NCBI GenBank assembly: GCA_030433215.1
Contig: JAUIMC010000003.1
Location: 248,001-312,000, forward strand
Direction of reading: 5' to 3'
Origin: Alphaproteobacteria bacterium
GTDB lineage: Bacteria > Pseudomonadota > Alphaproteobacteria > Caulobacterales > Parvularculaceae
Length of the DNA stretch: 64,000 bases
This document shows positions 1 through 64,000 of the stretch, piece by piece. The stretch's first letter is position 1, and the number at the start of each line of letters is the position of its first letter. Made by a program: the position numbers and the translations under genes. The notes beneath the pieces were generated by a model. It had not been told where the DNA came from. It worked only from the letters and a program-made list of their open reading frames with translations, and searched no databases.

Positions 1-79
1 GTCAATGGAAACCGTCTCCAGCTTCAGCGAAAGGACGCCGTTCCGCGAGATCGTCGAATACATCGCCCTTCCGCTGTAA
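1..79 (+). CDS. C-terminal fragment of an unidentified protein
   Basis: An open frame enters from the left edge and stops at TAA 77-79, giving only 25 residues that end in EYIALPL. The stretch has the codon pattern of a real gene end and points toward the convergent hydrolase at 131. It is too short to assign to a family, and the rest of the gene lies outside the window. Confidence 0.45.
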   Translation, partial: SMETVSSFSERTPFREIVEYIALPL

Positions 80-130
80 GTCATGCCGGTCCGCTCTTTC
101 TGTGAGGTGTTTTTCTCGCCGTATGACGCG

Positions 131-1267
131 CTATTGACGCTTAGCGACCCAGTCGCTCACCAGAGCGGCTACGTCCTTGCGTTCGTCAGGACCGCCATTG
201 AAATAATGGCTGCCCTTGATCATCTGAAGCTCCTTGTCCTCGGAACCGATGTTCTCGAAAATCTGCTCCGCATCGCTGGGGAACACGCCGAGATCGGACG
301 ATCCCTGCACCACAAGGCACGGCATGTTGAAGGTCGCGAGCTGCTCGCCGCCCTGACATTTCGACGTTTCAAGGCTCCACATGGAGAGCCACGTTTTCAA
401 TGTATTCGCGCGGCCCAGCCCCGGGGCGGTTCTGTTGGCGGTTTCGGGATCCCCAAAATAACACATGGGCGTTTCGCGGTCGGAGGGGTCGAGAGACCCG
501 TCCATGAATCTGAGGTCGGCCCAGCTGCGATAGAGCGGGAACAGACGGTCCGGAATGCCCGCCGCATTCAGGCGTTTCAATTCCGCTTTCGCCCAGTCCG
601 TGATGCGCTGGTTCCGATCGCGCTGCGCCTTGCGGTATCGCGTGATGAACTCTTCCGAATAGGAAGGGCCGTTATCCGGATTAAAGGGATTGAGCGACTC
701 ATCGGTCGGCACGGGATCCCATTCATCAACAACGGACGGATCCAGATAGGAGGTGAGAACCTGCGGCCGGCCCTGATGCGCGTTGAAGGAAATATAGAGA
801 TCGCCCTTGGGGAGCGTATGCAGCGCGTCGAGCCCCGGCCCGGTGAGCAGATCGCCAAGCGAGGGAGAAATCGCTTCCGCCTGATACGCAGCCATCAGTG
901 AGCCGCCGCCGGAATTGCCTAGCAGAACGATTGTCTCAACGCCGGCCTCTTCACGTAGCCACCGCATGCCGGCACCGATGTCGAGCACCGCCTGTTCGAG
1001 CAGGAACTTGTCTTCCGCGCCGCGAAAGCGCGTGTTCCAACCCAGAAACCCATAGCCATGCGCGGCGAGATGCGGCCCCATATAGTGTTCGGTAAAATCG
1101 GAATTGTAGTGACTGGCGATAAAAGCCGTCTTCGGCTTTTTGCCCTTGGGCGTTACGTAAACGCCCTGACAGGGATGAGCGCCTGTGGGGCCGACGCCGG
1201 CCGTCGGCGAAGGCAATCCGAGATAGAGCCGATCGGCTTTTGCTATCAAGTCACTATCGTTGAGCAT
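131..1267 (-). CDS. alpha/beta hydrolase, paralogue of the one at 12838
   Basis: This is a 378-residue alpha/beta hydrolase. The nucleophile elbow GNSGGGS lies at about residues 117-123, with Ser119 as the likely nucleophile. A candidate acid follows in the VQGSSD strand near residue 322, and the catalytic His is in GSHYF near 354. No signal peptide is visible, so it should be cytoplasmic. It shares long identical runs with the 372-residue protein at 12838-13956, including the FIASHYN, GFLGWNTRFRGAED and FNPDNGP segments, so the two are paralogues. Each sits close to a VOC-family gene, which suggests a hydrolase acting on the product of a ring-cleavage-like enzyme; that role is inference. The start ATG at 1267 leads into a long divergent intergenic region. 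Confidence 0.88.
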   Translation of the reverse strand: MLNDSDLIAKADRLYLGLPSPTAGVGPTGAHPCQGVYVTPKGKKPKTAFIASHYNSDFTEHYMGPHLAAHGYGFLGWNTRFRGAEDKFLLEQAVLDIGAGMRWLREEAGVETIVLLGNSGGGSLMAAYQAEAISPSLGDLLTGPGLDALHTLPKGDLYISFNAHQGRPQVLTSYLDPSVVDEWDPVPTDESLNPFNPDNGPSYSEEFITRYRKAQRDRNQRITDWAKAELKRLNAAGIPDRLFPLYRSWADLRFMDGSLDPSDRETPMCYFGDPETANRTAPGLGRANTLKTWLSMWSLETSKCQGGEQLATFNMPCLVVQGSSDLGVFPSDAEQIFENIGSEDKELQMIKGSHYFNGGPDERKDVAALVSDWVAKRQ

Positions 1268-1814
1268 GAATTCATATTCCCTTGTCTATTCGTTTGTTTG
1301 AAGAAGGCCGGCCTTCCCCGGGGGGAAGAGGCCGCGCCGTCCGCAACTTCAAAACACGGCGGCCGACCGCCGCGAGTCCTGAGATTGTCAGGCGTGATAG
1401 AAGGCCCTAGGCGCGCGAAACCAGGTCAAAAGACCGGTTTCCCTGCGCTCGCATTTCCACTCCCATTCCCGATTATTGGTCTCCTGTCCGGAGGCACGGG
1501 TTCTTTGTTCATCGAGAGCTCCAATATACCGAACGGCCTGCCGGAATCGCGGTCATTTTTTTGAGGGCTAGCCCCTCATTTTTTCGGGTCCTTGGACTGG
1601 GTCCGGCGAGGCGCGAAATCTCTGCCCCATGGCGGCGGAACCAAGCTTTTTAGGGCCTGTGCTGTAATTTTCTTACGTGTACAGCGCCCGCCCCCCGCCA
1701 TACCCTGAATGCAAAACAGGCCGGCCCGCTCCCTGGATGAAACGGGGCGGTCCTTTTCTTGAAGCCGGTCCGGACGATAACAACGCAACTGCGAAGCAGG
1801 AAGGAAACACGGCA
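1268..1814. other. 547-base divergent intergenic region
   Basis: This stretch separates the leftward hydrolase from the rightward VOC gene, so it should hold both promoters. No convincing coding frame is seen. At 1563-1577 a short hairpin, GAGGG-ctagc-CCCTC, is flanked on both sides by T runs preceded by TCA. It could be a weak rightward terminator or a regulatory hairpin. A longer upstream extension of the VOC frame to 1677 is open, but it lacks a ribosome site and homology to the paralogue. Confidence 0.5.
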
Positions 1815-2417
1815 ATGGCGGACAAAGCAGAGAAAAAATTTGAAACTCATGGCGTTCACCATCTCGCGCTGGTCTGCAAAAATATGGCGAGAACGGTGCA
1901 TTTCTACCGGGACATTCTCGGCTTTCCGCTGATCAAGACGCTGGAGATTCCCAAAGACGTGCCGCACTGGTCGGCCGGGATGCAGCACTTCTTCTTCGAT
2001 ATCGGCAACGAGACCTCTCTTGCGTTCTTCTGGTATCCGAATGCGCCGGAAACCGTTCCCGGCGTCTCCGGCGCCCCGGCAGGCGGCGGCACCTCGGCGC
2101 ACGGCTCCATGAACCATGTCGCCTTTACGGTCTCCCCGGAGATGATCGACGTTTACCGCCAGCGCCTGGTCGACAACGGCATCGACGCGACCCCGGTCAT
2201 CAATCACGACGACAGCAGAACCTCGGTCAGCCCGGACATCAACGAAACCACCTATGTCCGGTCGATCTATTTCTTCGATCCGGACGGCATCCGCCTCGAA
2301 TTCGCCGCCTGGGTGAGAGAGCTGACGCCGGAAGACGCAAAGCTCCCCGCTTCGGAAATCGACAGCGTGCCGGCGCCGGACGCGGCGACGGAAAGAACGC
2401 CGGAAAAAGTCGGCTAA
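1815..2417 (+). CDS. VOC-family (glyoxalase/extradiol dioxygenase-like) protein
   Basis: This 200-residue protein has the vicinal-oxygen-chelate fold. The first module begins with HHLALVCKNM and the second with MNHVAFTV. The expected metal ligands are visible as the His in HHLAL, the His in NHVAF and the Glu in RLEFAAW, a 2-His-1-carboxylate set typical of the superfamily. The start at 1815 is chosen because GGAAGGAAAC precedes it and because the paralogue at 14186-14752 aligns from this point. It probably acts on a small catabolic intermediate together with the hydrolases; the exact reaction cannot be read from the sequence. The frame stays open upstream to 1677 but that part looks non-coding. 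Confidence 0.85.
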   Translation: MADKAEKKFETHGVHHLALVCKNMARTVHFYRDILGFPLIKTLEIPKDVPHWSAGMQHFFFDIGNETSLAFFWYPNAPETVPGVSGAPAGGGTSAHGSMNHVAFTVSPEMIDVYRQRLVDNGIDATPVINHDDSRTSVSPDINETTYVRSIYFFDPDGIRLEFAAWVRELTPEDAKLPASEIDSVPAPDAATERTPEKVG

Positions 2418-2554
2418 CGCGCCGTCGGCTCTATCGCACCTTGCGCCCATGGCTCGGCCTTCGCTTTACCTGCGGCTTGAGCCATGGCCGCCCGGCCGCC
2501 CGCTGCTTTTTTAACAATGGCGCCGGGACCGGCTGAAAGGCCGTATGGAAACAA

Positions 2555-3532
2555 ATGCGCCTTCTCCTGTTCGCCCCCTCCTATGCTCGCGTCGCCAAAG
2601 CGCTTGACGCGTTCGCTTCTCAAATCGACCTTTACGTGATGGACGCCAAGGGCCGGGTCGAGCACGCAGGCCGTCCGGCGGCGCTCGACGCGGTGCGTCC
2701 GGAAGCCGGCTGGGCGAGCGTTGAAACTTTTCTTGCCGAGGGCGGGCAGGCTTATACGGCGGCGCTTCTCAATTCGCCGGACCTGAAATGGGTGCAGAGC
2801 GAACTGGCCGGCCTCGATCACAAGCTGTTTTCGCAATTTCTGGAAAAAGGCGTCACGCTGACCACCAGCCACGGACAGGCCGTCGGCATGGCGGAATATG
2901 TGTTCTGGGGCGTGCTCGATCATTTCCAGGGCGGCCCGGCGCGCCGGCGCGCCCAGGCGGACCGCGTCTGGAAACAAAAGCCCTATCGCGAGATTTCGGG
3001 CGCCAATTGGCTGCTGGTCGGCTTCGGCGCGATCGGCCAGGGCGTCGCGGCAAGAGCGCGCGCCTTTGGCGCGCATGTCACCGGCATCAGGCGCAGCCCC
3101 GCGCCGCATCCGGACGCCGACCGGATCGCGACCTTGAAAGACCTGCCCGATTTGTTGCCGGACGCCGATATCGTAGTGTTGTGCTGCCCGCTCACCGATG
3201 AAACCCGCCACCTTGCGGATGCGCGTTTCTTTTCCGCCATGAAACCCGGTGCGATGTTTGTAAATGTCGGGCGCGGCGGACTGGTCGATGAACCGGCGCT
3301 GATCGCTGGACTCGAGGGCGGCGTTCCCGAGCACGCCTTGCTGGATGTTTTCGAGACAGAGCCCCTGCCCCAAGACAGTCCCTTCTGGACACACCCCCGC
3401 GTCACCGTAACCGCTCACACTGCCGGCGTATGCTCCGGCTATGCGGCGCGCAATGAAGCGCTCTTCATGGAAAACCTGCGCCGCTATCTGGCCGGCGGCC
3501 CCTTGCTTCACGAAGCTGCGCCGGCTGCATGA
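2555..3532 (+). CDS. D-isomer-specific 2-hydroxyacid dehydrogenase
   Basis: This 325-residue NAD(P)-dependent dehydrogenase should interconvert a 2-hydroxyacid and a 2-oxoacid. The Rossmann motif GFGAIGQGVAARA lies at about residues 154-166. The conserved NVGRGGLVDE segment supplies the substrate Arg, a Glu follows in VFETEPLP, and the catalytic His is in TAHTAG near residue 288. The N-terminal catalytic half is divergent, so the substrate is unclear; glyoxylate/hydroxypyruvate reductase-like activity is possible. It lies 137 bases after the VOC gene and 61 before the quinone oxidoreductase, consistent with one transcription unit. Confidence 0.87.
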   Translation: MRLLLFAPSYARVAKALDAFASQIDLYVMDAKGRVEHAGRPAALDAVRPEAGWASVETFLAEGGQAYTAALLNSPDLKWVQSELAGLDHKLFSQFLEKGVTLTTSHGQAVGMAEYVFWGVLDHFQGGPARRRAQADRVWKQKPYREISGANWLLVGFGAIGQGVAARARAFGAHVTGIRRSPAPHPDADRIATLKDLPDLLPDADIVVLCCPLTDETRHLADARFFSAMKPGAMFVNVGRGGLVDEPALIAGLEGGVPEHALLDVFETEPLPQDSPFWTHPRVTVTAHTAGVCSGYAARNEALFMENLRRYLAGGPLLHEAAPAA

Positions 3533-3593
3533 CTTTTAAGAGAGTCTTTTCCGGCCGGGGACCGTCGTCACTTCAAACAGGAGAAAGCCTGCA

Positions 3594-4559
3594 ATGACCG
3601 AGATGAAAGCCGCCGTCGCCAGCACCGACGGCTTGAAGATCGCAACGATCGCGCGTCCCGCGATCGGCGACAACGATATCTTGGTCAAGGTTCATGCGGC
3701 CGGCGTCAACAGGGCGGACTTGTTTTCGGCCGCCAATCCCGACGCGCTCGGCAAGCCCATCGGCATGGAATGGGCCGGCGAAGTCGTCGAGACCGGCTCC
3801 GGCGTTGACGCCTGGCGCGTCGGAGACCGGGTCGCCTGCATGGGCATGGGCGGCTATGCGGAGTATGCGGTCGCCGATCAGCATCTCGCCCTGCCGATTC
3901 CGGAAAACATTTCCCATGAGACAGCGGCGGTGCTCCCGCTGGCGCTGATGACCGCGCATAACGCGCTCGATGTCGCCGGTTTCCGGTCAGGCGAAACCGT
4001 GTTCGTCCACGGCGCGGCGTCCGGCGTGGGCCTCGCCGCCATACAGATCGCCAGTCGGCTCGGGGCGAGTCAGGTCTTCGCAAGCTCGCGCAAGACCGAC
4101 AAGCGCGAACGTCTCCTGAGTTTCAGCGCCACGCGGATGATCGATTCCGGTAAAGAGAACTGGTCGGCCGATATTCTCCAAGCCACCGGCGGAAACGGCG
4201 TCGATGTCGTCGTCGACATGGTGACCGGCGCAAGTTTCAACGAAACCATGCAAGCCACGGCCAAGCTGGGGCGCATCGTCAATGTGGGACGGCTCGGCGG
4301 CATGACGGCCGATGTCGACTTCAACCTTCACGCCCTGCGCCGGCTCGCTTTTTTCGGCGTGACGTTCCGGACGCGAAGTCTCGACGAAGTGCGCGAGATC
4401 GTGCGCAAGGTTAAGACTGAATGCTGGCCGCTCGTCGCGGAGGAACGGCTTTCCCTGCCGGTCGATCGCAGCTTCAGCCTGGACGAAGCTGTCGCCGCGC
4501 TCGACCATATGGCGGCGGACCGGCATTTCGGAAAACTCGCTGTGCATTGCGACGCCTAA
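3594..4559 (+). CDS. zinc-independent quinone oxidoreductase-like MDR enzyme
   Basis: This 321-residue medium-chain dehydrogenase/reductase starts at 3594 after a good AGGAGAAAG site. It has the GroES-like N-terminal domain (AAGVNRADLF, then GMEWAGEVVE) and the nucleotide motif GAASGVGLAAIQIA at about residues 140-153. Ser-Arg after the second strand (ASSRKTDK) favours NADPH. The structural zinc cysteines and catalytic zinc ligands of alcohol dehydrogenases are absent, as in NADPH:quinone reductases and enoyl reductases. In this catabolic run it may reduce an unsaturated ketone or acyl intermediate. Confidence 0.86.
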   Translation: MTEMKAAVASTDGLKIATIARPAIGDNDILVKVHAAGVNRADLFSAANPDALGKPIGMEWAGEVVETGSGVDAWRVGDRVACMGMGGYAEYAVADQHLALPIPENISHETAAVLPLALMTAHNALDVAGFRSGETVFVHGAASGVGLAAIQIASRLGASQVFASSRKTDKRERLLSFSATRMIDSGKENWSADILQATGGNGVDVVVDMVTGASFNETMQATAKLGRIVNVGRLGGMTADVDFNLHALRRLAFFGVTFRTRSLDEVREIVRKVKTECWPLVAEERLSLPVDRSFSLDEAVAALDHMAADRHFGKLAVHCDA

Positions 4560-4690
4560 TGATCCGGCCTCTTAAGGACGGCTGGCTGCACGGGACAATT
4601 GCCGCGCGGCGCATCGCGTCGTAGAGCCTGACATCAGGATGCGCGCGCCGGCGGGCTCGCACGCATCATTTTTATAGCCGTTCCGGCGTT

Positions 4691-6514
4691 ATGGATAAAA
4701 AGATGAATACGATTGAGTTGCGCGACCTGAAACTGCTTTTCGACTGGCTTGACCTGAACGGCGTTCTCAAGCGCGATCGCTACGCCTCTCATACGCCGGA
4801 CGATATCGAGGCTGTGCTCGAACTGGTCCGCCGCATCGCGGAGCAGGAAGTCGCGCCTTGCGCGCGCGCAAGCGACCTGCAAGAGCCGCAGCTCACGCCC
4901 GAAGGCGATGTGACGGTCCTGCCGGCGGCGGCCGACGCCGTAAGGGTGATCGCCGATTCCGGCTTGTTCGGCGCGCCGTTCGACTTTGACGCCGGCGGGT
5001 TGCAACTGCCGCTCACTGTCTACACCGCGGCCCTTGCGACCTTGATGAGCGCCAACATTTCCGTGCCGTCCTTCATGCTGCTCACTGTCGCGAATGCGCG
5101 CCTCATCAAGGCGTTCGCCAGTCCGGCGCAGGTCGAAGCCTTCGCCCTGCCCCAGATCGAAGGCAAAACGCTCGGCACCATGTGCCTTTCCGAACCCCAG
5201 GCGGGGTCGGCCCTGTCGGATATCCGCACCCGCGCGGTCGAGGAAGGCGAGGACGAGCTGGGCCGCCGTTTTCGGATCAAGGGCTCGAAGATGTGGATCT
5301 CGGCCGGCGACCACAATGTCACGGACAACATCATCCATCTCGTACTAGCGAAAGTCGCCGATGAAGAAGGCCGCACGGTTCCCGGCACGAAAGGCATTTC
5401 GCTTTTCATCGTGCCGAAAATCCTGCCGGACGGGGCGCGCAACGACGTCGCCGTCTCCGGTCTCAATCACAAGCTCGGCTATCGCGGCATCCCGAACTGC
5501 GCGCTCAATTTCGGCGACGGCTCGGCGACGCCCGGCGGCGCGCCCGGGGCAATCGGCTGGCTTGTGGGCGAGCCCGGCCAGGGCCTGCCGCAGATGTTTC
5601 ACATGATGAATGAAGCCCGCGTTTCGGTGGGCGTCGGCGCCGCCGCGCTTGCCTGCCGGGGATACAGCCTGTCGCTCGACTATGCGCGCCAGCGCCCTCA
5701 GGGGCGGCCCATCGGCGTGCGCGACGGCGATCCGGTTCCGATCATTCAGCATGCGGATGTGCGCGCCATGCTGCTCACCCAGAAAGCCTACGCTTATGGC
5801 GGGCTGGCGCTGGCGCTTTATTCCGCGCGATTGCAGGACGAAGAGCTGACCGCGCCCAATGCGGCGGACCGTGAGGCTGCAGCAAGCCTTCTAGCGCTGT
5901 TGACGCCGGTCACCAAAACCTTTCCGTCGGAAATGACGCAGCAGTCGCTGCATCACGCCATCCAGATTCATGGCGGCGCCGGCTACACGCGCGACTTCGA
6001 GGTCGAACAGCTTTATCGTGACAACCGCCTCAACCCTATTCACGAAGGCACGACCGGCATTCACGGCATGGATCTCGTGGGCCGCAAGCTGCGCAAGGAT
6101 GGCGGCAAGGCGCTGGCGCTCCTGAAGGCGCGCGTTGCAACCACCATTGCAGAGGCGCGCGCCATCCCGGCGCAACAGACAAGCGCCGCGCAACTGGAAA
6201 AAGCCTGGACGCAGGTGACGGAGGCCGCGGCGAGCCTGATGGCAGAGCCGGATGAGACCGCGGCGCAGGCGCAGGCGACGTCCTTTCTGTTCGGCTTCGG
6301 CCATGCGGTAGTCGGCTGGCTATGGCTCGACCTCGCCGTCGCCTGCGAGCGTAAAGGCGCAGCCGATGACAGCGCCGACAAATCACTGCTTCGCGGGCAT
6401 GTCTTGGCGGCGCGGCATTTTCTGGAAACCGAACTCCCCCGCATTCCGGCATGGCTGGCGCCGCTGGCGGGCGGAACGCCCGCCTTCGTCGATATCCGCG
6501 AAGACGAGTTCTGA
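4691..6514 (+). CDS. acyl-CoA dehydrogenase, long (FadE-like) type
   Basis: This 607-residue FAD enzyme should introduce a 2,3-double bond into an acyl-CoA. The FAD-binding LSEPQAGSALSD and KMWISAGDH segments lie near residues 163-205. The catalytic-base region YRDNRLNPIHEGTTGIHG near 440-458 carries the Glu typical of these dehydrogenases. The last 120 residues form the extra C-terminal domain seen in about 600-residue bacterial members. The ATG at 4691 has only a weak ribosome site, and the ATG four codons later is a possible alternative. It lies 131 bases after the quinone oxidoreductase gene and precedes the regulator. Confidence 0.9.
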   Translation: MDKKMNTIELRDLKLLFDWLDLNGVLKRDRYASHTPDDIEAVLELVRRIAEQEVAPCARASDLQEPQLTPEGDVTVLPAAADAVRVIADSGLFGAPFDFDAGGLQLPLTVYTAALATLMSANISVPSFMLLTVANARLIKAFASPAQVEAFALPQIEGKTLGTMCLSEPQAGSALSDIRTRAVEEGEDELGRRFRIKGSKMWISAGDHNVTDNIIHLVLAKVADEEGRTVPGTKGISLFIVPKILPDGARNDVAVSGLNHKLGYRGIPNCALNFGDGSATPGGAPGAIGWLVGEPGQGLPQMFHMMNEARVSVGVGAAALACRGYSLSLDYARQRPQGRPIGVRDGDPVPIIQHADVRAMLLTQKAYAYGGLALALYSARLQDEELTAPNAADREAAASLLALLTPVTKTFPSEMTQQSLHHAIQIHGGAGYTRDFEVEQLYRDNRLNPIHEGTTGIHGMDLVGRKLRKDGGKALALLKARVATTIAEARAIPAQQTSAAQLEKAWTQVTEAAASLMAEPDETAAQAQATSFLFGFGHAVVGWLWLDLAVACERKGAADDSADKSLLRGHVLAARHFLETELPRIPAWLAPLAGGTPAFVDIREDEF

Positions 6515-6641
6515 ACTCAACGCGCCTGAAAGTCCTGAAGGTCTCGGCCCGGCAAGGGCGCCTTGCCGCGTCGTCTATCGGTTTGACGGCCTCGTCATTA
6601 GCCGCTATCGCCCCGGAGTTCCGGATTAATGCGGCGAATCG

Positions 6642-6650
6642 ATAATGTAG
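6642..6650 (+). promoter_or_regulatory. possible GntR half-site before the gntR-type gene
   Basis: The nine bases ATAATGTAG sit just upstream of the regulator's start. The same nine bases recur at 7536-7544 inside the inverted repeat before the second acyl-CoA dehydrogenase. This suggests the regulator also binds its own promoter; one half-site alone is weak evidence. Confidence 0.35.
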
Positions 6651-6657
6651 AAGGCTT

Positions 6658-7389
6658 ATGGCGAAAACCCCCGCACCCCGCCGCGCCGCTAGCGCCCGCC
6701 CGGATCGGAAAATCAAGGCCAAACAGGCTCCCGCCGCGACTGTCAAACCCGGCCCCGGCGGCACGCGTGACTACCTCGTGCAGGACATCATCAAGCGCCT
6801 ATATGACGGCGAATACGAACCGGGCCAACGCCTTCAGGAAACGCAACTCACCGCAACCTACGGCGTCAGCCGCGGCCCGGTGAGAGAAGCGCTGAACGCC
6901 CTCGCCGCCATGAACATCGTGGAACTGACGCCGCAACGCGGCGCGCAGTTGCGCGTTTTACGAATAGAAGAAGCCATTGACACTCTTGTCGTCGCGCAGA
7001 ACCTTATCGGACTCGCGGCGCGCCTTGCCGCGCAACAAGCCCCCGATTCCAAGGCCGGACAGAGATTCCGGACTTGCCTCGAAAAGCTGCAAACATTCAA
7101 GCCGGACACAGAAGGGTCGGCGTTCGCCGTCGCCCGCGATAATTTTTACGCCGCTCTCACCGCCATGGCGAACAATACCGAGCTGAGCCGCATTTTACCG
7201 ACCGTGCGCGTTCACCTGATCCGCGTTCAATTCCGCTCTCTTCTTCGCATAACCGATTCCACGCGGCTTGCGGATTATCAAAAGATTGCAGAGGCTGTTT
7301 TCGCCGGACGCGCCAGACAAGCGGAAACAGCCGCCCGCGCGCATATTGATCGGGCGATCACGCGCCTCAAATCCTTCAGCTCAGAGTAA
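6658..7389 (+). CDS. GntR-family transcriptional regulator (FCD subfamily)
   Basis: This is a 243-residue one-component regulator. A basic, proline-rich N-terminal arm of about 40 residues precedes the winged helix (VQDIIKRLYDGEYEPG to GVSRGPVREALNAL, about residues 40-90). An all-helical FCD-type effector domain fills the rest. Such proteins usually bind a carboxylic acid or CoA-linked ligand. It sits between the two acyl-CoA dehydrogenase genes, and an inverted repeat in the following gap (7463-7549) is a likely operator. It probably controls this catabolic block and itself. Confidence 0.88.
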   Translation: MAKTPAPRRAASARPDRKIKAKQAPAATVKPGPGGTRDYLVQDIIKRLYDGEYEPGQRLQETQLTATYGVSRGPVREALNALAAMNIVELTPQRGAQLRVLRIEEAIDTLVVAQNLIGLAARLAAQQAPDSKAGQRFRTCLEKLQTFKPDTEGSAFAVARDNFYAALTAMANNTELSRILPTVRVHLIRVQFRSLLRITDSTRLADYQKIAEAVFAGRARQAETAARAHIDRAITRLKSFSSE

Positions 7390-7462
7390 TCGCCAGCCGT
7401 CACGCGGAAGATGACCTTGCGCCGGGCGCAACAGCGCCTCTGGCGACAGCATCCCCCTCTTT

Positions 7463-7549
7463 TCGTCCTACAATAATTTTCAAGAAAATCATGATATAAA
7501 GTGCTTTTATAGATTTAATCGAACACCGTATCTGTATAATGTAGGACGA
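7463..7549. promoter_or_regulatory. widely spaced inverted repeat, probable GntR operator pair
   Basis: TCGTCCTACA at 7463-7472 and its exact reverse complement TGTAGGACGA at 7540-7549 flank 67 AT-rich bases ahead of the GTG start at 7571. The AT-rich interior, with TATAAAGTGC and TGTATAAT, is a plausible promoter. Arms this far apart fit two separate operator copies in opposite orientation better than a hairpin. Confidence 0.55.
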
Positions 7550-7570
7550 TATTTTGAAGGAAACGCCTCC

Positions 7571-8878
7571 GTGGACCCCAGCAAAAAAAGCGCCGACCTC
7601 GCCGAACGGTTAACCGCCTTCATGGCTGAGCATATCTACCCCAATGAACGCCGTTATTTTCTTGAAACGGAGCGGCTGGGGCCGTGGGCCATTTACCCGG
7701 TGGTGGAGGAATTGAAGCCTTTGGCCAGAGCGGAAGGGCTGTGGAACCTGTTCCTGCCGGTGAAAGAAGATCCGAATGGGTTATCCAATGTCGATTATGC
7801 TCCGCTGTGCGAAATCATGGGACGCAGCATCCTTGCGCCCGAGATTTTCAACTGCTCGGCGCCCGACACCGGCAATATGGAGACGATCCTGCGCTATGGC
7901 TCCGAGACGCAGAAAGAAAAATGGCTGAAGCCGCTGCTCGCCGGCGAAATCAGGTCCGCCTTTGCGATGACCGAGCCCGAGGCTGCCTCCTCGGACGCAC
8001 GCAATATCGGCAGCTCCATCATTCGCGACGGCGATGATTACATCGTGAATGGCCGCAAATGGTACACAACCAATGCGACGAGCCCGGCCTGCAAGATCAT
8101 CATCTTCATGGGCAAGAGCGACCCGGACGGCGAAGATCCCTATCGCCGTCAATCGATGATCCTCATCCCGCGCGATGCGCCCGGCGTCAAAGTCATTCGA
8201 GCCCTGCCGGTCATGGGCTTTTACGGAACGCCCGACCGCGCGGCGGAAGTTCTGTTTGAAAATGTCCGCGTGCCCGCGTCTAACATGCTGCTCGGCGAAG
8301 GATGCGGCTTCGAGATTGCGCAAGGGCGTCTTGGCCCCGGCCGCATTCACCATTGCATGCGCCTGATCGGCCTGTCGGAACGAATCCTGGAGCGCATGTG
8401 CCGACGCGCGGAATTGCGCGCGCCTTTTGGCAGGCCGCTGGCGGAACAATCTGTCACGCTCGAGCGCATCGCCGAATCGCGGATCATGATTGATCAGGCC
8501 CGCCTGCTGACAATGAACGCCGCCCACATGATGGATACGGTCGGCAACAAGGCCGCCCGGCGCGAGATCGCAATGATCAAGGTCGCCGCGCCCCGCATGG
8601 CGCAACAGGTGATCGACTGGGCGATACAGATGTTCGGCGGCGGCGGCACCAACAACGATCACTTCCTGCCGGCGGCCTTCGCCATGGCGCGCCTCCTGCG
8701 GCTCGCGGACGGGCCGGACGAAGTGCATCGCAATCAGATCGGCAAACTGGAAATTCGCCGCCATCGCCAGACCAACGCCGACAACACGGGATCCGCGGGA
8801 GACGTTCTGCCTCTGGATGAGGCGGCGCGCATGTCCAATCAAGGGCTTTGGCCGAGACCTGCGGATTTCCAGGAATGA
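7571..8878 (+). CDS. acyl-CoA dehydrogenase, ACAD11-like
   Basis: This 435-residue flavoenzyme starts with GTG at 7571, preceded by GAAGGAAAC. The FAD and substrate motif [14 protein letters not shown] lies near residues 134-147 and GRKWYTTNA near 161-169. Near 378-385 it carries DGPDEVH, the form of the catalytic-base region seen in ACAD10/11-type enzymes, in place of the EGT motif of short-chain dehydrogenases. The family is linked to branched or 4-hydroxy acyl-CoAs, so a modified acyl chain is likely. The stop codon overlaps the start of the next gene (ATGA), so the two are translationally coupled. Confidence 0.9.
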
Positions 8879-9651
8879 GCGGGCGGCTTCAAGGCAAGCT
8901 GGCGCTCATCACCGGCGCCGCGCAAGGATTAGGCGCCGCGACGGCGCACGCCTTCGCCCGCGAAGGCGCGCGCATGCTCCTGACCGACCTCAATGAAGAC
9001 GGCGCGCACGATACGGCGCGCGCCGTCAACAAAACCTATGGCGACGGCGTTGCTCTTGCAGCCCGCCAGGATGTTGCCAGCGAAAGCGACTGGATCGATG
9101 TTGTCGGCGCGGCGCGCGAAACGCTTGGCGGCTTGTCCATTCTCGTCAACAACGCCGGCGTCGTTCTGACGGGAACGGTCGAAGACTTCACGCTGGACGA
9201 ATGGCGCCGCGGCATGGCCGTCAACTGCGACAGCGTCTTTCTGGGAACAAAGCATGCCTTAAAGCTGATGCAGGTCCGCCAGCCCGGCTCGATCATCAAC
9301 ATATCATCCATCGCCGGGCTCATCGCTTCGCACAATTTCGCAAATTACAATGCGTCCAAGGCGGCGGTCTGGATGCTGACCAAATCCATCGCCCTTCACT
9401 GCGCCCGCAAAGGCTGGGACATACGCTGCAATTCCATACACCCGGCTTTTGTGCTCACGCCGATTCTGGACGATCTTGCCAGCGGCAAGGACAGGGAAAC
9501 GATCATGGCCAAACTCGTCCGGCAGGTGCCCCTGGGCCGCCTGGGCGAAGCCGAGGATGTCGCTCATGCGGCGGTCTATCTTGGTTCCGATGAAAGCCGG
9601 TTCATGACCGGCGCCGAGATGAAGCTCGACGGCGGCGTATCGGCCATGTAA
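8875..9651 (+). CDS. short-chain dehydrogenase/reductase
   Basis: This 258-residue classical SDR has the cofactor motif TGAAQGLG at about residues 12-19 and NNAG near 87. The catalytic Ser is in NISSIAG, and the Tyr and Lys are in YNASK near 156-160. An acidic residue after the second strand (LTDLNED) favours NAD. The start at 8875 is chosen because it overlaps the previous stop as ATGA; an upstream in-frame ATG at 8848 lies inside the dehydrogenase gene. It most likely oxidises a hydroxyl group on the same acyl or alicyclic intermediate. Confidence 0.9.
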
Positions 9652-9653
9652 AT

Positions 9654-9681
9654 GGCGCGCTGAGGGCGCGGCGCGCCTTTT
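9654..9681 (+). terminator. hairpin between convergent genes
   Basis: GGCGCGC at 9654-9660 and GCGCGCC at 9671-9677 form a perfect seven-pair stem followed by TTTT. It lies between the SDR stop and the stop of the facing CoA ligase and could end rightward transcription. Confidence 0.5.
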
Positions 9682-11230
9682 ACCGGCGAAGGAATTGCGC
9701 GCGGAGCGCCTTCTTGTCGGGCTTGCCCAGATTTGTCAGCGGGATGGCGTCAACGAAATGAACGGTTTTGGGCGCCTGATGCGCTCCCTTCGCCGCCCGT
9801 ACATGTTTTGACAGCTCTTCGCCCGTAGCTTGCCCGTCCGGTTTCAAAACGACCGCGGCGGTCACCATTTCACCCCATTTTTCGTCCGGCGCGCCGAAAA
9901 CGGCGGCCTGCGCGACAGCGGGATGCGCGCAAAGCGCGTCTTCCACTTCCCGGGGGAAGACATTGAAACCGCCGGTGATGATCATGTCTTTGGCGCGGTC
10001 GACGATCCGCAAGAAACCGTCCGGATCCTTGATGGCGATATCGCCGGTATGAAGCCAGCCATGCCTGAAGGCTTCCTCCGTCTGCTCCGGCTTGTTGTAG
10101 TAGCCCGGCATGACCAGCGGCCCACGCGTGCAAATCTCGCCGGGCTCGCCGTCGGGAACCGGCTCTCCGTCATCATCGAGCAGGGCGACGTTTAACCAAG
10201 GAACGGGGCGGCCGCAGGATGCGAGCCGCCTCGGATCGTCGGCGATATGTTCGCTTTTGCGCATGATCGTGATCGTCATCGGGCATTCGACCTGTCCATA
10301 GAACTGGAAGAAGACGGGGCCGAATTTTTCAATCGCCTCCTGCAAGCGCGGCACCGACATTGGCGACGCGCCGTAAATCACGGTCTCCAGGCTGCTGAGA
10401 TCGAACTCCGAAAAGCGCGGATGGTCCATAAGGGCGTAAATCATGGTGGGAACCATCAAGACACAGTTGATCCTGTGCTTCTGGATCGCCTCCATGACTG
10501 CCACGGGCTCGAAACCGGGAATGACATAAAAGGCGCCGCCCTTGAGCAGCGTCGGCAAGAACATGACGCCGCCGGTGTGGCTCAGCGGGGCGACCAGCAA
10601 ATGACGGATGTCTTCCGGCCATTCCCATTCGGCCATCATGATGCGCGTCATCTCTATGAAGCAGCGGTATGAGCCCTCGATTCCCTTCGGCTTTCCTGTC
10701 GTCCCGCCGGAATAGGTGAGCCGGTAGACTTCATAGCCGCTCAAGGCCGGCGCGACCAGCGGCGGGGCCGGCTGTCTGGCGACGACGGGCAACAGGTCAT
10801 CTCCCGCCTCGCTCGGCCCCAGCGACCAGATACGCGCCAGCTGCGGGCAGCGTTGCTTTACCTCCGCGATCAACGCGTCGAATTTCGGATCGAAAATCAC
10901 AGTGTCGATATTTGCGTCTTCGACCACATAAACAAAATCGTCCGCCGCCCCCATGGGATGCAGCGGCGCGATAAGCATGGTCTCGATCAGAGCGGCGTCC
11001 ATGACATGGATGACCTCCGCCCGATTGCCGGACAACAAGGCTATGCGGCTGTTGCGGTTGAGACCGAGCGATTTGAAAGCCTGACAGTAGCGGCTGGTCT
11101 CGTCGGCGATCTGTCGGCCGGTCCTTGCGCTGCCATCAGGCAGGAAAAGGACATTCCGGTCGGCGTGAACGCGCAGCATCTCGATCACCAGATGCGGCGT
11201 GAACATCTCCTGATGGATTTTTTCCGGCAT
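9680..11230 (-). CDS. AMP-forming acyl/aryl-CoA ligase
   Basis: This 516-residue ANL-superfamily enzyme should activate a carboxylic acid to its CoA thioester using ATP. The P-loop-like motif TYSGGTTGKPKG is near residues 170-181. WLHTGDIA and the hinge region DRAKDMIITGGFNVFP are near 390-427, and the catalytic Lys motif NLGKPDKKAL is near 504. It is the last gene of the leftward run behind the MFS transporter (130-base gap). It probably supplies the CoA ester used by the dehydrogenases on the other strand. Confidence 0.9.
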   Translation of the reverse strand: MPEKIHQEMFTPHLVIEMLRVHADRNVLFLPDGSARTGRQIADETSRYCQAFKSLGLNRNSRIALLSGNRAEVIHVMDAALIETMLIAPLHPMGAADDFVYVVEDANIDTVIFDPKFDALIAEVKQRCPQLARIWSLGPSEAGDDLLPVVARQPAPPLVAPALSGYEVYRLTYSGGTTGKPKGIEGSYRCFIEMTRIMMAEWEWPEDIRHLLVAPLSHTGGVMFLPTLLKGGAFYVIPGFEPVAVMEAIQKHRINCVLMVPTMIYALMDHPRFSEFDLSSLETVIYGASPMSVPRLQEAIEKFGPVFFQFYGQVECPMTITIMRKSEHIADDPRRLASCGRPVPWLNVALLDDDGEPVPDGEPGEICTRGPLVMPGYYNKPEQTEEAFRHGWLHTGDIAIKDPDGFLRIVDRAKDMIITGGFNVFPREVEDALCAHPAVAQAAVFGAPDEKWGEMVTAAVVLKPDGQATGEELSKHVRAAKGAHQAPKTVHFVDAIPLTNLGKPDKKALRAQFLRR

Positions 11231-11360
11231 TCAATAGTCACCCTTTTCGCCATGTCGCTTCAGCAAAGAAAGAACGCGTCGGGCCCTCGCCAGAAAAGAT
11301 GACTCGCCGGGCGCCGGCTTCGCCAAGCCAGCATGAAACAGCCCGTCCCGCGCGCGCCCG

Positions 11361-12707
11361 TCAATCGTCTTCAACAACCGCGCGTGCAAAGACCCCGCGT
11401 GACAGGAGCGCCAGGCCGGCGCCCAGACCGGCAAAACCGGCGAGAACGACAGACAGCGACAACGCCAGGTCCTGCCCCGCAAAGAAGCGGTCATTCAGCA
11501 CGCCGATCAAGACAGGGCCGAGCCCGGCCGCGCAGAGAATTGTAGCGGTGACATAAAGGGACATGGCCAGGCCCCTATGGGGCGCAGGGGTCAGCATCTG
11601 CATGCCCACGACGGCGGCCGGACCGCAAATCTGGATCGCCGCCTGCGCCAGACTGTACCCCGCCAGCGAGACAATCAGGTTGTCCACGGAGGTGAAGGCG
11701 AGCATGCAAGGAATGCTCAACGCCATCGACAAGGCCACCAACAGGACGGGCGCGCCTTTGATATGGCGCATCGCGTCCAAGGCCGCGCCGCCCACCAGGA
11801 AGCCCAGGGGCGCGCTGATTGCCGTGACGAGTCCTGACAGAATGGCCGCTGTTGAGATGTCGAGACTGAATTCGCGAACATAAAAGCTGGGTGACCATGT
11901 GGCGAGCACGGTGTTCGCAAGGATCGCACATGAGGCATAGCTCAAATGCAGAAAATAGGCCGCCTTGCGCGAGCCCAGATGGGCAAGGGCTTCGCGTATG
12001 GTCGGCTGTGTCTCCTGTCGCCGGGGGGGATCCCGCAAGAGCAAAAAGATGGCGGCCAGAAACAAGCCCGGAACCGCGGCGAGGATAAAAAGGCCCCGCC
12101 ACGGCGAGAGATCGCGCCCCAGATGCCAGCCGCCTTGCTCGGTCAACAATGCCAGGACGGCGCCGCCGCCGACAAAGGCCAGAATCTTCCCGAACGAACT
12201 GCCGGTCAGGAAGACGCCCGTGGCGCGTCCGACCTTTTCGCGGGAGAAGTAGGAGGCGATCAGAGACGTGCCCGCCGGGAACACCGTCGCCTCCCCCATG
12301 CCAACGCAGGCTATGGCGATGAAGATGGCGGTAAAGGTGCTTGAGAATCCGATGGCGGCTGTGGCGAGGCTCCATATAATCGTGCCGAAGGCAATCAACC
12401 GGAAGCGATGAAACACGTCCGTAAAGCGCCCCATGGGTAATGAAAACAAGGCATAGGAAGCCGCAAAAGCGGGACCGGAAAGCAAACCGAGCTGCGTATC
12501 CGTCAGGTGCAGCTCCATCTTCATTCCCGGCAGAGCGACACTGATCAGATAGCGGTCCAGCACCGAAACCAGGTACGTCACTGTTAGCAAGCCCAGGATC
12601 GGCCAGGAATGCATGGCGCGCCTGGGGCCGCCCGGACCCGCAGCGGATTCTGCCGGCGCGGCGCCGCTTTTCAAAGGCCGCAGGTTCGACTCGCTCGCTT
12701 TCGACAT
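11361..12707 (-). CDS. MFS transporter
   Basis: This 448-residue membrane protein has about twelve hydrophobic segments after a polar N-terminus of some 35 residues. The signature loop between helices 2 and 3 is a divergent MGRFTDVFHRFR. The sequence resembles MFS carriers of organic anions (ACS-like groups), but the substrate cannot be set from sequence. Its position between an alpha/beta hydrolase and a CoA ligase suggests uptake of the acid that the ligase activates. Confidence 0.85.
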   Translation of the reverse strand: MSKASESNLRPLKSGAAPAESAAGPGGPRRAMHSWPILGLLTVTYLVSVLDRYLISVALPGMKMELHLTDTQLGLLSGPAFAASYALFSLPMGRFTDVFHRFRLIAFGTIIWSLATAAIGFSSTFTAIFIAIACVGMGEATVFPAGTSLIASYFSREKVGRATGVFLTGSSFGKILAFVGGGAVLALLTEQGGWHLGRDLSPWRGLFILAAVPGLFLAAIFLLLRDPPRRQETQPTIREALAHLGSRKAAYFLHLSYASCAILANTVLATWSPSFYVREFSLDISTAAILSGLVTAISAPLGFLVGGAALDAMRHIKGAPVLLVALSMALSIPCMLAFTSVDNLIVSLAGYSLAQAAIQICGPAAVVGMQMLTPAPHRGLAMSLYVTATILCAAGLGPVLIGVLNDRFFAGQDLALSLSVVLAGFAGLGAGLALLSRGVFARAVVEDD

Positions 12708-12837
12708 ATTTCTCTCGTTTCAAAAGCGGCAGGAGACACTACACGCGCCTCCCGCCTCCGTTCTTTTCCCAACCCAACCGTCGCCGGATGGGCGCGCGAT
12801 GAAAGGAGCCTTCGTCCATATGTTCGATGGCCTGTCT

Positions 12838-13956
12838 TCAGATCCTGGCGGCCGTCCATTCCGCAATCATGTCTCCGACCATCGGACGCAATGTCGAATC
12901 GTCTTCGAAGTAATGGCCGCCCGGCGTCATCTCGAGAGTCTTGTCTTTGGCGCCAAGGGCTTCGAAAATGATCTCCGCGTCACTTGGAAAGACGCCCTTG
13001 TCGCCTGTCCCCTGGATCACCAGAGACGGCAGCGCGACATGGCCGAGCTGCACCCCGCCACGGCACTGCGAGGTTTCAAGGCTCCACATGGAAAGCCATG
13101 TTTTTAACGTGCTCGATCTGCCCAGCGCGGAAAGCCCGCGATTTGCGGCCTGCGGATCGCCCCAATAGCATCCGGGACATTGCCGCGTTGACGGGTCGAT
13201 GGCCGGATCCATGAACCGCAAGTCCGCCCATGCGCGGAACAAGGGAAAGGTGCGGTCGGGAATGCCGGCTTCATTCAAGCGCGCCAGCTCTTGTTTCGCC
13301 CAATCGGTAATGCGCTGGTTGCGCGCCCGTTGGGCCGCGCGATAGCGATCGATAAAGTCCTCAGAGTAAGGCGGGCCATTGTCCGGATTGAAAGGATTGA
13401 GGGACTCGTCAGTCTTGACCGGGTCCGTTTCGTCGATGACCGAAGCGTCCAGCCAGTTCGTCAACACCTCCGGTCTTCCCAGATGCGAGTTGACCGAAAT
13501 ATAAAGCTGGCCGCCTTCCAACGACTGCAAGGCCTCTTGAGCGGCGGCGCTTGCGTCTTTCGCCAGCGCATGGTTTTGCGCTTCAGCCTGATACGCCGCC
13601 ATCAGCGATCCGCCGCCAGAATTGCCCAGCAGGATGATCTGTTCCACGCCCTGCCGGCGCAGCCAACTCACGCCCGCGCCAATGTCGATCAACGCGCTTT
13701 CGAGCAAAAACAGGTCTTCCGCGCCGCGAAACCGCGTGTTCCAGCCGAGAAACCCATAGCCCCGTTCGGCCATGACCGCGCCAAGATAATGGTCCGTGAA
13801 ATCGCCGTTATAGTGGCTTGCAATAAACGCCGTCTTTGGCCTTTTGCCCGCCGGCGTCCAGTAAGCCCCCTGACAACGATAACAATTCGGCAAGCGCGGC
13901 GCAGTCGGCGACTCCAACTCGACAAACTGTTTTTCAACCGACGCGGAATTGCCCAT
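12838..13956 (-). CDS. alpha/beta hydrolase, paralogue of the one at 131
   Basis: This 372-residue alpha/beta hydrolase has GNSGGGS around residues 111-117 and the catalytic His in GGHYFEDD near 347. It aligns with the 131-1267 protein over nearly its full length. Unlike that copy it has CYRCQG-type residues at the N-terminus and a short insertion of about ten residues after the nucleophile. No signal peptide is seen. Its gene lies 229 bases after the VOC gene at 14186, so it may have its own promoter; ATG 13956 is preceded by AGGAGAG. Confidence 0.88.
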   Translation of the reverse strand: MGNSASVEKQFVELESPTAPRLPNCYRCQGAYWTPAGKRPKTAFIASHYNGDFTDHYLGAVMAERGYGFLGWNTRFRGAEDLFLLESALIDIGAGVSWLRRQGVEQIILLGNSGGGSLMAAYQAEAQNHALAKDASAAAQEALQSLEGGQLYISVNSHLGRPEVLTNWLDASVIDETDPVKTDESLNPFNPDNGPPYSEDFIDRYRAAQRARNQRITDWAKQELARLNEAGIPDRTFPLFRAWADLRFMDPAIDPSTRQCPGCYWGDPQAANRGLSALGRSSTLKTWLSMWSLETSQCRGGVQLGHVALPSLVIQGTGDKGVFPSDAEIIFEALGAKDKTLEMTPGGHYFEDDSTLRPMVGDMIAEWTAARI

Positions 13957-14185
13957 TTTCTCTCCTATTCTACATCGCTCGACAGAAACATTTCGCGCCG
14001 CAAGGTGACGGCGTGATCGATTGCCGGGCCCCTTGCTGCTTAGCTGTGTGACGCCAGCGCACGGCCCGAGACCGGCCGCGCCGTAGACACTGCGCGCCGG
14101 ATGAAGACGGTTTCAGATCGGACGGGCGCGCTTCTCTGACGGCCATGGGCGCCGATTTTTTCTGTCGCCAACACCACGCCGCCCT

Positions 14186-14752
14186 TCATGACAAAGGAAC
14201 GCTGTCTTTTTGAGACGCAGGCGTGTTTGCCTCGTCAGGCCCCAACTCCCTCACCCATGCGGCGAATTCCAGCCGGATGCCATCAGGGTCAAAGAAGTAA
14301 ATGGCCCGAACATAAGTGGTCTCATTGACTTCCGGACTGACCGAGAGCCGGCTGTCATCATGGTTGACGATGGGCGTAACCTCGATGCCATGCTCGATGA
14401 GCCGCTGGCGATAAACATCCAGCATTTCGGGAGCGACAGTCAGCGCAACATGGTTCATCGACCCATGCGCCGACCTCCCGCCTCCCGGCTCCGAGCTTGC
14501 CACGCCGGGCGCGGCTTCGGGCGCATTGGGATACCAGAAGAAGGCGAGCGCCGTTTCATTGCCGATGTCAAAAAAGAAATGCTGCATGCCCGCAGACCAG
14601 TTCGGCACGTCGCCCGGGATTTCGAGCGTCTTGATCAGCGGAAAGCCGAGGATGTCACGGTAAAAATGCACCGTCCTTTCCATGTTCTTGCAGACCAGGG
14701 CGAGATGATGGATGCCGTGGGTCTGAAACTTCGGCTTTTCGGCATGCGTCAT
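14186..14752 (-). CDS. VOC-family protein, paralogue of the one at 1815
   Basis: This 188-residue two-module VOC protein keeps the metal ligands of its paralogue: His in HHLAL, His in NHVAL and Glu in RLEFAAW. The two proteins are near identical through the FYRDILGFPLIKTLEIP and MQHFFFDIGNET segments. It differs mainly at the C-terminus, which is 12 residues shorter. The gene heads the leftward run with the hydrolase, MFS transporter and CoA ligase, so the VOC plus hydrolase pairing is conserved at both sites. Confidence 0.86.
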   Translation of the reverse strand: MTHAEKPKFQTHGIHHLALVCKNMERTVHFYRDILGFPLIKTLEIPGDVPNWSAGMQHFFFDIGNETALAFFWYPNAPEAAPGVASSEPGGGRSAHGSMNHVALTVAPEMLDVYRQRLIEHGIEVTPIVNHDDSRLSVSPEVNETTYVRAIYFFDPDGIRLEFAAWVRELGPDEANTPASQKDSVPLS

Positions 14753-14892
14753 GATCGAGTCTCCTCTTGTTTTGCAGGAGGACCGCCGCCGGCCTTCATG
14801 GCCGGCCGCCAGCGCCGGCCCGGGCGGAGCGATCGCTCATCCCGGCGGGACAAGGATCGCTCATGTCCCGGGGCCCTCTCCCGCTTCACGCA

Positions 14893-17391
14893 TCAGCCCC
14901 CGAAATGATGGCCGACGCGGACGCCGAAAGTCCTGGGGGCGGCGATAGCCCCGCTGTCCCCGAGGGCGCTCGAAGAGGCCTGGTGAAGATACTCGGCGCC
15001 GGTAAGGTTCCGGCCCCACAAGCCGACGTCCCAGCGTCCGTCGGCAGACGTCCACTTGGCCGTCGCGCTGAGAAGGTTATAGCTCGACTGCCTGCGCCGG
15101 TTGTCAGGCTCCCAATAAAACCCGTCATTGTAGCTATAGGTTGACCCAAGCTCGAGCTCTCCCGAGAAGAGCGGAACGGTGTACCGCACGCCCAGATTGC
15201 CCGTGAATTTAGGGGCCATGATGAAATCATTGCCGGTGGCGTCGATGACGCAGCTGGTGTTGCCGCCGGCCGTCGCAGACGTCGCCGGCAAAGGCGTCGG
15301 GCAGTTGAAGCCCGCCGGAATGGTCAACGGCATGACCGGATTCGACAACGTCGCCGGGGCGTTGGGAAACTGGGTGTACTCCGAGTGCAGATATTCGGCG
15401 TTGGCGCTGATGACCAAATTGTCGGTAAGGGCGAACTCTGTCGAAACATCTACGCCCTGGGATACGCCGCGCGCCGCATTGAGAAGGAACGTCCCGCCCG
15501 TCGGCACCACCGAACGAAGCTGGATGTCTTCGAACTTGTTGTGGAAGTAGGCCAGGTTAAACAGAACCCGCTTGTCCCAGAATGTGGACTTAAGGCCGGC
15601 CTCGAATGTTTTGACCGTCTGGGGTTTCGCGGCAGGGTTGGCGCCGTTGACGCCGCTGAGATTATAAACGCCGGACTTGAAACCCGTATTGTAGGATACG
15701 TAGCCCATCAGCGTATCTGTGAACTGGTGATCGAGGGAAAGCCGGTACGTGACCTTATCGAAGGTTTCTTCGGTCGGAACGGTGAAGGCAATGGGCACGC
15801 CCGCTGTGATGGCGGATATTTCGCGCTTCTCGTTTGAATAGCGAACGCCGCCTGTCAGGTCAGTGTCCGGAAATAGGCTGATGGTGGCCTGGCCGTAGCC
15901 GGCCCAGGCTTCGGTTTTCTGGAGGGACTCAAATCCGAAGGTGCCGAACAAGCCGGACTGAAAGCTGTCCGCAAACCCGGCCTCGCCGTTCAGATAGAAA
16001 GCGCCCAACACCCATTGAAATGGCGAGCTGCTCTGCGAGAGAAGCCGGAATTCCTGGGTGTAGCTGTCGTCTGTCGGATTAAGCGCGAGCGTCACAAGAT
16101 TTGACGGCGAGAAGTCGAAGTCCTGAAGCTCCTCGCCTCGAAGGAACCGGTAGGAAGAGACGCTGACCAGACGCGCCCAATCGAAATCCTGCTCAATCTT
16201 CAGATTGACGCCGCCGGTCTTGATCTTGTTCGACGAGTCGATATCCGAATCGATATCATAGAAGTCCGCCGGAGGGTTGGTGGCCTTGTCAAACGCCAGC
16301 GCCATCGGGCGCAACACCGCGCCCAAATCATCGTTTCTCTTGAAATAGTCCGCCCCCAGGGTCACCGTCGTTTCGTCCGTCGGCGACCATAGAAATTTAG
16401 TCCGGAGGCTGATGTCATTGCCGCTATAGACAGGCTCGCCGGTGTTCACATTACGGCCCCAGGAATCGTCCTGGTTGCTGGCCATCACGGCGATATCGGC
16501 GGCGAGATTTTCAGTGATCGGCGCCGTCGCATAAAAGGAGCCGGACACCGTGTCGTAGTTTCCATAGCCGACCCTGATATCGGCCGAGGGGGTGAAGGAC
16601 GGCGTCCGCGTAATCACCTGAATAGCGCCCGCCGCCGCGTTACGGCCGAACAGCGTGCCCTGCGGCCCCTTCAGAACCTCGACGCGCTCAATATTATTGA
16701 GGCTGAATATCTGCGAAAACAGGTTTGGAATGTAAACATCATCAACATAGACAGCGGTCGCGCCCTCGTCGCCGGCCGACCCGGAGGGGTTTCCGATGCC
16801 GCGGATGAAAGGGATGGCCGCGCCAATGGAACGGCTGATCACCAGGCCCGGAACGAGGGTCGTTAAAGCAACGGTGTCTTCAACGCCGGCGCTCTCCAGA
16901 GTTGAAGCGCTGAGAACCGACACGGTGATCGGCACGGTCTGAACGGGCTGTTCGCGCCGCTGGGCCGTCACGATGATTTCTCCGGGCCTTGCCCGCGCCG
17001 GGACGGCCCGCGATCTGGCCTCATTCACCCCGGTTTCGTTCGTCTCCGCCGCCACTTCAATAAGATAGGCGCCTTGCGGCGTGCGGCGCGCCTTCAGGTC
17101 CGTGCCCTGAAGCGCGGCCTCCAGCGCCTGTTCCGTGGTGTAGTCGCCGCTCACTGGCTGAGCGCGCTTGCCGCGCACATCATCCGACGCGAAAATGACT
17201 TCGGCGCCCGTCTGCTGGCCGATCTGGTTCAAGGTCAAGGCGACGGCTTGCGCCGGTATGTCGACTTCGAGGACCTCGTCCGTCTGCGCCCGGGCCGCGA
17301 CCGCACTGGCCGCAAATAACGACAAGGTCGCCGCCCCAAGGAAGAATGACCTGCGGATAGCGCGCGCACTTCGAGTCTTGACTGTTACCAT
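14893..17391 (-). CDS. TonB-dependent receptor with N-terminal STN signalling domain
   Basis: This 832-residue outer membrane receptor takes its start at 17391, after GGGAGG; an ATG six codons upstream is less likely. A signal peptide ends near AARAQ. It is followed by a secretin/TonB STN domain (about residues 40-100), a TonB-box region near EIIVTAQ, a plug domain with VEVLKGPQGTLFGRNA, and a 22-strand-type barrel ending in VRVGHHFGG. STN domains pass a ligand signal to a FecR protein. The fecR and sigma genes lie directly upstream on the same strand. A Fur-box-like palindrome before the gene suggests ferric-siderophore or haem uptake. Confidence 0.92.
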   Translation of the reverse strand: MVTVKTRSARAIRRSFFLGAATLSLFAASAVAARAQTDEVLEVDIPAQAVALTLNQIGQQTGAEVIFASDDVRGKRAQPVSGDYTTEQALEAALQGTDLKARRTPQGAYLIEVAAETNETGVNEARSRAVPARARPGEIIVTAQRREQPVQTVPITVSVLSASTLESAGVEDTVALTTLVPGLVISRSIGAAIPFIRGIGNPSGSAGDEGATAVYVDDVYIPNLFSQIFSLNNIERVEVLKGPQGTLFGRNAAAGAIQVITRTPSFTPSADIRVGYGNYDTVSGSFYATAPITENLAADIAVMASNQDDSWGRNVNTGEPVYSGNDISLRTKFLWSPTDETTVTLGADYFKRNDDLGAVLRPMALAFDKATNPPADFYDIDSDIDSSNKIKTGGVNLKIEQDFDWARLVSVSSYRFLRGEELQDFDFSPSNLVTLALNPTDDSYTQEFRLLSQSSSPFQWVLGAFYLNGEAGFADSFQSGLFGTFGFESLQKTEAWAGYGQATISLFPDTDLTGGVRYSNEKREISAITAGVPIAFTVPTEETFDKVTYRLSLDHQFTDTLMGYVSYNTGFKSGVYNLSGVNGANPAAKPQTVKTFEAGLKSTFWDKRVLFNLAYFHNKFEDIQLRSVVPTGGTFLLNAARGVSQGVDVSTEFALTDNLVISANAEYLHSEYTQFPNAPATLSNPVMPLTIPAGFNCPTPLPATSATAGGNTSCVIDATGNDFIMAPKFTGNLGVRYTVPLFSGELELGSTYSYNDGFYWEPDNRRRQSSYNLLSATAKWTSADGRWDVGLWGRNLTGAEYLHQASSSALGDSGAIAAPRTFGVRVGHHFGG

Positions 17392-17529
17392 GATATCCCT
17401 CCCGTTCATTACAGCGCTGATTTTTTTGCTTGCCTATTCGCAAAACGCGGCCTTGGATTAAATCCACATCCAGCGGGAAAAAAATTTCCAGCGGCCGGGG
17501 GCTGAGAGCCGAATAGCAAACCGGGGCGC

Positions 17530-17550
17530 GCTCGCGAAAAAAGCGCGAGC
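17530..17550. terminator. hairpin downstream of fecR
   Basis: GCTCGCG at 17530-17536 and CGCGAGC at 17544-17550 form a perfect seven-pair stem with an A-rich loop, in the gap between fecR and the receptor gene. There is no strong T run after it on the minus strand, so it may be an attenuator or RNA-stability hairpin instead of a full terminator. Confidence 0.35.
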
Positions 17551-17553
17551 CGT

Positions 17554-17568
17554 TGATAACGGTTCTCA
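17554..17568. promoter_or_regulatory. candidate Fur box
   Basis: TGATAAC-G-GTTCTCA is a 7-1-7 interrupted palindrome with six of seven positions paired. It resembles the classical Fur pattern TGATAAT-N-ATTATCA. It lies about 165 bases before the receptor's start and after the fecR stop. The neighbouring sigma-FecR-receptor set makes iron control plausible. Confidence 0.45.
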
Positions 17569-17657
17569 TTAAGCGTCATTTTGCGCGCGCCGGGGGGCAG
17601 CCTTGGCTGCGTGCGCGCCTCGAAGAAGCGCGGCCTCAACTTACCGGAGCGATGGGG

Positions 17658-18764
17658 TTATGGCGTCGAGCTGGCGTCCACCGCCGTCAGCTCGATGTCG
17701 CCATTGGCGAGACGTCTGGACTGAATGGGCAACAGCTCTCCAACGATCGCCGCGAACCGCTCGGGATCGTCAACGCGGAAGACGCCGCTTAGACGCAAGC
17801 GCCCGCTTGCGGCGTCCGCCAGCACCAGTTGTTGGTTTGAATAACGATTCATTTCCTGAACCACATCCGTCAACGGGTCGTCATTGAACTCGACAAAGCC
17901 GTCAGACCAGAGAAGGTTCTTTTCAACATTCACCTTGGTGATCTTCGGGCGCGACCCAAACGACGCGACGAGTTCTTGCCCCGGGCTCATCACCATTGGC
18001 ATTATCGCCTCTGCACTCGCCATTTCCTTGTCGGCGGCGTCCACCACCACTTTGCCTTCGACGAGCACAACCTTCATGCTGTCCTGGTCGAGCCTGACCT
18101 CGAAAACCGTGCCCAACGCCGTCACCAGCCGATCCCCGGCCTGCACGACAAAGGGCCTGTGGTGGTCCTTGGCCACTTCAAAAAGCACCTGCCCTCGTAA
18201 AAGTTCAACGGCGCGCCGACCCGATGTGTAATCAACCCGCACGGCGCTGTCCGTATTGAGGGTCAGCACGCTGCCATCGGCCAAATCGACGGTCCGCCGT
18301 TCGGCTTTTGCAGTGGCGAATTCGGCGTTGACCAATTTGCTGTCGTCGCGCGGCGACGGCGCTTGTGCCGTTCGCTGCGCAACCGCCGGCGCGGCTTGCG
18401 GCGAGCCGCCGGACGAAGGCCATAAGAGGCCCGCATTCAGCCCTATAATGACGAGCAACGAAGCGGCGACGCCGGCTACGCCCATGCCGATCAACAGTCT
18501 TTTCGGGGGCTTGCGAGAATAAGCGAGCGCCGACTCCCGCAAGGTGTTGAGCTTCAAGCGCCCGTCCGGGTCCTCGAAGATGCCCCAGGCGCGCTTTGCG
18601 CGCTGGAAGGCCTCGTAATTGGCTGACGATTCCGACAGCCATGAATCGAACTCCATCTGCTCCTGCCCGCTGAGCGAGCCGGAATCGAGACGCACCATCC
18701 AGGACGCCGCGACGTCATCCGGGTCCTTGTCGCCTCCGGGGATCTTTGTGCTTCGCCGCTTCAT
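17658..18764 (-). CDS. FecR-family anti-sigma/sigma regulator
   Basis: This 368-residue inner-membrane regulator has an N-terminal cytoplasmic part of about 90 residues (DUF4880-like, with the AFQRAKRAWGIFEDP segment). One membrane helix (LIGMGVAGVAASLLVIIGL) follows, then a periplasmic FecR domain (SVLTLNTDSAVRV, then FEVAKDHHRPFVV) and a C-terminal STN-like region. It should receive the signal from the receptor's STN domain and control the sigma factor. The gene starts two bases after the sigma factor stop, so they are coupled. Confidence 0.9.
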   Translation of the reverse strand: MKRRSTKIPGGDKDPDDVAASWMVRLDSGSLSGQEQMEFDSWLSESSANYEAFQRAKRAWGIFEDPDGRLKLNTLRESALAYSRKPPKRLLIGMGVAGVAASLLVIIGLNAGLLWPSSGGSPQAAPAVAQRTAQAPSPRDDSKLVNAEFATAKAERRTVDLADGSVLTLNTDSAVRVDYTSGRRAVELLRGQVLFEVAKDHHRPFVVQAGDRLVTALGTVFEVRLDQDSMKVVLVEGKVVVDAADKEMASAEAIMPMVMSPGQELVASFGSRPKITKVNVEKNLLWSDGFVEFNDDPLTDVVQEMNRYSNQQLVLADAASGRLRLSGVFRVDDPERFAAIVGELLPIQSRRLANGDIELTAVDASSTP

Positions 18765-18766
18765 AG

Positions 18767-19381
18767 CTAGTCGATCCGCTGAGCGAGATGCTTGATTGCG
18801 CGCTGCATATGCTTCTCCACGGCACTGACCGAAATGCCTAATCGCGCGGCGATATCCTTGAAAGGCAACCTCTCGATTCGCCTCAACACGAAAATCGCCC
18901 GCGTCCGTTCCGGCAGCTCAAACAATACAACAATTGCCTGTGCGAGTTGCTCCTTTCCCTGCAAAACGCGCTCGGGAGAAAAATCCTCATCTGAATGCCT
19001 GTCATCTTCGAACGGTTCATGGGCGTCGGCGCAGCGAGTGACCCGCTTTCTATAGCGATCCCGGAGAACGCTGCTTGCCGTTTCGAACACATATGCGTTG
19101 AGATTCCCCTGCTCAAGGGTCGAGGTGCCGCCGCGGCGGATCAATCTCAAAAACACCTCCTGGACCATGTCCTCGATGTTGTCGACATTCTTGGTCCGGC
19201 GGCTGAAATAACGCAGGAGCGCGCCATGAAAATTATGGCATAGACGCTCTATGGCGGCTGCGTCGTCCTCACTCAGTCGGGTATTGCGATCTGGCTCAAC
19301 CAAGTCCTTATCCCTTACTAGGGCGTCCGGCTCGATTGTTAATGCATCGTCGGGGGCTGTCAAAGGCCCTGTCAGCGCCAA
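18767..19381 (-). CDS. ECF sigma factor, FecI-like
   Basis: This 204-residue sigma factor has region 2 (FHGALLRYFSRRTKNVDNIED, then VQEVFLRLIRR) at about residues 50-85. Region 4 with its helix-turn-helix (LPFKDIAARLGISVSAVEKHM) is near 168-190. An acidic N-terminal tail of about 40 residues precedes them. It heads the sigma-fecR-receptor cassette and should direct transcription of the receptor. A second sigma factor of the same type lies at 34118. Confidence 0.92.
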   Translation of the reverse strand: MALTGPLTAPDDALTIEPDALVRDKDLVEPDRNTRLSEDDAAAIERLCHNFHGALLRYFSRRTKNVDNIEDMVQEVFLRLIRRGGTSTLEQGNLNAYVFETASSVLRDRYRKRVTRCADAHEPFEDDRHSDEDFSPERVLQGKEQLAQAIVVLFELPERTRAIFVLRRIERLPFKDIAARLGISVSAVEKHMQRAIKHLAQRID

Positions 19382-19423
19382 AGGTCTGACGTCCCCTCAG
19401 GGATATTTTCAGAGGCGGCGGCG

Positions 19424-20674
19424 CTAACGTTCGAGCGAGATCGCGAGAAGCTCGTCGAGAAGAGAATAGATGATCTCGCCATGGGCGACGGTCTGATTGA
19501 TCGCGATAGCGATGCTGACGCCCTCTTCCGGGTCATAAGCCGTGCACACGCCCCAATAGCCGCAATGGCCGTAAACCTGCCGGCCGCTGGGCAAGTCGAA
19601 GCGCCCGAGACCGAGCCCGTAGACCTTGTGAAACGACGTTTCGCTTGGATGGTTCAGGGAATTTTCGGACGGGGTCCGCATTGCGGTCAGCGTCTCGGCC
19701 CGCTCGAAGAGCGCGCCTTCCATGAGCGCTTCGATGAAACGCGCCAGGTCGTCCGGCGTCGATGACAGCCCGCCCGAGCCGGGCGAACCGAAATCCAGAG
19801 AAGCGACTCCGGTCAGCGCGGTCAGGTCGACATTGACGCCGTTTTCCGGATCGACCAGCCAGTAATGATGCGCGCGCCGACCGGCGACAGGCATCGCCTC
19901 GCCGGTCTCGAGGAATGTGTGGTTCAGATCCGCTTTCTCGAAAATATAGCGCTCATAGAGTTCCTGCATGGGCGCATTCCCGGCCTTTTCGAGAATAAGC
20001 GAGAGAATGAGATAATTCGTATCGGAATATTCATAGCCCTCGCCGATCGGGAACAGCGGCGTCGTATTCAGGCCGGCGCCGAAAAACCGCCGCACCAGTT
20101 CGTCGCGCGTCCAGATTTTCGTCGGGACATCGCTCACATCCCCGTCCATCATCCGGTCCACATAATCGCCCGCAAGCGAGGTGCCCGTAACCGGCGAGAC
20201 CGCGAAATGCTGATCCGGAATGCCGCTCGTATGAGACAGTAACTGGCGCAGCGTGATGCGGTCCGCCATGGGCTCGCCGTCCAGCACGTAAAAATCGGCC
20301 ACGGCGTTCTCGCCGGGGACGTCTTCATCGTCGAGAAGGTCGGACAAGGGCGCGTCGAGATCGAACTTGCCTTCTTCGACCATGCGCAAGGCCGTGGTCG
20401 CCGCGAAGGCCTTGGTGACGCTCGCGGTGCGGATGATGTGATCGCCTGTCATGGCTTCGCCGGATGCGGGATCGGCTTCCCCGGTGCCGCCGCGCCAGGC
20501 GAACCCCTCGTCTGCGATCCTGACCGCGGCGGAGGCGTTGAGGATGGCGTCGTTCTCGGCAACAGCTTTCTCGAGCGCCGCCTGATAGCCGGCCTCTCTC
20601 ATCGTTTCCTTTTCCGGCGCCCTGTCACAGGCGCTCGCGAAAACCAGAAACACCAACAACGCTCGCACCATCAT
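19424..20674 (-). CDS. lipoprotein serine hydrolase of the beta-lactamase/esterase family
   Basis: This is a 416-residue class C beta-lactamase-like hydrolase. The start at 20674 is supported by GAGGG five bases upstream and yields a lipoprotein signal with cleavage before the Cys in VFASAC. The SxxK catalytic motif is SVTK near residue 90. The second motif is YSD in place of the usual YxN, and HCG replaces the KTG box, as in EstB-like esterases and D-amino peptidases. The first base is seven bases after the stop of the large oxidoreductase gene, so it is the last gene of that operon. It may hydrolyse an ester or amide in the periplasm. Confidence 0.87.
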   Translation of the reverse strand: MMVRALLVFLVFASACDRAPEKETMREAGYQAALEKAVAENDAILNASAAVRIADEGFAWRGGTGEADPASGEAMTGDHIIRTASVTKAFAATTALRMVEEGKFDLDAPLSDLLDDEDVPGENAVADFYVLDGEPMADRITLRQLLSHTSGIPDQHFAVSPVTGTSLAGDYVDRMMDGDVSDVPTKIWTRDELVRRFFGAGLNTTPLFPIGEGYEYSDTNYLILSLILEKAGNAPMQELYERYIFEKADLNHTFLETGEAMPVAGRRAHHYWLVDPENGVNVDLTALTGVASLDFGSPGSGGLSSTPDDLARFIEALMEGALFERAETLTAMRTPSENSLNHPSETSFHKVYGLGLGRFDLPSGRQVYGHCGYWGVCTAYDPEEGVSIAIAINQTVAHGEIIYSLLDELLAISLER

Positions 20675-20681
20675 AACGCCC

Positions 20682-23600
20682 TCATGCTTTTTCTGTAATT
20701 TTCTCATTGTCCGCGCGGGAAGGCCGCGGCGGCGCGCGCATTTGTTCAAGCAGCGCCGTCATGCGCGCGCGCGCTTTTTCAACCGACGCGTCTTTGACAT
20801 GGCCGAACCCGCGGATCATCTCGGGAAGTCTGGCGATCTCAATGGCGAGATCGCGATTGCCGGAAGAGGCATGATCGAGGGCGGCCTCAACGGCCTTGCG
20901 GTATTCTCCGATCAGCGCGACTTCCATGCGCCGCTCCTGCGTGCGGCCAAAAATATCGAACGCCGTGCCGCGCAGGAATTTCAGCCTTTTCAACAAAGAA
21001 AAGACGGACCCCATCCACGGCCCGAATTCGCGCTTGATGAGATGGCCGGTCTCGCTGTCGCGGCGCGCAAAGACGGGCGGCGCCAGGTTATAGGAAACGG
21101 TGTAATCGCCTTCAAAAGTCTCTTCCAGCTTGCGGCGGAACGCCCCGTCCGCATGAAGCCGCGCGACTTCATATTCGTCCTTATACGCCATCAGCTTGGC
21201 AAGGCCCGCCGCAACAGCCTTGAGGAAGTCGTCGCTTTCAAACCCTTTCGCGCGCGCTTTGGAGGCTATTGCCTCCACGTAAGAAGCGTATTTTTGCGCA
21301 TAGGCTTCATCCTGATAAGCGGCGAGAAACCGGCGCCGGTGCGCCACGATGTCAGGGAAGGACTGCGGAACCGCCTTGTCGCGCGCCGGCGCGGCGAGCC
21401 CCTCGAAATCGGGAAAAGCGCACGCCACGCGCCCCAGCAGGAACGCATTCTTGTTGAACTCAACCGCAACGCCGTTCAGCTCGATGGCTTTCAGGAGCGA
21501 CGCCGCGGACACCGGCAGCCCGCCGCTTTGACAGGCATAGCCCAGGAGAAAAGCGTTGGCGCCGATCTTGTCGCCGAGAATGCACTCCGCAATGCTCGCA
21601 GCATCAACGGTCGAGACATTGCCAGCGCCGGCTTTCGATTTGATCGCCCGAAGGAATCCGTCGGCCTCGAAATTCAGGTCGCGGTCGCGCTGGAACGCCG
21701 CCGTCGCGGTAACGCCGGAATTGAGAACGACTTTTGTTTCGTCCTGCCGGATCGTCGCACGCGCCTCGCCGCCGCCCGCGACGATCAAGTCGCAGCCGAG
21801 CACAAGATCGGCCTCCGCCGGACCGATCCGCGACGAAAACATGGCGTCATTGGCGGGCGCGACAGACACATGGCTGAGCACGGCGCCGTTTTTCTGGCTG
21901 AGGCCGGTGATGTCCAGCAGGGTTGAGGCGAGCCCTTCGAGATGCGCCGCCATGCCGAGAAGCGCGCCGATGGTGACGACGCCCGTCCCGCCGATTCCCG
22001 CCACCAGAGTGTGATGGGGACCGTCCTTTTGCGCAACGGACGGCTGAGGCAGCTCGCCCGCTGCGCGCTTGACCTTGTCCATCAGCGTCGCGTCGAACGA
22101 CTTCTTCAGCTTGCCGCCATGCACCGTCACGAAGGATGGGCAAAATCCCTCGACGCAGGAATAGTCCTTGTTGCAGGAGGACTGGTCGATCTTGCGCTTT
22201 CTGCCGAACGCCGTCTCCAGGGGAGCGATGCTCACGCAACTGGATTTTTCGCTGCAATCGCCGCAGCCTTCGCAAACCGCGTCATTGATGTAATAGCGTT
22301 TCGGCGGGTCGGCGATGAGCTTGCGCTTGCGGCGCCGGCGCTTTTCCGCCGCGCAGGCCTGATCGTAGACCAGGACCGTCACGCCCTCTGTTTCGCGCAG
22401 TTCTTTTTCGACGGCGATCAGCTCATCGCGCCCATGCCGCGCGACCGTTGCGGGAAGCGCAGGAACATAGGTTTTGTCGGGCTCGTCGGAAACCAGAACG
22501 ATGCGCGCGACATTCTCCGCGTCGAGCTGGCGCACGATATCGGAAACGGTCAGGACGCCGTCCACCGCCTGGCCGCCGGTCATCGCCACCGCGTCATTAT
22601 AAAGAATCTTGTAGGTCATGGTCGCGCCGGAAGCGATCGCCGCGCGAATGGCGAGCAGGCCCGAATGAAAATAGGTGCCGTCGCCCATATTCTGGAAGAC
22701 ATGGTCGAGAGTCGAGAAATTGCGCGCGCCGATCCAGTTCGCGCCCTCGCCGCCCATCTGGGTCGGCGGCAGGGTCGGCCGGTCGGGCATGAAAATCGCC
22801 ATGGTGTGGCACCCGATGCCGCCCATGGCGAGACTGCCTTCGGGCAGCTTCGTGCTTGTGTTGTGGGGACAGCCCGAACAAAAGGCCGGCGTCCGGACGA
22901 TGGCCGGCGCCGGCGCCCCGCCCTCGCCGTGATGGGGCGCCTCGAGGCGGCGCCATTGCTCGCGCAGCGCATCATCGGCGAGCCCCAGATGCTCCAGTCT
23001 CTCCACAAGACGGCGCGCAATGATCAAGGGAGACAGCTCGCCATGCGCGGGCAGCAGCGCCGCCCCGCTCTCGTCGGCTTTGCCGACAATGCGCGGACGG
23101 CGCTCCGCCGGCAGATGATAAAAGGCGGCCCGCAATTGGTCTTCCAGAACCGGGCGCTTTTCTTCGATGACGAAAAGCTCGCGATGGCCTTGCGCAAAGT
23201 CCGCCGCGCCCTCGGTTTCCAGCGGCCAGGTCATGACGCACTTATAGACGTTGAGGCCCAGCGCAGCGCAGCGTTCGTCTGTAAGCCCGAGCATGGCGAG
23301 CGCCTTGCGCGCATCGGCGTAAGCCTTGCCCGCGGAGACAATGCCGAGCTCACGCCGCTGGCCGAGAAGAACCGGATGATCGAGACGGTTCGCCCGTGCA
23401 AAGGCTTTCGCCGCGGGCAAGCGGTGCAGGACGACGCGCTCTTCATCGCCGGCGGGATTGAAGCCCATGCGGAGATTCAGCCCGTCAGCAGGCAATGGAA
23501 AATCCGGCCGGCGAAACGCATGATCGGGCGAAACCTCTATCGTGCCGCTGGTCTCCACCACTTCCGTGGCGCATTTCAGGCCGACCCACAGTCCTGAATA

Positions 23601-24173
23601 GCGGGACAGGGCGATCCCGAACAATCCCGCTTCCAGCAAGTCGCTCAGCGAAGCCGGGTTTAAGACAGGCATCATCGCAGCGATGAAAGCCTGTTCGGAT
23701 TGATGCGACGTCGTGGAGGATTTGGCGGCGTGATCGTCGCCGGCCAGCGCCAACACGCCGCCATGCCGGCTCGCGCCGGCGAAGTTTCCGTGTTTCAGCG
23801 CGTCGCCGCTGCGGTCGACCCCCGGCCCCTTGCCGTACCAGATCGCAAAGACGCCCGCTTTCGTCGCGCCCGGCAGCAGCGGCGCCTGCTGCGCGCCCCA
23901 ACAGGCGGTCGCGGCCAGGTCTTCATTCAGTCCCGGCGCGAAATGAATGTCTAGATCGCGCAGGCGCGCCGCCGCCTGGCCGAGCGCCATGTCGTAATTG
24001 CCGAGCGGCGACCCGCGATATCCGGAAATGAACCCGCCCGTGTTCAAATTCGCCTTGATGTCGAGGCGGCGCTGCATGATCGGCAAGCGCACCAGCGCCT
24101 GAACCCCGGACAGGAAAATCCGGCCGGCCTCCTGGTCGAATTTATCATTGAGCGTGACAGCGTTCAAAACCAA
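20682..24173 (-). CDS. indolepyruvate ferredoxin oxidoreductase family, fused subunits
   Basis: This 1163-residue thiamine-diphosphate enzyme joins the alpha and beta subunits of 2-oxoacid:ferredoxin oxidoreductase, in the arylpyruvate branch. The N-terminal part has GYRGSPLG and the thiamine domain has CSGCPHNTST, GDGTYFHSG and a metal/TPP-binding NDAV. The iron-sulfur part has CEGCGDC and CVEGFC cysteine clusters near residues 625-665. The gamma-like part begins with AGIGGTGVVTIGALLG near 720. It should convert an aryl or branched 2-oxoacid to an acyl-CoA. The start is TTG at 24173, which has AAGAAGG five bases upstream; no ATG occurs before conserved sequence begins. Confidence 0.92.
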   Translation of the reverse strand: MVLNAVTLNDKFDQEAGRIFLSGVQALVRLPIMQRRLDIKANLNTGGFISGYRGSPLGNYDMALGQAAARLRDLDIHFAPGLNEDLAATACWGAQQAPLLPGATKAGVFAIWYGKGPGVDRSGDALKHGNFAGASRHGGVLALAGDDHAAKSSTTSHQSEQAFIAAMMPVLNPASLSDLLEAGLFGIALSRYSGLWVGLKCATEVVETSGTIEVSPDHAFRRPDFPLPADGLNLRMGFNPAGDEERVVLHRLPAAKAFARANRLDHPVLLGQRRELGIVSAGKAYADARKALAMLGLTDERCAALGLNVYKCVMTWPLETEGAADFAQGHRELFVIEEKRPVLEDQLRAAFYHLPAERRPRIVGKADESGAALLPAHGELSPLIIARRLVERLEHLGLADDALREQWRRLEAPHHGEGGAPAPAIVRTPAFCSGCPHNTSTKLPEGSLAMGGIGCHTMAIFMPDRPTLPPTQMGGEGANWIGARNFSTLDHVFQNMGDGTYFHSGLLAIRAAIASGATMTYKILYNDAVAMTGGQAVDGVLTVSDIVRQLDAENVARIVLVSDEPDKTYVPALPATVARHGRDELIAVEKELRETEGVTVLVYDQACAAEKRRRRKRKLIADPPKRYYINDAVCEGCGDCSEKSSCVSIAPLETAFGRKRKIDQSSCNKDYSCVEGFCPSFVTVHGGKLKKSFDATLMDKVKRAAGELPQPSVAQKDGPHHTLVAGIGGTGVVTIGALLGMAAHLEGLASTLLDITGLSQKNGAVLSHVSVAPANDAMFSSRIGPAEADLVLGCDLIVAGGGEARATIRQDETKVVLNSGVTATAAFQRDRDLNFEADGFLRAIKSKAGAGNVSTVDAASIAECILGDKIGANAFLLGYACQSGGLPVSAASLLKAIELNGVAVEFNKNAFLLGRVACAFPDFEGLAAPARDKAVPQSFPDIVAHRRRFLAAYQDEAYAQKYASYVEAIASKARAKGFESDDFLKAVAAGLAKLMAYKDEYEVARLHADGAFRRKLEETFEGDYTVSYNLAPPVFARRDSETGHLIKREFGPWMGSVFSLLKRLKFLRGTAFDIFGRTQERRMEVALIGEYRKAVEAALDHASSGNRDLAIEIARLPEMIRGFGHVKDASVEKARARMTALLEQMRAPPRPSRADNEKITEKA

Positions 24174-24199
24174 CCGGGCCTTTCTTCTTTTCGACCGAG

Positions 24200-25798
24200 C
24201 TACTTAACGAGTTGCGGCACGCGGCTCTTCAACTGGTTCTTGTCGACTTTGCCGATGGGCAACATCGGCAGTTCATCCTCGATGATGAACCGTTTCGGCA
24301 CCTTGTAATTGGCGAGTTTCGTGCGGCTATAGTCCGAAAGCTCGCCCTGAGACAACGAGGAGTCCGCTTCCTTCAATATAAACGCACAACCGACTTCGCC
24401 GTAAAGGTCGTCCGGCATCGGAATGACGGCCGCCGCGGCGACGCCGGGATGGCTCTCAATGGCGTTCTCGATTTCACGCGGATAGACATTGTAGCCGCCG
24501 GAGATGAACATCTCTTTTTTCCTGCCGACGAGGCGGATCGCCCCGTCCGGCTGCGCCACGCCGACATCGCCCGTATGCAGCCAAGATTCCGCGTCAAACG
24601 TCTCCTGGGTCGCCTCGATGCGCCGCCAATAGCCGTTCATGACGAAGTCGCCGCGCACCACCACTTCGCCCTCTTCTCCCGGCGCGGCCAGCCGGCCGTC
24701 TTCCTGCATGACCGCGACCTCGAAGTCCGGCACGGGAAAGCCGATCGTGCCCGCCAGGATGTCGGCGCCGTCAGCCGTCTGCGCATAGGTTACGCTGCCG
24801 ACGGTCTCGGTAAGGCCATAGCTGCTGCTGATCTTCGGAAACCGTTCAAGGAGTTGTTCGACGAGATGGCGCGGCGCCGCCGCGCCCGACCAGGCGACGA
24901 TCTGAAGCGAGGAGAGATCGTAACGCTCCGCCGCCGGCTCCATGAGCATCATCTGCAACACCGTCGGCACCGCCAGAAACCAGGTAATCTTTTCGCGCTC
25001 GATCCGTTCCAGCGCCTCAACCGGATTGAACTTTTCCATGAACGCCATGCGCCCGCCGGCGACGAGGCAGAAGCACGACATGTCGCCGACGCAACCGACA
25101 TGATTGATGGGCGCGTAGTTCAGCACCCGCAACGGATCGCACCCCCAATAGTCGAGCTGGACGCGCGAACATTTGACGAGACCGCGATGGGGCAGCATCG
25201 CGCCCTTAGGGCGTCCCGTGCTGCCCGAGGTGTAAACGATCAGGGCGGTGTCGCCGGGCGAGACCTTGTTACGGGCCTCGGCCAGCGCCTCTTGCGACAC
25301 GCTATTGGCCCGTTCTCGAAACGCCGCATAGGAAACGCCCGGCGCGCGACTGTTCTCATCATCGAGAAGAACGATGTCGCGCAGCGATGAAATCTCCGAT
25401 TGCAGGATTTCAAGCTCATGGGCGTAGGAGCGGTCTGCAATCTGCGTTCGCGCAAAAAGGAAACAGGGCTCGCTGTCGCCCAAAACGTACCGATATTCAT
25501 CCACCTGATAGCGCGGATTGAGGCCGAGCCAGATCGCGCCGATGGAGCTCGCCGCCAGGAAGGTGATGAAATATTGCGGATGCGGCGTCGACAGGGTCGC
25601 GACGCGGTCGCCGCGCTTGACGCCGGACGCGATCAGCGCCCCCGCCACAAGGTCGATCTCATCCGCCAGCTCTTTATAAGTCCAGACCACGTCGCCTAGC
25701 GCCAGCGCCTCCGCGTCCGGATCGCGTTCGGCGTAGTACCGCGCATAGTCGCTTACCCGGTCGAAGACCGGCGTCGCTTCGCTTCGTCTTTTATCCAT
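24200..25798 (-). CDS. AMP-forming acyl-CoA ligase
   Basis: This is a 532-residue ANL enzyme with the phosphate-binding motif VYTSGSTGRPKG near residues 184-195. SSYGLTETVGS follows near 333, and WLHTGDVG and GRKKEMFISGGYNVYP near 411-440. The catalytic Lys is in IGKVDKNQL near the C-terminus. It activates a carboxylic acid with ATP and CoA. The gene begins three bases after the transporter stop and ends 26 before the 2-oxoacid oxidoreductase start, inside one operon. Confidence 0.9.
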   Translation of the reverse strand: MDKRRSEATPVFDRVSDYARYYAERDPDAEALALGDVVWTYKELADEIDLVAGALIASGVKRGDRVATLSTPHPQYFITFLAASSIGAIWLGLNPRYQVDEYRYVLGDSEPCFLFARTQIADRSYAHELEILQSEISSLRDIVLLDDENSRAPGVSYAAFRERANSVSQEALAEARNKVSPGDTALIVYTSGSTGRPKGAMLPHRGLVKCSRVQLDYWGCDPLRVLNYAPINHVGCVGDMSCFCLVAGGRMAFMEKFNPVEALERIEREKITWFLAVPTVLQMMLMEPAAERYDLSSLQIVAWSGAAAPRHLVEQLLERFPKISSSYGLTETVGSVTYAQTADGADILAGTIGFPVPDFEVAVMQEDGRLAAPGEEGEVVVRGDFVMNGYWRRIEATQETFDAESWLHTGDVGVAQPDGAIRLVGRKKEMFISGGYNVYPREIENAIESHPGVAAAAVIPMPDDLYGEVGCAFILKEADSSLSQGELSDYSRTKLANYKVPKRFIIEDELPMLPIGKVDKNQLKSRVPQLVK

Positions 25799-25801
25799 GT
25801 T

Positions 25802-27199
25802 TCAAGTTCCTGGCTCGGTCAGTTGAACCGTATCGTGAGTATCGCTTGCGGCGCCTTGCGCCGCCGTCCCGGCGGGTTCGGACAATGAATAGCGCCGCAA
25901 CAAAAGAAGGCTCGCCACGGCGAAAAGCGGCGGCACGGCCGCAAAGCCGATGCGCACGCCGGTAATCGCCGACGCGCTTTGCGCCGCGCCGCCGACGGAC
26001 TCGACAAAGCCCGTCAGGGTCAAAAGCAGGCCGGCGATGAGCGGGCCGAAAGCCAGCCCCGATTTCTCGCCCGCCGTCCACAGGCCGGTGAACATCCCTT
26101 CCCGGCTCTCGCCGCCGAAGTGAATCGTGTCGGTCAGCATGGAAAAGGGGATCATCATGATGCCGCCGAAAGGCAGGCCCATGACGCTCGCGAGCGCCAT
26201 AATCATCCAGACCGGCGTCGCCTGATCGACCGCGAGGAAAGCAAGACTGGCGCCCGAATAGCCGAGGATCGAGAGCGCATAGGCGCCGCGCTTGCCGAGC
26301 GCTTTGCAGGCGGCGACCCAGACCGGCATCGACAAGGTCGTGACGCCGAAGAAAAACAGAAAGAACCCGCCCGCGAGACTCGCCGAAGCGCCGAGAGCAT
26401 AAACGAAGAAATAGGGCGCAATCGCCGTGAAGACGCCGACGCCCGCCAGTTGCAGGAAATAGACGCTGATCAGCGTCAGGAAAGGCTTGTTTTTGAGACA
26501 GGCCGAAACCTGATCGCGCAAAGGCGCATGCGCCGCCGGCGTCGGCGCGGCGGGCGCATTTTTCGTGGCGAAGAACGCGACCAGCATGGTCGCCGCGCAA
26601 AAGCCGCCGACAATGAACGACATGGCGGAATAGCCGGCGCGCCCGCCGCCGAACCAGTCGACGAGCTGCGGCGTCAGCGACGAGCCGAGAACCAGCCCCG
26701 CCATGGCGAAGAACATGCGATAGGACATGATCACCGTGCGCTGATGGGGGTCCTTGCTCATCTCGGCCGGCATTGAAATGTAAGGCACCGCATAGACCGT
26801 GTAGACCGTCGCGCTCAACACATAGACGACGAGCACATAGATGAAGCTCGCGCGCGGCGACAATGACTCCGGCACGGAAAACAGGAAGACGAAGCTTACC
26901 GACATCAGGAACGCGCCGGCGAGCAGATAGGGGCGCCGCCGGCCCCAGGGCGATCTTGTGCGGTCGGAAATCACGCCCATGATCGGATCGCTGAAAACGT
27001 CCCAGAATTTCGGCAAGGCGACGGCGAGCGCCGCAAGCGCGGCGGAAACCCCGAGCGTGTCCGTCATGAAATAAAGCAGGAGAACGCTCGGCGTTATGGA
27101 ATAGATGCCGGGCCCGAGCGAACCGACGCCGAAACCGAGCAGCATGCGCCGCTTAAGCACCGCCTCATTGTTGGACATTTGCTGCGTTCGCTCGCTCAT
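25802..27199 (-). CDS. GPH-type (MelB-like) MFS transporter
   Basis: This is a 465-residue membrane protein with about twelve helices. The loop between helices 2 and 3 reads DPIMGVISDRTRSPWGRRRP, the signature of the glycoside-pentoside-hexuronide:cation symporter group. Members outside the sugars are common in alphaproteobacteria, and the gene neighbours point to an organic acid or other non-sugar substrate. The ATG at 27199 is 18 bases after the MaoC stop; a second ATG seven codons later is also possible. Confidence 0.87.
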   Translation of the reverse strand: MSERTQQMSNNEAVLKRRMLLGFGVGSLGPGIYSITPSVLLLYFMTDTLGVSAALAALAVALPKFWDVFSDPIMGVISDRTRSPWGRRRPYLLAGAFLMSVSFVFLFSVPESLSPRASFIYVLVVYVLSATVYTVYAVPYISMPAEMSKDPHQRTVIMSYRMFFAMAGLVLGSSLTPQLVDWFGGGRAGYSAMSFIVGGFCAATMLVAFFATKNAPAAPTPAAHAPLRDQVSACLKNKPFLTLISVYFLQLAGVGVFTAIAPYFFVYALGASASLAGGFFLFFFGVTTLSMPVWVAACKALGKRGAYALSILGYSGASLAFLAVDQATPVWMIMALASVMGLPFGGIMMIPFSMLTDTIHFGGESREGMFTGLWTAGEKSGLAFGPLIAGLLLTLTGFVESVGGAAQSASAITGVRIGFAAVPPLFAVASLLLLRRYSLSEPAGTAAQGAASDTHDTVQLTEPGT

Positions 27200-27217
27200 A
27201 TCGCCGCCGGAATTCGT

Positions 27218-27745
27218 CTAGGCGTTATGCGATTCGAGTATGCGCTTATGACCGGGTTCGGTCACCCACAAAAACAGCCAGTCGGCGATGAGCGCCGGTT
27301 CGTCTTCGCCTTCGACCTCAACCGTCACGGCGATTGTCTGCACAAGCTCGCCCGGCGCGCGCTCGCGAACGTCCTTCAGCACGAAGCGTCCGCGAATGCG
27401 CCCTCCCGAAGGAACCGCGCCCGTAAAGCGCAGACGGTCGAAACCGTAATTCAGGGCGTAGCCGCCGGAATTGGCCGTGCCGTGTTTGTCATAGTGCAGC
27501 ACTTCATGGACAAGAAAGGTCAGCAGGGAAACGGTCAAAAACCCGAAGGCAATCGTATCGCCAAAGGGACTGTTCTGCTTGCACCAGTCGCGATCGATAT
27601 GCATGGGATCGGGATCGAGCGTCACCGCGCTGAACTGATCGATCATCTCCTGGGTCACCAGCACCCAGTCGGAAACGCCGATCTCCTCGCCAATGCGCTG
27701 CACCTGTTGTTCGTAGCTAAAAGTTTCCAGTGGTTTCGGGCTCAT
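27218..27745 (-). CDS. MaoC-like hydratase/dehydratase
   Basis: This is a 175-residue hot-dog-fold protein. The catalytic Asp and His of MaoC/R-specific hydratases are visible in DPDPMHID at about residues 41-48, followed by FGDTIAFGF. It should hydrate an enoyl-CoA or act on an unsaturated acid. The start at 27745 is chosen because conserved sequence begins there; the frame is open to 27784, which would place the start next to the operator. It is the first gene of the leftward operon and is preceded by the 20-bp palindrome at 27793. Confidence 0.85.
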   Translation of the reverse strand: MSPKPLETFSYEQQVQRIGEEIGVSDWVLVTQEMIDQFSAVTLDPDPMHIDRDWCKQNSPFGDTIAFGFLTVSLLTFLVHEVLHYDKHGTANSGGYALNYGFDRLRFTGAVPSGGRIRGRFVLKDVRERAPGELVQTIAVTVEVEGEDEPALIADWLFLWVTEPGHKRILESHNA

Positions 27746-27792
27746 CGCCAGCCAACTCCCATCCCGACTATTGTCACGCCTCATCTAAAAAC

Positions 27793-27812
27793 TGATACTG
27801 ACGTCGGTGTCA
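27793..27812. promoter_or_regulatory. palindromic operator before the MaoC-led operon
   Basis: TGATACTGACGTCGGTGTCA pairs at eight of ten positions around a GACGTC centre. The right half of the site before the TonB receptor at 31045 matches it closely on the opposite strand (AAACTGATACTGACGTC). Between the two sites lies the TetR gene, so this is its most likely binding site. Confidence 0.65.
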
Positions 27813-27964
27813 CTTTTTGTCAAGCCGATATTGCGCCTGTTTCGGCAAAGACCAAGGAAAACAGCCCTTTTCAATATTTTGACATTCAGGATATGACGCG
27901 CATATCAGATTATTCTTTTCGCGGTTCCCATGAACCTGGAAGACGGGGCGTCCGGCACATTCCC

Positions 27965-28774
27965 ATGAACCATCTCGATTACCGAAAGCATCTGGAAAGC
28001 AAGCTGAAGCAGAAGGGCAAGCGCCGCAAAGGCGACCAGACCCGCGACCAGCTCATGCTCGCCGCCGCCCACAGCCTCAGCGACCGCGGCTATCACGACC
28101 TTCGCGTGTCGGACATCTGCGAAGGCGCCGGCGTCGCCCACAGCACCTTCTATCTCTATTTCAAGAACCGCACCGACATCACGATCAAGGTTCTCGAAGA
28201 TTTCGTCACGGTCCTCGGCCAGTTTTATACGGGCGGCGCGAAAGACACCAACGCATTTGAAGCGATCTATTACGCAAACCTGCAATGGCTGAAATCAATC
28301 CGGAATAATGCCGGTCTTCACCGCTGCATGCTGCAGCTCAGCGACGAAGTCGGCGAGTTCTCGGGATTCATGCACCACCAGAACTCGATCTGGTACGAGA
28401 AAGTCACGCGCAGCATTCTGCGCCGTTACGAGACGACGGAAAACATTTCCGCGGAGACCATTCGCATTGCCGTCTATGCGCTGGGCTCGATGATGGATGA
28501 AATCTGCCGCAAGCTCGTAATCTATCCGGACCCGACTCTCGTCGCGCTGGTCGAGGAAGCGACGCCCAGCGACGAGGCGCTTGCCGAGCTTCTCTCATCG
28601 ATCTGGTACAAGACGCTCTATGGCGAGAATCTCGAACTGCCTCTCTCCTCGCCTCACGCAAAGTCCCTGGCGGCGCTTCACCTGAACGGAAACGCCCCCC
28701 GCGAGGGGGGCGAGACCAAATCCGCAGCGCCGTCGCGCCGCCGCGGCGCGGGCAAAACCGCCTCAAAAGCGTGA
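27965..28774 (+). CDS. TetR-family regulator
   Basis: This is a 269-residue regulator. The N-terminal helix-turn-helix runs from TRDQLMLAAAHSL through VSDICEGAGVAHSTFYLYF at about residues 26-70. A long helical ligand domain follows, and the basic tail is rich in Arg and Ala. The start at 27965 gives the normal spacing; the frame is open far upstream but that part reads as non-coding. The gene is divergent from the MaoC operon and convergent with the receptor gene, which its 3' end overlaps by 12 bases. It probably represses both through the shared palindromes. Confidence 0.88.
   Translation: MNHLDYRKHLESKLKQKGKRRKGDQTRDQLMLAAAHSLSDRGYHDLRVSDICEGAGVAHSTFYLYFKNRTDITIKVLEDFVTVLGQFYTGGAKDTNAFEAIYYANLQWLKSIRNNAGLHRCMLQLSDEVGEFSGFMHHQNSIWYEKVTRSILRRYETTENISAETIRIAVYALGSMMDEICRKLVIYPDPTLVALVEEATPSDEALAELLSSIWYKTLYGENLELPLSSPHAKSLAALHLNGNAPREGGETKSAAPSRRRGAGKTASKA
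28693..28712. other. GC-only hairpin inside the 3' end of the TetR gene
   Basis: CGCCCCCC-gcga-GGGGGGCG is a perfect eight-pair stem. It lies about 50 bases past the receptor's stop on the minus strand, so it may act as the receptor transcript's terminator embedded in the TetR coding sequence. No clear T run follows. Confidence 0.35.
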
Positions 28775-31018
28775 AATCAGGCGCACGCCGAGGGTTCTCG
28801 GCTGGCCGAGATCGATCAGCTTCTGACCGAGAAGGTCGATATTGGAAACGTCGAAGAGACGCTCCTTGTAGGTCTTGTCCGTGAGATTGCGCCCCCAGAA
28901 CAGAAGGCTCCAGCTGCCGTCTTCGGCGCCGACGCCGATTTGCGCGTTGAACAGCGTATAGGGATCGACGACGCCCTCCGGCTGATTGTCGAGGCTGAGA
29001 TACATCTTGCCCTGCGACATCACCTCGCCGGTCGCCAGCAGCACAAGGCCGGCGCCGATCGGCTGCTCCAGATCAGCGCTGAAATTGACGCTGTATTTCG
29101 GCACGCGGTCGAGTTTGCGCAAGGGGATCACCGGCGAGCCAGGCTCCGTCGGCAGATTGCCCTCGTCATATTCCGCGTCGATGAGCGTGCCGTTCACCCC
29201 TAAGGTCAGGGCGTCGGTCGCGCGGTAGCTAAGCTCGGCCTCAAAGCCGGTCGAGTGCGCCTTGCCTGCATTGCTGGTGCGCGGATCGTAGACCGGCGTA
29301 TTGGGATCGTCCTGCTGGATCTGAATGTCGCTCCAGACCATGTGAAAGACGGAGCCGTTGGCGATCAGCCGCCCGTCGGCAAGCGTCGCTTTCACCCCGC
29401 CCTCATAGTTCCACAGATATTCCGGATCGAAGGAAATGCCCGTCGCCTCGCCGATGGCGTCGTTATAACCACCGCTTTTAAAGCCGCGCGACACCGTCAC
29501 ATAGGTCATGACGTTATCCGTCACATCCGCCGAGAGGGACACGCTGGGCGTGAAGGCCGACCAGTCGTCCGCCGCCTCGACATCGGCGTTGCCGCCCAGA
29601 AGATCGATGAGGTCGACCTGCACGAAGTCGATGTCTTTTTCCTCATAGGTGTAGCGCCCGCCAACCGTCATCGACAGCCGATCGGTGAAGTCGTAGGTGG
29701 CGCTGGCGAAGGCCGCGTAGCTTTTCGCATTGAGCGTCGCCGTGGAGCCGGTCTCGAGGCCGCCGAAAGACGTGTCCCCGGCCAGCAGGATCGACAGATC
29801 GTCGCCGACCGTGACGTAAGACAGGTTGTCCGAATGCTGACGATAGAAATAGGCGCCGGCGATCCAGTTGAAAGGCCCGTCATTATTCGAGACGAGACGC
29901 AGCTCCTGGCTGACCCGCCAGGTGTCTTCCGGGTCGCCGTCGGTCAGGATCGACAGCGGCGACATGTCCGTATCGCTGACATTGAAATAGTCATGGGCGC
30001 GATAGGATGACACCGAAACGAGGCTGACGGCGCCGAGATCGATTTCGCCCTTCAGGGAGAAGCCGTAGCTTTCGAGTTCCTCCCTTGAGATGACGTCCGA
30101 ATAAACATTGCGGTCAAAAGGGTCCATGTTCACGGGCACCGCGGGAAGGTCCGGGATCTGACCGGTCGCGCGGGCGTAAAACGTGCTGTTCGTGTCGACG
30201 CTCAGCAGTTCATACTGCTTGGAATGCTGGTCGACGGTTTGATAGTCGGCCGTGAACAGAAATTCGGCGTTCTCCGTCGGCGTCAGCAAGGCCGACAGGC
30301 GCAGGCTGCGGCGCAGCGCGTCATTGGTCTTGCGGTCAAGGAACAAATTGTCGGTCACCCCTTCCCGCTCCAGATAAGACCCCGAGAGCTTCACCGCGAG
30401 AAGGCCGGGCTGCACCGGAATGTTCACCGAGCCGCGCGCCAGGATGTAATCGTAATTGCCGCCTTCGACCTGTAGCGAGGCTTCGAACTCGTCGGAGGGT
30501 TTGCGCGTCGTGATGTTGATCACGCCGCCGATGGCGTTGCGCCCGAACAGCGTGCCTTGCGGCCCGCGCAGCACTTCGACGCGCTCGATATCGAAAAAGT
30601 CAACCGAGGCGCCGACGCCGATGCCGAGAAAAACTTCGTCGAGATAATAGGCGACCGCCGGGTCTTTGCCCGCCGAGGTCGCGTCGATGGCGTTGATGCC
30701 GCGGATCGCCGTGGTGGCGAGTTTTAAATCGGTAAAATTGCCGAACTGAAGCCCCGGCGTGCGCCGCGCGATCCCTTGAATGTCCGTGACGCCGAGCTTG
30801 TCCATTTCCGCGCCCGACACCGCGGTGATGGAGGCCGGCACGTCCTGAATGTTTTCTTCGCGCTTCGTCGCGGTCACCACGATGGTGTCGGAGCCCGCGC
30901 CGAAGGACGACTGCGCATAGGCCGGCAAGGCGGCCGCGATCGCGCCGGCGCTTGCACATGCGCTCAAGACCAGGCGCAACCCATTGTTTCTCATTGATTT
31001 ATTCGGCTTTTTCAGCAT
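28763..31018 (-). CDS. TonB-dependent receptor
   Basis: This is a 751-residue outer membrane receptor without STN domain. The start at 31018 is chosen because GAGGGG lies upstream and the signal peptide (ending AYAQ) begins there; the longer open frame would cover the operator. A TonB-box-like TIVVTATKRE precedes the plug, which has VEVLRGPQGTLFGRNA. The barrel ends in LGVRLISRF with the terminal Phe needed for outer membrane insertion. It should import the substrate handled by the adjacent MaoC/ligase/oxidoreductase operon, with which it shares an operator. Confidence 0.92.
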   Translation of the reverse strand: MLKKPNKSMRNNGLRLVLSACASAGAIAAALPAYAQSSFGAGSDTIVVTATKREENIQDVPASITAVSGAEMDKLGVTDIQGIARRTPGLQFGNFTDLKLATTAIRGINAIDATSAGKDPAVAYYLDEVFLGIGVGASVDFFDIERVEVLRGPQGTLFGRNAIGGVINITTRKPSDEFEASLQVEGGNYDYILARGSVNIPVQPGLLAVKLSGSYLEREGVTDNLFLDRKTNDALRRSLRLSALLTPTENAEFLFTADYQTVDQHSKQYELLSVDTNSTFYARATGQIPDLPAVPVNMDPFDRNVYSDVISREELESYGFSLKGEIDLGAVSLVSVSSYRAHDYFNVSDTDMSPLSILTDGDPEDTWRVSQELRLVSNNDGPFNWIAGAYFYRQHSDNLSYVTVGDDLSILLAGDTSFGGLETGSTATLNAKSYAAFASATYDFTDRLSMTVGGRYTYEEKDIDFVQVDLIDLLGGNADVEAADDWSAFTPSVSLSADVTDNVMTYVTVSRGFKSGGYNDAIGEATGISFDPEYLWNYEGGVKATLADGRLIANGSVFHMVWSDIQIQQDDPNTPVYDPRTSNAGKAHSTGFEAELSYRATDALTLGVNGTLIDAEYDEGNLPTEPGSPVIPLRKLDRVPKYSVNFSADLEQPIGAGLVLLATGEVMSQGKMYLSLDNQPEGVVDPYTLFNAQIGVGAEDGSWSLLFWGRNLTDKTYKERLFDVSNIDLLGQKLIDLGQPRTLGVRLISRF

Positions 31019-31044
31019 TGCCGGAATCCCCTCTGACAACAAAC

Positions 31045-31064
31045 TGTTTCTGACGTCAGTATCA
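31045..31064. promoter_or_regulatory. palindromic operator before the TonB receptor gene
   Basis: TGTTTCTGACGTCAGTATCA has the GACGTC centre and, read on the other strand, the TGATACTGACGTC half found at 27793. It lies 27 bases before the receptor start. A further TGACACGAGCGTCA near 31101-31114 may be a weaker second site. Confidence 0.62.
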
Positions 31065-31171
31065 GTTTCTACACAAGCGCCCTTGCCGTCAAGAGTTTTT
31101 ATGACACGAGCGTCATTTTTGTCGGAAACGCCAAGACCGCGCAACGACGCGAGAGCCCCCGCCCCCGCGCG

Positions 31172-33079
31172 CTAGATCCCGGTCCCGATCAGATTCCAGT
31201 TTGCGAGCGCCCACAGGAGAATAACCAGCACTGCGGTAAAGGCGGCGTAGTGAAGCTTGCGCAACGCGGAAAACCGCGCACGCGCAAACGCCGGATAGAG
31301 CCCCGCGACCATCGCGGCGGTGAAAACGCTCAGCAGGAGCGCAAGGCCCAGAAATATTTTGAGATAGTCATTGGGCCAGGAGAAAATCGCATGGACGCCG
31401 ATGCGCGCGAACTCCCCTGTCGCCTTGCGCAGGAAAAAAATCATGGCGAGCACAAGGCCCGCCGTCGAAAGCGTCACTACGGACAACCGCGTTGACCACG
31501 CGTTATCCGATCGGAGCCCGCCCGCGAGGCGCTTCCAGAAGGCGACGACCTGAACGGCCGCGGCGATGACCGCCAGCCACAGAATTTGCGAAAACAGTTT
31601 CGGATCGAACGAGGCCTGCATGCGCTCGTAAGAGGCGTGGCCATATGGCCCGTAAAACCGCACCGCCCTGCCCTCGCTGTCGAGATCGAAGGCGATCTGG
31701 AAATCGCCGCCGACGCGTTCGAAAAGCCGCTCGCCGATCCGGCGATATTCATCGGACCGGTTGCCGTCCGAGATGATCAGGCGGCCCTCGCCCGACGCCC
31801 GGACGCTCGCTTCGGCGCCGCCCATATTCCTGACCGTATCGGGCGCCTCATGATAACGGCGCGTCGTCAGATAGCGGCCCGTGAAGTTTTCCGGCGCCGT
31901 CAGCGCCATGCTCGGCGCGGGAGCGCGCGCCGCGTCCCCGATCAGCTTTTTCGCGATGAGATAGCTCACCTCCGACGGCGTCGAATAGCCGGCGCCGCCA
32001 TTTATGGCGACGAAAACGCCGAGCTTCAGATCCGGGAGCATCACCATCGAGGTGTCGGAAGTCAGGGTCGAGCCCGTATGCTCGAAGGTCTCGTAACCGG
32101 CGAGGTTCCAAGTCCGGAACCCATGCGCATAATCGGCGCCGGGTCTGCCGGGATAAGGCCGCGCACGCATGCTCCGCGCCGTTTCCGGAGCCAGAATTCT
32201 TTCGCCGTTCCCTGCGCCGTCGCCAAGATGGGCGAGCATGTAGCGCGCCATATCCGGCGCCGTCGACGACATGGACCCCGCCGGGGCGTTGATAATCTCG
32301 GACATGAAGGGGCGAAACGCGCCGCCGCGCCAGTGATAGGTTCTGGCCATGTTCCCGGCCAGAGCCGGGTCCATATCACGATACGAACCGTCGCCCAGCT
32401 TCTGCCGCACGGTTGTCGAACTCATCCCGAGGGGCTCAAGAATGTTGCGCGCCACATAGTCCTCGAAGGAGAGGCCGGAGACGTTTTCGACGATCAAGCC
32501 CGCCAGCGCCGCGCCGTAATTGTCGTAGCTCGTGACCTCGCCGGGCGGGCGCACCCGCGCGGGAAGATTGTCTTTCAGCCAGTCCTCGAGCGATGGAAAG
32601 TCTTCGGCTTTCGCGACAAATAGGTCCTGCGTCACCACATCGAAACCCGACCGGTGCGTCATCAGATCTCTGATGCGCACGGGTTCGCCGTAAGCCTCAG
32701 GAATTTTGAACGAAGTCAGATAATCATTCACATCCGCCTGCAAGTCGATCTCGCCGCGTTCGGCCAATTGCATGATCGCCGTATAGGTGAATGTTTTCGT
32801 CACCGACCCGATGCGGAAGGAATGTAAATACGGATCGACGGGCGTTTCCGCCTCGACATCGGCATAGCCATAGCCCTTGACCAGCCTGACCTTGCCGTCG
32901 CGCACAACGGACAGGGAAAGGCCCGCCACATGGTCCTCGCGCGTGGCCATGGACACGACGCCGTCCACATAGGCTTCGAGCGTGTCCGCTTGAGAATCGG
33001 GCTGCGCATGCGCCAGGCCGGCGAAACCCGCCGCGAACGCCAGAAGGCGGATGAGGCGCCGGATCACGTCAATCCTCAT
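31172..33079 (-). CDS. membrane-anchored serine hydrolase, beta-lactamase family
   Basis: This is a 635-residue protein with a cleavable signal peptide (ending LAHAQ). A class C beta-lactamase/DD-peptidase-like domain has the SxxK motif SVTK near residue 94, YDN near 187 and HTGST near 334 as the KTG equivalent. A beta-rich linker leads to four hydrophobic helices in the last 150 residues, so the catalytic domain should be periplasmic and tethered. The start overlaps the fecR stop by four bases (ATGA), making it the third gene of a sigma-fecR operon. Known members cleave D-amino acid esters, amides or peptides. Confidence 0.88.
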   Translation of the reverse strand: MRIDVIRRLIRLLAFAAGFAGLAHAQPDSQADTLEAYVDGVVSMATREDHVAGLSLSVVRDGKVRLVKGYGYADVEAETPVDPYLHSFRIGSVTKTFTYTAIMQLAERGEIDLQADVNDYLTSFKIPEAYGEPVRIRDLMTHRSGFDVVTQDLFVAKAEDFPSLEDWLKDNLPARVRPPGEVTSYDNYGAALAGLIVENVSGLSFEDYVARNILEPLGMSSTTVRQKLGDGSYRDMDPALAGNMARTYHWRGGAFRPFMSEIINAPAGSMSSTAPDMARYMLAHLGDGAGNGERILAPETARSMRARPYPGRPGADYAHGFRTWNLAGYETFEHTGSTLTSDTSMVMLPDLKLGVFVAINGGAGYSTPSEVSYLIAKKLIGDAARAPAPSMALTAPENFTGRYLTTRRYHEAPDTVRNMGGAEASVRASGEGRLIISDGNRSDEYRRIGERLFERVGGDFQIAFDLDSEGRAVRFYGPYGHASYERMQASFDPKLFSQILWLAVIAAAVQVVAFWKRLAGGLRSDNAWSTRLSVVTLSTAGLVLAMIFFLRKATGEFARIGVHAIFSWPNDYLKIFLGLALLLSVFTAAMVAGLYPAFARARFSALRKLHYAAFTAVLVILLWALANWNLIGTGI

Positions 33080-34131
33080 GCCGACCGCGACAAACGCACA
33101 TGTTTTTCATCAACATATTCCACTTCGATGTGGAGCATCTGCGCCAGGGCGTTCAGCAAGCCGTCGACATCGCCAACCTTGAAGCGCCCGCCGATGGGCA
33201 CCGTTTTCAGGCCCGGATCGTCCAGCTCAATGACGAAATCAGTGTAGCGCTCTACCTCGAGGATGACTTCGGCCAGGGGCTCGCCCTCGAAGGACAGCAT
33301 ACCCTTGCGCCACAGAAGTTTGCGGTCGATCTCCGCATGGGAAAGGCTGTCGAGACGCTCGAGACGGCCCCGGTTGAAGCGGGCGTTATCGCCGGCGGCC
33401 ATTTCAATCGACACGGAAGCCGCGTCTTCTTCCGCTTCAAGCGCGCCCGCGGCGTGGTCTTCGGCAAGGCGCGGCGCCATTTTCACCCGGCCTTCCGCGA
33501 CCACCACTTCCACCGTGCTGTCCAGCACTTTCACGCTGAAGGCGGTCCCCACTGCGCGCACGACATTTTCGCCAGCGGCAACCGTAAAGGCCCGGCTTTT
33601 ATCTTTTTCAACGTCGAAATGCGCCTCCCCCCGTGACAGCACCACTTCGCGACCGTCTTTCGTGTAGCGCACATGGGCGCGGCTGTCGGTGTTCAGGATC
33701 ATGGTCGAGCCGTCGGCGAGCGTCACCGTCCTCTGGACGCCCTTCGCCGTTTCATAGACTGCGTCCTGAAGCGGCGGCGCCCGGCGCGCGGCGACATAGA
33801 CGGCGCCGGCCCCGACGATCCCGGCGACGCAAGCCGCCATCGCCCCGACCGCCCGGCGCCGGGTCCATGACGCGCCCGGAGCGCGGGCCGGCGTTTGCGC
33901 AGGCTCTTCGAGAGAATTCAACTCTTCCAGGAGGTCAAGGCAGTCCCACAAATCCGCGAACTGGCGCAGCGCCGTCGCATGGGCCGGGCTCTGCGCCATC
34001 CAGGCGTGAAGCTCGGCGCGCTGCGCATTCGTCATCTCGCGCGCGTCCATCTGGGCGACCCATGCGGCCGCCTCGTCCCGGATCTGCCCCATGTCGGGAA
34101 AGGGTATGATTCCGTCTTTATCGTTCATCAT
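33076..34131 (-). CDS. FecR-family regulator
   Basis: This is a 351-residue inner membrane regulator. The start at 34131 overlaps the sigma factor end and follows GGAAGCGG; longer starts would lie deep in the sigma gene. The N-terminal region with MTNAQRAELHAWMAQSPAH is the DUF4880-like cytoplasmic part. A single helix (AVGAMAACVAGIVGAGAVYVA) follows, then the FecR domain with DGSTMILNTDSRAHVRY, and a C-terminal STN-like part. The receptor partner is most likely the STN-bearing receptor on the opposite strand at 35084. Confidence 0.9.
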   Translation of the reverse strand: MMNDKDGIIPFPDMGQIRDEAAAWVAQMDAREMTNAQRAELHAWMAQSPAHATALRQFADLWDCLDLLEELNSLEEPAQTPARAPGASWTRRRAVGAMAACVAGIVGAGAVYVAARRAPPLQDAVYETAKGVQRTVTLADGSTMILNTDSRAHVRYTKDGREVVLSRGEAHFDVEKDKSRAFTVAAGENVVRAVGTAFSVKVLDSTVEVVVAEGRVKMAPRLAEDHAAGALEAEEDAASVSIEMAAGDNARFNRGRLERLDSLSHAEIDRKLLWRKGMLSFEGEPLAEVILEVERYTDFVIELDDPGLKTVPIGGRFKVGDVDGLLNALAQMLHIEVEYVDEKHVRLSRSA

Positions 34132-34732
34132 CCGCTTCCAGCGCTTTTGTTCGGCCATAGGAGGCGAGCCCCCCGCCCGACGCCATTTTACGGAACTCGG
34201 ACGGGTCATAGCCATGCGCGCTAAAATAGTCGTGACACTTAACCAGCCCGGTCGCGATATGCTTTTCCACTGCGCTTACGCTTATGTTTAATTTTATCGC
34301 GATTTCACGAACGCGAAATCCGTCCACCTTGCGCATGATAAAAACCTGCCGGCATTTCGGCGGCATATGACAGATCGCTTCGGCCAAAACGGCCAGTTTG
34401 CGCCGCGAATCGAGCGTTTCATCCGCGGCCACATGTTTCTCATCTACTATGACAGTTGGGTTCTCCATATCCTCAATATGCCGGGTCGAGGAATTTGCGC
34501 GTTTGGCGAGTTCATTGAGCGCCACGTTCTTGGCCGCCATGAAGAGATAGGCTTTCGGCGAGTCTATTTTTTCACGGGATTCCGCCAGAAAACTGCGCAG
34601 GAACGCCTCCTGGGCGCAGTCTTCAATGTCTTCGGCGCTGTTCAGATATTTCCGCAAATAGCGTTCGATGGCGTCCTTGTTCTCTAAAAACGCCTGTAAA
34701 ATAGGGCTTATCTTGTTTTTTTCGGCTTTCAC
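34118..34732 (-). CDS. ECF sigma factor, FecI-like
   Basis: This is a 204-residue sigma factor. Region 2 has DAIERYLRKYLNSAEDIEDCAQEAF near residues 17-42, and region 4 has VREIAIKLNISVSAVEKHI near 140-160. Its tail of about 30 residues extends into the overlap with fecR. It heads the operon sigma - fecR - serine hydrolase and is divergent from the receptor. It should respond to receptor occupancy. Confidence 0.92.
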   Translation of the reverse strand: MKAEKNKISPILQAFLENKDAIERYLRKYLNSAEDIEDCAQEAFLRSFLAESREKIDSPKAYLFMAAKNVALNELAKRANSSTRHIEDMENPTVIVDEKHVAADETLDSRRKLAVLAEAICHMPPKCRQVFIMRKVDGFRVREIAIKLNISVSAVEKHIATGLVKCHDYFSAHGYDPSEFRKMASGGGLASYGRTKALEADDER

Positions 34733-35083
34733 TCCGCCCCGCCCCGGCCGCGCCTTGCGTCGTCAAAGAGCGGCGCCCAGAGAACGCCGGCTCATTTAAT
34801 CCGCACCCGGCGTCATCCCCCGAACACGGCGCGCTACAATATTCCGTAGTCAGAAGGCGTCAAGACGCGTTCTGCTTTTTACGCGCGACAACCCGTGCAT
34901 GACGCAACACGAAAACGGTTGGCGGGCTTATAAAAAAAATTTAGCGTCCGGACCTGAGGGTTTTTTACCGGCGCCTGTCTCAGCTAACAGGCCGGTGAAA
35001 ACGTCCGTTGCGAGGCATCATCATTGGGCCAAAGAGTGGGATTTGGGAAGTATAGCGGGCTTTGTTGCGCATCCACTTTGTGG
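34733..35083. other. 351-base divergent promoter region
   Basis: This region lies between the leftward sigma gene and the rightward STN receptor. No coding frame with normal codon use is seen. An AT-rich TTATAAAAAAAATTTA run at 34928-34943 is the best promoter candidate for the receptor. A small hairpin GCGTC-aa-GACGC lies at 34857-34868. Confidence 0.45.
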
Positions 35084-37771
35084 ATGACGTTGCTTGTGAT
35101 GCTCGCCTTTCTTTCCAGCGCTGTTGCTGAATCGGACCTGGAGACGCGATTCAACTTCCATATTGAAGCGGCGACATTGCCCGAAGCGATCGGCGACCTT
35201 TCAGAACAAGCCGGCATTCAGGTGATGTACCCTTACGACTTGGCTCAGAACGCCAGGACCGGCGAGGTCATCGGCGATCACACCCTAGCCGAAGCTTTCG
35301 GCATACTGTTTCGCGATACCGGATTGTGCGCCAGCCGTTCAAGCGGCGGAATCTACCTGATCACTCCCGCCGCACAACAAATGCGCCAGGAGGGCAAGGT
35401 GTCGAAAAAAATTTCAAGAAAATCGTTGTTAGCACGGTTGGCGAGCGGGGTGTCATCCGTCATTGCGGTCTCAGGCATGGGGGCCGGCGCGATTGCGCAG
35501 GACGGCGCCGAGAGCGCTGACGGCGGACGCGACGAAATCGTCGTCACTGCCCGCTTCCGCGAGGAATCCGTTCAGGACATGGGCATGAGCGTCACCGGCG
35601 TTTCGGGCGACGACATCGTGCGCCAGGGGATCAGAAACTTTGACGACCTGAGCCGCACGGTCGTGGGTCTTCAGACCTACAGGTCGCGCCAGAACGCCAA
35701 CGACATTTCCATTCGCGGCCTGCGCGACGCGAAAGGCGGCATCTATGCGAGCAGCTCCGTCTTCAGTATTTTCCTGGACGACGTTTCAGTCGCGTCTTCC
35801 GGGTCGCAACGTGATTTCAGCTCCACCGATTTGAACCGCATTGAGGTCATTCGCGGGCCCCAACCGACTTTATTCGGCGAAGGCGCCGTCGGCGGCGTCA
35901 TCCGCTATTTCACCTCCGAGCCCGACCTTGACGGCCCGGCCTTTTCAGGCTTTGCGCGCGGCTTTATCGAAACCATCAAAAGCGGCGGCATCGCTTATGG
36001 CGGCGAAACCGGCAGCACGTTCAATCTCGTTCCCGGCAAGCTCGGCCTGCGCGTTTCCGGTTTTTACAGAAACGACGACGGCTTCATCGACAATCCGAGC
36101 GAGGGAACGACCGACGTCAACGATTTCGAGAATATCGGCGGCCGCGCCGTCCTTCTTGCGAGACCCAATGACGATCTTGAAATCAGGCTGTCCGCACACC
36201 TCATGCGCGACGATATGGGCGAGTCCAACCAGATCGACCCGGGCTCGGACGCCGAAGATCTGAGCTTTGGCGTCTCTCCCAGAAGCGGCACGGCAACCGA
36301 TGATTTCGACCTTTACGCGGGCCGCGTTTCCTACGATCTCGGCTCGGTCGAAGTGGTGTCGATCACCGGCTATATGGAGCGCAACCAGCAAATCTCCCGC
36401 TTCGACCCGGCCAACACGTTCGACCTCGTGCCTTTCTTCGAAACGGACACGACCTCGTTTAACGTCACCGGCGCCTCCCAGGAGCAATGGTCGCAGGAAT
36501 TCCGGTTCATCTCGGACTTCGACGGACCGTTGAACTTCACCGCGGGCGCCTATTTCCGCGATCGCGACAGCCTGACGCGTTCCCTGTTTACAGGCCCCGG
36601 ATGGGCGGCGGTCACCGAGCCCTCCAGCCCGGACTTCTACAAGGCGGAAACCGGCACGAACTCACGCCAGTATTCCGGCTTTGCGGAGCTCAATTTCGAC
36701 GTCACCGACCGCCTGCGGCTGATCGGCGGCGCGCGCTATGTGGATGACCGCGTCACCTCGACCATCGTCTCCAACGAGGTGATCGATTTCGTTCTGCGGC
36801 GCGATATGGGCGGCGCCATAATTCCCTGGACGCCCACCGACCGCATCGGCTTCACCTATCCGGCGGAAGTTCTGAACGACGCCGGGTTCGGCACCGTCTT
36901 CAACTTTCATCTGAAACGCTTCCTTCCACGCGGCGGCGCCGAGTTTGACGTAACGGACGACTTCCTGCTTTACGCCAATGCCGCGGTCGGCGCGCGCAAT
37001 GGCGGCACCGGACAGCCGATCGCCGCGCTTGCGGTCTCGGGCGGCGACGCCACCGCCTTCTATAACGCCCTTCGCTTCGACGAAGACAGCGTCCTCAGCC
37101 TGGAAGCTGGGTTCAAATCGTCCTGGCTTGACGACGACCTTATCGTCAATGTCGGCGTCTACCGCTCGAAATTCAAAGACACGCAGATTTCCGTGCAGAC
37201 GCCGGCGTTCAACGTGGTCAACGGTCCGGCGCAACGCATCCTGGGTCTTGAACTCGAAACCTCCTACCGGGTCAGCGACGCGCTGTCCGGTTTCTTCAAC
37301 GCCAATATCGTCGACGCCGAATTCACGGAGAATTTCGCGTCGGTCGACCTCTCCTCGCAAGGGCTTCCCTTCGATTTCGACATCCCCATGGGGAACGCGC
37401 CCGAAAACGCGCCGAAGCTTTCCTTTGCGCTGGGCTATAATTACGACCGCCCGCTCGGTTCATCGGGCTTGCGGCTCACCTCCACCGGTTCGTTCCAGTT
37501 CATCGGCAGCCGTTACAGCAGCAACCAGAACTATCCGCTGACGGAGCTCGACACCATCGAACACATGAACCTGCGCGTCGGCATCGAGAATGACCGCTTC
37601 TCGCTCAACGCCTATGCGTCCAACCTGCTGAACGATATCGAGATCATTCAGTCGGATACGAGCTCCATCACCCATTACGTCAACAGCGACGGCGTTCTGG
37701 ACAGCAATCCCGGCAGCCATAACGTCAACACCCCGCGGGTGATCGGCGTCAGCCTTACAGTGCGTTACTGA
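35084..37771 (+). CDS. TonB-dependent receptor with STN domain and internal second signal peptide
   Basis: This is an 895-residue receptor from the ATG at 35084, whose signal peptide is MTLLVMLAFLSSAVA; a TTG at 35024 is a possible earlier start. An STN domain fills about residues 20-85. At codon 106 there is a perfect AGGAGG followed by GTG, then a second complete signal-peptide-like stretch (basic start KKISRKS, hydrophobic core, AIAQ end near residue 140). After it come the TonB box (EIVVTARFRE), a plug with VIRGPQPTLFGEG, and a barrel ending VIGVSLTVRY. It appears to be an STN module joined in frame to an intact ordinary receptor. Confidence 0.9.
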   Translation: MTLLVMLAFLSSAVAESDLETRFNFHIEAATLPEAIGDLSEQAGIQVMYPYDLAQNARTGEVIGDHTLAEAFGILFRDTGLCASRSSGGIYLITPAAQQMRQEGKVSKKISRKSLLARLASGVSSVIAVSGMGAGAIAQDGAESADGGRDEIVVTARFREESVQDMGMSVTGVSGDDIVRQGIRNFDDLSRTVVGLQTYRSRQNANDISIRGLRDAKGGIYASSSVFSIFLDDVSVASSGSQRDFSSTDLNRIEVIRGPQPTLFGEGAVGGVIRYFTSEPDLDGPAFSGFARGFIETIKSGGIAYGGETGSTFNLVPGKLGLRVSGFYRNDDGFIDNPSEGTTDVNDFENIGGRAVLLARPNDDLEIRLSAHLMRDDMGESNQIDPGSDAEDLSFGVSPRSGTATDDFDLYAGRVSYDLGSVEVVSITGYMERNQQISRFDPANTFDLVPFFETDTTSFNVTGASQEQWSQEFRFISDFDGPLNFTAGAYFRDRDSLTRSLFTGPGWAAVTEPSSPDFYKAETGTNSRQYSGFAELNFDVTDRLRLIGGARYVDDRVTSTIVSNEVIDFVLRRDMGGAIIPWTPTDRIGFTYPAEVLNDAGFGTVFNFHLKRFLPRGGAEFDVTDDFLLYANAAVGARNGGTGQPIAALAVSGGDATAFYNALRFDEDSVLSLEAGFKSSWLDDDLIVNVGVYRSKFKDTQISVQTPAFNVVNGPAQRILGLELETSYRVSDALSGFFNANIVDAEFTENFASVDLSSQGLPFDFDIPMGNAPENAPKLSFALGYNYDRPLGSSGLRLTSTGSFQFIGSRYSSNQNYPLTELDTIEHMNLRVGIENDRFSLNAYASNLLNDIEIIQSDTSSITHYVNSDGVLDSNPGSHNVNTPRVIGVSLTVRY
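35388..35401 (+). promoter_or_regulatory. strong internal ribosome binding site with GTG start
   Basis: AGGAGGGCAAG directly precedes GTG at 35399-35401, in frame with the receptor and at the start of a second signal peptide. It could produce a shorter receptor lacking the STN domain, or be a relic of the gene before fusion. Confidence 0.6.
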
Positions 37772-37788
37772 TAGACGCGCGGGGGGAG

Positions 37789-37832
37789 CGCCGGAGCGGC
37801 CCTGATCGCTCCGGCGCAACCGTAGTTTTTTC
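37789..37832 (+). terminator. strong hairpin after the STN receptor gene
   Basis: CGCCGGAGCG at 37789-37798 and CGCTCCGGCG at 37807-37816 form a perfect ten-pair stem, with TTTTTT beginning nine bases later. It lies between the receptor stop and the esterase start and may reduce read-through into the downstream genes. Confidence 0.55.
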
Positions 37833-37842
37833 AAAGAACCTT

Positions 37843-39087
37843 ATGCTCAAACAATTTAGTCTTTTTCCCATCGTCCTGTCGCTTTGCAGCGCTGCAACGG
37901 CCGCAGCACAGAGCGCTCCTCAACCCGAGGAACGCCTGATTGTCGCCGGCGCGGTTCACAACATTCATTCGGAGATCCTTGGCGAAGACCGCCCCTACCG
38001 GGTGCGCCTGCCCAAATCTTATGACAGCTAGCGCATTGCGCCGCAGCTTTATCCGGTTCTCTATATTATCGACGGACAAAGCCAGTTTCTGCCGGCGGTC
38101 GGCGTGATCGACCATATGAGCACGGCGTTCTTGAACCTGCAGACGCCGGAAATGATTATCGTCGGCATCGACACCTCTGCGCCCCGCGGCGGCGACGGCC
38201 CCGGTCTCGACCGCACAAAAGATCTGACTCCCACAAACGCCCTCACCGACGTGCAAGGCAAAGCCGCACCCGACCAGAAGACCAGCGGCGGCGGTCCGGA
38301 CTTTCTGAAATTCATCGAGACCGAACTCATTCCCCATATTGACGAGACCTACCGCACCAGCGATGTGCGTCTTCTCGCCGGTCATTCCTATGGCGGGCTT
38401 TTCACGCTTTATTCTTTCGTGGCGGCCCCGTCCGCCTTCGCCTGCTATGTGGCGATCGATCCCAGCCTCTATTGGGATGAGGGCGTCATGATCGACCGCC
38501 TTGAAAAGCTGCTTGAAGATCGCAGCCACGCGCTTGATGCGCGTGTGTTCATCTCCATGGCGGGCATGAACACGACCGGCGTCCTCGACTATTCGAACAT
38601 GCTGCTGACCACCATGCGCTTCGCCGAAGTGCTGTCAAAAAGCGGCGCGCCGGGCCTTGAGGCAAAATTCCGCGCTTTTCCGGATGAGGTCCACAGCTCG
38701 GTCCCGCTGCTCAGCCTCTATTACGGCATGCTGCATTGCTATGACGGCCTGAAGCCGCCCATCGACGACATGATCGCCCGCGGCGCCGAAGCGGTTACAG
38801 AGCATTTCAGCGCCTATGAAGAGCGCGCCGGATCGCCCTTCCCGCCGCCGGAAAGCTATGTGAACCAGCTTGCCTGGATTCTCGCCATGCAGTTCTCCGA
38901 GCCGGACATGGCCGAAGAGCTGTTCCTTCTCAATATCGAAAATTATCCGGCCTCGTCTTACGCCCGAAGCAATCTCGGCGATTTCTATGCAGCGACCGAA
39001 CGCCCGAAGAAGGCGCGAAAGCGCTATGACGAAGCGCTGAAACTCGATCCGTCGAATAGCGTCGCGCGCAGCGGGCTGGCGAAATAA
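37843..39087 (+). pseudogene. secreted esterase (esterase D-like) with in-frame amber stop
   Basis: The reading frame encodes a signal peptide (ending TAAAQ), an alpha/beta esterase domain of the PF00756 type with GHSYGG as nucleophile elbow and a His in DEVHSS, and a C-terminal TPR-like tail. The frame is broken only by TAG at 38029-38031 (codon 63, after SYDS). On the far side, RIAPQLYPVLYIIDG continues the family's normal strand with no shift. The rest of the gene shows no decay. Possible explanations are a recent nonsense mutation, read-through, or a sequencing error. A shorter product from an internal ATG such as 38104 would lack the first strands. Confidence 0.82.
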
Positions 39088-39167
39088 TAATCACTTACGG
39101 AATTCCCTGTGACTTTGACCTATACCCGGATGACAGCCGCGCGCACAAATGGCGGCCTTCTCCCGGC

Positions 39168-40445
39168 ATGAGCGCTTCATCCAAACAGGACGCCGTGATC
39201 GTCATCGGCGGCGGCATTGCCGGCGTGTCGACTTTATACGAATTGTTGGCGCGCGGCATTCCCGCCAAACTTTACGAAGCGCGGGAAGGCGTGGCGCTTG
39301 AGACAAGTTTCGCCAATGGCGGCTTGCTGACGCCCTCCATGTCCGATCCCTGGAACGGCCCGGGCGTCTCAAAACAGCTCGCCGCCTCCGTGACCGATCC
39401 GAACTCGCCCATGAAGCTGCATATGAGCCGCCTGCCGGGACTGGCGCTATGGGGCTTTCAGTTCCTGCGCAACTCCTCGCCGGAGCGTCACAGGCGCGCC
39501 ACCCTCGCCAATTATCGGCTTGGCGCATTGTCGCTCGATCATGTCCGGCGCTTGAAAGAACAATTGCCGCTTTCCTTCGCAGAGAATTTTGCGGGCACCA
39601 TGAAAGTTTTCGACTCCCCCGAGGGAGAGGCGCACGCCATTGCCGTATCGAACCCGCTCCGGCCGGAAGGCATGCGCTATTCGGTTCTGTCCCCGGACGA
39701 AGCGGTCGCCATGGAGCCGCAGCTCGCCGACATCCGCAAGACGATCCATAGCGCCATCCACTATCCCGACGACGCCTGGGGCAATGCGCATCTCTTCGCG
39801 ACGCGTCTGGCGGAAGAAGCCGAAAAGCTAGGCGGGTGTTTCGTTGGCGACCGCACGGTTCGCGCGCTTGCGGCGGAGAAAGGCAAGCTGACAGGGATTC
39901 ACACGGAGGACGGCTTCGAGCCGGCGCGGCGTGTTGTGCTCGCCGCCGGCGCACGCTCGCCCCTGCTGGCAAAAACAGTCGGCGTCGCTTTGCCTATCAA
40001 GCCGGTCAAAGGATATTCGCTGACCTTTGACGGCCTGCCAACGGACGCGCTGCCGCGCATGCCCATTATTCATGACTCCATGCACGCGGGCATTACACCC
40101 ATTGGCGGCGCGCTGCGCATCGCCGGCACGGCGGAGCTCGCGGGTTATTCTACAACTTGTTCCTCTGCGCGAATTGACAATCTTCGGCGGCTTTTGCGGC
40201 GGATCTATCCATCCCTGTACAGCCAGACGGGCGATGCGCCGTCGACACCCTGGGCGGGGCTGCGCCCCACAAGCGCAGACGGCGTCGCTTTCATCGGCGA
40301 GACGAAAATCGAGGGCTTGTGGACGAATACAGGCCATGGCCATCTCGGCTGGACGCTCGCTGCGGGGTCGGCGCACCTTCTCGCCACGATGATGACCGGC
40401 GGCGCGCCCGATATCGATCCGGCGCCTTACGATCCGAAACGCTAA
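39168..40445 (+). CDS. FAD-dependent D-amino acid dehydrogenase-like oxidoreductase
   Basis: This is a 425-residue DAO/DadA-family flavoprotein. The FAD-binding VIVIGGGIAGVSTLYELLARG is at about residues 10-30, and ANGGLLTPSMSDPW near 50-63 matches the DadA-type flavin loop. The C-terminal FAD motif GHGHLGWTLAAGSA is near 396-409. It should oxidise a D-amino acid or related secondary amine and pass electrons to the respiratory chain. It lies between the broken esterase and a D-aminoacylase-like gene, with 36 bases to the latter, so a D-amino acid substrate is well supported. Confidence 0.88.
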   Translation: MSASSKQDAVIVIGGGIAGVSTLYELLARGIPAKLYEAREGVALETSFANGGLLTPSMSDPWNGPGVSKQLAASVTDPNSPMKLHMSRLPGLALWGFQFLRNSSPERHRRATLANYRLGALSLDHVRRLKEQLPLSFAENFAGTMKVFDSPEGEAHAIAVSNPLRPEGMRYSVLSPDEAVAMEPQLADIRKTIHSAIHYPDDAWGNAHLFATRLAEEAEKLGGCFVGDRTVRALAAEKGKLTGIHTEDGFEPARRVVLAAGARSPLLAKTVGVALPIKPVKGYSLTFDGLPTDALPRMPIIHDSMHAGITPIGGALRIAGTAELAGYSTTCSSARIDNLRRLLRRIYPSLYSQTGDAPSTPWAGLRPTSADGVAFIGETKIEGLWTNTGHGHLGWTLAAGSAHLLATMMTGGAPDIDPAPYDPKR

Positions 40446-40481
40446 AATGATGAAACAGGCGACAGCCAAGGGAGATATGTC

Positions 40482-41993
40482 ATGACTGCTAAAATGAATA
40501 CACTGCGAGGGTGGCGCGGCTTGTGCCTTTCCATCGTTGCAAGCCTGATGGCCAGCGCCGTTGCTGCGGCCGATTATGATCTGGTCATCGCAAATGGCCG
40601 CGTCATGGACCCCGAAACTGGTTTCGACGAAGTCGCCACCATCGGCGTTAAAAACGGGCGTATCGAAAAGATCACGAAAAAGGATCTGAAAGGAGAACGC
40701 CGGATCGACGCCAGCGATCTCGTGGTGGCCCCTGGCTTCATCGACCTTCACGCGCACGGACAGAACATAATTGCCCAAGGCCTGCAGGCGCGCGACGGCG
40801 TCACCACCGCGCTCGAACAGGAAATCGGCGTTTATCCCGTCAAAGAGTTTTATGAAGCTCGCGAAGGCAAATCGCGGCTCAATTTCGGCGCCAGCGTCAG
40901 CCATCAGGGCATCCGCATCAAGGTGAAAACCGGCAGGAGCGCCGGCCACACGCCCTCGGCGAGAAGCAGCGACACGGACCGGCTTCAGGATCTCGAACGC
41001 TGGGCCATGGCGCCGATGACCGAGGAAGAGCTTAAACAAGGCCTTGATCTCTACCGCGAGGAAGCCGCGGCGGGCGGGCTGGGGCTCGGCCTTGCCCATG
41101 AATATACGCCCGGCGCGGACCGCAAGGAAATCTATCGCTTCATGGAAACCGCCGCGGCGCTCAATCATCCGGTCTTCACGCATGTGCGGATGGCGCGCCA
41201 CCCGAACACCGGCGGGCTGTTTGAAATGATGCAGGAAGTCATCGCCAATGCGGCCGTTCACGGCGGCGCGCTTCATATCTGTCACGTCACGAGCAAGGGC
41301 CTTGGCGACACGGCGCTCATCCTCGAAGCCGTCGATGCGGCGCGCGAAAACGGACTCGACATTACGGCCGAAGCCTATCCCTATGCCGCCGGCAGCACCG
41401 GCATCGGCACGGCGCTCTTCAATGAAGGCTGGCAGGACCGCTGGAACGCCGATTACGGCGACGTGGAATGGCCGCCGACCGGCGAACGCCTGACCAAAGA
41501 GACCTTCGAAAGATACCGGCGCGAACAGCCCGGCGCAGATGTCGTCTTTCACATGATCCCCGAAGAGGCGATGAAGCAGGCCATCGCACATCCCGACGTC
41601 ATTATCGCGTCCGACGGCATGACCTTCGAGGGCGGCGTCGGACACCCGCGCGGCGCAGGCGCCTATGCGCGCGTCCTCGGCCGGTTTGTCAGGGAAGAAA
41701 AACTGCTGACCCTGATGGAAGCGCTCGCCAAGATGACGCTATTGCCGGCGAAACGCATGGAAGGCGTCGCTCCGGCCATGCGCCGCAAGGGCCGCCTTCA
41801 GGAAGGCATGGACGCCGACATCACCATCTTCGATCCCGAAACGGTGATCGACCGCGCCACCTACAAGGACTCCATGCAGCCCTCGCAAGGCGTTCTTTAC
41901 GTGCTCGTCGGCGGCGTGGAAGTGGTCACAAACGCGGCGCTCAATGAAGAGGCCTTTCCCGGAAAAGGAATAATGTCGTCAGATAAAAACTAA
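40482..41993 (+). CDS. amidohydrolase related to N-acyl-D-amino acid deacylase
   Basis: This is a 503-residue metal-dependent hydrolase with a signal peptide (ending SAVAAA), so it acts outside the cytoplasm. The first metal motif is GFIDLHAHG near residues 85-93. GVTTALEQEIG follows near 106, then THVR and HICHVTSKG near 230-275. The metal Asp is in IASDGMTFEGGVGHPRG near 377. The order and the GHPRG motif match the D-aminoacylase branch of amidohydrolases. It would release a D-amino acid for the neighbouring dehydrogenase; some relatives act on dihydroorotate-like or dipeptide substrates. Confidence 0.87.
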   Translation: MTAKMNTLRGWRGLCLSIVASLMASAVAAADYDLVIANGRVMDPETGFDEVATIGVKNGRIEKITKKDLKGERRIDASDLVVAPGFIDLHAHGQNIIAQGLQARDGVTTALEQEIGVYPVKEFYEAREGKSRLNFGASVSHQGIRIKVKTGRSAGHTPSARSSDTDRLQDLERWAMAPMTEEELKQGLDLYREEAAAGGLGLGLAHEYTPGADRKEIYRFMETAAALNHPVFTHVRMARHPNTGGLFEMMQEVIANAAVHGGALHICHVTSKGLGDTALILEAVDAARENGLDITAEAYPYAAGSTGIGTALFNEGWQDRWNADYGDVEWPPTGERLTKETFERYRREQPGADVVFHMIPEEAMKQAIAHPDVIIASDGMTFEGGVGHPRGAGAYARVLGRFVREEKLLTLMEALAKMTLLPAKRMEGVAPAMRRKGRLQEGMDADITIFDPETVIDRATYKDSMQPSQGVLYVLVGGVEVVTNAALNEEAFPGKGIMSSDKN

Positions 41994-42596
41994 AACGGCG
42001 CTATTGCCGGAATAGAGCTTCAATCTTCACAGACTGCCCCTAACGCTGTGTTGCGCAACAGAGAGAAACCAGCGCTCTGCAGACTTAACCGCCGAAAGCC
42101 TCGGCCTGAATGGCGGGCGGCGCACTCCTCAGCGACCCTGTTTTCAGAGAATTGGGAGACAACTCTTGCTTTTCGGGCTGCACCACGGGCGGAAACCTGT
42201 TGGGCCCCGCGCGAGAGCCCCCTTAAGGGCTTATCGCGGCGTGCGCGCGCCCTCGCGGCGTTTCCATAGAGACGGCATTCTCTGCGATTTGCGCTATCCA
42301 TGAACGGCAGCGCCGGAGGAAGGCCATCGCTTTCACCGGCTTGTGCGCTACAATCAGGGTGTGCGACCTGACGGCAAGACTATCATGACTTATGCACAGG
42401 CTCGCGAGGAGGCCGATGCGTGGTTCGCGCTGCAATTGCGCATTGGCGCAGCGGCGCCGTCGAAACCCTTTGGAACCAAACTTAGGTTGTACCCCAATCA
42501 TTTTGTCGTACAAAATCGAATCTTCTTTTTCGGTGATGACTTTCCAGCCGATGTCACACGTTAGACCTGCCGAGGCCGGATTCACTATGAGCCATA
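41994..42596. other. 603-base region without a clear gene, possible integrase remnant
   Basis: No full-length gene with normal codon use is found here. A 73-codon plus-strand frame at 42343-42564 contains PDGKTIMTYAQAREEADAWFA. This weakly resembles the N-terminal arm-binding segment of tyrosine integrases, but nothing follows it. The region has mixed base composition and ends just before a Rieske gene stop, so it may mark an old insertion point. Confidence 0.35.
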
Positions 42597-43643
42597 TCAA
42601 CTCTCTCCCTCCTCCCTGTCCATCATAGCTTGTAGCTTACGGCGGGCGCGCACGCCGCCAGCATCGCTAGCTATCATTAGTTCTTTCGGCTCATATCCGA
42701 TGGTCGTCAGCATCTTTTCGATTTCGCGAGTCGCCATAACGTCTTCCTCGATCACGGGACGAAGATATTCCCTGGCGCCGTCGAACTCCTCATCGCTCAT
42801 TGCGCCGCCCATGCCGAAAAAGTAATTCGTCGTATCGCGCTTGCCCGGCGTGACGGCATGGAAGACACGCAGCGCGGAAAGTTGTTCGCCGCCACGCGTC
42901 GGATGATCGTCCGGCATTTTTATTTCGTCGAGACCGGCGTGAAAGCCCGGAAAGTAAAAATCCATACCCGCAACGCGGTCCACTGGACCGTCATAGCCGT
43001 ATTGTCCTTGCTGACTCGGCGGGATAGGCGCATTTTTCATGTAACGCCGACTCTTGAACACATTTTCACGCTCTTCGCGCTGTTCCGGCGTAGACGCATT
43101 GTCATCCACGCCAATGCTCGTGCCGTGAAGATAGGCAAGATGCGTAAGATCCAGTAGATTGTCGTTCAACAGCTGGTAGCGCCCCTCTACTTCCAACGCA
43201 TAAAAGGGTTTGAATCGGAATGACGGATCACCGTAGCCGGACGCGTCGAGATCAGGCAGCAGCGCTTCATCGGCGTCTTGCGGGTCACCGGGCCAGATGA
43301 AGACCCACTCACCGCGTTCAGCGATGGGATATTTCTTGATGCGGTAGCTGCCTGGAACCTTTTGCTGAGAAGGAATATGCGTGCACTGGCCGTCCGCGCC
43401 GAACCTTATGCCATGATAGCCGCACTGGATCTCGTCGCCTTTGAGGCAGCCCTTGCCCAGCGGGAAATGCCGGTGCGGGCAGCGCCCGTCCAGCGCGACC
43501 GCCTCGCCCGCTTCGGTCCGGTACATCACAACGGGCTCGTTCAGAATCCACCGGGACAATAGCTCGCGCCTGAGCTCATGACTGAAGGCTGCGACATACC
43601 AACCATTGCGCGGCGCGAAACAACCCTCTTTGAACGGATACAC
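42597..43643 (-). CDS. Rieske non-haem iron oxygenase, VanA-like
   Basis: This is a 348-residue oxygenase alpha subunit. The Rieske 2Fe-2S ligands are CPH and CGYH at about residues 54-77. The mononuclear iron ligands lie in NDNLLDLTHLAYLH near 159-172. Length and layout match vanillate O-demethylase oxygenase-type enzymes that act alone as homotrimers. No reductase gene is adjacent; the electron partner must lie elsewhere. It is the last gene of the leftward operon, 42 bases after the fumarylacetoacetate-hydrolase-family gene. Confidence 0.9.
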   Translation of the reverse strand: MYPFKEGCFAPRNGWYVAAFSHELRRELLSRWILNEPVVMYRTEAGEAVALDGRCPHRHFPLGKGCLKGDEIQCGYHGIRFGADGQCTHIPSQQKVPGSYRIKKYPIAERGEWVFIWPGDPQDADEALLPDLDASGYGDPSFRFKPFYALEVEGRYQLLNDNLLDLTHLAYLHGTSIGVDDNASTPEQREERENVFKSRRYMKNAPIPPSQQGQYGYDGPVDRVAGMDFYFPGFHAGLDEIKMPDDHPTRGGEQLSALRVFHAVTPGKRDTTNYFFGMGGAMSDEEFDGAREYLRPVIEEDVMATREIEKMLTTIGYEPKELMIASDAGGVRARRKLQAMMDREEGES

Positions 43644-43685
43644 GGTCGCTCCTCCCTCGGGCTATGCGCTGCGGCTCTGTATTGT

Positions 43686-44651
43686 TTACGCCGCGCTGAA
43701 AACCTTTCGCGGATCAGGCGCGTCAATGCGGCGGACAGGCGTTTCCAGCCGGCCGAGCCCCTCGATCTCAATGACGATCCGCTCTCCGAACTCGTTTATA
43801 TTGCCGTAGGAGATGGGCCGGCGGTCTTCATCGGGATGCAGCGCCGTGCCGAGCGCGATGACGTCGCCGGGCAGAAGCGTCGCGTGCTTAGAAAGCCAGA
43901 AGATCACCTGCGGGATAGAGAAGTGATAGGCGCTGGTATTGTCGTCCATCAGGACGTCGTCATCGAGCCAGCACTGAACGCGCAAGGCCATGGGATCAGG
44001 CACGGCGCTTTTATGGACGATCGTCGGTCCGATGGGCGCAAACCCGTCCGCGCTTTTATAGCGCCCCTGATAAACCACATGTTCCGTCGTCGGCGTGAAA
44101 CCGCCCTTGCCATCAGGGATCGGGTATTCGGCGACGAAGCGGTCTTCCTTGCGCATTCCCACCGAGGTGATGTCGTTGAAGATCGTATAGCCGAACACAT
44201 GCTCCATGGCGTCTTCCATGGAGATGTTCTTTGCTTTCTTGCCGATAATCACGGCGAGTTCGGGTTCGGGATGAACCAAGCCGTAATGCGGGAAAAGCTC
44301 GACCGGGCGGCCATGGCCGTTGAGTGCTGAGGGAAATTTCGGAAAATAGACCGGAAAGTCCGGGCGGTACGTGAGCTGCGAGTCCGCGGCGGAATTGTTG
44401 AGCGCAATACACAGGATTTTCGAGGGATCAGGAATGGCGGGTGCCCACACGGCGTTATCCGCGTCGATCAGAGGCGCGCGGGCGTCTTCAGCGAACGCCT
44501 CAGCAGCGCTCAGCGCCGCATCGCCCATCTCGATGAACTGGCGCACGCTCGCAACTTCACGGCCCAGCGCCTGCAAGGGCGCAAAGCAGCCAGGTTCGGT
44601 TTCGAAAACGCCGAGCGTTTCTCCGTCAACGACAATTGATGCAAGTTTCAC
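43686..44651 (-). CDS. fumarylacetoacetate hydrolase-family protein
   Basis: This is a 321-residue FAH-fold enzyme. The metal ligands are visible in HPEPELAVIIGKK (two Glu, near residues 128-140) and the Asp in FNDITSVGMR. The conserved GDVIALGTA turn near 277 is also present. Family members hydrolyse acylpyruvates or hydrate/decarboxylate products of meta-cleavage. Its start overlaps the stop of the upstream Rieske gene by four bases, so a role in the same aromatic pathway is likely. Confidence 0.88.
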   Translation of the reverse strand: MKLASIVVDGETLGVFETEPGCFAPLQALGREVASVRQFIEMGDAALSAAEAFAEDARAPLIDADNAVWAPAIPDPSKILCIALNNSAADSQLTYRPDFPVYFPKFPSALNGHGRPVELFPHYGLVHPEPELAVIIGKKAKNISMEDAMEHVFGYTIFNDITSVGMRKEDRFVAEYPIPDGKGGFTPTTEHVVYQGRYKSADGFAPIGPTIVHKSAVPDPMALRVQCWLDDDVLMDDNTSAYHFSIPQVIFWLSKHATLLPGDVIALGTALHPDEDRRPISYGNINEFGERIVIEIEGLGRLETPVRRIDAPDPRKVFSAA

Positions 44652-45700
44652 TGGTCTTCCGCCCTGGCGCGCGCCGTTTCTTCGTCTCTCAACATTTTCT
44701 TGATCATGCGCCGCGCCTGAATGGCCGCCGCATCGCTCGGCAGAAGCACCGGATCGAGATCCCAGAAATCGCGCCCGCCCATGCGTTCCTGCACGGCGCG
44801 GATCATCGGCCGGTCTTCGTCCTGAAAGGCGCGCGTGGCGAACTCTTCCATGATCGCGCCGATCTCTTCATTGCCGCGATTGAAGTTGCGGAACATTTTC
44901 CAGAAATAATGCGACGTCTCTTCAGTTTCCGGCGTTATGATGTGAACCGTCGGCAGGGCGTTGCCTTCTTCGCGCTCGCCGCCTGTCGGCTTGACGCCCA
45001 CATCGAGAAAGAACGTCGCCGGCGCATCCCAGCGCATTTCGAGCCACGTATCCACATGAACATCGCCCGTCGCCGCGCCTGTCGCGGTCCAGATCGGCGG
45101 CGGCGGCGCATCATAGGTCGACAACAAGGAATAGATCCGCTCGCCGTCGCGACGCACATCGGTTTCCGTTCTGAGGCCTGGCGTCGGCGCCAGCGTGTCG
45201 GGATGGAGATAGGCGCCGTGGGTGAGATCGAGAAGATTATCGAGAATGAGGTCCCAGGCGAGCGGCATGTGCATCACATGGCCGTCGGAAAAATCATAAA
45301 CGTCGTCTTCATTCAGCCAATTATAATCGGGCACTTTGCGCTCATCGGCGAGCGCCGGATCGCCGAGCCACACCCAGATCAGCGTGTCCCGCTCCACCAC
45401 CGGATAAGCCTTGATCGACGCCGATTTCGGGATCGTTCCGTCGCCATGAGGGTTGTGGACACAGGCGCCGGCCTTGTCGAAACGCAAACCGTGATAGCCG
45501 CACTCGATCTCGCCATTGACAATATTGCCGCGATGCAGCGGCGCGAAACGGTGCGGACAGGTGTCGTTCAGCGCGACGATCTTGCCGTCGGTCCCGCGAT
45601 AAAGAAGAACCGGTTCCTTTGCAATCGTGCGCGCGAAAGGACGATCCGCGACTTCTGCGGACCAGGCGGCCGCATGCCAGACATTCTTCAGCATGGACAT
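44648..45700 (-). CDS. Rieske non-haem iron oxygenase, second copy
   Basis: This is a 350-residue oxygenase alpha subunit. The start at 45700 follows GGGAGG and begins MSMLKNVWHAA, as in VanA-type proteins. The Rieske ligands are CPH and CGYH near residues 47-70, and the iron site is in DNLLDLTHGAYLH near 152-164. It is clearly a separate paralogue of the 42597 enzyme, with a longer insertion before the C-terminus. It is the first gene of the operon and divergent from the extradiol dioxygenase fusion. Confidence 0.9.
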   Translation of the reverse strand: MSMLKNVWHAAAWSAEVADRPFARTIAKEPVLLYRGTDGKIVALNDTCPHRFAPLHRGNIVNGEIECGYHGLRFDKAGACVHNPHGDGTIPKSASIKAYPVVERDTLIWVWLGDPALADERKVPDYNWLNEDDVYDFSDGHVMHMPLAWDLILDNLLDLTHGAYLHPDTLAPTPGLRTETDVRRDGERIYSLLSTYDAPPPPIWTATGAATGDVHVDTWLEMRWDAPATFFLDVGVKPTGGEREEGNALPTVHIITPETEETSHYFWKMFRNFNRGNEEIGAIMEEFATRAFQDEDRPMIRAVQERMGGRDFWDLDPVLLPSDAAAIQARRMIKKMLRDEETARARAEDQ

Positions 45701-45774
45701 TATCCGTTCCTCCCATATGCGCGGCGAAGCGGACGCGCCCGAGGCGGTCAACCTGCTCTTTTGCGTCCAATCTT

Positions 45775-45794
45775 GTCAATTTTTTCAACTTGAC
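45775..45794. promoter_or_regulatory. candidate operator in the divergent Rieske/LigB promoter
   Basis: GTCAA and TTGAC are inverted around ten bases, and the nested TCAACTTGA at 45785-45793 is a perfect small palindrome. A further TTCAA repeat lies at 45801-45805. The site sits in the AT-rich gap between two divergent operons, where a regulator would be expected. Confidence 0.4.
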
Positions 45795-45868
45795 GCAATG
45801 TTCAATTTGGAATTAGCTACAAACCGGCGCGCAAAGTCAACACAAAAAGCGCGCCCGGAGGAGACCGA

Positions 45869-47323
45869 ATGACGGGCGAAACGCATCAAAAAGATGCCGA
45901 GGCAGAGTGCGCCCTGCGACGCCTCGTTGAGGAATACTGGGCGCGGGTCGACCGTCGTTACGGCGTGGAAGGCGACTTCCAGAATTTTTTCGCCGAAGAC
46001 GCAACAATGCGCCTCGCTGTTCTTAACCTTGAGGGCCGCGAGGCCGTTATCGGTTTTCTTCGCGACCGCGAAGAAAAGATGGGCGTCCAGAAGCGCGTCA
46101 CGCGCCATGTCCTTTCGAACTATTTTCTCTCCCGTCTGAGCGCCGATGAGGCTCTGCTTCACACGACCATTCAGGTTTACGCCGGCGAAGGCGACCTGCC
46201 GCTTCCCTGCGGGGCGCCAAGCGGCGTCGGTGACTTCGTATTCCACTTCGTCCGGGCCCCCGGCGCAGGATGGCTCATCGCAAGAATCGAGGGCGACAGC
46301 ATTTTCGCGGGCGACGCGGCGCCCGCCTTCGCCAAGGGAACACAGACTTCCATGGAGCAACAAAAAGGCGCGGCGTTCAGCGCTTGCGTTCCCCACGCGC
46401 CGATGATGAAGCTGCAGGCGCGCCGTCATAATGAAGCGTTCTGGGCCGAATATGACCGCCTGGTGGATGAATTCGAGCGCTTCGATCCCGAGCTGGTGAT
46501 CGTTTTCGGCGGCGATCATGTCAACACCATGCACCTGTCCCTGATGCCCTCTTTCATGGTCGGCCAAGCCGCCGAAGCGATTGAAGATTGGGGCGGCGCG
46601 CAAGGCGTTCTCGACGTGCCCGGCGATCTCGCCATCGATCTCGCCGACACGCTTATCGATGCGGATTTCGATATTGCGACCTCCTACGCCATGAAGGTCG
46701 ATCACGGGTTTTCCGCCGTACTTGATGCGTTTTTGCGCGGCGACCTTGCTTCCGTTCCGGTCATTCCGGTTTTCATCAACTCGCACTATCGCCCGCGCCC
46801 TTCCCTCAGACGCTGCCGCGAACTCGGCGCCGCCATCGGCGAATGGGCGGGCAAACTCGGCAAGCGCGTCGCTTTTCTCGGCTCCGGCGGTCTCTCCCAC
46901 GACGTCTCCATGATCTTTCCGCAATATGAAAACGCTCCCGATGAGAAGACGCGCGACATCATGGTGCACGGCCATGAAAAGCTCGGGATCGACCTCCAGG
47001 AATCGCTGGAAACCGTGCGCCAGATCATGACCGGCCATGCCGAAGACCTGCTAAAAGGCGGCGAAAGCCCCGTCGCGGCGAACCCGTCTTGGGACAAGGA
47101 ATTTCTCGATGCGTTTGGCGGCGATCTCAAAGCCTTCGACGCCTGGAGCGATGAGAAAGTGCTCGCAGGCGGCGGCTCGGGCGGCGGCGAAGTGAGAATG
47201 TGGATCGCCGCCGGCGCCGCCGGCCTCGCGGCCGGCTCCGCGCCCATTGAAATCGACTATTTCACGCCGCGTTCGACACTCGGCTTCGGGCTCGGTCTCG
47301 CCCACGCCGGAAAGCGCGCCTGA
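45869..47323 (+). CDS. SnoaL-like domain fused to LigB-type extradiol dioxygenase
   Basis: This is a 484-residue two-domain protein. Residues 1 to about 155 look like a SnoaL/NTF2 fold (ALRRLVEEYWARVDRRY, NFFAEDATMRL). Residues 165-480 are a class III extradiol dioxygenase related to 2,3-dihydroxyphenylpropionate 1,2-dioxygenase, with SACVPHAPMM, FGGDHVNTMHL and GSGGLSHDVS. The strong GGAGGAGACCGA before ATG 45869, and the lack of a good ribosome site before the internal ATG at 46352, support a true fusion. It should cleave a catechol-type ring made by the Rieske enzymes. Confidence 0.9.
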   Translation: MTGETHQKDAEAECALRRLVEEYWARVDRRYGVEGDFQNFFAEDATMRLAVLNLEGREAVIGFLRDREEKMGVQKRVTRHVLSNYFLSRLSADEALLHTTIQVYAGEGDLPLPCGAPSGVGDFVFHFVRAPGAGWLIARIEGDSIFAGDAAPAFAKGTQTSMEQQKGAAFSACVPHAPMMKLQARRHNEAFWAEYDRLVDEFERFDPELVIVFGGDHVNTMHLSLMPSFMVGQAAEAIEDWGGAQGVLDVPGDLAIDLADTLIDADFDIATSYAMKVDHGFSAVLDAFLRGDLASVPVIPVFINSHYRPRPSLRRCRELGAAIGEWAGKLGKRVAFLGSGGLSHDVSMIFPQYENAPDEKTRDIMVHGHEKLGIDLQESLETVRQIMTGHAEDLLKGGESPVAANPSWDKEFLDAFGGDLKAFDAWSDEKVLAGGGSGGGEVRMWIAAGAAGLAAGSAPIEIDYFTPRSTLGFGLGLAHAGKRA

Positions 47324-48009
47324 TGACCACCCGCGTTCTTCTGGCCCATGGCTGGGGCGGGTCTTTCGACGCGACCTATAGCGGCGCGCACTGGAACGAG
47401 GCGTTCCAGGCGGCGGGCCTCGCCATGGCGGGGATCGACCTGCCCGGTCACGGCCGCAGCCCCGCCTCTCACGACCCGGAAGAGTACGCAGACCTCGCCG
47501 GCGCCGCCGACCGCACGATTTCAAACGACATCGTCGATGCGGTCGGCTTCTCGCTCGGCTCGAAACTGTTGCTCGAACTCGAATGCCGCACGCCCGGCCG
47601 GTTTCGCCGCCTGGTGCTCGGCGGCGTCGGCGCCAATGTCTTCGCGCCGGAGCGCGGCGTGGAAGCCGTCGCCGAGGTGCTTGAAAGCGGCGCCGTCGAT
47701 GACGCGCCCGATATGGTGAAAATGATGATCCGCTATGCGGCGCCGAGCCGGAGCGACCCGCTGGCGCTCGCCGCCGTGCTGCGCCGGCCGCCCAATCCGG
47801 CTTTCACGCCCGAACGGCTTTCGAAAATCCGCGCCGAGATTCTCATCATCAACGGCTCCAACGACAAGGGAGTCGTTCCCGTCGAAGAGCTCGCGCAACC
47901 CATTCCCGGCTGCAAGGTCATGACGCTTGAGGGAACCGGCCATATCGACCTGCCGGACGATCCCCGCTTTGCGTCAGCAGCGGCCGGCTTTCTATCGGCG
48001 GACCAATAG
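47323..48009 (+). CDS. alpha/beta hydrolase, likely ring-fission-product hydrolase
   Basis: This is a compact 228-residue alpha/beta hydrolase. HGWGG near residues 7-11 forms the oxyanion region. The nucleophile is Ser71 in GFSLGS, Asp is in NGSNDKGVV near 184, and His is in GTGHIDLPDD near 206. The lid is short. Its start overlaps the dioxygenase stop (TGATG), so the two are translationally coupled. This favours hydrolysis of the extradiol cleavage product, by analogy with MhpC, though MhpC-family enzymes are usually longer. Confidence 0.88.
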   Translation: MTTRVLLAHGWGGSFDATYSGAHWNEAFQAAGLAMAGIDLPGHGRSPASHDPEEYADLAGAADRTISNDIVDAVGFSLGSKLLLELECRTPGRFRRLVLGGVGANVFAPERGVEAVAEVLESGAVDDAPDMVKMMIRYAAPSRSDPLALAAVLRRPPNPAFTPERLSKIRAEILIINGSNDKGVVPVEELAQPIPGCKVMTLEGTGHIDLPDDPRFASAAAGFLSADQ

Positions 48010-48060
48010 CGCCGCACACACAACAAAAACAAAAACACAACAATTATCAGGGAGGCAGAC

Positions 48061-50331
48061 ATGACAAACTTAAAAACCAGGCTGCATTGTTTCGCCGGCG
48101 CCGCGGCGCTCGGCGCAGCCTTATTCACGCCCGCCTGGGCGCAGACACAACAGGATGAAGACGGCGCCTACTCCGGCATTGACGACATTGTCGTCACCGC
48201 GCAACGCCGGGAGCAATCCTTTCAGGAAACGCCGCTTTCCATTCAGGTTCTGGGCCCGGATGCGATGCAGCGAGGACAGTTGAGCCAGGCGGTCGATCTC
48301 AACCGGCTGGTGCCGGGCATCCAGATCGGCGCCGGCGGCAACGCCGCCCAGATCTATATCCGCGGCGTTGGCGACTTCGCTGCGAGCGCCCTTTCCAACC
48401 CGGCGGTCGCGGTCAATATCGACGGTGTTTACATCGCCCGCCCGCAAGGGGTGAACAGCAGCTTTTTCGATCTCGAGCGCGTCGAGGTGCTGAAGGGCCC
48501 GCAAGGCACGCTTTACGGACGCAACGCCTCCGGCGGCGCGATCAACCTGATCACCCGGCGTCCGGAACTCGGCGAATTCGGCGGCTACCTCTCCTTCGAA
48601 TACGGCAATTACGACCGCAAGCACGGGCAAGGCGCCGTCAATGTGCCGATTGGCGAGAACGCGGCCCTGCGCGCCGCCTTCGACGTCATCGACCGCGACG
48701 GCTATCTTTCCGACGGCAATGACGACGATGTCAAACAATCCGCGCGCATACGCTTCCTGTGGGAGCCCACCGACACGATCTCGCTGCTCCTGAACGCCGA
48801 TTACGCGGACGAAGACGGCAAGGGCACGGGCACCGTCTTCCTGCCGCGCATTCCGGGAACCGATCCGTGGGATTCGTCTTCCAGCCCGGAAGCCAACGCG
48901 ATCCTGACGACCACCCCGCCGCTTGGCTTCATCGTGCCGCCGGTGGGAACGGATTCCTATCGCGACAACCAGTTCTGGAGCCTCAGCGCGGAACTCACCG
49001 CCGACCTCGGCTTTGCGATCCTGACGGTGCTGCCCGCCTATCGCGACGCGGTGATTTCAGAACGCAACTATCCGGCGGGCCTGCGCAACACCATTCCGGA
49101 AGGCACGTCCGAAGCGACGTCCGTAGAGGTCCGCCTCAGCAATGAAACCGACATCCTGAGCTGGGTGGCGGGCGTATACTATTTCAACGAGAAACAGGTC
49201 TCCGAACAGCAGATTTACGAAGGCGTCCTGCAGGACAACATCATCCATTTCGAGCCGGATGTGGAAAGCTACGCCGTCTTCGGACAGGCGACGCTGAGCG
49301 TGACGGACTGGGCGCGCGTGACCGGCGGCCTGCGCTACACCGATGAAAGCTCCACCGTCGAAGGCGATATCTTCACCAACAGCCCCACGGCCGCGCCTCC
49401 GGGCGCGATGCTGCCCGCGCTGCTTGTCGATTTCGGCGGCGAGACCAGCTTCGATTCGCTGACCTGGAAAGCCGGCGTCGAATTCGACATCGGACCGGAC
49501 AGCCTTGTCTTCTTCAACGCCAGCACCGGCTTTAAAGCGGGCGGGCACAACCAGACAATCGAGCCGCTGGCGACCTACGATCCGGAAAAGCTGCGCGCGC
49601 TCGAGCTCGGTCTGCGCAACCGGTTCCTTGACGGCCGCCTTCAGGTCAACGCGGAACTCTTTCACTGGACTTACGAAGACGGACAGGTCGCCTCGGTCGT
49701 TTTCGACCCGCTCGCGAATATCAGCCTGCTGACCCAGAACGCCGGCAACGCCAAGATCAAGGGCGGCAATATCGATATCGTGGCCCAGCTGACGCCGAAC
49801 AGCACGCTGACCTTGTTCGCCGAATATAATGACGCGGAGTACAAGGAGTTTTCCTACGACACGGCGTTCAGCATCTTCGGCTCGCCCCTGTTCAATCCCG
49901 CCTCTTCGGGCTGTACGCCGAGCGCGCCGTTCCCGGGCTCCATTCCCGGCACGCTCCTGACCACGCTCGACTGCAGCGGCTTCCAGATGGCGAGAACGCC
50001 GGAATTCACGGCGACGGCGAGCTATGAACATGTCTTCGAGCTTGGCGGCTCGGGCACGCTGACCCCGCATGTGGACATGCAATATGTGTCGAGCCGCTGG
50101 CTCAGCACGGAATTCGTGCCGAATGTGCGGGCCGACGAATACACAATCCTCAATGCGGATCTGACTTACGATTCGCCGGACGGCGCATGGTCGGTCAGCA
50201 TTTACGGCCGCAACCTTACCGACAAGCCGTATTACACGGGCGGCAGTCTCCAGGCCTTCGTACCGCCGCTCGCTTATGTCACGATCGGCGCCCCGCGCGT
50301 TTACGGCGGCCGGGTCACGTTCCGCTTCTAA
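48061..50331 (+). CDS. TonB-dependent receptor
   Basis: This is a 756-residue receptor without STN domain. Signal peptide ends PAWAQ, the TonB-box region is DIVVTAQRRE, and the plug has VEVLKGPQGTLYGRNA. The barrel ends YGGRVTFRF with terminal Phe. GGGAGG lies seven bases before the ATG. It is 51 bases downstream of the alpha/beta hydrolase and shares its operon, so its cargo is probably the aromatic compound degraded by the dioxygenase. Confidence 0.92.
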   Translation: MTNLKTRLHCFAGAAALGAALFTPAWAQTQQDEDGAYSGIDDIVVTAQRREQSFQETPLSIQVLGPDAMQRGQLSQAVDLNRLVPGIQIGAGGNAAQIYIRGVGDFAASALSNPAVAVNIDGVYIARPQGVNSSFFDLERVEVLKGPQGTLYGRNASGGAINLITRRPELGEFGGYLSFEYGNYDRKHGQGAVNVPIGENAALRAAFDVIDRDGYLSDGNDDDVKQSARIRFLWEPTDTISLLLNADYADEDGKGTGTVFLPRIPGTDPWDSSSSPEANAILTTTPPLGFIVPPVGTDSYRDNQFWSLSAELTADLGFAILTVLPAYRDAVISERNYPAGLRNTIPEGTSEATSVEVRLSNETDILSWVAGVYYFNEKQVSEQQIYEGVLQDNIIHFEPDVESYAVFGQATLSVTDWARVTGGLRYTDESSTVEGDIFTNSPTAAPPGAMLPALLVDFGGETSFDSLTWKAGVEFDIGPDSLVFFNASTGFKAGGHNQTIEPLATYDPEKLRALELGLRNRFLDGRLQVNAELFHWTYEDGQVASVVFDPLANISLLTQNAGNAKIKGGNIDIVAQLTPNSTLTLFAEYNDAEYKEFSYDTAFSIFGSPLFNPASSGCTPSAPFPGSIPGTLLTTLDCSGFQMARTPEFTATASYEHVFELGGSGTLTPHVDMQYVSSRWLSTEFVPNVRADEYTILNADLTYDSPDGAWSVSIYGRNLTDKPYYTGGSLQAFVPPLAYVTIGAPRVYGGRVTFRF

Positions 50332-50371
50332 AAGCGAACGCTCTGTTACAGCCGATCTTGCAACGGCCAGT

Positions 50372-50402
50372 AAAGGGGCTCCCGTCGGGGCCCCTTTAGA
50401 CG
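50372..50402. terminator. bidirectional terminator hairpin
   Basis: AAAGGGGC at 50372-50379 and GCCCCTTT at 50390-50397 form an eight-pair stem with further pairing of CCC and GGG inside. A and T runs flank it. It lies between the TonB receptor stop and the facing TetR stop and can serve both strands. Confidence 0.7.
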
Positions 50403-51088
50403 TTTTCGGACCAGAAATTTACAGGGCTTGAATCATCGGCCTGCGCGACCGGTTCGAGTTCGGGCAACGCATTGCCAATGATCGCGCCAGCGCGAGCCTT
50501 GGAAACGCCAAGGCCTGTCAGGATGCTGAAGGCGACGCTTTCGGGATAGTCTTTCCTGTCGCGGCCATAGAGGATGTCGAGGGTTGCGCCGAGACTGGCG
50601 CCAAGCAGCAGCGATTTTCCCGCCTCGGCGTTGTCGATATGGAACTCGCCGCTGTCGATCCCCTCCCTGATCGTCGCCTTGACGCGCTGCGCGGCTTCGG
50701 GGCCGAAAATCTCCTGCCCGATACTGGTGTGGATCATCGCCCAACCCCAATGCGGGTTCTGCTTGGCGGCATGAAGGTGATAGCGGATCGCGGCGCCGGT
50801 GCGCGCCGAAACCGTATTAAGGCGCTGCATCTGTTTTTCGACGGCGAGTTCGAAATCAGAGGACAGCTCGAACGACAACGCGCTGTAGAAGTCGTCGAGA
50901 CTGCTGAAATAGTTGTAAAACGTCCCTCGAGACACGGTCGCCTCGGCGCAGATGTCTTCTATACGCTGGAAACGGCCATGCTCGTGACCGATCAGCTGAA
51001 AACCTGCGCGCATCATCACAGCGCGGGTCCGCTTTCGGCGTTCTTCGCCGATTTCAGCGCGTCGTTCGAGATTGACTTTCATCGCCAT
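50396..51088 (-). CDS. TetR-family regulator
   Basis: This is a 230-residue regulator. The helix-turn-helix is IEDICAEATVSRGTFYNYFSS near residues 42-62, followed by a helical ligand domain. The start is 51088 or the ATG two codons later; a TTG just before is less likely. It converges on the dioxygenase-receptor operon and has a perfect inverted repeat directly upstream, so it is probably autoregulated and may also control the aromatic cluster. Confidence 0.87.
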   Translation of the reverse strand: MAMKVNLERRAEIGEERRKRTRAVMMRAGFQLIGHEHGRFQRIEDICAEATVSRGTFYNYFSSLDDFYSALSFELSSDFELAVEKQMQRLNTVSARTGAAIRYHLHAAKQNPHWGWAMIHTSIGQEIFGPEAAQRVKATIREGIDSGEFHIDNAEAGKSLLLGASLGATLDILYGRDRKDYPESVAFSILTGLGVSKARAGAIIGNALPELEPVAQADDSSPVNFWSENV

Positions 51089-51116
51089 CAATGGCCCGGT
51101 TAATTCAGTGCCTTAC

Positions 51117-51152
51117 GTCTAATTTAGCATAACTAATAGTGTTAAATTAGAC
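51117..51152. promoter_or_regulatory. inverted repeat upstream of the TetR gene
   Basis: GTCTAATTTA at 51117-51126 and TAAATTAGAC at 51143-51152 are exact reverse complements separated by 16 AT-rich bases containing CATAACTAATAGTG. Position about 30 bases before the start suggests an autoregulatory operator. Confidence 0.6.
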
Positions 51153-51247
51153 TGCTTGTCCATCGCCAACATCCTCAAAGCAGGCGTTACCCTATTTGGG
51201 GAGGGGAAAGATCATTAGAGAATGGCCGGATACCGGAACTACATGCT

Positions 51248-51784
51248 TCAGTAGCACGGCCTGCCATTCTCACACTTATTCACCCGAGGCGGCGGCGGAA
51301 GAAGAGGCCCTGGCGTAACGGTCCTTAAATTTTCCACCTGCGCGTCTATCTCTCGCAAATCTCGCGAAAGGTTAGTAAACGCTCGTTCGGCTGTTTCCCA
51401 ACGAGAGAGGGACGAGCGGCAATCCCCTTCGTCATACCCATTCATTTCCATGCACCGCGCATAAGCTTTGCAGCTGCTGGTCACGGTGCGGTACTGGGCG
51501 TCAACTTCTGCATCATAGTCATTAATGCGCCGGGCGAGGCTGCGGGTCTCTTTCTCAACATCGGCTCGTTCACGCTCAGCACCTATGGCCCCGCCTCCTT
51601 TTGGAAGCCCAATACCAAGAGCGCCGCGCCAATTCCTCGATTGATCCTTGATATAAGTATACTGCGTTTCCAATCCCGAAATATCGCAAACAGCTGCCGT
51701 TTCGGTATAGGGGCTGCCACCGCCATATGTAACACATCCACTTAAGGCGAGTATGGCGACAGTAAGGATGTATAGAACTCGCAT
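51248..51784 (-). CDS. small lipoprotein of unknown function
   Basis: This is a 178-residue protein with a lipoprotein signal; the lipobox is LSGC and the acylated Cys is residue 17. The mature part is rich in charged, coiled-coil-like helix, has paired Cys residues and ends in a short proline-rich stretch and CENGRPCY. No family is recognised. It lies 63 bases downstream of the large membrane protein gene on the same strand, shares its lower GC content, and may work with it at the cell envelope. Confidence 0.72.
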   Translation of the reverse strand: MRVLYILTVAILALSGCVTYGGGSPYTETAAVCDISGLETQYTYIKDQSRNWRGALGIGLPKGGGAIGAERERADVEKETRSLARRINDYDAEVDAQYRTVTSSCKAYARCMEMNGYDEGDCRSSLSRWETAERAFTNLSRDLREIDAQVENLRTVTPGPLLPPPPRVNKCENGRPCY

Positions 51785-51847
51785 TATCGTTCTCCCTCAA
51801 GAAACTTGATCGAAATCAGTGCCAATCCAACAGATCGGCATTTGCGC

Positions 51848-54229
51848 TTAGTTCGGGCGGCACTTCTCTTCATCACCAGTGACAATTAGTTTGTCTTTGT
51901 AATATCCATCCCGAAGCTCATCCCTGTAGGCGGACCACCTTTCGGATGGCGATTTGGAGCCGTGGTTTGCAATCAGACGAAGCGCGAGCACATGACCTAA
52001 TGCCGCCGCCTGCTCTAGATAGTAATCGGCTTTGGCGAAGTTCTCACTTACTCCACAAAGCCGATAACTGCTGGTGATTGTATTGAGCCCATAGACAGTA
52101 GCTAGATTGAACAGCGCATCTGGATCGGGACGCTTTGAACCAGACTCGCCGGAGCCATAATCTTCGACAGCTCTGTTCAGCCACCGCAATCCAGCATCGG
52201 TGTCTTGCACCGTACCAAGCCCGGTCAAATACATGATGCCGAGCGTGTTCATAGAGCTACGGTCTTGTTTGGTCTGTGCGGCGCTACAAATAAGATACAC
52301 GGTTTCGATCGCTGTTAGATCACCGGTCTCCTCGAAGCCAAAGTCTTTTTGGTAACGTTTAACTGCTTCTCTAGTCCCTGGACCGTAGCGCCCATCAATA
52401 TTGCCGCCATAGTAGCCATGGGCTTGCAGCGCACGTTGGCGGGCTTCGAGTTTAATGACTTCGCCACCCTGCTCATTAGAGCTATCGCGAACCCCCCGTG
52501 AGATGCGAGCCAGGCTCTCAGAAGAATATTCGCAAGTGAGGTTGATCGCTTGCAGACGTTTTTGGGCGTCCTCTGCGGAGGCGGCGTTACATTTGCGCCC
52601 CTCACTCAATGCCTGTTCGAAAAGTTTTTTCGCTTCACGGACATTGCCAATCGCAAGGTAGGCCTCCCCCGCCTTCAGGGACGCTCGTGAACGGTCGCTA
52701 CATTCGAGGTAGGCACGACGATCAGCTGTCTCGCTACTGACTGACGATCCAGATCCACCTGATGGCGGCTGCGAAAATTGACGCGACGAAGAATTGGAAT
52801 CGATATTTTCGTAGGATTCGCCAGCTGGGCTTTGGCGGTAATATTGCGAGCCGAGGCCGCCCAACCCGCGACACTCTGGATTCACATCGCCGTAAGGCGC
52901 CTGCCTATAGCACCGGTCGAAATTATAGATGCTAAAAGCCTCATCAATAAGCTGTCCAATCCAGTAATCGAATTCATTTTCAGGGAGCTGAAGCTTTCTG
53001 ACGAGATCTCCCGTTCGCGGCCATGCTCTCCGGTCATTGACCATGCGCCAGACAACAGCAGGATCAGAGAGACGGTTTATGCGCTGACGAAGCGTTTGAC
53101 CTTCGCAGTGGTCAGCAATTCCGCCAATAGTCGTGGCGGCCATATCGTGTAACTCGCCTTGAGCAATTCGTTTAAGTGAATCCTCTTTGGAGGCCGAAAA
53201 GTTTCCTTGGTCTGCAATATAACCTTGCCACTGGATTGCTTCAGTGACGTTGCACATTACAGCCTTGGACATTGAGATGTATGCTTTTTCATACTCCGCC
53301 GTATCAGTGAGAAAGTCGTTGTTAAAGTACTGCGAATGTTTAGCGAAGCGCGGCTCAGCGTCGGGATAACGTTCATCTCCAATATCGAGAGCCAGATTAT
53401 GCATATAAATCTGGCCGAGCCTGAAATAACCTTCAGCACCATTAAGTATATGCAGCTCTTCGAAAGCTTGTTGCGCAGCTTTTTCATCAGCTTTGGAAAG
53501 TTTCAAGTCGTAAAAAAGCTCACGCCCGTCGAAGTCGCCGTTAGCGCCTGCCAGCAGGAAATGGACACCAGCCTCTACCCTGCCGCCCGGGTTTTTCTCA
53601 AATACACGTTGATTGAGACTCTTTTCGAAAAGGCCGATGAACACATTCCCGCTGTTGAGATATGAATTGTCAAAGATGGAGTAATTCAAATCTAGAGACT
53701 GAAACTTTTCCTGAAGCACATATGTGCTTGGGGCAAGGTATGTCCAAGTTGACAGCACGCCTTGGTTAGCCAAGACCGGCTCGCCTACCGGTAGATACGC
53801 ACCGCCGATTTGCCTTATTTCACCATTGCAATCATCACGGAGGGCCTGCGCACAGATTACACTGCGGAACCAGTCATACTGCCTGCCATCCAGGCGTTTT
53901 CCGAAATGAAAAATGAAGAAAAATATTAATAAACTAAGCAACAAACAGAAGATAGCGACCCAGCAGATGCCGGATAGACGTCTTTCAACGATAACTTTTT
54001 CAGATTTATTGGAGGTTTCATCTTTGAATGACGCACGCTCCAACGCCTCAAATTCAGATGGCGGCTCTTGTTTGGATCGGCTACCTGACGATAAGGGATT
54101 GTCACCATCAGTTTTAGGCAAACTCCCCCCCGCATGCACTCGTTTCACCCCATCCCCCGGCGCTTCATACGCTGCAAGTTTAGCCCCAACCAATCCCCCC
54201 CTGCTGGAAATAGGATTAGCACAGCTCAA
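51848..54229 (-). CDS. membrane protein with peptidoglycan-binding and Sel1-like repeats
   Basis: This protein is up to 793 residues long. A charged cytoplasmic segment of about 85 residues precedes one membrane helix near 86-108. A large external part follows, with a Ser/Gly-rich linker near 470-500. A peptidoglycan_binding_1 domain (ALQAHGYYGGNIDGRYGPGTREA) lies near 605-655 and Sel1/TPR-like repeats (LGIMYLTGLGTVQD) near 680-780. No ATG occurs before the helix: the frame opens with TTG at 54229, and GTG at 54148 is an alternative after a G-rich stretch. Base composition is AT-richer than the surroundings. The function is unknown; an envelope scaffold role is plausible. Confidence 0.75.
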   Translation of the reverse strand: MSCANPISSRGGLVGAKLAAYEAPGDGVKRVHAGGSLPKTDGDNPLSSGSRSKQEPPSEFEALERASFKDETSNKSEKVIVERRLSGICWVAIFCLLLSLLIFFFIFHFGKRLDGRQYDWFRSVICAQALRDDCNGEIRQIGGAYLPVGEPVLANQGVLSTWTYLAPSTYVLQEKFQSLDLNYSIFDNSYLNSGNVFIGLFEKSLNQRVFEKNPGGRVEAGVHFLLAGANGDFDGRELFYDLKLSKADEKAAQQAFEELHILNGAEGYFRLGQIYMHNLALDIGDERYPDAEPRFAKHSQYFNNDFLTDTAEYEKAYISMSKAVMCNVTEAIQWQGYIADQGNFSASKEDSLKRIAQGELHDMAATTIGGIADHCEGQTLRQRINRLSDPAVVWRMVNDRRAWPRTGDLVRKLQLPENEFDYWIGQLIDEAFSIYNFDRCYRQAPYGDVNPECRGLGGLGSQYYRQSPAGESYENIDSNSSSRQFSQPPSGGSGSSVSSETADRRAYLECSDRSRASLKAGEAYLAIGNVREAKKLFEQALSEGRKCNAASAEDAQKRLQAINLTCEYSSESLARISRGVRDSSNEQGGEVIKLEARQRALQAHGYYGGNIDGRYGPGTREAVKRYQKDFGFEETGDLTAIETVYLICSAAQTKQDRSSMNTLGIMYLTGLGTVQDTDAGLRWLNRAVEDYGSGESGSKRPDPDALFNLATVYGLNTITSSYRLCGVSENFAKADYYLEQAAALGHVLALRLIANHGSKSPSERWSAYRDELRDGYYKDKLIVTGDEEKCRPN

Positions 54230-54388
54230 ACAAAGTCTTAAAACTGATGTTCTGTTAAGCCTAAATTTTGGCAGTGCGCTTACCCCATCTGGGTAATGAC
54301 AATGGTCAATTATCTAAAATCGGGCGCATCTGACGCTTGATGAGAGGCGCAGTATTAGGACATGCCTAAAATGAAAAAGTCATTCGAG

Positions 54389-55534
54389 TTAGCTACAGGC
54401 CGCACCATTCACTCTAACAGCAAGCTCGAGGCGACTATTACTTCCTGTCTTTTCCATGGCTTGTTTTATCTGCTTACGTATCGTTTCAATACTCACTTTT
54501 CGGCTTATTGAAATCTGCTCTGTTGACCTGCCTTGAGCTACGGCTATAGCAACCGCGGCCTCGCTTGGCGTTAAAGAATATAACGCTACCAGCGTCGTAT
54601 TCTTTAAGTCTTTTATCCGCTCGGGATCGCGAACGATTATGAGCACCGTATTATTTGCATAACCATTCTCTTCCGCCGTTTCGTCCGCCAAAGGAGAGAC
54701 GGTTAGAACTAGCGGAGAGTCAGATTCTCGCGCAAGTATAACCTCGCCGCCGCCAGCGCTAGAAAGCGCAGTGTGAATTGCTTTGTTGATTTTTTTTTGC
54801 GCACTAATATCAAGAGTCAGCACTCCATTAGATAAAGGCAACCTATTTTTTGCTGATAATAGAGTAGACGCAACTTTATTGGCAAAGAGAACCTTGCCGT
54901 CGCGGTCACAAATCATAACGCCATCAGGCAGAGCATTCAGGGCATCTCCCCTCAATCGTGCGTGAAGAGCTCCTGCGCCCAACCTATGAGCAATGAACGT
55001 TACCCGCCGAATATCTTGTATTAAGTCCGCAAAGATCGATTTCGCCTGCTGATCAAATTGATCGGCCCGTCCATAACGATGAAACGTTGCGTTCCCGGGC
55101 TGCTGAGTTGTGTATTCATGCGCCGAAGCGTTAAACGTGCCTAACATCACGTCCTTTAATTGCATCTCTTCTACATATGGCCACCAGTTTGAGCTTTTCA
55201 ACATGATGGAGCTGCAAAGCTCTTTACCAAGAACAATCCGCCCCATCGACCAGCCAAACCTGTCTAAATAGGCAACACTCCAAGGGTCCTGAGTTTTAAG
55301 TTCTTGCGAAAGCTTGGTGAGGTAATCCAGATCGAGAGAATGAGCGATTACGGTCTCAAACAGATTTGCCCCTTGAACAGTGGACGGCACGTTTAATAGG
55401 ACATCGTCGGCGCCAACGGTTTCACACAATTGCGCCAAAGCAGCTGGCATAGCGCCATGATCATCAAGCGACCTGTACAACGCAAGACGCGTCGATACGA
55501 TCCGTGCCTCCAATTCACTTTTTGACGCCCGCAT
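54389..55534 (-). CDS. PAS domain LuxR-type transcriptional regulator
   Basis: This is a 381-residue regulator. The start at 55534 follows GGTGGGGGG, and a longer frame upstream to 55663 is less likely. The N-terminal 200 residues have no clear match. A PAS-like segment (LPDGVMICDRDGKVLFANKVA) lies near residues 208-228. The C-terminal 65 residues form a LuxR-type helix-turn-helix (LTPSEAAVAIAVAQGRSTEQIS). No quorum-sensing ligand domain or receiver domain is seen. It shares the lower GC of its neighbours and has no obvious target beyond them. Confidence 0.8.
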   Translation of the reverse strand: MRASKSELEARIVSTRLALYRSLDDHGAMPAALAQLCETVGADDVLLNVPSTVQGANLFETVIAHSLDLDYLTKLSQELKTQDPWSVAYLDRFGWSMGRIVLGKELCSSIMLKSSNWWPYVEEMQLKDVMLGTFNASAHEYTTQQPGNATFHRYGRADQFDQQAKSIFADLIQDIRRVTFIAHRLGAGALHARLRGDALNALPDGVMICDRDGKVLFANKVASTLLSAKNRLPLSNGVLTLDISAQKKINKAIHTALSSAGGGEVILARESDSPLVLTVSPLADETAEENGYANNTVLIIVRDPERIKDLKNTTLVALYSLTPSEAAVAIAVAQGRSTEQISISRKVSIETIRKQIKQAMEKTGSNSRLELAVRVNGAACS

Positions 55535-55836
55535 TGCCCCCCCACCAGGTTCACGAGCCTTGTCATTTAAATGGCTCGCGAAAAGGGTTAATGAGGATGA
55601 ATATGGTATTGGGCGGAAGGCAGATTCACAAGACGCTTGACTCCAAGCTACTTGCTTTAGCATCCTAGCAGCTCGCAGGGCCTCAACTGTAAAGTGCCGC
55701 CGGCTACGATAGTTTCTAGCTAGCTGACGCTAGTGGCGCATTATTGTGAGCTTAACGCCACTCTTATTTTTTGCCGAAAAAGCTTTCGTCATTGAATACC
55801 CATCCATCTTCTTCTAAAGTAAGAGGAAAGAAGTCA

Positions 55837-56007
55837 TCATACTAGTTTCTTTAGTAACTTTTCTATGTCCGCTTCTGCGCGCATAGCCGACTCCCCGATC
55901 AGGCCCCGCTTCAGCGAGATAAGAACAAAAAGTGTCTTGCTCATTGCGGCAACTACAGGGACTTGCAAGTCGCAAAACAGGGAATTCATACCGCCATAAC
56001 CGAGCAT
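55837..56007 (-). CDS. possible small protein or gene remnant
   Basis: A 56-codon frame from ATG 56007 reads MLGYGGMNSLFCDLQVPVVA at its start and ends in a charged helix with EADIEKLLKKLV before tandem TGA codons. The frame is open upstream to 56058 with a protein-like EIVFPDLNIGG. The pattern vaguely resembles the C-terminal half of a roadblock/LC7 domain, but the evidence is slight. It could equally be the tail of a lost gene. Confidence 0.3.
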   Translation of the reverse strand: MLGYGGMNSLFCDLQVPVVAAMSKTLFVLISLKRGLIGESAMRAEADIEKLLKKLV

Positions 56008-56291
56008 CGCCCCGCCTATGTTGAGATCGGGGAAGACGATTTCTGACTTTGACCCGCGTTAACGTCCCGACGGTCTCGCTCCGGCAATAAATCGTCAAAA
56101 ACGATTTCCGTCACAGCGTCTTCGAACACAGGCCGCCCATAAGTGAACGACGGTCCCTGTTCTCGCCTGGAAGGCGAAGATGCAGCAATCTGGCACCTTT
56201 TGAGCGCGCCTAGCCGCCGCCTGCTGCTTCAGCCGGCCCGCCGCAGCACGACCGGGCTGTGATCCCTTCATATAAAAATTGACCATAATTG

Positions 56292-56310
56292 CCAAAATAT
56301 GATAATTTGG
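56292..56310. promoter_or_regulatory. candidate operator before the monooxygenase gene
   Basis: CCAAA and TTTGG are inverted around nine AT-rich bases just ahead of the coding start. The nearest regulator gene is the IclR-type gene at 58547. IclR proteins commonly bind such short palindromes near promoters. Confidence 0.35.
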
Positions 56311-56354
56311 TATAGTTATTGTTCTGCGCGCAAGAAACTTGGAAGGAAACGACA

Positions 56355-58331
56355 TTGCAGTTCCATTTGAATGGATTTCGGGCCGGCGACCCGGAGCTTC
56401 TGCCCCCCGCCGCAGGGCGAGAGGCTGGAGAAGGCCCGAAAACGTTGCCGGAACAAGCAGACGTTTTGATCGTCGGCTGCGGCCCGACGGGGCTGGCTCT
56501 GGCCTGCCAGCTTTCAGGCTTTCCCGATATCGAGACCTGCATCGTCGAACGCAAGGACGGCCCGCTGGAACTGGGGCAAGCGGACGGCATCGCCTGCCGG
56601 TCCATGGAAATGTTCAATGCGTTCGGGTTTGCCGAACGCGTTCTCAAAGAAGCCTATTGGGTTAACGAACTCACCTTCTGGAAGCCAAAAGACGATAACA
56701 CGCGAGAGATCGTTCGCAGCTCCAGCGTCAGGGACACCGAAGAGGGGTTGTCGGAATTCCCTCATGTCATCCTCAATCAGGCGCGCGTGCACGAATTCTT
56801 TCTCGATACGATGCGCAAGTCGCCCACCCGGCTGACGCCGCATTACAGCTGGCAGATCGCCAGCGTGGACATTGATCAAGAAGCCGCCAAGGACGAGGAG
56901 GCCTATCCCGTCACCGTCACGCTCGAACGCCCCGACGGGCATGGCGAACCGGAGACGCGCCAGGTCAGGGCCCGCTATGTCGTCGGCTGCGACGGCGCGC
57001 GCAGCAAGGTGCGCCAGGAGATAGGGCTCAGCCTCAAAGGAGACTCTATCAACCAGGCGTGGGGCGTGATGGATGTTCTCGCCCTCACCGACTTTCCCGA
57101 CATGCGCAAGAAAAGCGTCATCAACTCTTCCGAGGGCAGCATCGTGCTGATCCCCCGCGAAGGAGGCTATCTTGTCCGCATCTATGTCGAGATGGGCAAG
57201 CTAAAGGAGAATGAGCGGATTTCAGCGCGCAAAATCGTGCTGGAAGACATCATCGGCGCCGCGCAGCGCATTTTCAGCCCCTATGCGCTGAATGTGAAGG
57301 AAGTCGCATGGTGGTCGATCTACGAGATCGGCCAGCGCCTGTGTCCGCATTTCGACAATATCGGCGACGGCCAGACAGGGCTGCCGCGCGTCTTCATCGC
57401 CGGCGATGCGTGCCACACGCACAGCCCGAAAGCCGGACAAGGGATGAATGTGTCGATGCAGGACGCCTTCAATCTCGGGTGGAAGCTCGCTGCTGTCCTG
57501 CGCGGACAATGCGCGCCGGAATTGCTGCATAGCTATTCGACAGAACGGCAGTCGATCGCCCACGAACTTATTTCCTTCGACCGGAAATGGGCCACCCTGC
57601 TCAGCATGCCGGTCAAATCCGAAAACGATCCTGATGGCGAGGGCGTCGAAGCGAGCGAGATCGAAAAGTATTTCGTTCAGCATGGTCACTATACCGCCGG
57701 AACAGCGACCGTTTACAGCCCTTCCGCCATTACCGGCGAACCGGAACACCAACCTCTCGCCAAAGGGTTTCGCATTGGCGCGCGTTTCCATTCCGCGCCC
57801 GTCATTCGGCTGGCTGACGCAAGGCCCGTGCAGCTGGGCCATACGGTCGAGGCGGATGGACGGTGGCGGCTTTTCGTCTTTGCGGGAATGAACGATTCCG
57901 GCGAACCGGGGTCTCCTGTCGCCGCGCTGTGCGATTTTCTCACGTCGTCACCGACCTCGCCAATCGTCCGCTACACGCCAAAGGACGCCGACGTGGACTC
58001 GGTGATCGATGTGAGAGCGATCTTTCAGCGTCATTTCCGCGAACTCGACCCCATGGACATGCCCGGATTGCTGCTGCCGCAAAAAGGCAAATACGGCTTG
58101 CGGGATTACCAGAAAGTTTTCGTCACCGACCAGTCGGGCGGCCGCGACATCTATGAAATGCGCGGCATTGACCGCGAAAAGGGCTGCGTGGCGATCATTC
58201 GTCCCGACCAGCATGTCGCCCATATCCTGCCGGTCGACGCGCATGACGCGCTCAGCGCCTTCTTCGATGGATTCATGATCAATAAGTCCGGGCAGAAGGC
58301 CACCAAGAAAGCGATGGATCTGGCCAAGTAG
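56355..58331 (+). CDS. FAD-dependent aromatic monooxygenase, phenol 2-monooxygenase-like
   Basis: This is a 658-residue class A flavoprotein hydroxylase. The FAD motif VLIVGCGPTGLALACQL lies near residues 37-53, the second motif GCDGARSKVR near 210-219 and the GD motif GDACHTHSPKAGQGMN near 345-360. The C-terminal 200 residues match the thioredoxin-like dimerisation domain of phenol hydroxylases and 3-hydroxybenzoate 4-monooxygenases. It should hydroxylate a phenolic acid using NAD(P)H and O2. TTG at 56355 is chosen because AAGGAA lies six bases before it; the frame opens at 56319 without a better site. Confidence 0.88.
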   Translation: MQFHLNGFRAGDPELLPPAAGREAGEGPKTLPEQADVLIVGCGPTGLALACQLSGFPDIETCIVERKDGPLELGQADGIACRSMEMFNAFGFAERVLKEAYWVNELTFWKPKDDNTREIVRSSSVRDTEEGLSEFPHVILNQARVHEFFLDTMRKSPTRLTPHYSWQIASVDIDQEAAKDEEAYPVTVTLERPDGHGEPETRQVRARYVVGCDGARSKVRQEIGLSLKGDSINQAWGVMDVLALTDFPDMRKKSVINSSEGSIVLIPREGGYLVRIYVEMGKLKENERISARKIVLEDIIGAAQRIFSPYALNVKEVAWWSIYEIGQRLCPHFDNIGDGQTGLPRVFIAGDACHTHSPKAGQGMNVSMQDAFNLGWKLAAVLRGQCAPELLHSYSTERQSIAHELISFDRKWATLLSMPVKSENDPDGEGVEASEIEKYFVQHGHYTAGTATVYSPSAITGEPEHQPLAKGFRIGARFHSAPVIRLADARPVQLGHTVEADGRWRLFVFAGMNDSGEPGSPVAALCDFLTSSPTSPIVRYTPKDADVDSVIDVRAIFQRHFRELDPMDMPGLLLPQKGKYGLRDYQKVFVTDQSGGRDIYEMRGIDREKGCVAIIRPDQHVAHILPVDAHDALSAFFDGFMINKSGQKATKKAMDLAK

Positions 58332-58546
58332 AATCGCATCGCCGCCGCACGCTGGCCGTCTGCCTTACCTGCTCCGCGCCAGCCCGGTTTTCCGGCTTCA
58401 CCAGCCCCTCTTGCGCCGAGCTTCCCATCAGAACGGACGTCGCCGACTAAACCCGCCTTTTCGTCAGGCGGGCTTCCGGCGCGCCGGAAGTTTTTGCCTT
58501 GGCGTCAAATGATGACAGACCCCACCGCTTCGGCTACTCCTGACTT

Positions 58547-59332
58547 ATGGAGACCACGTCAGACCGCACGCTCAACTGCCTCTTCCTGTTTTCTGCAACG
58601 GAGCCGGAATGGACCGTTGAATTGGCGGCCGAACGCCTTGGCGTATCGGTCAGCACGGCATATCGCTATTTCCGGAGCCTCGCCGCCTGCGGATTGATTT
58701 CCGCCTTCGCGCCAGGACGCTATGTGCTCGGCCCCGCGATTTTAGAACTCGACCGGCAGATGCGTATGCTGGATCCGCTGGTGCATTCCGCGTCCCCGGT
58801 GATGCATTCATTGATCGAGCAGATAGGCCATCCGGGAGTAACGCTGCTTTGCCGGCCCTATCATGACCGGGTCATGTGCGTGCATCAGGAGACGTCACGC
58901 GACATCACGTTGCATTCGAGCTATGAACGCGGGCGGCCCATGTCGCTTTTTCAGGGCTCGATGTCGAAGATTATCCTCGCCTATATGCCGCCACGGTCTG
59001 TGAAATCGCTTTATTCATCCAACAAGGAAATGGTCGCGCGCGGCGGCCTGGGCAGAAGCTGGGCCGAGATGAGAACATTGCTCCGCCAGCTCAGGAATCA
59101 GGGCTATTCCGTATCCCATGCCGAGCTGGACCCCGGCGTCGCCGGCATTTCGGTGCCAATATTCGATATCGACAGACAAGTGGCCGGAAGCCTGGGCTTC
59201 GTGTGCCTTGAACGGGACTTCGAGACCGTATTTGCGGACGGCGCGGTCTCGCGCCTGCAAGCCAGCGCCAAAGAGATCGAGACAGCCTTGTCTAACCGGA
59301 TCGCGGCAGGCTCGAACGAAACGCAGAGCTGA
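58547..59332 (+). CDS. IclR-family regulator
   Basis: This is a 261-residue regulator. The N-terminal winged helix (WTVELAAERLGVSVSTAYRYF) lies near residues 23-43. The IclR effector domain includes the VALL-like strand VTLLCRPYHDRVMC and ends in a helix near residue 250. Such proteins often sense aromatic acids. It follows the monooxygenase gene on the same strand and faces the transporter operon, so it probably controls one or both. The start lacks a strong ribosome site. Confidence 0.87.
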   Translation: METTSDRTLNCLFLFSATEPEWTVELAAERLGVSVSTAYRYFRSLAACGLISAFAPGRYVLGPAILELDRQMRMLDPLVHSASPVMHSLIEQIGHPGVTLLCRPYHDRVMCVHQETSRDITLHSSYERGRPMSLFQGSMSKIILAYMPPRSVKSLYSSNKEMVARGGLGRSWAEMRTLLRQLRNQGYSVSHAELDPGVAGISVPIFDIDRQVAGSLGFVCLERDFETVFADGAVSRLQASAKEIETALSNRIAAGSNETQS

Positions 59333-59384
59333 GGTCACCGGGGCGCATGCAGTCGGCAGGGCCCGCAATCCCGGCCGCCGGCGT

Positions 59385-60755
59385 TTACTGATGTGAAGAC
59401 CGGATCCGAAGCGCGCTGACCCCGCCGGCCGCAAGCACCGGCAGAACGGCGAGGGATCCGAACAGAACGAAAGTGCTCCCGCCGGCCGCAATGATCGCGC
59501 CTCCAAGCAGGGGCCCGGCGACGCTGCCCATCCTGCCGGCGAGGGACGCGCCGCCGACGCCTGTCGACCGCATGCCGGTCGGATAGAATTCGGCGGCCAG
59601 CGCATTCAGCACAAGCTGCGCACCGCCCACGGACAGCCCCGTGAGGATGGCCGCAACGATCAGCGCAGGAAGTCCGAAAGAAATCGCGCCGCCTACGGCA
59701 ATGCACAAGACCGCTGAAAAAATGAAATTCACCCCAAGCACGAACTTGACGCTCGTTCTGTCCGAAAACCAGCTCAGAACCACGCCGCCGACGATCGCCC
59801 CGAGATTGAGCATCGCCGCAGGAATGACCGCCCGTTCCGCCGATAATCCCGCAGACGCGAGGGTCGTCGGCAGCCAGCTGATCAGAAAATACCAGACGAC
59901 CTGATTGATGAAGGTGACAAACCAGAGGAGCGAAGTAGACAGACCGCGGCCATCCGCAAACAGGTCCTTCCACCGCGAGCTCGCCTGCGCTCCTTTGTCA
60001 GGCGCGCTCTTCATATCAAGCTCTTCGGAAATTCCGATGCGCGCCAGAAGCTGCTTGGCCTTCTTGCGGTATTCTTCGGCGCGCGGGCTGCCGGCCGCCT
60101 CGGCGACCCCGGCCAGATGGCCCATAAAGAGGATCGATTCGGGCAGCAACATGTAGGCCACCGCAGCAACCAGGAAAGGCGCAATGCCGCCGATCAGGAA
60201 AAGCGCGTGCCAGCTGTAAAGATCCAGCACAACCGACGCGAAAAGCCCCCCAAGAAAGCCGCCCAGCGGAAAGCCGGTCATCATCAAAGCGATCGCAAGG
60301 GCCCGGCGGCGCTTGGGCGCGTATTCAGCGGTTAAGGCGATGATATTGGGAATTGCGGCGCCGAGCCCGACCCCGGTGACGAAACGCAGAAGGATGAGAA
60401 TCGAAAGGTTCGAAACAAATACCGTCGCCAGGGAGAGCGCGCCGAAGATAAGAAGCGAGGCGATGATGATCGGGCGGCGCCCGACAGTATCCGACACTGG
60501 CCCCTGCCCGACGACCCCGATAAGGACGCCAAGCAGGCCGGCCGTAAACACGGTGGTGAAGTCAGACTGCTGAATGCCCCACTCGCTGATAATGGCGGGC
60601 GCCGCGAAACCGATTGCCTGAATGTCGAACCCGTCGAAGAACGCGACTGAAAAACATAGAAAGAAAACGATCAGCTGCACGCTGCCGATGGGCGATTTGT
60701 CGATCAGTTGCTCCAGTCGCGCTGCAGCAGTCGCCTGGCTTTCAGGCTGGGTCAT
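59385..60755 (-). CDS. AAHS-type MFS transporter for aromatic acids
   Basis: This is a 456-residue twelve-helix transporter. FDGFDIQAIGFAAP near residues 41-54 carries the DGFD motif of the aromatic acid:proton symporter group (PcaK, MhpT, BenK relatives). GPVSDTVGRRP fills the loop between helices 2 and 3. A long hydrophilic central loop near 210-250 is also typical. The gene is last in the leftward operon, 27 bases after the TAXI-type gene, and should bring an aromatic acid into the cell for the neighbouring oxygenases. Confidence 0.9.
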   Translation of the reverse strand: MTQPESQATAAARLEQLIDKSPIGSVQLIVFFLCFSVAFFDGFDIQAIGFAAPAIISEWGIQQSDFTTVFTAGLLGVLIGVVGQGPVSDTVGRRPIIIASLLIFGALSLATVFVSNLSILILLRFVTGVGLGAAIPNIIALTAEYAPKRRRALAIALMMTGFPLGGFLGGLFASVVLDLYSWHALFLIGGIAPFLVAAVAYMLLPESILFMGHLAGVAEAAGSPRAEEYRKKAKQLLARIGISEELDMKSAPDKGAQASSRWKDLFADGRGLSTSLLWFVTFINQVVWYFLISWLPTTLASAGLSAERAVIPAAMLNLGAIVGGVVLSWFSDRTSVKFVLGVNFIFSAVLCIAVGGAISFGLPALIVAAILTGLSVGGAQLVLNALAAEFYPTGMRSTGVGGASLAGRMGSVAGPLLGGAIIAAGGSTFVLFGSLAVLPVLAAGGVSALRIRSSHQ

Positions 60756-60782
60756 GGTTCAACTCCCGGACAATCACGAAGC

Positions 60783-61733
60783 TTATAGGTAGCCGTGCTC
60801 TCGATAATAGCGTTCAGCTCCCGGATGCAGAGGCACGGGAGTCGTTTGCGCACTGGCCGTTAAATCGACGGGACCGGTGAGCGGCGAAAACGGCTGGGGA
60901 AACAAGGCCTCTATTTCGTGCTTTTGTTCATCGATCGCCGCAATGGTCAAATAGGCCAGGTCTTCTTCCATGTCCGCGCGACAAACGAGGGCCCAGCCGC
61001 TGAAATCCGGCGTGGGCACGTCCTCTTCGACGCCGCGAAACTGTCCCGCCCGGATGACGCCCGCGCGCCAGCCGCGCGCCGCCAGACGGTCGAGGACATC
61101 GCGGTCCACTGGCAGGAAGCGCATGTCATACGTATCGGTCAACATCTTCCACCGGCGCGTGGACAGCGCCTCGTCGAACACTGCCTCGAAACGCTCATTG
61201 GCGAGTTTCTGGTCCGGCGCGTTGATGAAACGCGGCCGGTCCGACAGCAATTCCCCGCCCCAGGAAACGATATCATCGAGCGTAATGCCGTATTCGGCGA
61301 GCACGCTTTCGGCGCCCCACAGCGCCGGATGCCACGTATTCCGGGAGATGATCGAAAGCCGCAACGGATAACGCCGCTCGCGGATATCATGGAAGCTCTC
61401 TATGCCGGTTTCGCGGCGTACGGCGAACGCCATGCGGTCGTCATGGGGAAAGGTCGCAAGCATGCGCAACGGCAAAGGCTCTTCGAAAGGCGGCGCGCCC
61501 TCAACGGCAAGCTTCACGAACCAGTCGGGCGTCGTAATCGCCATGTCCGCCTTTCCCGCCGCAACCCACTTCGGGCCCAGCAGGCACATTTCGCCCGGAT
61601 CGGCGGCGACGACGGAGACCGCGGACCCGGCTGGCAGCTTGCCGGAATAGCCCGTCAGGCCAAGCGCAATTTTACCGCACAAGGAGATCCAGTTTCCGCC
61701 CGAGCCCAGGATTCTGACCTCTCTGGCCTTCAT
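60783..61733 (-). CDS. TAXI-family solute-binding-like protein without signal peptide
   Basis: This is a 316-residue protein with the type II periplasmic-binding fold of the TAXI group of TRAP-associated receptors. Visible elements are VRILGSGGNW at the start, ADMAITTPDW near residue 62 and FAVRRETGIESFHDI near 102. Ordinary members are exported and work with DctQM-type permeases. Here no signal peptide is present, since the mature-like fold begins at residue 4, and no TRAP permease gene is nearby. Its start overlaps the Rieske ferredoxin stop by four bases. A cytoplasmic binding or enzymatic role is inferred. Confidence 0.78.
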   Translation of the reverse strand: MKAREVRILGSGGNWISLCGKIALGLTGYSGKLPAGSAVSVVAADPGEMCLLGPKWVAAGKADMAITTPDWFVKLAVEGAPPFEEPLPLRMLATFPHDDRMAFAVRRETGIESFHDIRERRYPLRLSIISRNTWHPALWGAESVLAEYGITLDDIVSWGGELLSDRPRFINAPDQKLANERFEAVFDEALSTRRWKMLTDTYDMRFLPVDRDVLDRLAARGWRAGVIRAGQFRGVEEDVPTPDFSGWALVCRADMEEDLAYLTIAAIDEQKHEIEALFPQPFSPLTGPVDLTASAQTTPVPLHPGAERYYREHGYL

Positions 61734-62080
61734 GCAGGACTATCCTTTTCCTCACGTTTCTCAACTGTGACGAGCACGCGTCCGTTCTCGACGCGCGCCG
61801 CGTAAACTGGCAGCGGACGCCGCAATCCCGTCGAGGCGACGCTTTCGCCCGTCGCCAGGTCGAAACGAAAGCGGTGCCAGGGGCATTCGATTTCGTTGCG
61901 CTTGACGCAAATTTTTCCCTCACGCATCGGCGCGCCCCAGTGCGGGCAGGTATTCCCAAACGCAAAGACCTTGTCCCCTGCCCTGGCGATCGCCATCAGC
62001 CGCCCGCCGACACGCTTCATCAGGGGCCGGTCGGGATCGATGTCTGTGAGCGCTGCAACATCCGTTTCGACCATCACCAT
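61730..62080 (-). CDS. Rieske [2Fe-2S] ferredoxin
   Basis: This is a 116-residue soluble Rieske protein. The cluster ligands are CPH near residues 44-46 and CPWH near 65-68. No transmembrane helix is present, so it is of the ferredoxin type that feeds oxygenases. No reductase or oxygenase alpha subunit is adjacent. Its start overlaps the upstream gene's stop by seven bases and its stop overlaps the TAXI gene, so its product is made together with both. Confidence 0.88.
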   Translation of the reverse strand: MVMVETDVAALTDIDPDRPLMKRVGGRLMAIARAGDKVFAFGNTCPHWGAPMREGKICVKRNEIECPWHRFRFDLATGESVASTGLRRPLPVYAARVENGRVLVTVEKREEKDSPA

Positions 62081-62646
62081 TGTGCTCGCGCCTCCGCTTC
62101 CGCCGGACTATCGTGTTGCGGGTCGAAACGATAGGCGAGCGGGTGTTCGGCGCCGCATTCATCACAGGTTCGAAGCGCCGGATCCTCATTGAAAGCGGCG
62201 ACGCATTTTGCTTCCTCATCCCAGAAGGCGTTCCATCGCGCGCGGCCGGACTCAATATCAAATTTGGCGAGCAAATGACCGCATTTCGGACATATCCATT
62301 GAATGGAATCAGAGAAGTAGGTTCCCGAACAGCCGCCGAGGATCAAGGCGTAATAGACCCCTTCGGCCTGAACTGACCTGACCGTGATGATGTCGGCGTC
62401 GCATATGCGCCAATAGCCGAACAGATGCTCAATATGATGGGGCGTGCCGCCGTCCACGATCTGCATGACCGTCTCGCTATCCGGAATTCTCACCACGCCT
62501 TCGGGAATCTGTTTCCAGACCGTCAGGGGCGGATCTGTCAGCGCACGCAATTCCGTCCACACGAAATAGTCATGACTGCGAGACCACTTGCCCCTGTTCT
62601 CCGGCGCGGTGTTGAATTCGAATAGATAGCTCAGGTCGGGTTTCAA
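62074..62646 (-). CDS. unknown protein with rubredoxin-like paired CxxC motifs
   Basis: This is a 190-residue protein. The N-terminal 110 residues have no sure match. The C-terminal third has WICPKCGHLL and, about 40 residues later, LRTCDECGAEHPL. The spacing and flanking residues recall the C-terminal iron site of bacterial 3-hydroxyanthranilate 3,4-dioxygenase, but the His/Glu cupin ligands of that enzyme are not evident. TTG at 62646 is preferred because AAGGGG lies six bases before it; the open frame to 62721 would overlap the receptor gene. It is the second gene of the receptor-Rieske-TAXI-transporter operon. Confidence 0.7.
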   Translation of the reverse strand: MKPDLSYLFEFNTAPENRGKWSRSHDYFVWTELRALTDPPLTVWKQIPEGVVRIPDSETVMQIVDGGTPHHIEHLFGYWRICDADIITVRSVQAEGVYYALILGGCSGTYFSDSIQWICPKCGHLLAKFDIESGRARWNAFWDEEAKCVAAFNEDPALRTCDECGAEHPLAYRFDPQHDSPAEAEARAQW

Positions 62647-62686
62647 AACAGTCCCCTTTCGGCCAGACACGCACGCTCCCCGCGCA

Positions 62687-64000
62687 TTAGAAATTCGCCT
62701 CCAGACGAATGCCGATTTCACGCGGCCGCCCGGGTTCGATTTGCACGAACCCGAATGGCAAATCGATATTCAGGCCGTTATTGATATAAAACTCATCGGT
62801 GAGATTAGTCCCGAAGAGTGCGATCGACCACCGGTCTTCAGGCGAGACATAGGCGATTCTCGCACTGAGCAGGCCGTAGGAATCGACCGGCACGGCGCTG
62901 AAGATGCTGGTTGTCGTCACGAAATCGTCCTGCCAGTTATAGTCGGCGCGGATATCGACGCGATCGCCTTTGGGCAGGTCGATCGAATATTGCCCGCCCA
63001 CGGAGAAAGAAATCTCCGGCGAGCGTCCGAGACGCTCTCCGACCACGAACCCCGGGAAGGATCCCGCATCGAGTTCAACGATTTCGGAGTCGAGCCAGCC
63101 GAATGCGCCGTTCAAGGTTAAGTTCGCAGTCGGGCGCGCAACAAAGTCAAGCTCAAGACCTTTCACGTCCGCTTCACCGATATTCTCGGTGAGAATCAGC
63201 GACCGGTTGGGAATGACAGGATCGGTCGTGTTGATCGCCTGTTGCATGTTCTTGTATTTGGACCAGAAGAAGGCGGCGTTGAACCGCAGCATCCGGTCGA
63301 ACAGTTCGCTTTTCAGACCAACCTCGTAATTGGTGCTGGTCTCGTCTTCAAACGGCAGGAAAGTGAACCCGCCGCCGGTAACGCCGATAATGCGGTCATT
63401 GAGGCCGCCGCCTTTATAGCCGCGGGTATAGGACGCGTAGGCCATGATGTCCTGCGTCAAGTCATATTGCACATCGAAGCGCGGCGTGATCGAATCGAAA
63501 TCAATCGGCGCCGTGACAACCACATTGGGAAAACGGGTCGGCTCAGCCAGGATGAGCGTTTTGTCGTCATAGGTGTAGCGCAGGCCAGCCGTTGCGCTTA
63601 ACCGGTCGGTGATATCGATCGTCGCCTGACCGAATGCGGCGTAAGACTTCGTATTCTGATCGTAGCTGAACTGCTCCACATTCGCGAAGGAGCCAACGCC
63701 GCGCTGCGCGATGCTGCGCTCGTCTTCCGGGTTTTCCTGGAAATAGAACAGCCCGGCGACCCAATTGATGCGGTCATCCCAGAACTCGCCCGAAAGCTGT
63801 AATTCCTGCGAGAACTGCCAGAACGTACGCTGGGAACGGCTCTCGAACATGCGGACGGGCGTGCCGTCGCCGTCGAGCGCGATATCGAGATCATAACCGC
63901 GATAGGCGGTCAGGGACTTGAAGCTGACGCCCCCGAGATCCCAGTTCACCTCGCCGCTAAAGCCCCAGCTCTCAAGCTCGTGGAATGTCGGCCCTGACGC
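62687..64000 (-). CDS. TonB-dependent receptor, N-terminus outside window
   Basis: The frame runs off the right edge and stops at 62687, leaving 437 residues of a TonB-dependent receptor barrel. Typical segments are GLRYTYDDKT, ASYTRGYKGGGLND and the C-terminus EIGIRLEANF with terminal Phe. The signal peptide and plug lie beyond 64000. It is the first visible gene of the leftward operon and should bring the operon's substrate across the outer membrane. Confidence 0.92.
   Translation of the reverse strand, partial: ASGPTFHELESWGFSGEVNWDLGGVSFKSLTAYRGYDLDIALDGDGTPVRMFESRSQRTFWQFSQELQLSGEFWDDRINWVAGLFYFQENPEDERSIAQRGVGSFANVEQFSYDQNTKSYAAFGQATIDITDRLSATAGLRYTYDDKTLILAEPTRFPNVVVTAPIDFDSITPRFDVQYDLTQDIMAYASYTRGYKGGGLNDRIIGVTGGGFTFLPFEDETSTNYEVGLKSELFDRMLRFNAAFFWSKYKNMQQAINTTDPVIPNRSLILTENIGEADVKGLELDFVARPTANLTLNGAFGWLDSEIVELDAGSFPGFVVGERLGRSPEISFSVGGQYSIDLPKGDRVDIRADYNWQDDFVTTTSIFSAVPVDSYGLLSARIAYVSPEDRWSIALFGTNLTDEFYINNGLNIDLPFGFVQIEPGRPREIGIRLEANF

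Follow-up and report, generated by a model that had tools for sequence, protein, structure and literature searches.

Gene content of the locus

What could unite a TonB-dependent receptor, a rubredoxin-like protein, a Rieske ferredoxin, a TAXI protein and an aromatic acid carrier in one run of genes, when neither a Rieske oxygenase nor a TRAP transporter appears to accompany them? We addressed this question in a 64,000-nucleotide stretch of a Parvularculaceae genome, referred to here as the window. Reading of its open reading frames (ORFs) placed all five genes on the minus strand. The three in the middle are HAO1, the supposed rubredoxin-like protein (longest ORF, 62074..62721); RFd1, a soluble Rieske-type ferredoxin recognized by its profile and its CPH...CPWH motifs (61730..62080); and TAXI1, a TAXI/NMT1_3 protein by profile (60783..61733). 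RFd1 overlaps HAO1 by 7 bases and TAXI1 overlaps RFd1 by 4, bearing out the tight packing originally described for this trio. A gap of 27 bases separates TAXI1 from a carrier of the aromatic acid/H+ symporter (AAHS) type (59385..60755), which scores 326.6 bits against the AAHS model TIGR00895, below its curated cut-off of 418.55. On the other side, the TonB-dependent receptor (62687..64000) is truncated by the window edge, and its complete ORF of 780 amino acids (8688-11030 of the fetched locus L003) extends about 1.0 kb beyond. Pfam cut-offs are exceeded by the receptor, the Rieske protein, the carrier (MFS_1) and the TAXI protein (NMT1_3). Nearby on the plus strand lie genes for an IclR-type regulator (58547..59332), assigned by profile and 43% identical to an IclR that adjoins an alpha/beta gene pair in Phaeobacter (see below), and for an FAD phenol-hydroxylase-type monooxygenase (56319..58331; NF006144, above cut-off), a possible upstream step.

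The true start of HAO1 is likely a TTG at about 62646, because AAAGGGG precedes it and the homologous ORF in one Defluviicoccus locus (L006) begins at the corresponding residue; the homologous ORF in another (L004), as printed, starts further upstream. Related genes run on for 4.6 kb past the window, up to the end of TAXI2; RFd2, BICUP, HAO2, TAXI2 and an MFS gene all lie on that side of the window edge. Just outside the window, RFd2 overlaps BICUP, which encodes a fused cupin protein; TAXI2, a TAXI1 paralogue that is likewise cytoplasmic in type, lies close to BICUP; and HAO2, an HAO1 paralogue, lies 4.2 kb from the core on the opposite strand. As read from these genes, the host has two adjacent versions of one gene set, consisting of HAO-like proteins, electron carriers and a cytoplasmic-type TAXI protein.

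Distant relatives of 3-hydroxyanthranilate 3,4-dioxygenase

HAO1 passes the cut-off of no family, and its top NCBIfam match is NF009763, 3-hydroxyanthranilate 3,4-dioxygenase (HAO), at E 1.4e-5. Its 25.1 bits, like the 36.3 of BICUP and 37.3 of HAO2, fall short of the 220 bits required. Relatives of BICUP occur as two separate genes, alpha and beta, in Phaeobacter, Sphingobium AntQ-1 and the genome G285; AntQ-1 alpha gives no NF009763-type match at all, and the other HAO-like proteins range from 25 to 42 of 220 bits. Bacterial HAO (NF009763/TIGR03037), which bears a rubredoxin-like iron site, nonetheless has its four-cysteine site and C-terminal region in common with the HAO-like proteins. The site, Cys144/147/186/189 in HAO1, is kept in all eight HAO1/HAO2 sequences, which come from two lineages only, in four of four alpha and three of four beta sequences, and is missing from the beta half of BICUP. 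Profile-profile comparison of alpha, beta, HAO1 and HAO2 with 27 HAO-type sequences (fetched weak-match loci that had a readable ORF and passed a motif filter) gave probabilities of 97-98.8%. These comparisons make HAO1 a very remote relative of HAO and not a rubredoxin.

Alpha shares the His-x5-Glu pair of HAO, whereas beta lacks the iron triad, and in HAO1 and HAO2 no alignment run placed all three residues of the His-Glu-His triad, for which reason catalysis by these two proteins is in doubt. In alpha, H65, E71, H95 and the four cysteines are invariant (4/4 sequences). When alpha was aligned with HAO by MAFFT, the His and Glu coincided in six of six runs and the third His in three; the default profile alignment spans the C-terminal 72 columns only, and forced full-length profile alignments pair the His and Glu, not the third His. 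In BICUP the His and Glu are retained, as the third His may be. With an overlapping Rieske ferredoxin gene of its own and a TAXI paralogue close by, BICUP is a better candidate catalyst than HAO1. The HAO2 sequence WHINDKDELY, considered as the equivalent of the His-x5-Glu of HAO, was dropped after profile alignment placed it on the second cupin motif.

AlphaFold models of HAO1 from the window and of a Defluviicoccus HAO2 (L004), built on 7-row alignments, reached mean pLDDT values of 46.5 and 46.6, too poor for use. A Foldseek search with the latter returned HAO for all of its best 18 matches, at E 5e-3 to 4e-2, in weak agreement with the profile results, and zero matches at E <= 0.001. Sequence searches of the PDB gave best E values of 0.27 for HAO1 and 0.75 for BICUP.

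Recurrence in other bacteria

The HAO2, HAO1, ferredoxin and TAXI genes are collinear in all three Defluviicoccus MAG loci, whose products are 59%, 47-48%, 38-40% and 59-61% identical, respectively, to HAO2, HAO1, the ferredoxin and TAXI1 of the host. Because the same genes are collinear in another genus, their grouping is more than chance. The three-gene core put forward in the original prediction therefore does occur elsewhere, as an incomplete version of a set whose fourth member, HAO2, had been missed.

Unrelated bacteria also carry portions of the set, in most cases next to aromatic-degradation genes; a near-identity search in plasmids gave no match. Each of the alpha/beta loci in Phaeobacter, AntQ-1 and G285 contains an electron carrier and a gene of the binding-protein fold, namely a TAXI protein and/or a homologue of 4,5-dihydroxyphthalate decarboxylase. 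Such a decarboxylase homologue (PDB 9jp7, E 6.5e-87) is encoded directly before alpha-beta in AntQ-1, and a single gene run in G285 holds a decarboxylase homologue, a GST, a cytoplasmic-type TAXI, alpha and beta.

Electron carriers and a proposed oxygenase system

RFd1 and RFd2 score 57.7 and 64.1 bits for the Rieske domain (cut-off 20.3), with their C-x-H and C-x2-H motifs intact, and come nearest to the AndAb/HcaC models, below the cut-offs of those models. HAO-like pairs or fusions occur at six loci: the RFd1 and RFd2 loci of this genome, Defluviicoccus (counted once), AntQ-1, Phaeobacter and G285. Each of the six has an electron carrier or its reductase in the cluster, at five of them within 1.5 kb. 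The carrier is a PDR/VanB-type reductase in AntQ-1 and a ferredoxin reductase with a flavodoxin in G285. In Phaeobacter it is an HcaD-like ferredoxin reductase (below cut-off), encoded on the opposite strand, together with a flavodoxin-like ORF interrupted by an in-frame stop in the plasmid read.

We tentatively propose that the cluster encodes an electron-dependent, HAO-derived oxygenase system for an aromatic acid, with a TAXI protein acting as an enzyme, and give this reading a probability of about 0.4. The adjacent FAD monooxygenase would hydroxylate the imported acid, and BICUP and the HAO1/HAO2 pair would each work with a dedicated Rieske ferredoxin. Electrons may pass from the ferredoxin through the rubredoxin-type four-cysteine site to the cupin iron, serving either oxygenation or the maintenance of that iron in its reduced state. 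The cytoplasmic TAXI protein could catalyze a step of the same pathway; the analogy with 4,5-dihydroxyphthalate decarboxylase makes decarboxylation, or another lyase reaction, the most likely one. Gene order, recurrence, motifs, residues and carriers are read from the sequences; from these we infer that a complex forms, how electrons flow through it, and the chemistry and substrate.

XylT-like plant-type ferredoxins re-reduce the oxidised iron of catechol 2,3-dioxygenase, and an ordinary ring-cleaving dioxygenase with an iron-reactivating ferredoxin fits our observations nearly as well. BICUP and its relatives would then be ordinary extradiol enzymes, the carrier would do nothing except re-reduce ferric iron, and the TAXI protein would convert the cleavage product. 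Alpha does keep the His-x5-Glu spacing of HAO and a later His, and FAD hydroxylase, VOC, FAH hydrolase and dienelactone hydrolase genes, the usual ring-cleavage set, are among the neighbours in Phaeobacter, G285 and around an Aminobacter TAXI gene. The VOC-family genes already in the G285 and Phaeobacter clusters, however, could supply the extradiol enzyme. Moreover, each of the six HAO-like clusters has a carrier, three kinds being represented overall (Rieske ferredoxin, FNR-type reductase, and flavodoxin with ferredoxin reductase), against none within 1.5 kb on either side at the 27 HAO-type control loci, a comparison of few loci (two from one genome) with a short control flank. On this evidence we consider the extradiol account somewhat unlikely.

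Cytoplasmic-type TAXI proteins

TAXI1 scores just under the TIGR02122 cut-off (81.3 against 84.35 bits), exceeds that of NMT1_3 (74.9 against 27) and has the C-terminal HPGA region of the TAXI family. Ten cytoplasmic-type sequences were compared with 14 secreted ones, 12 of which come from loci L083-L109 after a length and motif filter and the others from Defluviicoccus and Phaeobacter. By a hydropathy heuristic applied to the first 60 residues, all ten lie below all 14; start sites are those of the ORFs or the annotation, except that a later Met was chosen for G534 and G509. By this measure TAXI1 is cytoplasmic in type, with no predicted signal peptide, as had been proposed. A tree separates the two groups with support of 0.998, branching within the cytoplasmic-type group being poorly supported.

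A class-wide search with a cytoplasmic-type profile matched at least 204 of 371 genomes, and the matches listed are mostly ordinary TAXI proteins. Among 11 fetched neighbourhoods, TAXI frames were read in one set of eight: that of G534 is cytoplasmic in type and the other seven begin, by eye, like signal peptides. The TAXI protein of G509, a ninth neighbourhood, is also cytoplasmic in type; the survey covered all but L119, with L113 represented by its ORF start only.

The cytoplasmic TAXI protein could instead be a ligand sensor or an acid-delivering carrier protein, which would be compatible with every other reading given here and would accord with the usual non-catalytic binding role of the TAXI/NMT1_3 family. 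We regard this as unlikely: none of the 14 sampled secreted relatives has the D99, E188, W195 and S245 that all ten cytoplasmic-type sequences share, and in G285 the TAXI gene shares a run with the decarboxylase homologue. Nor need the protein be the binding partner of the TRAP transporters encoded at related loci, where a separate TAXI gene is present. The Defluviicoccus loci L004 and L006, for which frames were printed, have the cassette followed by a separate TAXI gene with a signal-peptide-like start and a permease ORF, scored in L006 as a TRAP fused permease (599.8 bits), and Phaeobacter encodes a secreted TAXI and a TRAP fused permease besides two cytoplasmic-type TAXI proteins. In the host genome, no fused TRAP permease of the TAXI type (TIGR02123) scores above cut-off, and the three matches are weak, which upholds the predicted absence of a TRAP partner.

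The basis of the decarboxylase analogy is gene neighbourhood together with resemblance between the families, because sequence searches gave no direct match between TAXI1 and 9jp7: a PDB search with TAXI1 (E up to 1) found eight chains, 9jp7 not among them, and the AntQ-1 decarboxylase homologue matches TAXI proteins at E 0.007 or worse only. The host encodes its own decarboxylase homologue on the same contig, 79% identical to that of AntQ-1.

Rieske proteins elsewhere in the host genome

The predicted absence of an oxygenase partner holds for the operon: the PF00848 alpha-subunit domain has no match in the host genome (98% complete), hence none there, and no Rieske oxygenase gene was found on the contig beyond the window. 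It does not extend to oxygenases of the VanA_C and LigXa_C types, which are encoded elsewhere in the genome. Two VanA_C-type oxygenases lie within the window (42597-43643 and 44648-45751), 16 and 18 kb from the cluster, and further large Rieske proteins were found by genome search at C19:25600 and C24:228011. These oxygenases, together with two HcaD-like reductases elsewhere (347 and 338 bits, cut-off 450) and the lack of any small Rieske protein besides RFd1 and RFd2 among seven Rieske matches in the genome, allow that the two ferredoxins serve VanA_C- or LigXa_C-type enzymes and sit beside the HAO-like genes incidentally. The overlap of RFd1 with both of its neighbours, HAO1 and TAXI1, and the collinear arrangement of their homologues in Defluviicoccus lead us to consider this very unlikely. 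Within 10 kb on either side of the Defluviicoccus genes, three oxygenase queries picked up the ferredoxin itself and nothing else, and the cluster of the LigXa-type gene already includes a plant-type ferredoxin.

Relation to known systems

The cluster resembles three-component Rieske non-heme iron oxygenases in its AndAb/HcaC-like ferredoxins and in the HcaD-like or similar reductases of two related loci, but in place of a PF00848 oxygenase it has, as its putative terminal component, a relative of the cupins that bears a four-cysteine site. Unlike HAO, the HAO-like proteins are two-subunit or fused, are linked to electron carriers and lie far under the curated cut-off. The 4,5-dihydroxyphthalate decarboxylase Pht5 is an enzyme that is not secreted although its relatives include binding proteins, and homologues of it are encoded directly before alpha-beta in AntQ-1 and in the same gene run in G285; TAXI1 and TAXI2, in contrast, belong to the TAXI/NMT1_3 family. 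From TAXI proteins of TRAP transporters, with which TAXI1 shares the NMT1_3 profile and the HPGA region, it differs in its start, judged by hydropathy, its group-specific residues and its genome's permease content.

A stronger claim, which we hold to be doubtful, is that multicomponent non-heme iron oxygenases include a further, new class, represented by these genes: an HAO-derived cupin heteromer or fusion whose rubredoxin-type iron would be a built-in relay in the role of a Rieske centre, supplied interchangeably by a Rieske ferredoxin, a flavodoxin or an FNR-type reductase, with a TAXI protein turned cytoplasmic enzyme. In bacterial HAO, the rubredoxin-like iron has mostly been considered an iron reservoir; if our proposal is true, this iron gains a purpose as an electron relay. 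Aromatic catabolism would gain an additional oxygenase architecture, and TAXI binding proteins would have yielded cytoplasmic enzymes, as in the 4,5-dihydroxyphthalate decarboxylase lineage.

Such pathways are easily missed, because plasmid records (Phaeobacter, AntQ-1) name the genes "hypothetical protein" or "TAXI family TRAP transporter solute-binding subunit". A literature search, with supplements outside its scope, found no paper on this gene system. The main text of PMC9836352, on AntQ-1, does not contain the terms cupin, hydroxyanthranilate or substrate-binding, and PMC11705938 describes an ordinary TAXI protein and TRAP permease within a PAH cluster. The anthraquinone region highlighted in PMC9836352 spans 68,745-106,725 of pANTQ-1, and the AntQ-1 genes described here lie outside it, at about 115.5-119 kb.

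Two related sets of HAO-like, ferredoxin and TAXI genes lie side by side

The source genome spans 3.75 Mb; the window corresponds to C24:248001-312000, and this contig stops 6.6 kb beyond it. On the minus strand of the window, a TonB receptor gene is followed by HAO1 (the "rubredoxin-like" gene), a Rieske ferredoxin gene (RFd1), the TAXI-family gene TAXI1, and an AAHS-type (aromatic acid/H+ symporter) carrier gene. HAO1 and RFd1 overlap by 7 bases, RFd1 and TAXI1 by 4, and 27 bases separate TAXI1 from the carrier; HAO1 most likely starts at a TTG near 62646, approximately 40 bases after the TonB receptor gene. Genes for an IclR regulator and a phenol-hydroxylase-type FAD monooxygenase adjoin the carrier on the opposite strand. 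Beyond the window, on a locus numbered from window position 54000 (L003), we found a second Rieske ferredoxin gene (RFd2; 11180-11512, minus) overlapping by 4 bases the gene for BICUP, a fused cupin protein of 439 aa (11509-12828, minus); HAO2 (12879-13571, plus), a paralogue 35% identical to HAO1 over 144 aa; TAXI2 (13606-14646, minus), 33% identical to TAXI1 over 271 aa; and an MFS transporter gene, EmrB-like by eye (14845-16329, minus). The region thus contains two related, adjacent sets, and in each of them one or more HAO-like proteins accompany a Rieske ferredoxin and a TAXI protein.

The unit recurs and is rare

Scanning genome contigs for HAO1 with a peptide-pattern filter, which admits close relatives only, matched three loci, all in Defluviicoccus MAGs. 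The order HAO2, HAO1, Rieske ferredoxin, TAXI1 is kept in all three (identities of 59, 47-48, 38-40, and 59-61%, respectively). In the two for which reading frames were printed (L004 and L006), a second TAXI gene with a secreted-type N-terminus and then a permease ORF follow the cassette; the L006 ORF is a TRAP fused permease by profile, and a permease ORF is present in the third (L005) too. Strong HAO1/HAO2 scores came from the source genome alone among 62 genomes of its family (single-protein query), 398 of its order, 385 of its class, and 398 of its phylum, in drawn and partly overlapping samples. Weaker matches with a readable ORF in the order, class, and phylum resemble 3-hydroxyanthranilate 3,4-dioxygenase (HAO), except for one beta-type gene in another genome of the order (G285). 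Plasmids gave no HAO1 or HAO2 match. Relatives of BICUP occur on eight plasmid records, seven from Phaeobacter gallaeciensis and one from Sphingobium sp. AntQ-1, each record annotating them as a pair of hypothetical proteins; both records inspected (Phaeobacter, AntQ-1) carry the counterparts of its halves as separate genes, alpha and beta. The alpha profile matched only the source genome among 367 of the class. The conserved unit singled out by the original prediction is real and rare, and it is undescribed in the literature searched. The interpretation offered with it is supported in part: the core is conserved, its TAXI protein is cytoplasmic in type, and no standard partner is encoded in the operon. 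The unit, however, exceeds the three genes first named.

HAO1, HAO2, and BICUP are distant relatives of HAO

Judged by sequence comparison, HAO1, HAO2, and both BICUP halves are distant relatives of HAO. None of the three proteins reached the curated HAO family cut-offs in a profile search. Profile-profile comparison with 27 HAO-type sequences gave probabilities of 97.9% for HAO1, 98.1% for HAO2, 98.8% for the two combined, 98.7% for beta, and 97.0% for alpha, whose alignment spans only the C-terminal 72 columns. The four rubredoxin-like cysteines are invariant in all eight HAO1/HAO2 sequences (two lineages) and all four alpha sequences, and present in three of four beta sequences. The beta half of BICUP (L003 12259-12828) has lost both CxxC pairs, which the three separate beta subunits keep.

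The only invariant histidines of alpha are H65 and H95 (BICUP H269 and H299), and E71 (E275) lies six residues past H65. In all six MAFFT runs, H65 and E71 align with the first His and the Glu of HAO; the second His aligns in three of the six. Forced full-length profile alignments paired His and Glu with HAO and left the third ligand unpaired. Beta retains only the last of the three triad residues, and no alignment run placed a full triad in HAO1 or HAO2. AlphaFold models of HAO1 and of a Defluviicoccus HAO2 were too weak to be decisive. Read against the known roles of these residues in HAO, alpha keeps candidate triad residues that HAO1 and HAO2 do not hold in full, which makes BICUP/alpha the best catalytic candidate. 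The "rubredoxin-like" protein is an HAO relative lacking the HAO triad, and the likelier oxygenase, BICUP/alpha, is encoded beyond the window.

Electron carriers accompany HAO-like genes

We compared six loci bearing an HAO-like pair or fusion (two in the source genome, Defluviicoccus counted once, Phaeobacter, AntQ-1, and G285): each has an electron carrier or its reductase in the cluster, five of them within 1.5 kb. With the same queries, 27 HAO-type control loci with 1.5-kb flanks gave no match; for 5/6 versus 0/27 a Fisher test, by hand, gives approximately 2.5e-5, with six loci that are not random and include two from one genome.

On the AntQ-1 plasmid, the run comprises a 4,5-dihydroxyphthalate decarboxylase homologue (annotated PhnD/SsuA; PDB 9jp7 match, E 6.5e-87), alpha, beta, and a PDR/VanB-type reductase. 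The Phaeobacter run contains a cytoplasmic-type TAXI, a dienelactone hydrolase, an HcaD-like ferredoxin reductase (opposite strand; 345.7 of 450 bits), an SCP2-like gene, alpha, beta, an IclR regulator 43% identical to that of the window, and a flavodoxin-like ORF. Approximately 6.5-11 kb upstream lies a second cytoplasmic-type TAXI with MhpA-type hydroxylase, FAH, and VOC genes; downstream, at approximately 2-5 kb, a TRAP fused permease accompanies a secreted TAXI. In the one Phaeobacter plasmid read (pP11_c), the flavodoxin-like ORF (L062 22418-22960) has an in-frame stop and no gene in the record. G285 encodes an MhpA-type hydroxylase, ferredoxin reductase, dienelactone hydrolase, flavodoxin, decarboxylase homologue (43% identical to that of AntQ-1), GST, cytoplasmic-type TAXI, alpha, beta, VOC, flavin reductase, and FAH, with another VOC gene divergent. 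Aminobacter holds a TAXI1 relative (41%) within a similar catabolic cluster; there, HAO1, HAO2, and BICUP had no plasmid match.

Our preferred reading, to which we give a probability of roughly 0.4, is that the FAD monooxygenase would supply a hydroxylated acid, the HAO-like oxygenase would use O2 with electrons drawn from the Rieske ferredoxin by way of the rubredoxin-type site, and the TAXI protein would remove a carboxyl group or perform a comparable lyase step. Somewhat less probable is ring cleavage, the ferredoxin serving for reactivation only, as XylT does for catechol 2,3-dioxygenase. The rubredoxin-like iron of bacterial HAO has been viewed mainly as an iron reservoir.

Cytoplasmic-type TAXI proteins form a distinct group

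An unrooted tree split ten cytoplasmic-type from 14 secreted TAXI sequences with 0.998 support. P69, P96, D99, E188, W195, and S245 are invariant in all ten cytoplasmic-type sequences and found in none of the secreted ones, all 14 of which have a gap at S245. None of the ten has a markedly hydrophobic N-terminal segment: the highest 10-residue mean of N-terminal hydropathy, a heuristic standing in for a signal-peptide predictor, was 1.95 in the ten versus at least 2.17 in the secreted sequences. That the TAXI protein is instead a sensor is rather unlikely; this concerns one component and could be combined with the other readings.

Cytoplasmic-type TAXI genes also occur on a Hymenobacter (Bacteroidota) plasmid (L065 7809-8846) and in a genome of the class (G509 C10:208928-209716), with no HAO-like gene detected near either. 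Another, within locus L110 (G534 C6:244000-263000), lies amid hydantoinase-like (by eye), MhpA-like hydroxylase, and VanA-type Rieske oxygenase genes.

Other Rieske oxygenases in the genome

Partner searches covered the whole genome, which is 98% complete. They returned no PF00848 oxygenase and no TRAP fused permease over the cut-off (three weak matches). Seven Rieske matches comprise RFd1, RFd2, a weaker one, presumably respiratory, and four large oxygenase-type proteins: two VanA_C-type (window 42597-43643 and 44648-45751), one LigXa_C-type (C24:226988-228325), and one VanA-like by reading (C19:25501-26631). These four are possible alternative ferredoxin partners and the main rival for the ferredoxin part of our reading; that RFd1 and RFd2 serve them is improbable. 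Two HcaD-like reductases (C19:4266 and C24:224889; below the cut-off) could feed the ferredoxins.

At C24:229655, close to the LigXa-type gene and one for a plant-type ferredoxin, lies a decarboxylase homologue 79% identical to that of AntQ-1; breakdown of a phthalate-like acid may therefore be encoded in this organism by other genes of the contig. In this phthalate-type cluster (C24:224832-231643, L126), a nadC-like quinolinate phosphoribosyltransferase gene adjoins the LigXa_C-type gene; pANTQ-1 likewise has a nadC-annotated gene near its decarboxylase homologue, and its LigXa-type gene is 78% identical. Beside the two VanA_C-type genes and two hydrolase genes (FAH and alpha/beta), a 484-aa ORF (window 45869-47323, plus strand) fuses a LigB-type extradiol dioxygenase domain (PF02900) to an N-terminal part of approximately 170 aa that looks SnoaL-like by eye.
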